Assembly (NCBI GenBank): GCA_949710005.1
Contig: OX453275.1
Span: forward strand, 28,338,218-28,402,217
Source of the DNA: Ricordea florida
Lineage: Eukaryota > Cnidaria > Anthozoa > Corallimorpharia > Ricordeidae
Direction of reading: 5' to 3'
DNA length: 64,000 nucleotides
In this document: positions 1 through 64,000 of the stretch, in pieces
Numbering within the stretch: the first letter of the stretch is position 1
Layout of the letters: every line of letters starts with the position of its first letter
Notes under the pieces: generated by a model
What the model saw: the letters and a program-made list of their open reading frames with translations, nothing else
Databases searched by the model: none
What the model was told of the DNA's origin: nothing
Translations under genes and position numbers: made by a program

Positions 1-30
1 CGATGCCACATAACGAGACAAACGTTATTT

Positions 31-510
31 AGACTAAGAGGAGATTTCCAGAAGAGGCCTAAAAAATGAAAAACGTAGCACACCCTCTACATATTCGGTC
101 TGACATCACAAAATGATAGGGCAATACTCATAGAACATTTTTACGTATGATGTACTGATGTGCGGGTGGGACATCATTGTGCTTGGTGCTCATTTCTGAC
201 TGCTGGTAAGGCCCCTTTTAGTATCACTATTTTATACAAGTTCAATTCGACATTACTCCCCTCAACTTAAGCCTAGACAGTTTTTAATTAGTTCAAGCAT
301 TACTGGTGTGAATATCTTTTATTTTAATGTGTAAAACGTCTTAACCAGGTCTCCATGGTAACCGTTGCTATGGTAATTTTTAATCTAGGCTATTTAAGCG
401 ATAATTAGCATTACAATGTAGATTCTTTTGAATAATGACCAGACTTATCACTTCTTTATCCATCAACTTAAGTTAATCAAACAAAACAGTATTTGTGACA
501 TCAAAATATT
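31..510 (+). repeat. Left terminal inverted repeat of the Academ-like transposon
   Basis: This stretch matches the reverse complement of about 7075-7530 with scattered substitutions and small indels. Shared blocks include the palindromic CCATGGTAACCGTTGCTATG (354-373), which reappears inverted at 7183-7203, and the inner block ending near AACTTAAGTTAATCAAACAAAAC. Similarity fades near 510. Confidence 0.8.
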
Positions 511-1302
511 ATTTTCCAAAACTCGGCATCTACCCAGTAATGATATCTCTACCACTTTATTTATCAAATTTCCTTAGCAAAAGATTCAATTGTAAATTTT
601 TGTCTGAATCAATATAGATTCTCAGCAAAAACTACCTCTAATTGCTTGATGCAAGTGTCTTTAATTGAAAACTTCCCAGAGTGCAAAGGGAGTAAGGCTC
701 CACAATGCAATTGGTACTAACAGACTTTTTAGTTCAGCCATATTGGATTTTGGTTCGACGCTGTTTTCTTTCACAGGTAAGGTTTTGACTTTAAAAACAC
801 GTTCAGTTTCAGTTTAGGAGTAGTTTTATGTTGTTAAGAGCAATTTATCTGAAGATGTGCACCAATCACAGAGCAAATTTCCATTTTTATGTTGAAAATT
901 ACGAATATTTAGACGTGTGGCTAGCGAAGGACTGACCATGTGCAAAGGTTTTGGTTTGTACGCACATCCCTTTCCATTTATAATTAATTCTGTTTTGTTA
1001 AGGAAATCTATCTGGTTACTTTGAAATTATTGACAATGAAACACGTTCTGTAAAAGTTTTTATCAGTAATTTTGCTTTGCTTAGAACAATTTATCTGAAA
1101 CTATACACCAGTCTATAGAGCAAATCTCCAATTTTATCTTGAAAAGTACATATATTCAAACATATCGCCAGCAAACAACTAACTACGTAGGCCATGTTTT
1201 CTTTTTTTGAATTCAGAAGTTAATCACTGCTAATTTTAAGAAAGCAGGTTTCTTGATCAGAAGAAAGAATCTATGATTCTTTTTTACTTTTTCTTAAGAT
1301 GA

Positions 1303-2500
1303 TTGGTAATGGCTAGTTGTACTGAAAGCAGTGAGGAGGAAAGCGAAGTGAGGCTTCTGCCTCCAAAAAAGAAGCCCAAATCAGACACAGACTTAACAAA
1401 ATGTATTATTTGTCAAGAAAAAAGCAGTGAAAGACTAAGAAGTCCTACCGAAGCTGGATTGAGATCGTTTAAAGAAGCTGCAGACGTTAGGAAAGATGAA
1501 ACTTACCACAGGATTTTGTCGACTTTTGAAAATTTAGACGCTCTAGATGTTGTCTGGCACGGCAAGTGTTTTCAAAGTTATACAAGCAAGAGAAATCTTA
1601 GCTTTATTAAACCATTACCTTTTGCTGAAAGTCAAGAAAGGCACGTTGACAGACCAAGTTCGAGATCGCAAGTTAATGCAGTGGATTGGTCCCTTTGTCT
1701 ATTTTGTCAGCAGAAAAAGTCAAAGGGGACAACAAAACTTATGAGCGTTTCAACATTTGATTCATGCAAGGCTATAGAGGAGGCTGCACGAAGGAGTGAT
1801 GAGAGCATGCTGTTGAGAATTTCAGAATTGAGAATTGAGAATTTGATTTGATTGCTGCGGAGGCCAAGTATCATAAACACTGCCGCTCCCAATATGTAAG
1901 TAAATCCAACCTAATGTTTGTTGACTTTCGAGTTAATGGGGAGGAAGATGTCTACACCCAAGCATTCCAAAACCTGAGAGAAGACATCAAACCTCAGTTA
2001 GAATCAGGAGTGGCCCTTGATATGAAAACCCTCTTGGACTCTTACCAGGGAATTTTGCAACACCTTGGCTGCAACACGGCAAAAAGTTACAAGTCAGAGA
2101 GGTTAAAACGCAGACTGCAACAAAGTTTTCAAGAGGAAATTGTCTTTCAGAAGCTGCCGGATCCATCGAAGCCAGAGTTGGTTTACTCTAGCTCTATATC
2201 TTTGCAGGATGTCATCAATTCAGCCGCTAAGAAAAGTTGCCATTTGGCTAAAATGTCAGCGTCTTCTGAAGATGAATCCTCAAACAGCCAGGGTCAGAAT
2301 GATGTCAATTCCATACTATACCACGTCGCTCAAATACTGAGGTCAAGCATACAGAGTGAAAGCAAAAGTATAGGGATTCAACCTGTTGATGTGGAGGACA
2401 TCAGTGCCTGTAAAGTAAAGAGTTTAATGCCTAGAGATCTTTACAAATTTTTGTGCTTGATGATCTCGAATCCAGATAAAGTTCTGCTCCGACTGCTTCC
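1303..2500 (+). pseudogene. Transposon protein, N-terminal part: two CxxC...HxxxC zinc-binding modules
   Basis: The frame opening at 1303 shows CIICQ followed about 50 residues later by WHGKCFQSY, then CLFCQ, whose partner YHKHCRSQY lies just past a frameshift at about 1840-1852. The two copies of the same Cys/Cys...His/Cys spacing indicate a duplicated zinc-binding module, probably the DNA-binding end of the transposase. The break sits in a tandem GAATTGA microrepeat, which suggests replication slippage. The second frame runs to about 2500, where another frameshift moves the protein into the frame that reads on through RHILAIAQDLIYATTHGR. A lysine-rich stretch (PPKKKPKS) after the start may be a nuclear localisation signal. 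No intact product is possible. Confidence 0.6.
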
Positions 2501-3968
2501 AATGCCGCAGATGAGCGACATATTTTAGCAATTGCACAAGATCTAATATATGCAACAACTCATGGTCGCGTGAAGACCCCTAAGCACATTGGTTTGGCGA
2601 TGTCTGTTCGCCATATGACAGGTTCAAAGCACCTGGTAACAATGCTAAAAAGAGTTGGTCACTGCTGTTCTTATGATGACATAGAAGTAGTTGACACTAG
2701 CCTAGCATTAGACATTATAGCCAGCTCAGAAAATCTGGGTGCTGTTGTTCCATCTAACACTTCACCAGGAGTGTTCGTTCAAGTCGCGGGAGACAATAAC
2801 GATATCAATGAGGAGACACTAGACGGCAAGCAAACTACTCATGCCACTACACTTGTCCTGTACCAAAGAAAGCAACAAGGACCAAAACCGAAACCTGCAG
2901 TTCGTCCTGCTCATTCAGAAAAACGACGGTCTCTTAACATCTCAGATGCAAATCCACCCCTGTTGGAGTTTGGTGCTTGTGGCAAGCAGCCTGCCGTAAC
3001 CTTTTACAAAGATAAAATAGAAGAAGAGTGGTTTCAGTCCTCAAGCTCCCTCTGCACCACTGCAATTCAGATGGATTTTGGTTGGTTTTTAACACGTCTG
3101 TGTACCCACCAGTTGTTTAGTGAAAATCTACATAACCGCGACGGTGAAGTTTTTCAGCCCTTGCCAAGTTGGAGTGGGTTTAACGCAAAGATAGCAAGTG
3201 AGCCTCCACCCTTGACCTCCGTTGGTTACTGTCCAATGATCAATGGTTCACCTACTGAATACAGTACAGTTTACACTACCATGAAGAACGTCCAAGCAAT
3301 GATGGATGTACTACACCAGAAGCACAGTGTAATTACGTTTGACCTGGCAATCTACATGAAGGCCAAAGAGATTCAGTGGCGACGGCCTGAAGAATTTAAA
3401 AACACAGTGATCCAAATGGGAGGTTTTCATATAGCATTAAACTTCCTCTCAGTTATTGGAAAGATTTTCCAGGACAGTGGCATTGAAGACCTGCTAATAG
3501 AATCTGTTGTGTATGGATGCCACACGGCATCTATGCTATTGAAGGGGAAGTCATACAACAGAGGCGTGCGTGCACATAAGCTTGTTCTCGAAGCACTACT
3601 GAGACTGCGGTGGCAAGCATTTGGAGCTTGGATGGAAGCTGAGGACGTCGAGCTCCCAACAGTATATCAGCGCCAGTGTTTATCTTTAATAAACTGTTGT
3701 CAAAGAGAAAGTAATGATGTAGCCTCTCTGAAGACCTCATTCGGTCTTCTCTGCGACAAACTCCCACAACTTCAACAAATTTTCACGAGATTCTGCACAG
3801 AAGCTTGTCAGCAGTCTAAACTATTCCACTTCTGGAATATGTATATTGACATTGTTCTATTGCTGTTGCGCTTCATTCGAGCTGAATGAGAGGGATCATG
3901 GAAACTTCATTTGAAAGCAGTTGCAGAAATGGTACCATACTTCTTTTCAATGGATCGCATCAACTATT
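2500..3968 (+). pseudogene. Transposon protein, central region, interrupted by a TGA
   Basis: The frame is open from about 2480 through the methionine at 2570 to a TGA at 3887-3889. Beyond the stop it continues with EGSWKLHLKAVAEMVPYF as far as about 3968, so the stop probably replaced an arginine codon (CGA to TGA). Conserved-looking landmarks are TPKHIGLAMSVRHMTGSK near the start and LRFIRAE-x-EGSWKLHLKAV around the stop. I recognise the layout from large uncharacterised proteins that are abundant in invertebrate genomes. I cannot place catalytic acidic residues with confidence. A degenerate intron or deletion probably separates it from the next segment (about 3970-4386), because the coding sense resumes with WLPIYLADMQLL. 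Confidence 0.55.
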
Positions 3969-4386
3969 CCAGGTATATGGGCAATCGATTTATTCTGATT
4001 ATCTTTTTTCATATCTTTCAGATTGACTGCAAATTTTGCAGCTGTACTAAAGAACAGTAGCCTAATTGAACTTTAAAAGAGTCATCGCTACGAGGATTAG
4101 AGTTCTTATATGATAAGGATTTGTAATATGATAAGGATTTGTAAGGATTTACTCCCCTTTGCTTCGAAATGATGCGTTTTGTTTAAGACTGAATTATAAT
4201 ATATCGAACTTATTATGGCATTTATTCTTTATCCCAAGTGGTGAACGCGTTTGTTCAAACGCATGAAGACATCTACACATTATCATAGGACGTTACCTTA
4301 TTGTGCGGTTAGCTTTAACTTTCTCACTTACCCGGCCCCTTCTTACGTTTCTCTTATTTTGACCTCTTCCTCCAATAAATTGCAAG

Positions 4387-5632
4387 TGGCTCCCAATCTA
4401 CTTGGCTGATATGCAGCTGCTTCCCACTCGCGCTCCAGAAGTTTACGAAGAATTCCTAAATGGCAACCACCCAGTGAGTAGATCAAGTCAACCCTTTAAC
4501 CAAGTTTGGACTGACATGGCCTTGGAACAAACCATCAATCTCGACAGCAAGACTAGAGGGGGTATTGTTGGCTTGACACAAAATGCTTCGGCGCTAGACA
4601 GATGGTTTATAACAAGTCACAAGAGAGCTGAGCTAACTGCTGCAACCAAGCGACTTTGCGACCTTGAAGACTCCGACAAGATTGGGACTCACAAGGAGGC
4701 AGGTTCCCAAAGAGTAAAGAGGGATGAAAACGATGTTCAGCGGCTGATTAACACCATTACTAATACCATGTCAAACCCTTTTGATTTGAGTAAGGCATCG
4801 AAGGAAAACCCAGTTCAATTACGAAACATCGCCACTGGACACGTTATGCCGCATGACACGGCAGAGCAGCTCGTTGACTGTTTCAGCACAGGAGCAGAAG
4901 AAGCAAAGAAATTTAGGAGACAAAGAATGGACAGTGATGAGGTATCCTTTTGGAGCAAGATATCGAAATTGAATTTGAAAACATTTGCTTCTCTGGCAAA
5001 AACGAATCAAATCAAGTGCGCAGACGAGAAGATCATCACTATTTCAGCTGATAGAAATTTGTTTGGAAGACTTCTAATTGCTGCAAAGTGTCGTGACGTT
5101 GATGTGAAAGAGGTCCTGAGATATGAACTGTCCACCGTGCCCTTTGCATTGGCACATGCAGATGGTGCTTTGCAGAAAACTACAAAAAGTGTCCTAATGG
5201 CTGAGGTTGAACGGGAATGTCAAGCACAAGGAAGACTTGCTGAAAGTGCACTATCAACCGCATTCATTTTTGATGCAATGGCTCTTGTCCAGACGTTGAA
5301 GTCTGCAGGCTCCCGCACATTTGGAGACCTAGCTGAAAGATACTTTAATGTGCTCTTTACACCTCTACGACAAGGTCAGTGCAGAAGAGTAGATGTTGTT
5401 TTTGACCGCTATGATGTTTAAGAGTCCATAAAGGAAAGTGAAAGAGTTAGGAGGGGTTCAAGCAGAGCTCTTGAGATCCAAATCACAAACAAGCATACAC
5501 CAGTTCCTAAGCAATGGGGGAAGTTTATCAGCAACCAGAATAACAAGGTTAACCTTTCCAGATTTTTTTGCCGAGAGTGGTGCAGTCTGGGTGAATACAA
5601 CTTACTTCCTGATCAAGAGCTGGTAATTAATT
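4387..5632 (+). pseudogene. Transposon protein, region before the nuclease domain, one stop and one frameshift
   Basis: The frame encodes WLPIYLADMQLLPTRAPEVY, then a segment with FNQVWTDMALEQTINLDSK, and runs to RVDVVFDRYDV followed by TAA at 5419-5421. The same frame continues past the stop with protein-like sequence (HTPVPKQWGKFISNQNNKVN) to about 5630, where one base is out of register. The TAA is therefore an internal lesion and not the true end. Residue content is mixed charged/helical and I do not recognise a domain here. Intron remnants or lost splice sites upstream (3970-4386) cannot be defined precisely because the phases at the obvious GT and AG do not match. Confidence 0.5.
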
Positions 5633-6140
5633 GGAGGTGGCTTTGAAGATCCAACAGATGCAGTTGTTGTAACCCGTGGATGTACGGATCCCCTTGCAGA
5701 GCTGAGATCAGACCATGAAGAAGCCGACACAAGGATGATCCTTCATGCGTGGCACGCCTCTTCTACTAAAGAGAGGATTGTCATTCAGTCCCCTGATACA
5801 GATGTTGCTGTATTAGCTATCTGTGCATACCAGATGATACAGTGCAACGAAATTTGGTTTAAGACAGGCGTCAAAGATAAGGTTTGCTTCGTCCCTGTCC
5901 ATCGTATTGCTGAGAAGCTTGGTAGGAGTGTTTGCGCAGCGATTCCAGCATTCCATGCTCTAACTGGTTGTGATTCTACTAGTGGGTTGTTTCAGATTGG
6001 GAAAAAAAAAGGATGGAAGGTATTTGTCAAATATCCCAATCTCCATGACAGTGTTGACAACCTTGGCAGTCAGATTCCACCACCAGCGCTCACTGTTGAA
6101 GCCTGTGAGAGGTTTATTTGCTGCCTTTATACAACCAGCA
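5633..6140 (+). pseudogene. FEN1/XPG-like nuclease domain of the transposon
   Basis: The frame contains SDHEEADTRMILHAW, then VIQSPDTDVAVLAI, then AFHALTGCDSTSGLFQIGKKKG. This order parallels the flap-nuclease fold: an acidic EAEA-like helix, a strand ending in an acidic DMD-like motif, and a GCDY-type motif followed by a glycine/lysine helix-hairpin turn. The acidic residues EEAD, DTD and CD are candidates for metal ligands. The protein shifts frame again at about 6130-6150. The family assignment rests on motif order, not on an alignment score. Confidence 0.6.
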
Positions 6141-6585
6141 GGAAGGCAGGGTAACAGCTGACGACGTACGCTATTGGATGTTCTGCCAAAAGCACCAAAG
6201 AAGTGAAAGTTTACCACCCACAAGCAACAGCTTGCGACACCACATTGAACGTGCTAACTACCAGGCTTATGTGTGGAAACACTGCTTGCATGCAACACAG
6301 CAACTCCCGTCGCCAGTCAGCAACGGATGGAAGAAAGTGGATGGTGTTTTGGAACCACTTTTGATGTCCAAGGATCCAGCACCACAAAGGCTGCTTGAGC
6401 TGATGACTTGCAAATGTACCAAATCTGTCTGCAAAAGGGATGACTTGTGTCCTTGCAAAGCCTACGAGATGCCCTGTACAGAGGCATGCCTTTGCATGAA
6501 TGATGAAAGTTGCCAAAATCCTCACAAGCCAGTTGATGTAACACCTGGAAGCAGTGAAGACGAGCTAACAGATGCTAACGTTTAG
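6118..6585 (+). pseudogene. Transposon protein, C-terminal Cys-rich tail
   Basis: The frame carries TADDVRYWMFCQKHQRSESLPP, then a cysteine cluster (CKCTKSVCKRDDLCPCKAYE followed by PCTEACLCMNDESCQN) and a TAG-terminated acidic end at 6583-6585. About ten cysteines in 50 residues suggest a zinc-binding tail. It belongs to the same polypeptide as the nuclease segment after a one-base frameshift near 6140. A 39-base segment around 6575-6650 is tandemly repeated just at and after the stop (GCTAACGTTTAGCCTCTAGC occurs twice). Confidence 0.6.
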
Positions 6586-7074
6586 CCTCTAGCACTCTAG
6601 TAACAGCACCAAGGCTAACGTTTAGCCTCTAGCACTCTAGTAACAGCAATACATATTCAAGTTTCGGTATTTAAACTATGGCGTTCACTATCCCCCAAAA
6701 TTCAATTTCTGAATTTTGATCCTAATTTTAGCATTCCATATTGCAGTTTTAAAGTTTATACTTAAATTATGCAATAGAAAGTTCAAGTCCTCCATTTGTT
6801 CATTCCTCTCGTCGATTTGAAAACTATCTTCAAAACCAAAGCTAGTGCCATTTTGGTGTCAAAATCTGTTTTCAGATTTCACGTATAAAATGTCTTATTG
6901 GCAGTTGTTACCGTGAAAACATTGTTCAGATTTTGTCAAGATAGGGAAAGATTATTGTGAGCAAAAAGAGAAAATAAAGGATCAAGTTTTGACCATAATC
7001 ACTGTAGTAAACAGCAGTTGTTAAGGGAAAGATGAGTTATCTTGAAAACTGAATAACTTTAAATTCAAAAGTAT

Positions 7075-7530
7075 TGTTTTGTTTGATTAACTTAAGATGA
7101 TGGATAAAGAAGTTATAAGGTTGGCCGTTATATTAAAGAATCTAATGCTAATTATTGCTTAAATACCCTTAATTAAAAATGACCATAGCAACGGTTACCA
7201 TGGAAACCTCGTTAAGTTGTTTCACACATAAAGATAAAATATATTCACACCAGTAATGCTTGAACCAATTTAAAATTGTCTAGGCTTAACTTTAGGAAAG
7301 TAATGTCGAGTTGAACATGTATAAAATAATGATACTAAAAATATGCTTAAATCACTGGGACCTTACCAGCAGTCACAAATGAGCCCCCAGCACAACGACG
7401 TCCCACCTGTACATCAGTACATCATAGCTAAAAATGTTCTATGGGTATTGCCCTATCATTTTGTGATGTTAGACCAATATGTAGAGGGTGTGCTACGTCT
7501 CGATTTTTTCAGGGTTCTACCTCCTAGACA
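7075..7530 (-). repeat. Right terminal inverted repeat of the Academ-like transposon
   Basis: This is the reverse-complement partner of 31-510. The reading frame at 7343-7534 inside it is fortuitous. The outer boundary lies near the CTCCTAGACAC stretch around 7521-7531. Confidence 0.8.
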
Positions 7531-7579
7531 CTAACCAATCTTGGCCTTCTTGTCCGGGTGGACTGTGCGCTATATACCG

Positions 7580-7670
7580 CCAACCGGTTAGCTCAGTTGG
7601 TAGAGCACCGGACTACCGTGCGGGAGGTCGTGGGTTCAAATCCTCGACCGGACCAACACTCAGGGTCTTT

Positions 7671-7703
<33 letters not shown>

Positions 7704-8031
7704 GACACCTCCAAATGGTTAGACTTTCTAGTCTTCTCGGATAAGGACGATAAACGTAGGTCCCGTCTCACAGTACTGGTGTGGGACGTTAAAGAACCCA
7801 CACACTGTTTGGAAAGAGTAGGGGACGGAGTCCCCGGTGTGATGGTCTATCACTTATTCTGTTATGGGGGCACCTGTGTATCCTACTATTCACTATGATA
7901 AGATTGTGAACTGCGTGGCTGCAATTTGCGCCTTAATAAGCAGTCTGACAAAGGCCCCCACAAAAAGTGTTGTAAAGCGCTTTGAGCCTTGGGATAAAGC
8001 GCTATATAAATCCCTCGTTATTATTATTATT
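7580..8031 (+). mobile_element. tRNA-derived SINE with (ATT)n tail
   Basis: The head at 7586-7655 has a tRNA-like A box (TTAGCTCAGTTGGTAGAGC) and B box (GGGTTCAAATCC). The anticodon stem is mismatched and the acceptor stem pairs only partly, so this is not a working tRNA gene. The body ends with AAAGCGCTATATAAAT and a short TTATTATTATT run. That is the usual tail form of SINEs mobilised by a partner LINE. It inserted about 50 bp outside the Academ-like transposon. Confidence 0.85.
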
Positions 8032-9394
8032 TAAATCACTTTTTATTTATCCACTAGATTCGGTTCCTGCCATTCCGTGAGTCGTATTTCAGGAGTATAC
8101 CCCTACCGATGGGTAGGAAAGGTGGCGGGGGGGATAGGGGCGCACAGCGGGAACACTGGTAACCACTTTGGCTGCAAACCGAACTTAGTTGTGCCTGGGA
8201 CAGTAAAATAGGGTAACACATTCATGTCCTATATACACCAAACATTTAAAGCATTGTAACTCTTCTACTTTTCGAGATATCTTGCTGAAAAAATTCATGT
8301 AAACAAACCATCGGGTAAGAAACAACGTGTAGAAGTATAAGATTTTTTGCTGCAAACATTTTCGTGTAATTTTACTTTATTATTCTATCGCTCATATAGT
8401 GCAAACTCAGTAAAGCCAAAGCCGGGGGCTTATACGGCCTGTGGTCAGAACGACAGAAATTATTTTATATAGAAATGAAGACTGTAGGTTAAACTACAAC
8501 TAAAACACGGTACAAAACTGAAATTAAATAAGTTTACATGCATGCAGTCCTATAATAGTCCTATAACAGTCCATAACTGGTGACAGATAAACTAACAATA
8601 AACTATGAGAATCCTGCGCTAGTTCAATTTAGGCTTAAAAAGTGAAGTTTTAGTTTCTTTTTGAAGTTCGTTAATTATCGATTGAAAACTCAAACAGGTC
8701 CGGAAGAACGGCTCCAAAATATGCGACATGAATATATTACCTGAAATAGCACTAATGAGTGATAAAAGCAATGGCAATTACATTGATGCTGCTTTGGCTA
8801 CTTAGCACAAGAAAAGCAAACATCTTTGGGTGCAAGGTACCATGTACTTGAAAAGGAAAGCAAATAGCCTGGGGGACTCGCATGCAAAAATTATAAGGGT
8901 ACTTTTCATACCCTTTGGGGGTAAAAATTTTTGGGATGCAAAATCCAGAATAACACTAAGAGAATTATTGCCATACCTTTTCGGATAAAAATGTGACAGG
9001 AATTTATGGGTGGAAGGTATCACTGTATTTGATAGAGTTGTCTGTCACTATTAAGATCACTTTTATTAACATCACTTTTTTATGTTTTTGAACTGGTACC
9101 TCTCAGGGTAAAAAATTTCATTGAGCCCCACCTATCAAACATGATTTTGGTACCTTTTGGAAGTGTTTTAAAAAATTTCCAATGAGCACCCCCATCGTAC
9201 TTTATGGGAGTTCCCCCTGGGCAAGTAACTGTATTAAAAAAATTACACTTCTGAACTCTGATAACAACAAAGGAATCTTTATGGACTTTGAACTAAAATA
9301 AACTAAATTGCATTTATATTCAATTACTGAACATAACTTCATTTGCAAAGGAAAACTATTCAATACATTCTTTTAACTGATAAGTATTAATATT
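8032..9394. other. Intergenic/3' flanking sequence with no recognisable gene
   Basis: I see no convincing coding exon here. The part nearest 9394 is presumably 3' untranslated sequence of the minus-strand gene that ends at 9395. Confidence 0.5.
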
Positions 9395-12300
9395 CTAATT
9401 CTGTTGACTCTGTTGCTGTTGTTGTTGCTGTTGTTGTTGCTGCTGAAGTTTATGGAGGTGGTGAAGAAATGAGTCCAAATCGCATGGTTGGAATTCTGAA
9501 AGGAGAAACAGTTTAAGGTAAAGAAAAATTAATGTAAGAACCATGCAATGCTGTTTCTTAGGACCAATCAGAATCATTCAGTCAACCAATTAATTGAGAT
9601 GTGTTTTCTGAGATATTTGCATTGTGCCAATAATTAATCTGATTTGTTTCACTTATTAAGCATTTTAGACATCACTCCCAATGCAAGCATATATGGACCC
9701 ACTGTTAGCCTATAAACATTGGGAATGACCTGAATAGTTCAGCACACCAATATTGGCAAGGCCATGCCAACCAATTCCATACTAGCCTTTTTCATTCATG
9801 ATAAAGGAGGTCAGGCAAGGAGCTGGTATGCTCCAATGTTAACTGTAACTGTTGTGTATAATGAACAATTGCTCTCTGAAATCAAGGTGAATAGTGGCAG
9901 AATATTTGTTGAGCTGTAAAGCAGCAGGGAAATATTTCTCATGCCACTATGCACTGATTATTTGAGTTTATATCAACTGAGTAACCTCAGTCACATCAAA
10001 ATGACACTAAAACTTTATTTCAAAAATAGGCCATTACACACAGAAGCCCCTATACACCTCGTAGGGGGTGGATAATAATCAAAATGCCAAGGTTGCTATA
10101 TTGGTAGATACTAACTGACGTTAGTAGCTACGTTATTAACCTAAAAGTTAATTTTAGTAAGTACTTCTACTGTACCTGGTGTACAATTGTTTCTGGCAGA
10201 AAACTTTGTAATTTTATCTGAAATGGAAAAAGGATTTACCATGGAGTGAAACTGCAACAGGTTCACTCAGACAGTGCAATCTGCAGTTCTATGTATTGCC
10301 ACTCACTGCAGCTGACACAGCTTGGAAGTATTTGCTTTTGCAAGTCATTAAACACAAAAATAAAAAAATTAATTCAGTTAAATAATTTTCATCCTACACA
10401 ATGTACATGAGTTTTCATTGTTTTCCTACAGACTGCTACTCACTGTGATTTTCACCAAAAAAACCTACTGGAAAAGCTGACCCAAATATTCCCATGCAAA
10501 AGCTTACACATTGCACTTTTTGTAAGGCATATCCTCACATCCTACCATGAACACATGGTATCTCACATAACCATTTTTCCACACCATGTGTGCAGTCTTT
10601 TGGTATCTTGTTACATATTCAATGCGGGTGTCAGTATAATAGTTTTTTTTTTCCACACAAGACCTACCATCTCCACTCTTTATGTCAGTTTCTACGGTTC
10701 TCCAAGCTATACAAAAAAAACAAACAAACAAAAAACAAAATGACACATTTACTCGAAAACAGTCCAGGAAAATGCCTGCAAAAAGGACTGAAAGCAGCCA
10801 GGAAGAAGATACTAAATAAGTTCTTTGCACTAGCCATTCTCTTGTATTTTTAAAAATGCAAGACCTGGAAAAAAATATAATTATATTGTTTGTTTTACAA
10901 TGCATTGATATTTAATCTAATAACTATTAGATTAACCAAAACCAATATCAATGCATTGTCAAGCAAACAGATGATGGGAACTGAGAAAATCATCACATCA
11001 AGGATAATGACCCTCAACACTTGAATATCTTATCTTATATATGAGAAAGCAAATGAAACTCACTAAGGATAATTACTACCTGCACCTAGAGACTGAAAGG
11101 GTTAAAATCATTATTTTATTATCAGTTGGGACTTACATAATTATGGCAATACAAATGATCTATTATTATACACTTAATGTATGGTTCCGAGGGAAACAGT
11201 TAGTTTTGTTTCTCGAGAGTCCTGATGTTTCCCGAGACGAAGTCGAGGGAAACATCAGGACTCGAGGGAAAACAAAACTAACTAGTTTCCCGAGGGACCA
11301 TACATTAAGTGCTTTGTTATATATTTAGACTTTCCCTTAGCAAAAACAAGCAAACAAAGACGGTACAACTGGCGCCCGGGAAACAACTGCGCAATTGTCT
11401 CCCGGTCGGGATACATTTGAATTTGTTCAAGGGCACGTGACCAAGAATCAACCAATCGCAGTGCTCGTTTTGATGAATGAAAGTCTAGGTATATAACAAA
11501 ATATGATATTGACTGAAAAAGAGTGAAATGCCTCCAGCCATTTCTCATGACCCTTACAATACAACAACATTTTTGTTATCAAGTATCAAAGAATAGCACC
11601 CACCCTCCATTGAACTGTGTTGATGGCTGGTTATATTGCCTGCCGCTTATTTACACCTTGTAATTAAGCAACACCATTCATAGTGGGCATAAAAGGAACT
11701 TCAAAGCCTTGCTCATATTACCCCTGAAGAAAACACTAGACAGGAGTGTTGAAACATTCATTATTTCAAGCCAGCATAGCATCAAACTATATCTGACAAG
11801 AAGTTGATGTGGTCTCCTTATCAGAACAGATACATGTAAGTCTTACCTCTTGTCAAAAAGTTGACATATCTTTCATGATCTTGATCTACTGAAAGTGAAG
11901 TTATCTCTCTCCGTCGAGCTGAATGGGGACTGCCATTGATCACGGGTGACCCAGGGGAGCCTGACCTTGGAGGAGGACTACAAGAGGAAATAATAAATAA
12001 CACAGAGTTTATACTTACTCCCACACCTTCAAAAGATAGTAAAATAACATATCAAATAAGTGACTCGGAATGATTAAACAAATCACAATGAAGAAAATAA
12101 CCTCATGATGAGGTCATTATACAGGGTGATCCTAGTATTTGGAAATTTTTGTTCCATTATTCGCACTTACAAGAGCCAATAAGAACACAATGAAAGTAAT
12201 TTCCATTGAACAAGTACATAATGAAAGCTTGTTAATTACTAACTCTGCAAAATGAAGTAAATAGCGGTCAAAAGAAATAAGGTACTGTGAAAATGCACCG

Positions 12301-13265
12301 TCTATTTTACAAGACGCCCAAATGAAGAAGACTTGATTATATGCAATAAATCAATGTCACTTGAACTGGATAAATTCAAGGACCATCGATATCTTTCAAT
12401 TCCATTTGGAGTAAAACAAATAACAATAATAAGCATAATTTACCTCGGTAAGATTTCCGCACAGGTCCCTACTTCATTATGCATGCTGTAGATATGCTAT
12501 TTCGTTCCTCCAAAATATGTAAAGTTTGCGCGTACAAATGCCCAAGACAATACAGCTACAGCATGCATAATGAAGTAGGGACCTGTGCGGAAATCATTCC
12601 TTTACCTCTTACATTGTATATTTTCTACAAACAATACTCAAACGCACATTATAAAAAATTACAGTTAAAAACATGCATCGAAATCATGCGACACTGTTTG
12701 TATAGCCCTAGTATAGTATACATTGTATGTATGCTGTAGGACGGCTCATACAACAATCCACGCAACAAGCATTCATCAATTATCACCATTACTGTTCAGT
12801 GGGATTGTAATCAGTGGCAGGCTATTCTAACGTTAGGCGAGTATAAACGTAGACACAGCGTTCGCCATTTTGCGCACTTCATGATTCAAACTGTTCATGC
12901 GAGACTAACACGACATCGACGCCATCAAACAGGTGGCCTTGAGTGCAACATGTTTAAAAATCATGCTTCAATACCTGAAAAATAGATTTTCAAGGACGAT
13001 CTGTTCCATGAGGCAGAGTACAAATGCCACAGTTAAAGCGCGCGATGCGATGGGTTTCATTTTTATTCATTTGCGATGTCGCTTCATGAGCACGAAAAAA
13101 AGATTACTCACTTTCTCCATGGGAGATCCATCTGTCGATTGTAATCTGCTCCTCTATGTCCTCCTATGGCATGCAAAATGCAAAGAGTTTAAGTGATCGC
13201 AAAAGCATGGTCGATAAACAGCAAGAAATACAGAGCATACCTTTCCGTCTTCCGGGTGCCGCCAT
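9395..13265 (-). CDS. Small four-exon gene, 102-residue protein with C-terminal polyglutamine; possibly MCRIP/FAM195-like
   Basis: The exons are 13265-13241 (ATG), 13163-13112, 11977-11847 and 9495-9395 (TAG). Every junction is GT-AG and the phases join cleanly (25+52+131+101 = 309 bases). The protein begins MAAPGRRKGGHRGADYNRQ and has a Pro/Ser/Gly-rich stretch with VINGSPHSARRRE. It then reads QDHERYVNFLTREFQPCDLD, a short leucine/histidine helix, and about 12 glutamines before the stop. The order NG..RR, HE.xVxF, and FxPxDLD resembles MCRIP (FAM195) co-repressor-interacting proteins, in which PxDLS binds CtBP. The segment normally lying between the last two motifs is absent, so a missed exon in the 2.35-kb last intron is possible. 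The exon model is fairly secure and the family is tentative. The start codon lies in AAAATGGCGGC, a YY1-like context. Confidence 0.5.
9415..9447 (-). repeat. CAA/CAG repeat coding polyglutamine
   Basis: Interrupted CAG/CAA codons on the minus strand encode the glutamine run at the C-terminus of the small gene. Length variation between individuals would be expected. Confidence 0.7.
10960..11105 (+). repeat. Dispersed repeat shared with 53220-53375
   Basis: Both loci share AGCAAACAGATGATG at the start and a block reading GAAACTCA(C/T)TAAGGA-AATTACTACCT about 100 bases later. A small inverted repeat at 10901-10960 (TACAATGCATTGATAT and its complement) sits immediately upstream of this copy. Confidence 0.6.
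11171..11311. mobile_element. Fold-back MITE, arms about 65 bp
   Basis: The 141-bp unit is almost a complete palindrome. It begins CACTTAATGTATGG, ends with the complement, and has a GAC/GTC-containing centre near 11240. Internal CTCGAG and CCCGAGGG blocks repeat on both arms. It lies in the last intron of the minus-strand gene. Confidence 0.75.
12453..12594. repeat. Perfect 38-bp inverted repeat with 66-bp loop
   Basis: The arms 12453-12490 and 12557-12594 are exact reverse complements. The arms end on TACAGCATGCATAATGAAG-type sequence. This is probably a young MITE, in intron 2 of the minus-strand gene. Confidence 0.8.
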
Positions 13266-13509
13266 TTTGTTTTGAACCTGACAATTGTATCTTGCAGGCT
13301 TGGCAGCACAGGGAATGCCAGCCTCACGCGAGTCACAGGTCTCCCATGGCCGTAGACCCGGTACAATCCAAATAGCAACCACTGTCTGTCTCACAGTTTG
13401 CAAAGTTGCATATTGGTTGATAATCCTTTACATTTATCGCCACAGCATTTCAACCAAAACTTAAGTAAGTTCAGAAATTTTAACTGATTTGGATCTAATG
13501 AACATTGTC

Positions 13510-13852
13510 TTGTGATAAATTTATAAAGATGGTTAATTTTAAGCTCGGTAATGAAATGTGAAGGTGAATTAATCAACATGACACGAGCATGGGACAAAGG
13601 AAAAATTCTGAGTCCCCGACAGGAATCGAACCCATGACCTCCCGAACACCGGGCGGGCGCTCTATCCACTGAGCTACGAGAACTCATGGAGAACAAGGTC
13701 ATTTAACTGAGTTCATATATGGCAGGTGTCCTGCATACTGCTAGGATCAACGCTATCGAAGTCATCGTGAGTTGTGATAAATTTATAAAGATGGTTAATT
13801 TTAAGCTCGGTAATGAAATGTGAAGGTGAATTAATCAACATGACACGAGCAT
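13510..13852 (-). mobile_element. tRNA-derived SINE, two overlapping partial copies
   Basis: The minus strand from about 13682 to 13608 has a tRNA-like A box (GTAGCTCAGTGGATAGAGCG) and B box (GGGTTCGATTCC). An 81-base block of SINE body occurs identically at 13510-13590 and 13772-13852, that is, both downstream and upstream of the same tRNA head. This suggests two head-to-tail copies, the outer one 5'-truncated. Confidence 0.7.
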
Positions 13853-13873
13853 TCATTAAAAAAAGAAGGGACC

Positions 13874-13983
13874 TTAACCCTTTAAGTACAATAGTGTCTT
13901 TACAGATTTTACTCTGGCTAACGCCAGACGATTTTACTCGTTCCAGGGAGACCCTTCGGGGTCCTCGGGGCTTAAAGGGTTAA
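13874..13983. mobile_element. piggyBac-like MITE, copy 1 (TTAA target)
   Basis: TTAACCCTTT at the left and AAAGGGTTAA at the right bound 110 bases, with TCTGGC/GCCAGA near the centre. TTAA duplication plus CCCT-type termini is typical of piggyBac derivatives. Other copies are at 33137-33227 and 55631-55731. Confidence 0.65.
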
Positions 13984-14258
13984 AGTGTTGTCAAGAGAAG
14001 CCATCTTCAGATCTGTTCATCTGGCCCTCGATGCCTCGCTTTCATGTCACTATTTCCATATCATCTCTGGTGGCCGCCACTTTGTAATTAGGGGTATACC
14101 ATGCACCCAGTCAATAATGATTTCATTGCATTTGATAAACATTTTGATTGTTGACAGTAACCCGTGACCATATGCTTTAGTCAGCTTTCTTCTCATGGTT
14201 GGAGAACCTGCGTCGAACGAGACGAATCAGCTGTGCGACTTTAGACAGGAGAAAATCA

Positions 14259-14950
14259 CCAGACATAACTAATCGATGATCAATGACATCAATGGGTGAT
14301 CAATGAAAAATTGATGGGTAATCAGTTGATCACTCATTGATTATTGGCGATGATCAATGAGTAATCGATGAATAATCGAAGCGCAAGAAGCACCCTTCTC
14401 CCACTCTAAGGTATTATGGTTCATTCCAATATCATTGTATCAGCTAGGTTTAGTGAGCCTAATATTTGATCGATTTAGTTAAAATTCATTAAACAGAATT
14501 CATTAATTTCACCCAAAAACAAAAGTGAAACCAAAAACAAAGTCATTATTTGCAAGATGATGTAATCTCTTAACATGCGGTTCGCTCCAAGGAGTTTGGG
14601 AAGTTATGTACAGGTCAAACGCTTGATCAACTCACAAAAAACAACGAGCGAAATGTTAGCAACCTTTTGAGATCCTGAAAGAAGGTTTCATATAAAACCA
14701 GGATCAGAAACCCGGCTATTGGCCGTGTTTTTTTAATTAAAATTAATCTGTGCTCGCAGTGTCGGTCAAAAATGAATAAATAAAGTATCAAAAGTAAAAG
14801 TATCTTCCTCTGCTGTTAAGTAAAAATAAAGTTAGTGTTGATCAATGACATTGTAAGTCAACTTATATTTATATTTATATTATCATTAGTTCTCTATTAA
14901 AAATATTAATATGAATTGTCATTATTAATTGTCAATTATTAATATTACTG

Positions 14951-14986
<36 letters not shown>

Positions 14987-14990
14987 ACAC

Positions 14991-15022
<32 letters not shown>

Positions 15023-15385
15023 GAGACGTGAAGTGCTTATCAGATCTTATCACAAATGCAGATGATTCTTAACTGTGCAATTTCACTTTACGCAACTCTT
15101 TATTTAATAACAAAACAACTGAACCAACCAGTTTGAAAACAAAACTAACAAGTACGCTGACAAGTATTGAATGAAATCAATAACTAATCAATACAATAAA
15201 TGACTAATCGATGCAATCGATGACCAATCGATAACCAAAAATTTTGTGGCCCATCGATTAGTCATCGATTACTCATTGATCATCGGCAATAGTCAATGAC
15301 TAATCAACTGATCACCTATTGGTTACCTATTGATCACTCATTGATTTAATTGATGTCATAGATGTCATCGATTAGTTATGTCTGG
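14259..15385. mobile_element. Non-autonomous DNA transposon rich in ATCGAT/ATCAATGA, element 1
   Basis: The left end begins CCAGACATAACTAATCGATG and the right end is its complement. Inverted arms extend about 125-150 bp (14259-14385 and 15235-15385) and consist of degenerate TGATCAATGA/ATCGATGA words. The 0.85-kb interior shows no coding sequence. The repeated short words inside the TIRs may be transposase-binding sites. Confidence 0.75.
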
Positions 15386-16278
15386 CAATCAAATATTGAT
15401 AGTCTCCTGGTTTAGAGGAAAATGGGGCATATCAGCAGTCCAACGGTAAATGGGGTCCTGGGTATAAAAACAAAAAACAGTCAAAAATACGATCAGGAGA
15501 CCCGTGAAATAGAACGCAGCCCGAACTAAGACTGACCGTTTTCATCCGGTATTTGTTATCATTTTGTGAAAGAACGAAATTCAGTTCTGTTTAATACTGT
15601 AGTTCCTTAAACGTAGATGTTGTTACTCGTTGGTCATTAGGTTGCTGAGGATTTTTCAGTTTCTTTTAGAGTCAAAGCGCCGCCGGGTGCACTCTATACA
15701 ATATCGATCAAATCACTCAACTTGATCACGCGCGATTATAGCTCCATCGTGGCGGCAGCCTTAAACAATGTCTATCAAATACATACTTGCGGTTAAGCCA
15801 GGTTTCAGATTTTGTAATCTGAAGTCAGTGGGTCCTGTTCAGGGATGTGTGAAAGTTGGTTACGGATTTTGTTATTTGTATTTTATTGCAAAATCCGAAA
15901 TCCGTATTTCAAAATCTAAATCCAGATTTCCCAAACGAAAGCACCCTACAGGGAGGGCGGAGCGTACTGTAAACTGGAGGGGCTTGAAAACGAGCGCCGA
16001 AGGCGCGAGTTTGTAGGGGGGTCTGGGAGCATCCTCCCCCAGAACATTTTGAAATCTAGAGGCTCGGAAATGGCATTTTCAACGTTCTCCATGAGATATT
16101 TTACAATAACTGAGCGAATTCTCGCGTGCTGATTGGCTAATTTTTATCATCAATAAGAGTACAGACACATAAAATTTTAATTTATGCAAGGTATTTCGCG
16201 TGATAAGTGAGCTGTCAAACAGTCAGATTTTTACCCAATCAAATTGTATTACGTGTTGTCATAAGCCAATGAGAAGGC
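15386..16278. other. Non-coding stretch with a dispersed-repeat piece
   Basis: No gene is recognised. Around 15960-16080 lies a GC-richer block (GGCGCGAGTTTGTAGG followed by TCCTCCCCCAGAACATTTTG) that looks like a piece of a dispersed element. The reading frame 15768-16016 lacks protein-like composition. Confidence 0.4.
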
Positions 16279-16590
16279 GAGAAAAGTTATTGCGAATAGT
16301 TGCGCCTTGATTGCGTCAATTAAAATAAAATTGAGCATTTTTCGAGTTTACTTGCTGTTTACTTGCGTTTTCTTTTCATTTAAGTCTTCATTTGACCTTT
16401 TTCGCGTTTTGTTATTGTAAAAAACAAGTTTGTTGAGAAAAGTTATTGCGAATAGTTGCGCCTTGATTGCGTCAATTAAAATAAAATTGAGCATTTTTCG
16501 AGTTTACTTGCTGTTTACTTGCGTTTTCTTTTCATTTAAGTCTTCATTTGACCTTTTTCGCGTTTTGTTATCGTAAAAAACAAGTTTGTT
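16279..16590. repeat. Two-copy tandem duplication, period 156 bp
   Basis: 16279-16434 and 16435-16590 are nearly identical; the only difference I see is GTTATTGTAA versus GTTATCGTAA. The near-identity implies a very recent duplication. A perfect hairpin (GTAGATCCACTCGCC...GTGGATCTAC) lies just after the second copy at about 16591-16625. Confidence 0.85.
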
Positions 16591-16839
16591 GTAGATCCAC
16601 TCGCCTATCGGCTCGTGGATCTACAACACTTTGACAATGTTATGACGCAATTTATCATCAATAAGAGGACAGATGAGACGCATAAAAAACTGACGTCAAT
16701 TTGTTAATTTCTAAAAAAGACAATCTGGATAAGTGTAAAATGTCATCGTCGCAAAAACTGTGTGTGTGGGGGGGGGGGGGGCGCTAAACCCCCCAGCCCC
16801 CCCGGCTCCGCCGTCCCTGCCGTAAGATGCTTTATGCCC

Positions 16840-17645
16840 GGCCTAACCAATCGATGAAACCAATAATCGATGATAATCGATATCAATCGATAACAATCGA
16901 TGCCAATTAATCGATTGATATTGGAAATCGATGACCAATCGATAACGGAAAATTTTGTGACTTTTAATTTCATCGATTTTCATCGATTATCATCGATTAT
17001 CAACGCATACCATCGATTTTCATCGATCGTTTTTTATTTGGTTTGATTCAATATTGGTGTTATTACATCAACTCAGTGGCTCTTAAAAGCGATCAATACC
17101 TCATTTATTCAATTCCGTGATATACTATTATGTCTGTTATGCAGCAAAAACAACGTTATTAAGAAAAGGGGCAAATTTTCTACGCTGATTTGTAACTTTA
17201 AACGCGTATACACGCTCTCCCCGTTTTTTCTTAGCCACAAACTCCTCACCGACTTCAACGGTGAAGTCGCAGGCATGGTAGCCTTTGACCAAGCACTTAA
17301 CAACAAGTGTCACGTCTTTTGGTTTATCCGCTTCTTCAGACATTGTGCTAATTCACGCGCAATCAGTCGTTTTAGGATTGCGAAAATCTATTTCCGGATA
17401 TCCTGGAGACTTGTCATGGGGATACCCATGTATGCCGCGTGATATCGATACAATCGATGAAAATCGATGACAATCAATGACAATCGATAGCAATCGATGA
17501 CAATCGATGCCAATTAAGGAAATTTTATTTGTGACTATCGATTGGTCATCGATTGGCCGATGCCAATCGATATCAATTAACTAACCATCATCGATTGATA
17601 TCGATTGATTGATTGATTGATTTCCGATCATCGATTAGTCAGGCC
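16840..17645. mobile_element. Non-autonomous DNA transposon rich in ATCGAT, element 2
   Basis: The left end is GGCCTAACCAATCGATGA and the right end is the complement of GGCCTGACTAATCGATGA. Both arms carry dozens of ATCGAT words. The inner sequence AAAATTTTGTG(A/G) matches element 1 (14259-15385), so the two appear to be one family. Element 2 carries a 68-codon reading frame on the minus strand. Confidence 0.7.
17137..17343 (-). CDS. 68-residue reading frame inside ATCGAT element 2; unrecognised
   Basis: ATG at 17343 opens a frame ending at 17137 with a stop. The product is acidic at the start (MSEEADKPKD), then beta-like (VTLVVKCLVKGYHACDFTVE), and rich in Lys/Arg in the middle (FVAKKKRGERVYAFKV). 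The composition is more protein-like than the surrounding fortuitous frames, and the interior of the element lacks the ATCGAT words seen in its arms. It might be a captured exon or a small element-encoded protein. I do not recognise a family, and the stretch could be non-coding. Confidence 0.3.
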   Translation of the reverse strand: MSEEADKPKDVTLVVKCLVKGYHACDFTVEVGEEFVAKKKRGERVYAFKVTNQRRKFAPFLNNVVFAA

Positions 17646-17994
17646 AGGTTTATGGAAACCAATACAGCCTAGGGCCCGATGGCGACGCAATTAAATCTGC
17701 GATTACTGCTAGTATTAATACAATTCTACCAATGATGCAAGCGAGGAGAGTTACGTAGATCGAGGCATAAATTTGTTTTAACGTTATTACTTTATTTCTA
17801 ACGTTATTTCATTCTAAAAAATAAATCGAGCCAAAAATATCTCAGCAGTCTTCCATGATTTTAAAGGAGTCTCAAAGCTAGTTGTGCAGTACATACATGC
17901 ATGTACGATCTTCTACTCGATCATCGTTTATCAGACTTTATATAAAATATACAGGAACATTGCAAACAAAGGCAAAAAAGGAAACGATCACTAA

Positions 17995-18279
17995 GGGACA
18001 GACCATTAGAAAAGTGATGGGGGCGGAGGTGGGGAAAAAACAAAAAAAAATTAATGCAAGGGAAAATGCCAAGAAAAAAAAATCATGCAAAGAAGAAGGT
18101 AAAAAAAAATCATGCAGAAGGAAGGTCCAATTGTGACTTTTTCACACGTAGTAAAAAAAAATTCATGCAGAGGGGTTCACCTGAAAAAAAATTCCTGCAC
18201 AAGCAGTGAGCGAAAAAAAAAATCATGCAAGCTGAAAATTCCCCACCCCCCCCCCATCACTTTTCTAATGGTCCGTCCC
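17995..18279. mobile_element. Harbinger-type MITE with internal A-tract repeats
   Basis: The 285-bp unit has TIRs of about 40 bp starting GGGAC and containing CCATTAGAAAAGTGATGGGG. It is flanked by TAA on both sides (17992-17994 and 18280-18282), a 3-bp target duplication typical of PIF/Harbinger. The interior holds five or six copies of an A8-10 tract followed by TCATGCA or TTCCTGCA at irregular spacing. Frames crossing it are lysine-rich artefacts. Confidence 0.75.
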
Positions 18280-18282
18280 TAA

Positions 18283-19117
18283 CTTGCTTGCAATTTTGTG
18301 CCACAATTGAGGCAATAGTTCGGGGGTGGAATACTGGCCCTGATTTTCGCCACAGGAGCTGCAAAATTTCGCCGTCATCAAGTGTGGCGGGAACTAATAG
18401 CTATCAGAGAGAAGCCTGGGTGCTACGTACCAGTTTCTTATTTTTTTTTCTCATTTCTACGGAGAAGGCTGATTTCTAGAAGGAAGCTGATCCCTAAGGA
18501 GGAGGATGATTTTTACGGAGAAAGGCAATTTCTATGCAACAGGCTTACCCTTGTATATGGAAAGTAAAAACAATTTCACAGAGAAAGCAAGTTTTTATTC
18601 AGGGAGGTGTTTGTTTTACAGGGTACAGCAGTGGCACTAGTGGACCACCGTAAATAGTCCGATTATAAACCTTACTTTTCATTCATAATATTTCTCCGTT
18701 AGTAATGATTGGCCAAAATGCCCTGGCCCTGTGTTGCAGGTATTTGTAATGTGTTGTAATGTATGTACTTCAGTAAAATAATGTACATTTTAGTAATCTT
18801 ATTATTGTATGTTATTTAATTTTGCAATATCAATAAAAAAATAATAACAAAGCAAAAAAGAACCACCGAACAAGTTAGGTCAATAAGGGATTTATTGTAT
18901 GGCTATTTTGCGTTGTTTTGCGGGACGAAGAGGGAAATCCCGAGCGGACAAGATAGACCCATCTTACCCGCTCGGATAGCCAATCAGAACACAGGATTCA
19001 TCTCATTTTGCCCGCTCGCACAACCAGCCGTATAAACAAACCTCCTCTAATGTATTGTCTCATACCACGGAACTGGTGTTCTCGACTACGGAAAGGACCT
19101 CTGGGATATCAAAGTAG
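18283..19117. other. Intergenic region upstream of the DnaJ-GW182 gene
   Basis: There is no coding sequence. A dispersed repeat at 18895-19025 (GGGAAATCCCGAGCGG-A-CAAG then GCCAATCAGAAC) recurs in reverse orientation at 52768-52902. Confidence 0.5.
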
Positions 19118-19129
19118 CACGTGACGTCA
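19118..19129. promoter_or_regulatory. Overlapping E-box and CRE/ATF site
   Basis: CACGTG (19118-19123) overlaps TGACGTCA (19122-19129), 104 bases before the start codon of the DnaJ-GW182 gene. CACGTG is the MYC/USF/TFEB core and TGACGTCA the full CREB/ATF palindrome. A YY1-like CGCCATGTTGG follows at 19141. These suggest a TATA-less housekeeping promoter; occupancy is unknown. Confidence 0.55.
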
Positions 19130-19232
19130 TCGGAAGAGTTCGCCATGTTGGATTTATAAAGCGTTTAATAGACTTGTAGACATCTTCGGAGCTGATGTAG
19201 GTTTTGCGGATACATGACGGTAAAGGAAGACA

Positions 19233-20252
19233 ATGCCAAAAGCAGAAAAAGGAGAATTCTTTAAGATATTGGGAGTAGACAACTGCTCAACTGAAAGTAC
19301 GTTATCACTCGGATTTTACTCTTTATGGTACTTTTGCCTTCTGATTTCTGACGCGGGACTATGTGGGAGGTTTGACGGTCCATGGACTTCCGATTTGAAA
19401 TGGACGAGTTTAAGAAGAAGGGAAATCCGTAAAGAAGTCGTAGATTTGGAGGGGCCGTTCTCCAGTAAATCTCTATCGGGTGAAGTATGTAATTATTGAA
19501 ACGAAGCCTGGTTTTTACTGAGATTCATTTGTCGCTTTTCAGATGAAATTAAACGGGCTTACAAGAAACTTGCTTTACAGTTTCACCCGGACAAGGTACC
19601 GGTATGACTTAACTCATTCTGTTATCGTCATGCGATTTCACACTTGCATTTCGTTGTGTGCTGTGCAGAAGATGTGTGTGAGCTTTAACTGTTTGCTTTT
19701 GGTTTTTTTTTTCGCCCTATTCTGATCCAAATTTGTGTGTTGTGTGTTTCAAATAAACATCACCGACTTTCTTATCACTACTATCACTTCACAGAACCAG
19801 AATGACTTTTCGGGAAGAAAACAGTTCGAAGAAGTCAGTAAAGCGTTCGAATCTCTGACTCTAGGTAACAATTATCCTGTTGTTTGAATTCAGTGGTTAA
19901 CAAGCTGTGTTGAATGTTTCAGTGAGTCGATTCCTTGATGCGATGCAATTATATATTGTACGTCTAGAAATCGAATTCTCGTACCTAGAGTCTGTTTGCT
20001 TTTTGTTTTTCCTAAATAATTTTCTGTTTTCCATTCCTTAGATTACGGGGATGATTCGTATAGGCAAGACTACGACCAGGTATCAGAATTCTTATGCGGT
20101 GTGGGAAATTTAAAGTCAGAAATATGGCTGGCAAATTTTAAAGTACCCTTGTTGAAATTGTACACCGTTTCCAGTTGATATTTCACCTTGGAACTTATGT
20201 TTCCTCTAGGTCTTTTTTGACTTCTTACGAGATATCTTTGGCTGGAAAGAAG
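19233..20252 (+). other. Exons 1-5: DnaJ (J) domain
   Basis: The exons are 19233-19296, 19543-19595, 19795-19864, 20042-20079 and 20210-20252. Together they read EFFKILGV, the helix II segment EIKRAYKKLALQFHPDK, NQNDFSGRKQFEEVSKAFES, and a tail ending FFDFLRDIFGWKE. The HPD tripeptide that stimulates Hsp70 ATPase is intact, as is the KAFESL helix III segment. No zinc-finger or glycine/phenylalanine region follows, so it is a class C J protein by layout. Confidence 0.9.
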
Positions 20253-23200
20253 GTACAGTGTAAATCTGAGGGCACTTAAAGCTTTCAGGCCCAAATATTT
20301 TATCATATAGATTAGTTATCACTGTTTAATGACATATTTTGCTGGGTTGTATATATAGTTAATTAGAACAAAGATGTACCTACTGTAGAGTGTTTATGGT
20401 GACACGTAAACACAGCATTTTGTCTCCAAACTATGAAGCCCTTTTTGTTAGCTATTTAATACTAGGAATGAGTTGTTTTACCTCGAGTTTAAAAAAAAAA
20501 ACAATTACCGTTTAATACTCGCAGTTATTGGTGTCAAAAACTATTGTAGACACAGATCCTTATCTTGATTTTGCGAGATGCAATTGTGTCGGAATAGTTT
20601 TCAGTTCTGTCAGTTTTTTTGTTGGAGTCACCATTGATTTTCTTAACTTATTACTTGATATGTCATAATGTGAAACGACAAAGCTACATAGTTTTAAATG
20701 GTTGTCAAAAAAGTGGGATTCAGTGGTTTTGATAATGGCTAAGTGATATTGTTTGTTGCTCAAACTATTCAAACATCAGTGGCCCAAAATGCCATTTGTT
20801 ATGATGTGCTTTACTTAGGGTCGTTGTAGTTCCCATTTTTCTTTTACTTTTATTGTGGTGATGTTGTCCTTTTTATCTTATATATTGTTAATAATGTCTT
20901 TACTTTTATTTATTTACTCTATATATGGCCATTCTGAAAACCACTTTTGTGAGAAGCACGCTGTTTAAAGATTATTATTATTATTATTATTATTAAAGTT
21001 TTCAAGCCATCTTCAAGGATTAAAACCCGAAAGTTGAAACTTGTGCTGTTTTGTCAAAAAAACAATAATTGTTTTCTAGTCTGCTGCACAGTAATTGTTC
21101 TAGATTGCCACAAATTATTAATGCAAATTTAGAATAAATTTCTAGTATGTTTGTATTATTGACCAAGTGCGAGGTTAGGATGACTGGGTATTGTGCAAGT
21201 TTTTTGTGTAGCTATGGGACAAGGAGTCGAGATCCATAATGTACAATGAGAAGCAAAGTCAATTTCACTCAGCTTAAGCAAGCAAACCTGGTCAATAAAG
21301 GACATTTAGACATAGCTTGATGCTATGGTGGCTTAACATAATGAATGCAGGGTAAAAGGTTTCGATTCACTGACCTGACTTTTCTAATAACATGCCAAAA
21401 AAGCATCAGGTTTTTCTTTTTCCATTATATGTTGTTAATCACAGTGCAGGACATGGTCCATGTTGCCAGGCTGCAATAGCGTAGAAAAACTTCTGTTTTA
21501 TGACATCTTTGCTTCATCAAAGCAAAGAACCTTTCATCAAAGGATATGATGGCAAAGTAAATGTAAACGGCAATTCTTGCTGGGTTTTGTTTTGCGCTCA
21601 AGCTAAAGCCTTTTGTGACAAAAAAGCCCGCATCTGCAAGTCATGAATCTCGTGCATATTTGTGCATAATCGAGACTGTTTTGGTTTGGTGACGGTCTTG
21701 AGAAGCAACTATCGAGGATTGAATTTACTGTATCAAAGATCAAGTCAAGTATTGAGATTGGTACTTGATTCTCATAAGTATTGAGGATCAAGTGTCGATT
21801 TACCTTTACACAGTACTGTACCAGCCAAGCTATACATGTAATTTTGTGACTTTTCTTAGTGGGGGTATTTTTTTAATAGATATCGCCTTGTTAGGTACTC
21901 TGACTACCCTTTTGTAACATGCCTGGTTTTTAAAGATGCTTTATAAAGTTCTCTCAGGACATTATGTGGTTCTTTACATGTAATTATTATATCTCTCAGT
22001 TAGTACGCACGCTGTGATTGGTCAATTTAGGGGGCTGTACTTCACTGTACGGCCCGCTAAAGTTTGTTTTGGTCGCCAACATGACTCCAGAGATATAATA
22101 AATATCTTATTAACCTCGTTTTCTCGGTCCGTACTGTAAAATACGGATCCTCGTTTTTTCCCGTCGATTTATGGCCCGCGCGCTTTGTGCTTGGGCCATA
22201 AATTGATGGGAAAAAACTCGGTCCGAACTCGATTAATAAGAGGTATTTATTTTATTGGACTTCTACACACTACAAGTGTTTTGTTTACTGGGGTATTGGT
22301 GTTGCTTGTGTTATCTTTTTAGGTGTGCTCTATTGTATTGTTGACCATTGATAGGTGATACTGAATGTTGTTTGAGCTGCATACCATGCTGCTCCATCTT
22401 TTAAACAAAATATATCCTAGTTATTTCAATAATTTAATAATTGTAATTATTGCATTCACTTATTACATAATTGCTACTGAGTTTGGCATTAGTGGGACAT
22501 TTTTTGGCAGTTGTTGACGATGTGATTTCATATATTTTATCTTTTCAAGATAATGAAGCTGGAAATGCAAGCAACTTTCTGATGTTTTTTTGTGGATCAA
22601 AACAACATCCCTGTTCTCCTGATCTGGACTATGATCTGAGGTAAGTGAGAAAGAATTTATGAAAGTGTGGCTTTAATATTGCATTTTGGCATTCTCTGGA
22701 GACTACATTCCCACATTTCCACCACTGTTATGTATTTAGTATTTGGTTTTAGTACCTTGTTAGATGGTTAGTATCCAGTTTTAGTTTCCATGGCGTTAGT
22801 TGGTTGATACTTGTAGGGACCTGTTTTTTGTCATTGATTTGTCTACTGGTTGTTTTTTCTGAAGATCGTCAATAAAGCTTATATCTTTCTTTATAGCTAT
22901 GGATATGCTTGTTTAACAGATTACATAGATTTGTGGTTCTATTTTATCCTTGGTTCAAGTGTTATTTCTTGCAGGTTAATCTATATCATCATGCAGAAAA
23001 ACAAAGGAAAATACAAATTGAACCAAGAATGAAAATGAACACTTTTAAACTGTTAAAGAAGCATGTTGGTAGCTTTCCTTATGTTTGTTTAACCATATTG
23101 AAGCTGTAGTGGTTTTATTTTATCATGGACTCTGATATTACGTGATGGTACAAATGCACATAATTGACCCTAAATCACATCCTATCCCATAATTCACTAA

Positions 23201-26200
23201 TTTCTGCACAGTGCCGCATAATTCGCACTAAGGGCAGAGTATCAGACAACAGAAAAGCTAGAAATTTGTAACAGTTTGTTTTTAAAGCTTTAAAATGCCA
23301 CTTCATTGCAATTTATCTCTCAACACAATGAATATGTCCTCGAATCTATAGTAACATGACAGCAACATAACTACAGTACCTGAAAGGCCTTGTAGCCTCA
23401 CCAAGAGGTAAGTAGTTTTCACTCTACCAAAGTGCTGCATAATCAGCCATGCGATGCCACATAATGTACAATTTTTTATCACACTTTATCAGATGCCCTG
23501 TTTTATCCTTGGTTCAGTTATTGTTTCCTATAAATGCACAGTGGTTTTATTCACATTATCATACACAAAAGCTAGGGAAAGTAAAAATTGAACCAATGAT
23601 AAAATCACAAGCTGTATATCAATAATAATATAAAGTTTGAATTTAGGTACCAAGAAACTGAGGAAGAAGAAGACATTGATGGAGAAAGTGATATAGACAG
23701 TATTCTGGAAATCATCAAGGTAGGGTTTTGTCAACCACAGAAAATGGCTCCTACGTGTATAATCTGTTTTGTGTTTCTTGAAGAGCCGATAGTTTTGTAT
23801 CCTTTCTTCAGCTCAATAATTAACCTTGTAGTTAAGAAAAAAAGATGTTTTTGCTGATGGGAGTTTGCTGGAATGCAAAATTGTTCTCTCTGTGCATCAA
23901 TATTTGGGTAGTCTTTCCTTCTCTGTCAGTTAATGTAAAGGTAGGATTGTAAACTGCACTTTTATTTGTGTTAATGTTTTCAATGTAATCCTCCATTTTC
24001 ACTGTGCAGAAACGTTTTGTAACAAATATTTGTGGTCAGAGGTAAAAAAAAAACTGTAAAATTTACAGATATGATTTCATTGCATTATATTTTATTCAAC
24101 AGAATAGAAAAAAGAAAGGGAAGCATGTTCCAGATGAATTCAAAGAAGAAAATGTAAGTGCTTTTGATAGTGGAAATCCAGTAACTGTATTAAACATTTT
24201 TGTAAATAAATTGAAGTGAAAGAAAAAATAAAAACTGGTGACTCTGAGTTTCTGAAACTTTTAGAGGCTCCAAGGGACCATATTTTTTTTCTAGAAGAGA
24301 TTAACATGCAACTTCTCAAGATAATATCAACTCAGTGTCAAGCTAGCAAATGAAAAGAATCGAGAAAAATGTAGATAATTTATTATGTATCAAAAAAAAG
24401 ATATCTCTAGGAAGCGTAGGCTGTTCCTAAAGAGAATTAATTGTAAGATCCAGGGAGTGAAATGGTTCAATTGTCTGAGTTTGATTCTTGTTTTTTGGTG
24501 GTATTCAAAGTAATTATCCTTAATATTGATTTTTTACTTTTTGTATAGCTTCTGGATATGAAGAGTAAGCTGTTCCAGCACAAAGAAGATATGAAGAAAG
24601 ATGCGTCAAAGAAGGTATAGCATTATTGTTGTAACATGTTATTGTTAGAGTCAAAACGCTGTTTGTAAGACTACCAGGGTTCTGGCCAAGGCGACTGGTG
24701 GCTGAATTTTGGTGGTCATTTGACTTTTGGCGGCAACCATAGTGGATAAAATAAGGAAATGAAGTTACTGTATGTCTACATTATCAGTAATGCAACTGAA
24801 AGAAAAGCTTGTTTTTGTGAGCTTGTGTATCATGCTTATGTCCTATTTCTTTTTTTTAACATAGATTAATTAGGAGTAATTCATTTTATCCAAATTTTTA
24901 TCATTGTAATTTTTATCATTGTAATGTTTATCATTGTGATTTTTATAATTTTAAAATTGTAATTTCCATTGTAATTTATTGTCACTGAAAAGCCCCGTAA
25001 GGGGAGTGTCAAATTCATTTAAGTTTAAAGGTTTAAAGTTTTCTTGCACTTGCACCATCTTAGAAAACACAAATCTTAGTACTATCACTTTGCAGGCCCT
25101 CCCCCAGCATTGTTACAGGCAACCCAGAAACCACCAGCACCTTCCATTGTAAGCTTGCTGAACAGCTTCCTCAGCCGGCCACTAATTTTCTTAGCTACAA
25201 CCCTGGACCACATATTCATGCCTAACATGAATGCAACCCTGTTTATATAATATAACTGAAAAGCTGGTTTTAAACTAAACATTAGTGATCTCAGTATTAA
25301 GAAGAAAAAAACATTTATTACTACTTAATTAGCTTACTGAGGGGAATAGACCAAGGGAGAGTGCTTTTTGTACAATTTCCAGTTGCAACATGGATAAGGT
25401 TTATGACAACCTTGGATTTGTTTGCAACTTTTATTGTTTCTAATATTTCAAGCATTTCTTTCAGCAGCCTAGCAAGAAGGGAAAAACACCAGTTCCTGTG
25501 GCCAAGGTTCGTGTTTATCAGAGACTTTAAATTTTTTTACCTTTTATGTACTGTGCCTTTCAAAAGATGTGTGTTGTAGTCATCCTTCTTACACACTATT
25601 CTTTAATGTTTCTACCTTCTTTATTCAGCCCAAACCTAAGAGCAAGAAACAACTGCTGGCAGAACAGAGACGCAGAGAAAAAGTGAGAAGTACATCATAG
25701 TGCTGTTTTTAACAGATTTTTTTGGTTGTAGTAAATTTGCTATTATATCATTTTGCATCACCATATCATAAGTTTAAAGTGAGAATCTAAGCATTTTTCA
25801 TAGATTTGAGTGCATTTGGATTATAATCGAGGAACTTTTGCCTAATGTTTGGACTTGTATTACAGGAAATGGAACAAATAGCAGTGGAGTTGGAAGAAAA
25901 AAGGAAAGAAGAAGAAGAGAAAGAGAAGCAAAGAAAACAGGTATTGTATTGCAAGTATTTGTCAATGTATCCTAGAAGTTGGAATCTCATAGAATTTCCT
26001 CAATCACTAAGCCTTGATGCATTGACTTTTTTCTTTCATGCTCCACAAAATAAGACATTACTCAAGAGTTGAAGTTCTTGGCAGTTGTTCAATGTTTTTT
26101 TTTTGTTGTTCAGTTCAAGTGAAACACCTTTATTAATAGTTGTAAATGAGCTCTGCCTTCAAGCTTGTCTAATCTACATGTACATATTCTGTGTTTGAGG

Positions 26201-29200
26201 ATACAATTTAGTTCATTTTAAGATTATGCAGCATGTTTATATTATCAAGGGTATGTTAAATTATGAACAATAAGTTGTTGTATGCTAAATACATGTATAA
26301 TTTGTCCATGTAGCTTGAGGTTGAGAAACAGAAGAGATTAGAAGACGAGAGAATAAAGGCACAGAATGAAGAAAGAAAAAGAAGAGAAAGGTCTGCATTA
26401 CTTACTCATCCTGTTATTTAACTGCCAAATATAGGTGGCTGTTGACTCAGATTTTCCCTGTAAAAAACTGTTGTTCCTGTTGTTGACAGACATTTTACAG
26501 TTGATTTCACATTACTTTTCCGCGCCGCATTGCGAAGTTCATTGGAAAGTTAAGTACTAGGTTACGAAGTAGCCAATTACGTGGCGAATTAGACAATCAA
26601 GTTGGGAAATTCGAATCGAAGTTCTCAAGTTCGGCCGCACTAAACTTAGCAACTTCTGTAACTTCACATCTTCGTGTAATCATATGTAATTTACCTGCGA
26701 ATTGATGAAACCTAATCCTTTTACTAAACAGAGGAAGGCATTGCCGTGTGACATTCGTGACATGATCGTAGAAAAGTGGTTAGAGGGTTTCAAACCATTC
26801 AAAATAGCGCAGCAGTTTAATTACCGAGAAAGACAGTTTCAAATATTGTGAATTGGTTTGTAAGTACAGGAAGTGTTCAACCAGGAGTTGGGTGCAATAG
26901 GTTAGGCACAGCAAGAACGCATGATGTTGTCTTGTACACAGAGTTTTGCAAATGTCAAAGACCAAGTATGTCTGCTGCGGAAGTTCATAAGCAGTTAATA
27001 TCAGGTTGCGTGGCCAAGGATTTGCGATGAAAAGAAAACATATTTAGACAATACTAATGACAGCAAAAATCATGGTTAAAATGACCGCATACACACATGC
27101 TGCTAAACCAGGTAAAATGCTCATATATATGCGATAACTGTTAATCTTATAACATATCCATAGTAGCTGAAAGGAAATCCTAAAAAGTACATGATACGTT
27201 TTCCAAGAAATTCTTAGCTAGAAATTAGGAAAGTCTAGTTTTGGGCCTCCAAAATTAGGGGTCAACTTATGCACAGGTTTATACGGGTTAGAACTTCTGT
27301 GAAATTTTTTTGATATTATAATAAAGATTAAGCAAATTTTGAACTATAGATACTTCAATAAACAACTTTTTGGAGACTTAACCTTTAGTTTTTGCTGTCA
27401 ACGTTTTTCTTATTTAATTATTTTTTTTTGAAAAAGCATGTTCAAAAATTAGGGTGCATATTGTACACAGGTGCATGTTATACATGCATAAATATGGTAC
27501 TGAAACCCTGGTGTTGAAGCAGTTTGCACTGAAAATTCATTTCCCCTAGATATTTGAAGTTATTGTCTCTTGCTTGTGATTTATATTGACATTAGAATTG
27601 TTACAGTAGACAAGAAGTAGTTATGGTGTTCAAGTCTTGCCTATCAACTTTGAGAGGCAGTGATATACTAGTAATCGTTTCTCTGTTCTGATTTTGTTGA
27701 AACATTGTATGAAAGTTAGCACTTTTGGAATAGAAAGGTCTTTTTTTCTGTGTTTGATGTTTCTCCTGCAGAGAACAGAAGGAACGTGAGAAGCAGCAGA
27801 AGCTAGAACAGGAAAGGGAGGAAAGAAGACATCGTCAGCAGGAGGAGGAACGAAAAAGGAAGGAAGAGGAAGAGAAAAGAAGGAGGGCAGAAAAAGAAAA
27901 GGCTGACAAAGAAAAGGCAGCTAGAAAGGTATTTGATGTTATGGCAAAATTATTTTGTTGTTAGTCTCAAAACAGTCTCTTGTTGGAGATTGCCATCTCC
28001 ATCAAGGTGCGAAGGACTTGGGAAGGAGAATAGAATGCAGAAGGCATCAATAATTGGTTATTTGAAGGGATGCTTGTTGTCAGTAGTTGATAGTGATTAA
28101 TGTGCTAATACCAGTGCTGATATTGTTTTCTTTCTTTAACAGGCTGCTCAACAAGCTGCAAAAGGTATTGCTTTTATTCAATCATTTTCTTTGTTCCTTA
28201 TGGGTCAAGTTAAAGATCATTATATGAAGCAATTTTGATGAACCCATTTTGACTTTGTAGAAAAAGAAGAAAGGGAGAAGGCAGCAAGCAAGAGTCAAGT
28301 GAGTCAGAACTGTAGTAGAATACATTACACAGATAAATAGTAATATAAAGGATGTTTTTAATAATTTGTATGTTTTTATATTAAGTCAAAGAGTGTTACA
28401 CCAGTTTGATATGGTGAGAAAGAAGCTGAAAAACAAGCCATAACAAAAACCATATCAAAAAACCTTCATATATTTACTCAGTGATTGTATAGCACATATG
28501 CTAGTTTGACCAAGTTAAAACTAAAGAAAACAAATTACAGTATTATAAATGTATGTTATGTATTATAAAATTATGTAAAGGCATATTTGGAAGTATACCG
28601 TATTCGCATGTGTATAGGCCGCGTTTTGCCATATTTCTTGAAAAAAAATTCATGCATTCTTAAAAACGCAAAGGCCTGGCAAGTGCCGAGTACCACCGAG
28701 ATATTGTTATTTGTTTATATGACAAAATTCATCGCGATAAATAATCTAAAACAGCATGCATTCGATCGAACAAACAAAACTGTGTCAACTCGATCGTATG
28801 AAAGTTCATGTTGCGTTTCTTATGCAGTGTTTGTTGTTCTCAGACTTTGTTTTCTTAAGAAACCAAGCTCAGATGTAAGTACACACAACAGATAAATTAT
28901 TTGACAGAAAAATCAATGTTGAATCTCAAATTTAATATAAAGCATAAGCATACGAGACATGTGATCGCCACTTTGGTGTACTTGTACTCGCGTTGTCACA
29001 GATATGTTGACGGAGATTCTGGCAATTCCACATGCATGAATCATTTCTTTGTTATGAGAAACAGTGAGACCCCTCAGATTGTCTCTGAAGGATTTATTGA
29101 CTCAGTGAGGTGCAGGGATGAAACTTCAAGACATTCGTTTTGTTCACGCACAATTGTTATCGGTTGCTAAGGTTACTGAATGAATCAAAGATGGCGGCGG

Positions 29201-32200
29201 ATTGTGTCAACTCGCACGAGGGTTTGTGCTGTGTTTTCTATGTAGTGTTTGATGTTCTTGGACTATGTTTTCATTGGAAACCAAGCTAAGTTGTAATTAA
29301 ATGTAATTATCGGGTAGAAAAAGCCCACGTTGAATCTCAAATCTATTTCTAAGCATGTCGCACCCGAGACATGCGATCGCTACTTGTACACGTGTTCTGT
29401 TAGATTCTACATACGTGGATCATTTCTCGGTTATGAGAAATATTTAAAGCCTCCAGAGTCAATGATTTATATCTCAGTGAGGTTCAAGGATCAGACTGAT
29501 GCTTTCAGGCTTCAAAATGTTCGTTTCAGCAGCAATTGACTAAAATATCAAAGCTCCATATGTGCCCAGCCTATACACTTGTGTTGTACAAAGAATTACG
29601 TGACAACTTTGAAGGGGCTTTCATTAAATCATATGAAGATTTTAGTTATACTGTGTATAGGCCGCACCCCCATTTTGCACAAAATTTATTTGAAAAAAAA
29701 GTGCAGCCTATACACGTGCGAATACGGTAATACCAGTATTAAAGAAATAGAAAACATTTTCTGTGTTTCTATCGAGTTACACAAGTGGAAGTTTGGTAGA
29801 ACAAGAAATGCTGTGGGAACACAAGGCGATAGGTTAGAGTTTCCACAACTTTTTCGAGTTCTTGCAAACGTTTACGAGTGTTTCTATTACACAATTAGAG
29901 TATGTGCTCGAGATTTCTATTGCACATGATATTTGACAAGGGTGCAGCCTGAGTCAACTATGACACATAGAAATCTAGTGCAAATAATCTAATTGTTTTA
30001 GTATAAATCTACTATTCGTTCAAAACTTTGTCTTTTCTGGAACAGCCTCGACCAGTAAACTGTCTAAATCTTCTTCACGGACACTTCAAAAATGTGAAGA
30101 AACGGCTGCCATTTTGTTAGCAAGGGCACACTGCTATGCTATTCACTATCTATCACAGAATAGATAGTGGGTAGCGTAGCCAATCAGAGCGTGGCATTTG
30201 TGATAGAACGCTAGTAGATTTATACTAAAACTTGATAGAAACATGAAGAAAATGTTTCCTATTTCTTTTAGAAAACAGACCACAACAACTTTTTTGGGTT
30301 TCTATCAAGTTTTAGTGTTCCCAAGATTTAATGTTTATTTGTGGCAGCTCCTGTGGGTCTCAATATTTTAGTTTATTTATCAACTAATATTCTTTATGCA
30401 TACTCGATGAGATGTTAAAGTATCTTTCTTAGATAACTTTGTTGAACTTATAGAACACGAAGAGACAACAGCAGCAGCAGCGAATAGAACAACAGCAGTA
30501 TCCTCGAGAAATACCACCAAGGTTTCAAAAGAAGATGAAGCAGCAGCAGCAACAACAGCTGCAACAACAGCAGCAGACACAGACACAGCCATCTCAACAG
30601 CAGACAAAAATTTCCTCTAAACTTCCTCTAACAGGTATCTCATAGATATGAGCGCAGTTTGATTGTTTTCTTCAAAGTAGTCAGAGAAAAAAATTAGAAA
30701 AGAAAGAAAGGCTTTGTATTTTATACGAGCATGCAGTTCTGGAAAACCCAATCAAGGAACAAGAGAGGAAGAGTACCTTAAAATGCCAGGATGATTTTTT
30801 TCCCTGGGAAAATTTAGAATCTTTATGCAGCTGGTGGGCCAGGAACAACTTAATATTCATTTCATCTCCCTCTCCTCCCACCCCCTACCCCCATATACAT
30901 GTATGACATAATTACATAATAGGTGTATCCCACTTCCAGGGGTGGGGCTTGTAAGCTTTTTAGCATATCATACCCATTGTAGAACAGGGTAGGAATTTTT
31001 GGTATGTACATTACTTAAGAATAACTAGCAAAAAATTAATTGTTTTGAATATGATCTGGTCAAGGCTAAGAGCCTGTTATTGCGCGGGATGACGTAGTCA
31101 GCCAGTGTATAAAATTCAGTAGCGCATTCCTTTCGTCATCTTGGGAGTCAAAACTTGCCTTGTTTTTTTAACTTTCCCGTATCCCGAGCCCGTCCTGAAA
31201 AAATTGTGTGACTTTTATTGGCTGTAACTCCGAATCACGTGCAAAGTCAGGTTGGATTGCACCATGGATATCCATGACCGCACAATCAGCCAGAAAACAT
31301 ACTGCGTCAGCAATTTTAAACCAACACATCCCGCGTAAACGCCTTCAGGCGTCTTTATGTTTAAACTAGGTTTAGACCAAGCTTGATAATACCAAGCTTG
31401 TCTAAACTGAATTTGTGCTGTGTCAACTTAAGCTTTCAATCTTGCTTATGTCACACTGGTCTATGTATTCAAATCCTGCCCACTGAAAATGAATTGGTTT
31501 CATTGACTCAATCGCAACTTGGTCAGTTTCAAACCCTTACAATTTTAATTAAACTGGGGCTTAAGTTGAACATAGTTTAAATAACTGGCCCTAAGGGGTT
31601 AAGGATTTCTTTTGCATACCCACAACCTAACAGTTATAGAGTACCTTCCTCCAGGTATTGGGGCAGCCAATGTTGTAATTGTCTTCTCATCGACTGTATT
31701 TGACTTCTCCTTAACATTTGCTTTGGACTTTATTTTCATAGTTGGTAAGAAAAAGGATCCAAATCGTTTTTCAGCAAAGGAATATGCTGACATTATTGAG
31801 CCTATGGACGATTCAGGGTGGTCTCAATCTGCCCCTGGAAAGGGGTCAGGATGGGGCAATTCTATAGAAACTTGGGAAGAGACTAATAAGTGGGGTAGTG
31901 TGGATAGACAATGGGGCAATAAAGAGGGGACTCAGGAACAGCTTGTTGTGGATGAAGGTGATAGAGACACTTGGCCAACTATTGGCACAAAAGGAACAAT
32001 AGGAGACAAAATCAAGGCTTCTTCCAGTGAAACAGGTTCTGATAGAGGCCAACAATCCTCTGAATCCTCACCCAAGACTTCTGTTTCTTCACTGTCGATG
32101 TTTAAATCTGATAATTTATCAACTGCACCTAGCACAGTTACATGCAATGTGGACAAGAAGATATCATCTTGTGCTAGCAACTGGCAGGGTCTTTACCCTC

Positions 32201-34097
32201 CTGGTACTGAGAACTGGGAAATCACTGATGACTCTTTGGATAAAGTGATTGATGCTGCTGACGCAGTGTCTACTAAGGAACCTGTTGGAATTACGACAAG
32301 TTGGGGTGGGATGGCTCAAGGGGGCTTGGGTGGGTTAATAGGGGCTAGGGATTCAACAGTCATTTCATCACTGCCTAATGAACTTACAAGTAGTCCAGGG
32401 CTTTCAGAGGCGCAGGGTTGGAGTAAAACACCTGGTAAAGGTTTTAAGTCTAAACCTCCAACAACAACTGCAGCTATGGGGTTGAACAGTGTTACAGCAT
32501 CATGGGGTGGTACTCCTGCAGAGAATGCAGGATGGACTGAAGCAAATACGTCATATGACAAACTCTCTAATCCAAATGGAACTAAACCTTCTCTTATGGA
32601 CACTGCTTCTTCTGCTACTAACAAACCCTCTTTGGACAAGGAAGTTGACCAAAGTGAACTGTCTGGGGCAGGGTGGGGTGAAATACCGAGCACCAGTAAC
32701 TCTACATGGGGAGTGTCTACAGATATTACTGGGGCATCATGTTGGGATGATGTTGTTCACAAGTCAGACAATACAGAACTTAAGAGTTCCACAAACAATA
32801 AAGTGTCAAGATGGCTTGAGAGCACAGGAGTATCATTTTCTGAGGGGGAGTGGGGTCAGGAAAGTGTAGAATCAGAGGAAGGTACTGAAGGATCTTGGGA
32901 TGGATGGACCACTGCTTGCAAAAGAAATAGGGTAACAACTTGTGCCAGTTTGGTACCTTGGAATGAATTTTTCTTTATATCAGTTTGTCTATATTTACCA
33001 TAATTCCTCTTGTTTCTACTTTGACGTCTGCTCTTTCCAGGTAAATTGAAGATTTCTCACAGTGCAGCATCTTTAATAACCTTTTGGGTCAAATTTTGGT
33101 TATCAAAAAACTGGTTGCTCTTAAGGGAGATAGTTTTTAACCCTTTCACTCCCAAGGGGTCTCCTTGTGACAAGTAAAATTGTCTGATGTTAGACAGTGT
33201 AAAATCTAAAGACAGCCAAACAGTTAACTGGGCAACCAATTTTTGCCCAAGGAGTAAACAACGTACAACTCAGCCAAACAGAGAAAATAATCAATCATAT
33301 TAAACCGGCACAAGACTTACGTGACGGTTTGTATCATGTGAAGTCAATAATTAGTAATTTGCCTCGGCTAAGCATTTTCCAGTGTTTTGGAGGTCTATAA
33401 ATTTTACAAAATATTGCCATGTACGAAAATTTAAGAGACAAACCCAAAGTTTCATGTCTGGTAGCATTCAAGATCAGAGATGCCATTTTGAATATGCCGC
33501 AACTTAACCCCAGGCTTCTGTGGAAACCATTGGCGGCAACCGATAATATATCAGGAGAACCAAATTTTGAAATAGGGACAACCTGGATTTTTCGTTTATA
33601 AAATTTTGAGCACTGCAGTGTTAAAGTGTCAGTCTGTTTTAAGTCTCTATTGGTATTAGAAAAAGCAATGCCACAATATTATGTAACTGATTTAATTTTT
33701 GGTGTTGTTTTAGGCTCCTAAACCCCCAGCTAATGATTCAAATGCCTGGATGAACAGATCCCTCAAACAGCTCCTAGACATGGGCTTCAAGGTGAGGCAA
33801 TATCGTGCTTCTCTGTCCCACTCACAAATAAGTGCGTGGTCACATAGCCCTTTGCAGTTCAACAATAAACAAGCTGACATGAATGTTCTATAACAATTTA
33901 GAAAACAGTCCTAAGAAAATACGCGCGCTGATTGGTTAGAATTCGTGTTTCTATAACTCGATAGAAACACAGAACTAGCACGAGCTGTTGACGTAATGAT
34001 GACACACGCAAAGAGAATTTACATTTTGATAATCAAAGTTAACAAGTTGTTTTTCTTTTTTTCGTCACGGTGTTTTCTAAAAGAAATAGAAAACATG

Positions 34098-34128
<31 letters not shown>

Positions 34129-37100
34129 TTCGTGAAAGTTTGGGAGAACTCGAAAAAGCTGTAGAAACACTCGCCTGCGGCTCGTGTTTTTACAGCATTT
34201 CTCGTTCTCCCAAACTTCCACTCGTGTTTCTATAACTCGATAGAAACACGGTACATGTTTTCTATTTCTTAAATGTCATATGTTAGGCCAGATGGTTTGA
34301 CTTGTACCATCAAAAGTGAATGTTGTCACCCCCTGCTACCCCGTCCAGAAAAACAAAAAAAAATAAACAAACAAATTAACACCATGGTAGTATGTGTGTT
34401 ATTTTGTAAGGCAGACAGACTGAAATATTTCCTGTTGAGGTAAAACTTAGGTTAGGTAGTTCGTCTTGGCACAGAATACACACAACTAAGGAGATAAAGT
34501 TTTTTCTTTAAACAAATGACCAACTGGAATTTTCCTTGCTTTTTCAGCAAGAAGATGCAGAAAAGGCCCTGAAGGCAAACCATATGAACATTGAAAGTGC
34601 AATTGGTAAGTAAGTTGTTTTATTTTTCTGTGGGTCTAGCGATTGTTTAGAGTCAGTCAAGCACCATGATGTGTTACTATATCTTATCATTCATTTTATA
34701 TGTTATTACAAACATTCATTGTATTGCTTTGTCACATTCCAATCATCTCCAATTGTTCCTCAATTAAGAAATGGTAAATGTGCAGCTGTGGAACCATGGA
34801 GTTTATGGATGCTTGTGGGAGGTTACTAAGCACAAAAGAAGCAAAAGAGATGGCAGCCAAGAGCATCTCTAGCTTCTTGAGTGCTTAGCAAACCTCCCAA
34901 GTGTGTCCATAACTAGATGGTTACACAGTTGCTGCGTTTACCATTTCTTTTATAACATAAGGCTTCACATTCTTATTTCAGCATGCAACCCATGGGCAAA
35001 TGGGTCACAAGTATTAGCCAATCATAGCGCACACTTAGTATTTATAAATAAATACTCTTGTTGCATTGATGTTTGATATGTTAAGGTAATCATACGGTGA
35101 GTTTTTCAAAAAGCTGAAATTGCACAAGCCGCTTCAGTGAGTGCAATTTCAGCTTTTTGAAAAACTCACAAGTGCAAATTAATTCCAAATTAAACGAGAA
35201 AAACTGTATGATTACTTATTAATGATATAAACATGAAAAATTTGCCTGGAGGAAGAGCCAGAAGATCTCATTGCCAACAGGAAGTGAGCATTTGACATGG
35301 ATTTGACACTTTATTTACTGATTGGCTGATGAAGATCAGCTGATAACGCTACAAACTCAAAGCGGTTCGTTTAAAAATTAAGAATATCATAATCCAGTAT
35401 ATCGATGTGTAATTGGCACTTGTGTTACACTTTTTGCACTGGTGTTACACTTTTTGCACTTGTGTTACAGTTGAACTGCAATGCTCTTGACCAATCAGAA
35501 TCAAGTAATTTTTTCATGCATATTATTAGTGATAAAACATGGCACCTTGTGTCTGATATCATAACCTCAAACTTGGACAGTTGTGGCTTTCTGGGTTAGT
35601 GTACCAGTAGCATTCAGTGCCTCATTGTATGAGTCAAATTATCAGTAATTTTTTATCCACAACATCAAAGGGTATGTACAAGTATGCACACTAAGGCGAA
35701 AAAAAAAAGTAGAAAAATAGAGCTCAACTTGAGCTGTATTTTTCTTTTTTTTTTCTTGTTCTTTTTTTTTTGTAGCAACAAGGTCTTATCCCTAATACCA
35801 TTTTCCATCACCTTACTATTTTTTATCCAGCTGATTTAGTAGCAAGTATTTTTATCAATGACAACAGGATATTTATATTACTGTTGGTGCTGTTTGTATA
35901 TTACTTAGTACTAAAGTAAAATTGGTATTTACTCTTGGTTATAGTCAGGTGTTGAGTCAAAACATTTCTGAGTGTTTGTGTGTTTGTTTTAACGATCGTA
36001 GGAGACCTTCTGGCGCTCAATATGAGTGAAAACAGGGAAGGAGTACCAGTCTTGACAGGGAAGCTTCAGGAACCTGATCCAGCTGAGGCAGCGAGAATCC
36101 AGCAACACCAACAACAAACTCAGGGCAAAATGAATCGAAAACAACGGCGAAAACTTCAGCAGCAGCAACAACAGCAACAGGGTGAACAGCAATTACCTGC
36201 AACTAAAACAGAAATGAAAGAAGAGCAAACAGAACCTTTGGTCTCAAAGTCGGAAACTGAGATCGGTGAAACGCTTGATAATCTTACTGGAGAAGAAAAC
36301 AGTAAAGCGGTAGAAACTGTCAATACATCTCAATCTGAAGGGACACAGTTAAATTTAGACTCAAAGAGTAAACTTAACACACCCGCCACTAAAGCTGATA
36401 AGACTTCAGCAACTGGGGTAACCAAGCTTCTTAATCCCCAAACACAAATTGCCGGAAATGGAAAACGAGTGAATCAACCAATCATACCGACCCCACCATT
36501 AGCAACTGGTGTCCAGTCTCCCATGAGACCTGCTCTGGCTCATCCTCTTTTTCACCCACAAGTTGTTCAACAGCTACACCTTCAGCAACTACGAATGGCC
36601 CAGGGAGGGCTTCTTCAGCCACCATTCACTCCACAGCAGTTCGCCTTGCTACAGCAGATCGCACAGCTTCAGCTTGTGCAACAACGTCTTGCTGCGCAGT
36701 CTGTGGCCCAGCAGCACATAGGACAGAAACATGGTCAGCAAGTATTGCCCACTCAGCAGCAGCTGTACCAACAACAGCAGCAAATTGCGCTCATGATAGC
36801 ACAGATGCAGCAGCAAGTCTTACAACAGCAGCCCAGTTTAGCAGGGAGACATCCTGCTCTGCAGTTTGCAGCAGCGCAGCAGCAGCAGTCGTTGTTGCAG
36901 CAGCAGCAGCAGCAGCAAGCAGCCAGTGCCCAACATAAAAATTCTAAACAGACAAGTGATAAAGCTGTGAATGAAGTTTCACAGAATAAGACAAGCGAGA
37001 ACACTAAATCTCAACCAAATGATTTAAGCACTCCTCCATCCGTTTCTTCAGAGGAACACTCACAGCAGCCTTCACCAGTACCACAATCGCGACTCACTCA

Positions 37101-39535
37101 GTGGAAGCAGCCATTGTTGCAAGATCCAAGCACCGTAACACCACAGTCTGTATCTAGTACATCTTCAAGTTCTATAGACTCAAAACTTCAAAGCACTGCA
37201 TCTTTCACACCGGCAACTACCACTTCTCCTAATGTTTTGTCAGTTGCTCAAGTTTCAACAGTTGATGTCTCAGATGCACAAGCCCCGAGCAGTGCTAACA
37301 CTTCCCCGCGCACTAGGATATCAGACCCAGTATCGAGCAAGTGGGGTGTTGATGCAGGCCCCAAGTTGTCAGCTGATCCTCCGGAGTTTAAACCTGGGGT
37401 ACCTTGGCGTCCAGCACTGAAAAATGACAAGAAGGAAGAAGGTAGGGATGTTGCGTCTCCCACAGTTGTTTCATCATCGAACACCTCTGTTCCTTCTAAC
37501 ACGGAGCCTTCTGCACCTGTCAATACCGTTAGTAGTGTACCTCTTTCAAGTACCAAGACTTCTGATTCCAGCAGTACTTCCACAAACCCAGATTTCTCAA
37601 ATACCTCTTTCAACAGTAGCAATGCATTTTCTGGACAATCTCAATACGATGTTGCTTTGGGCTCAAACTCTTGGCAAGCAGCGGGTAGCATGGCGTGCCC
37701 TCAGGGTGCAGCCAAACCAGCCCGTCCACCTCCAGGTCTTGGTACTGATAATGCGTTGCCAGAATCTCCTTTGTTTGATGATAAACCTCCAGCCTGGTTG
37801 GAAAGCTTGATTGATGTGCCCAGCACGAACGTAAATGCCGAGAGAGACCAGGGCCAGTTCTCCTTTAGTCGGTTTGGTTTCGCAAATGGCGTCACACCTT
37901 GGAGCTCACGTGATGGTATCTCCCATCCGTTTATTCCTATGGCTACCAATCCGCAGCCGTGGGCTGCTCCAGGTGGTCCCGCACCTGCTATGTCGTCAAC
38001 AGTATCGCCAATGTCCATGACAACTAGCAGCATTGTTTCCAACAGTGGTTTCAGTTCCGTGTCCGAACCACCCAAACTTCAGAATCCCGGCATCATTTGG
38101 TCCGCAAACCAACCAATCCCCAGTGCTGAAGAGAAATTGACAGGGGGTCTTCCTACGAGTTCAGTGCCTCCTGCAGGGTCGTCCACGTCAGTGGGTCCTT
38201 CAAGAGGCAATGCTAATCCCATGTCCACGTGGTTAGTTCTCTGCAACCTCACTCCTAGGGTAAGTCTGTCTCTTGACCTTGTGTACAACTCTTTTATTAG
38301 GTCGTGCAGTAATGGGTTTCAAGACATGATCCCCATGCCATTATTTGATCATAATCACGTGGCTGTGGTAAGTTTATTAGGTTAACCGTCATGCATTACC
38401 TCCATACAACTACAACTTGCATCCCTGCCGCTAAGCGTTTGTGCACTTGCCAGATAGTGTGATTATAATTAAATCTTGCGAGTGCGAATTATGTTGTGTT
38501 CAGCCTATAAAACAGGACAAATACTTCATAGGAAGCCAAACCTAAGCATATTCTTGCTACAAACGATAGGTCCACATAATAGTTTGTTGGGACCGGTCGT
38601 GTGGGTTTAGCTTCCCCTAGAGATTTGCCCCTGGCAGGAGATGAGGTCTCGAGGTCGTTTTACATGCCATTAAGATACGGTATCCTTTTGGTGGGGCAAA
38701 AGCGTTCATTTCATTATCGATGGTACTCTTTCTCTTGTAGACTGATCCAAAAGCTCTCAGATCTCTCTGTGAAAAGCATGGACCCCTTTTGACTTTCCAA
38801 CTTAATCTTCGCCATGGGAACAGCTTAATTCGCTATGGAAGCATGGAGGAGGCAGCTAAAGCAAGAGCATCTCTCAATGGACTCGTGTTGAGCGGTACGC
38901 AAATTGGTGCCGATTTTGCTACGGACGGTGACATCGGTAGTTTCTTTGAACAAACCATGGACTGGAGTGCAAATCCTTTTCCTAGCAACACGTACGGAAA
39001 TCAGTGGTCTTTCCAAAATATGCTTGGTTCTGGCACAAATGGCAGCGAGATTCAGCCAGGTCAAGCTTCCACTGCCAAGCCCAATCAACTGGCAGTGTCT
39101 AGTAACAACGAGCAGCTTGTGTCCAAGCTCCCTGTCCCTGCAGCAGGTATCCAGTGGGGAGTACCACTGAGCGCAGTGCCTGTGCAGGGCAACCCGGGTG
39201 CGGGGCAGCCTGGATCTAAACTCGCTGTGTCCCAGTGGGGTAGCACCTCACATGGCAGTGAGAAGTCTGGTACCAAACCGAACCAAGTTCCCGGTGTACC
39301 ATGGGGCAGCGCACCGGGAACTGTTCCGTTGCCTTCATATCTGTGGGGCTCAGGTCTCTCGCAGCAAAGCGTTGGTGGAAACTTTGCCCAGGTCCCCAGC
39401 ATGTGGTCTTTCCCGGCTGGTGTTCCTCAGGAAGCAGAGCCCCAGTCAGCTTGCGGTGAGAACGGCCTGGTTAGTCCCTCAATGACAACGTTTCTTCCGC
39501 CGGGACTTCTTAACGGAGGAGGTGACTCGGTGTGA
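19233..39535 (+). CDS. TNRC6: DnaJ-domain GW182/TNRC6 protein (microRNA silencing effector), 22 exons, 1857 residues
   Basis: The product should bind Argonaute through GW repeats and recruit the CCR4-NOT and PAN2-PAN3 deadenylases through its C-terminal half, the established role of GW182. Domains in order: J domain (about 7-70, HPD at 36-38), acidic/charged linker, Lys/Glu/Arg-rich helix (to about 338), Q-rich block with PREIPPRF (about 355-362), GW repeats (399-795), UBA (803-840), Q-rich and Trp-rich silencing region (841-1593), and an RRM followed by a C-terminal tail ending PPGLLNGGGDSV. I joined the exons by GT-AG sites; all 21 junctions keep phase and the total (5574 bases) is divisible by three. 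The unusual part is the J domain, which vertebrate and fly GW182 proteins lack. Two separate transcripts cannot be excluded without RNA data, but no stop, poly(A) site or alternative start was needed. Confidence 0.85.
20810..20995 (+). repeat. Probable LINE 3' tail ending in (ATT)n
   Basis: A T-rich segment ends with TGTTTAAAGATTATTATT and further ATT units. The layout resembles the tail at 46750-47066. It sits in intron 5 of the DnaJ-GW182 gene. Confidence 0.4.
21984..22256. mobile_element. MITE, family also at 63590-63985
   Basis: It begins near TTATATCTCTCAGTTAGTAC, contains TGTGATTGGTCAATTTA, and ends in a fold-back with CCTCGTTTTCTCGGTCCGTA on one side and CTCGGTCCGAACTCG on the other. 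The copy at the right window edge shares these blocks and a degenerate relative is at 41345-41705. Confidence 0.6.
22941..23036. repeat. Short MITE, copy a (TTTTATCCTTGGTTCAA termini)
   Basis: Inverted ends read TTTTATCCTTGGTTCAA and its near-complement. A second copy of the same family lies at 23501-23605, 560 bp away in the same intron. Confidence 0.65.
23501..23605. repeat. Short MITE, copy b
   Basis: The ends TTTTATCCTTGGTTCA and TTGAACCAATGATAAAAT match copy a at 22941-23036. The interior differs, as expected for old fold-back elements. Confidence 0.65.
26740..27030 (+). pseudogene. Transposase fragment, paired-type helix-turn-helix
   Basis: Frame 1 reads CDIRDMIVEKWLEGFKPFKI followed by AQQFN. 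A frameshift near 26825 leads into KTVSNIVNWFVSTGSVQPG, THDVVLYTEFCKCQRPS and MSAAEVHKQL, ending at 27030. The KxxxxIxxxF..TGSV signature resembles the paired-like DNA-binding region of Tc1/mariner-type or related transposases. No catalytic domain is seen. It lies in intron 13 of the DnaJ-GW182 gene. Confidence 0.6.
28598..29727. mobile_element. 1.13-kb non-autonomous transposon with TA target duplication
   Basis: The left end is CCGTATTCGCATGTGTATAG and the right end its near-complement (CTATACACGTGCGAATACGG). Both are flanked by TA (28596-28597 and 29728-29729), as in Tc1/mariner/pogo elements. Inside are two diverged copies of an approximately 300-bp segment (28740-29040 and 29200-29500), seen from repeated AAAGTTCATG/ATGTTGAATCTCAAAT-like blocks. 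Confidence 0.65.
29735..30310. repeat. TTTCTATCGAGTT-type inverted repeat family
   Basis: GAAATAGAAAACATTTTCTGTG at the left and its complement at about 30245-30285 bound a degenerate fold-back. The same family occurs at 33900-34260. Confidence 0.5.
30454..30634 (+). other. Exon 17: Q-rich block with the TNRC6 PPRF motif
   Basis: The exon encodes a glutamine run, then QQQYPREIPPRFQKKMK, then another glutamine run. Vertebrate TNRC6 N-termini have YPREVPPRF in the same kind of Q-rich setting. This exon is the hinge linking the J-domain/helix part to the GW182 part: it is entered in phase 0 from exon 16 and left in phase 1 into the GW exon. CAG/CAA runs make it a candidate for length polymorphism. 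Confidence 0.85.
31742..32931 (+). other. Exon 18: GW-repeat Argonaute-binding region
   Basis: This 1190-base exon encodes about 397 Ser/Thr/Gly-rich residues with roughly fifteen isolated tryptophans, mostly next to glycine (SGWGNS, NKWGSVD, RQWGNKE, SWGG, AGWGE, EWGQE, WDGW). Such tandem W sites insert into the PIWI-domain pockets of Argonaute. The acceptor is TTTTCATAG at 31741 and the donor GGTAAC begins at 32932. The frame upstream of 31742 is intronic. Confidence 0.9.
33137..33227. mobile_element. piggyBac-like MITE, copy 2
   Basis: It begins TTAACCCTTTCACTCCCAAG and ends AACAGTTAA. Its left part matches the copies at 13874-13983 and 55631-55731 in inverse-complement sense. Confidence 0.5.
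33714..34605 (+). other. Exons 19-20: UBA-like domain
   Basis: Exons 33714-33791 and 34548-34605 encode SLKQLLDMGFKQEDAEKALK and ANHMNIESAIG. MGF followed by alternating helix residues is the ubiquitin-associated fold found at this position in GW182 proteins. The intron between them carries a TTTCTATAACTCGATAGAAA-type inverted-repeat MITE (about 33900-34260). Confidence 0.88.
33900..34262. mobile_element. Fold-back MITE with GTGTTTCTATAACTCGATAG arms
   Basis: The motif GTGTTTCTATAACTCGATAG occurs near both ends and an inverted copy lies near 34110. A centre hairpin surrounds CGCCTGCGGCTCGTG at 34170. It lies in the intron that splits the UBA domain. Confidence 0.65.
34767..34949. mobile_element. 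Fold-back MITE, AAGAAATGGTAAA ends
   Basis: AAGAAATGGTAAATGTGCAG at the left pairs with CTGCGTTTACCATTTCTT at the right. TTA lies on both sides, a possible Harbinger-type duplication. Confidence 0.6.
35080..35222. mobile_element. MITE with perfect 29-bp hairpin
   Basis: Exact arms of 29 bp at 35097-35125 and 35141-35169 start GTGAGTTTTTCAAAAAGCTG. Outer partial arms GGTAATCATAC and GTATGATTAC extend the palindrome. Confidence 0.75.
36002..38259 (+). other. Exon 21: Q-rich and Trp-containing silencing region, start of RRM
   Basis: This 2258-base exon holds long interrupted polyglutamine tracts (36150-36940), then the conserved GW182 landmarks SRLTQWKQP, PPEFKPGVPWRP and ARPPPGLG, and finally STWLVLCNLTP, the first RRM strand. 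Dispersed tryptophans (SKWG, PAWLES, TPWSS, QPWAAPG, IIWSAN) match the CIM-type sites that contact CCR4-NOT. I find no clear PAM2 motif. Reading past the donor at 38260 would give a short alternative C-terminus ending at 38385. Confidence 0.9.
38741..39535 (+). other. Exon 22: RRM and C-terminal domain, stop codon
   Basis: The exon continues the RRM with TDPKALRSLCEKHGPLLTFQ, LNLRHGNSLIRYGS and GADFATDGDIGSFFEQT, closely matching vertebrate TNRC6. After a W/G/P-rich tail it ends FLPPGLLNGGGDSV with TGA at 39533-39535. Possible ATTAAA polyadenylation signals are at about 39566 and 39693. Confidence 0.92.
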
Positions 39536-39870
39536 TCCAGGACACGTTACTTACAATAATTAACATTAAATCTCTCTGTAGCGTCATTCTGACGTGGAAT
39601 TTTACCGTTTTTCGTGCATATGTTTTGTGTTGTGTCGTGCGTAAGTTGGCCCTGAAAAAGGGTTGAATGTGTCTCTTTACTTCAGTGTTTCAATATTAAA
39701 ACATATCACGCTATCAAACCTTCCCTTTTTTGGCTTTAAAGTATTGCAGAGGAACACAGTCATCAGCCTCTGATAACTGCCAACCAAGAAGTCGTTTACT
39801 GAGATCAAATGCAAAGTAGCTCGACAGGAAGTGGTGTGAACAGCAGGTGCACTTTGTGATATTTGGTTAA

Positions 39871-40067
39871 GAGACCTTATTCGCTTGCACATTTGGTTTT
39901 CCCAGTACAGATCACGTGATGATACTCAGGAGATTTGATCCTTGTTCATTAAAAAGAGTGCACTTGCACTTGCACTCTTTTTAATGAACAAGACAGAGGA
40001 CCAAATTTCTCGAGTATCATCCCATGATCTGTATCAGGAAAACAAAATGTACAAGTGAAGAAGGTCT
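39871..40067. repeat. Long fold-back, arms about 95 bp, almost no loop
   Basis: The left arm reads GAGACCTTATTCGCTTGCAC onward and the right arm is its complement, meeting at TGCACTTGCACTTGCA near 39965. GTTCATTAAAAAGAGTGCA and its complement pair perfectly. It begins 336 bp after the GW182 stop and may therefore be transcribed in a long 3' UTR. Confidence 0.75.
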
Positions 40068-40344
40068 GTTACAAGAATTTCAACCAAATCTGTTGCTGAC
40101 AGAAATCGCATCAACAACACTTGCAACCAAAGCGCGCCCTATTCGCACAACTAAAAGCGCGATGAAATCGCCCGTGTAAAAGGCTTGTTGGTGAGATGTC
40201 TTGCAGGGGATATCTTTGACTCGTCTCACCAAATGTATAGGACGTTTTCCCCTTAATCCACCTATTTATGAGTCAGGATGAAAAATCGGAAACGTGCCAG
40301 TTTCTGGGAAGAAAAATGGTAGGGTTGTGGGATGTGGCTTGAAA

Positions 40345-40660
40345 TGACAACGTCAAAATGTAATAAGGGTAAGTTGAAGCCACACACATGCGCACTGAGG
40401 CGACAGTGGTAGAAGGGATAAAACCCTGTTGCTTCCAAACCATGGACAGCTGTTTCGGCCTTGTTAGAGCTCATCTGCTAGCTGTGCCATGCTGATGAGG
40501 CCTAACAAGGCCGAAACAGCTGTCCATGGCTGCTCGCTTTTGAACTCAATTTTTTCATCTTTTTTTTGGGGTAGCAACAGGGTTTAATCCCTTCTACCAC
40601 TGTCGCCTCAGTGCGCATATGTGTGGCTTCAACTTACCCTTATTACATTTGACGTTGAGT
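40345..40660. mobile_element. Palindromic element containing a hammerhead ribozyme
   Basis: The outer arms (about 40345-40433 and 40571-40658) share GTAATAAGGGTAAGTTGAAG and CGACAGTGGTAGAAGGGAT in inverse orientation. The inner arms share CATGGACAGCTGTTTCGGCC. The layout suits a solo or inverted terminal region of a Penelope-like element or retrozyme, groups known to carry minimal hammerheads. Confidence 0.65.
40486..40530 (+). ncRNA. Type I minimal hammerhead ribozyme
   Basis: The core CUGAUGA is at 40492-40498. Stem II is GGCC (40499-40502) paired with GGCC (40509-40512) around a UAACAA loop. GAAA is at 40513-40516. Stem III is only two pairs (A516-U523, C517-G522) with an AGCU loop, and the cleavage-site residue is C40524 in GUC. 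Stem I has six pairs (40486-40491 with 40525-40530). Every conserved core base is present. Very short stem III is typical of hammerheads in Penelope-like retroelements. Confidence 0.82.
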
Positions 40661-41718
40661 TTCTGGGAAGACCTGTTTGTGAATTACAGGAAGGACCACG
40701 GTCGCCGCTCTTTTGGCCTGGTCTCAGATGCAATTTTTTATTTGCCCACCGAATGATCTTGTTTGTAATGTTGTTTGTAAAAAGTGTCTCGTACTAGGAG
40801 GCAAAGACCTGTTAAACCGGTTTTGAGTTGAAGGTAGAATATCTAATGCACAGTCATAATGAAACAAGCGTGACGATGTTTCGAAGTTTAACGCGTTTAA
40901 GACGAGCAAGCTGGGCCGGTCATGCATCACTGCCCTTAAAGTCAATTCACTGGAAATAACCACGAAACTCGCTCAGTACAAACAAAATGGACAGTTTCTG
41001 TTTTACTTTAACTTATTCATTTTTTAATTCTTTAAAAATTCACACATTACTTTTAAATACGGCCTCGGAAGAACACATTTAAACCTTTCAGGACCTACAA
41101 AATGTACCAATGTTTGGTATTTCTCGCGACAAATGTTGCTTGTGATATACAATTCGTACAAGATGTATCGGACCGACCGACCGACCGAATTTAAGCATAA
41201 ATATCACCTACTTTATTTCACATTCTTACTAAAAATATTAAGACCATTGAAATAAGGTCCACGTTTGATAATTTACAGTATAAGGCTCCTGTACAGTCCT
41301 ACAATCCTTCTGTTTTATTGATTTGTATAATTACATATATTTATTATATGGGCTATAATAGCACGCGCGCTCTGATTGGCTGCTGAGCGGGCAAGATTTC
41401 CTTGTAATGACAGGGCAAAAGTTTTCTCATCTTCTGTCATTTCTGGTTTCGATTGCACGGTCAGGTGTGTTGCGGTTCAGTGAACATGACCTCTTACGCG
41501 CGCAAATGGATATTGGAAATCCCCAATTCTTTTTTTTCTAAAAAGGCCATACAATAAACAACTTATTAACCTCGTTCGTTCAGTCATTACAAGGAAATTT
41601 CAGATCTCGGCCTGAACGTATTGAACTCGCTATCGCTCCATCAATACATCAAGGCCTCGGTCCAATATTTCCCAGTAATGACCTCATTCTCGGTTAATAA
41701 GTAGTATGTGTATTTATG

Positions 41719-41750
<32 letters not shown>

Positions 41751-42003
41751 GAGAAAATAATTGCAGAGAATGCTGCGTTTGCTCAATGTGACCGTAGTAG
41801 AGGCAGAAGAAACCCACGTGTAGCCGCACCCTTTCCCCGAAAAGACAGCGGTAAGGAACAGTTTTACCCTCTTTTGGCGTGGATGAGGGGACGGGAAACC
41901 GAATGCTAGGCTTTGTTTGGGATAGCAGGAGTTTTGCTAGGCGAGGTATGGCTGTGTCAAGAAATGTTACTGATTACTAGCGCCGGGTAGTGAGGTAAGT
42001 GAA

Positions 42004-63578
<21,575 letters not shown>

Positions 63579-63589
63579 CTGTAAAAAGC

Positions 63590-63985
63590 ATTATTATATC
63601 TCTCAGTTAGTATGCGCGCTGTGATTGGTCAATTTAGCGGGCCGTACTTCACTGTATGGCCCGCTAAATTCAAAAGTTTGTTTTGGTCACCAAAATGTCT
63701 CCAGAGATATAATAAATATCATAAAAAACTTGGTCCGTAACAGTATGGACCTCGAACTCGGTTAGTAAGAGGTATGTATTCTTGTTAGTAATAAATCATG
63801 AAGCTGCTGTTTACTGCTGCTTCACTGTATGGCCCGCTAAATTCAAAAGTTTGTTTTGAGACAATAAATATCTTATAAACCTCGTTTTCTTGGTCCGTAC
63901 TGTAAGTTACAGATCCTTGCGTGGACAAAACTTGGTCCACAACTTACAGTACAGACCTCAAACTCAGTTAGTAAGAGGTATTTAA
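63590..63985. mobile_element. MITE pair related to 21984-22256
   Basis: TTATATCTCTCAGTTAGTAT, TGTGATTGGTCAATTTAGCG and CTTGGTCCGTA blocks recur, in two partly overlapping copies, up to the right window edge. Confidence 0.65.
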
Positions 63986-64000
63986 CACTGCAAATTATGT

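Follow-up and report, generated by a model that had tools for sequence, protein, structure and literature searches.

A predicted GW182/TNRC6 gene with an N-terminal J domain in Ricordea florida, with a counterpart of the same layout in Nematostella vectensis

GW182 joins Argonaute after loading, and cnidarian GW182 is said to be described in Mauri 2017 (NAR) and Moran 2013 (MBE). According to the accessible part of one published account, Argonaute and CCR4-NOT are binding partners of the GW182 of Nematostella, and it has been proposed that GW182 and miRISC together form condensates (PMC7283388). Hsc70/Hsp90 act in loading by opening Argonaute (accessible part of PMC12388510), and the J protein Droj2, an interactor of Ago1 and Ago2, is one of five chaperones needed for Drosophila Ago2 loading in vitro; its plant counterparts, Arabidopsis J2/J3, sit on the AGO1 RISC (accessible part of PMC6204899).

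The window analyzed here, a stretch of 64,000 nucleotides of the corallimorpharian Ricordea florida, contains at 19233-39535 (+) a single gene encoding a GW182/TNRC6 protein with an N-terminal J domain, a reading that is confirmed by the Nematostella protein described below, with the splicing in the window predicted from the sequence. With 21 GT-AG junctions between them, its 22 exons form a continuous open frame of 1,857 aa (Table 1), and two of the introns are long (intron 5, 2,297 nt; intron 16, 2,155 nt). The original prediction had 17 phase-compatible GT-AG junctions between the ATG and the GW exon, and upon rebuilding the exons these were indeed found to be phase-compatible and free of stops. 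It had confined the feature to 19233-31800, of which the start stands but the end does not, as four further junctions (exons 19-22) lead beyond the GW exon to a stop codon at 39533-39535. The start at ATG 19233 appears sound, since in-frame stops lie upstream and the initial MPK is common to the protein encoded in the window (the window protein) and its relatives P0093 and P0001. An upstream reading frame of 16 codons (19214-19264, +) overlaps this start codon out of frame; the -3 position is a T at the ATG of the upstream frame and an A at the main ATG.

Table 1. Positions of the exons, domains and motifs of the J-domain GW182 gene within the window.
Feature	Position in window	Strand	Remarks
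Exons 1-4, J domain (aa 9-74)	19233-19296, 19543-19595, 19795-19864, 20042-20079	+	PF00226
HPD motif (aa 36-38)	19584-19592	+	read from sequence
Exons 5-9, post-J segment	20210-20252, 22550-22640, 23647-23719, 24103-24153, 24549-24614	+	
Exons 10-13, start of charged helix	25465-25506, 25629-25682, 25866-25940, 26314-26390	+	
Exons 14-16, rest of charged helix (helix about aa 184-338, exons 10-16)	27772-27928, 28143-28164, 28261-28298	+	
Intron 16	28299-30453	+	junction doubted in the original prediction
Exon 17, PPRF exon	30454-30634	+	YPREIPPRF box 30499-30525 (aa 354-362)
Exon 18, GW/WG repeat region	31742-32931	+	
Exons 19-20, UBA domain (aa 810-840)	33714-33791, 34548-34605	+	PF00627
Exon 21, Q-rich region, PPEF, P-GL, start of RRM	36002-38259	+	
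RRM (aa 1587-1648), split by intron 21	38239-38905	+	PF00076
Exon 22	38741-39535	+	ends at stop

Several other features were observed in the window. Within intron 13, the stretch 26731-27100 (+) reads by eye like the remains of a Tc1/mariner-type transposase. Upstream of the gene, long open frames follow each other at 1303-6585 (+), split between reading frames; four of them were scanned with Pfam and gave no match, and they perhaps stem from one gene that has decayed or contains introns. Two 156-base tandem copies with a 99% match lie at 16279-16591, probably reflecting either recent duplication or the assembly. Downstream, large tandem arrays with a 36-base unit (7, 30 and 8 copies) occupy 43740-45400, and frames stay open through them because 36 is a multiple of three. 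A frame of 524 codons at 47988-49562 (+), which looks Penelope-like, scores 29.2 bits for the reverse-transcriptase family PF00078, just below the cut-off of 29.6. On the opposite strand, 50993-62308 (-) holds a protein-kinase piece (PF00069, 46.3 bits) with HRDIKPHN and SDFGLCKK, beside a possible luminal piece at 61874-62308 (-); together these resemble the stress sensor IRE1.

The window protein comprises, in this order, a J domain, an acidic linker, a charged helix, the YPREIPPRF box, GW repeats, a UBA domain, a Q-rich region, PPEF, P-GL and a GW182-type RRM. A J domain with an intact HPD had been predicted, and it was readily identified with Pfam (PF00226, 60.4 bits against a cut-off of 27.8); in P0093 and P0001, too, the score is far above the cut-off. 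The HPD at residue 36 and the basic helix II (KRAYKK) are likewise kept in all three proteins, so that the J domain is likely to be functional, while its end is altered (DSYRQDYDQ versus the usual KRxxYD). For the first 183 aa, the best 60 matches among solved structures all fall on the J domain. The structure models represent P0001, not the window protein; a poor model from two sequences was replaced by one based on an alignment of 34 rows, made up of P0001, P0093, P0096 (from the second search) and 31 further proteins taken from the remaining 91 of the first search. The rows of the fold comparison span residues 2-73 and thus barely cover the segment that follows the J domain. This post-J segment contains FFDFLRDI, FCGSKQH, an acidic stretch and a predicted helical pair, and is conserved in three relatives. 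It matches no Pfam family, even at E 10, and its assignment to a known DnaJ family (we had thought of DNAJC9 as a candidate) was rejected on this ground.

Besides the J domain, no other DnaJ-type domain is present in the window protein, and the rest comprises a complete GW182 body. The repeat region has six GW (aa 424-786; one more, at aa 86, lies outside) and eight WG (aa 436-769). It is followed, in the order of GW182/TNRC6 proteins, by the UBA domain (23.8 bits, cut-off 22.4), the Q-rich region, a PPEF box, a PAM2-like core (aa 1300; 37378-37389), and the P-GL box RPPPGL (aa 1415; 37723-37740). The RRM (24.9 bits, cut-off 20.7) has GW182 (2wbr) as its best match among solved structures (E 1.2e-15), with the next match at E 0.0082. 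The family TNRC6-PABC_bdg (PF16608) is matched by neither the window protein nor P0093 at E 0.01 and by 3/3 TNRC6B proteins, and its model may be tuned to vertebrates.

Decisive for the fusion is P0093, the TNRC6A isoform X1 of Nematostella vectensis (1,695 aa), which was the best match of the J-region search among GW182-sized proteins (E 2.2e-61) and whose record lists DnaJ, UBA and RRM as domains. It is a predicted record, assumed to be based on RNA reads. In blastp, residues 1-1853 of the window protein align collinearly with residues 1-1692 of P0093 (E 0.0, 45% identity), and both have the same whole layout from J domain to RRM, including YPREIPPRF; P0093 is 162 residues shorter, mainly in low-complexity parts. 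Identical residues number 49/70 in the J domain, 61/97 aligned in the post-J segment (aa 79-180), 138/165 in the helix (aa 181-345), 37/50 in the PPRF/Q part, 151/351 aligned in the GW region (aa 406-800), 42/50 in the UBA domain, 165/360 in the Q-rich middle, 109/259 in the PPEF/P-GL part, 58/90 in the RRM and 74/131 in the C-terminus. Conservation of the J domain is thus similar to that of the RRM and higher than that of the GW region. Windows of 20 residues placed on the 21 junctions show 7 to 20 identical residues (the mean over all windows of the protein is 9.5/20), and the two lowest (7/20 and 10/20) contain 5 and 8 gap positions. At the exon 16/17 junction, where the J-domain part meets the PPRF exon, 16/20 residues are identical. 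The shared layout indicates that the fusion is a common design and not a reading error, in agreement with the single fused protein originally predicted. Two separate genes as the main reading were rejected, since one Nematostella protein spans the exon 16/17 junction, and homology across the 21 junctions led us to reject a chance compatibility of frames. The calculated mass of P0093 is 185.3 kDa with the J domain and falls to 144.7 kDa when residues 1-340 are left out; in the accessible part of PMC12768352 a western blot legend gives Nematostella GW182 as 185 kDa, measured or predicted not being stated, which fits the fused form.

The remaining relatives are partial or lack the J domain. In the short length range, the J-region search returned 92 matches, one of which (P0001) is a relative of the whole segment. 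This protein of 267 aa, encoded on a contig of 903 nt, is 75% identical and extends from the J domain to the first part of the helix. It covers the region of exons 1-13 uninterrupted, and as the twelve introns concerned total 6,361 nt in the window, P0001 is probably derived from RNA. Its end lies close to the exon 13/14 border, so that P0001 by itself does not prove the fusion. Among proteins of approximately 1,000-3,250 aa, nine matches were obtained, of which the Nematostella protein is a GW182 and the other eight are not. The search with the RRM gave five matches: P0093, with J domain, P0102, which begins at residue 846 and so shows no N-terminus, and three pipefish TNRC6B proteins (P0103, P0104, and P0105) without J domain. 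No GW182 of Hydra, sponges, placozoans or other corals, with or without J domain, was recovered in the J-region and RRM searches. Viral and prokaryote contigs, scanned with exon 21, yielded no relative.

The original prediction also stated that known GW182 proteins of bilaterians have no J domain. This is supported by the pipefish TNRC6B, of which 3/3 show no J domain at E values up to 10, and by the J-region search, in which the one GW182 among nine matches was that of Nematostella; in flies and mammals we know of no GW182 with a J domain. The pipefish proteins have the N-terminus MEDKKRKKEEKRKREASQK and a PPREVPPRF-type sequence approximately 130 residues in, the box being MPREVPPRF (YPREIPPRF in Nematostella). 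When two of them are aligned with the window protein, their charged start falls on the middle of its charged helix, which places the J domain and the beginning of the helix upstream of where a conventional GW182 starts. The register of this alignment is uncertain because the stretch is low in complexity, but the order of charged stretch and PPRF is shared. Vertebrate TNRC6B, too, starts with a charged stretch ahead of PPRF, though a shorter one, so that the helix is not a neutral linker.

The J-domain GW182 architecture is not new to the databases, being present in the public record P0093, where it apparently went unremarked. No mention of it was found in the open-license literature searched, though an earlier description is possible. 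The terms 'DnaJ' and 'J domain' are absent from the text of PMC12768352, PMC11811051, PMC3962355, PMC6211395 and PMC4752309, and in the literature searched GW182 co-occurred with 'J domain' in a plant review only. In PMC12898128, which was retrieved for GW182 and DnaJ, the latter occurs in a reference only, as far as the accessible part of the text goes.

The likeliest role of the J domain would be to recruit Hsp70 to the assembly of GW182 and Argonaute, be it in loading, in turnover or in the upkeep of condensates. We consider it reasonably probable that this J-domain GW182 gene encodes a functional J domain that brings in Hsp70, which then acts locally on the assembly. The J domain would let GW182 call Hsp70 (Hsc70) wherever GW182 sits, at Argonaute, the deadenylase complex or GW/P-body condensates, with the charged helix possibly serving as an extended spacer that separates the J domain from the GW region, which binds Argonaute. 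Recruited Hsp70 would most likely promote the turnover of Argonaute/GW182 complexes or the solubility of a Q-rich, self-associating protein; a contribution to Argonaute loading is less sure, and we rank turnover and condensate upkeep before it since GW182 arrives at Argonaute once loading is done.

That the J domain works at the loading step itself, the direction in which the original prediction points, with GW182-bound Hsp70 helping to open empty Argonaute for the small-RNA duplex, is in our opinion unlikely: the loading roles of Hsc70/Hsp90 and of the J protein Droj2 (accessible parts of PMC12388510 and PMC6204899) are in its favor, but the late arrival of GW182 is not, and free J proteins suffice for loading to work. 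We hold it to be quite unlikely that, in a genuine fusion, the J domain gave up chaperone work to become a protein-protein interaction module, as the altered domain end might suggest, given that HPD, KRAYKK and the high Pfam scores persist in the window protein, P0093 and P0001. Very improbable is an arrangement of two units or isoforms, a short J/helix protein that stops after exon 16 beside a conventional GW182 beginning at or after the helix, with the fused form minor or absent, for which the length of introns 5 and 16, a stop 12 codons into read-through of the exon 16 donor, the end of P0001 at the exon 13/14 border position and the lack of an N-terminus in P0102 could be cited, but against which stand the uninterrupted exon 16/17 span in P0093, the recurrence of the charged stretch and PPRF in vertebrate TNRC6B, and the published 185 kDa.

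If the J domain is active and recruits Hsp70, as we favor, cnidarian silencing complexes would bring their own Hsp70 recruiter, offering a direct way to ask, with one motif in one gene, what Hsp70 does on Argonaute/GW182 after loading. Nematostella, an animal with established small-RNA work, is suited to altering this motif in GW182. An active J domain might also link heat stress to microRNA silencing in corals and anemones. J-domain GW182 would further serve as a character when the GW182 of the animal ancestor is reconstructed. Tentatively, and with considerable doubt, we propose that anthozoan (perhaps all cnidarian) GW182 acts as the silencing complex's dedicated Hsp70 co-chaperone: the effector would itself bring Hsp70 to Argonaute and couple silencing to the disassembly or reloading of complexes. 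This architecture may date back to the animal ancestor and have disappeared in Bilateria, which instead use free J proteins.

Compared with known systems, the window protein resembles the pipefish TNRC6B proteins in having a charged stretch, a PPRF-type box near the start, PPEF, P-GL and an RRM, and differs from them in its J domain and in PF16608, which the pipefish proteins match. Its RRM corresponds to that of Drosophila GW182 (2wbr), in a comparison of the RRM alone. The J domain, with its HPD, is like that of the J-domain cochaperones (DnaJ, DNAJB, DNAJC). Among J proteins that meet Argonaute complexes, Arabidopsis J2/J3 and Drosophila Droj2 are separate proteins and, in the accessible part of PMC6204899, unfused to the effector, in contrast to the J domain of the window protein, which is predicted to be part of GW182 itself.
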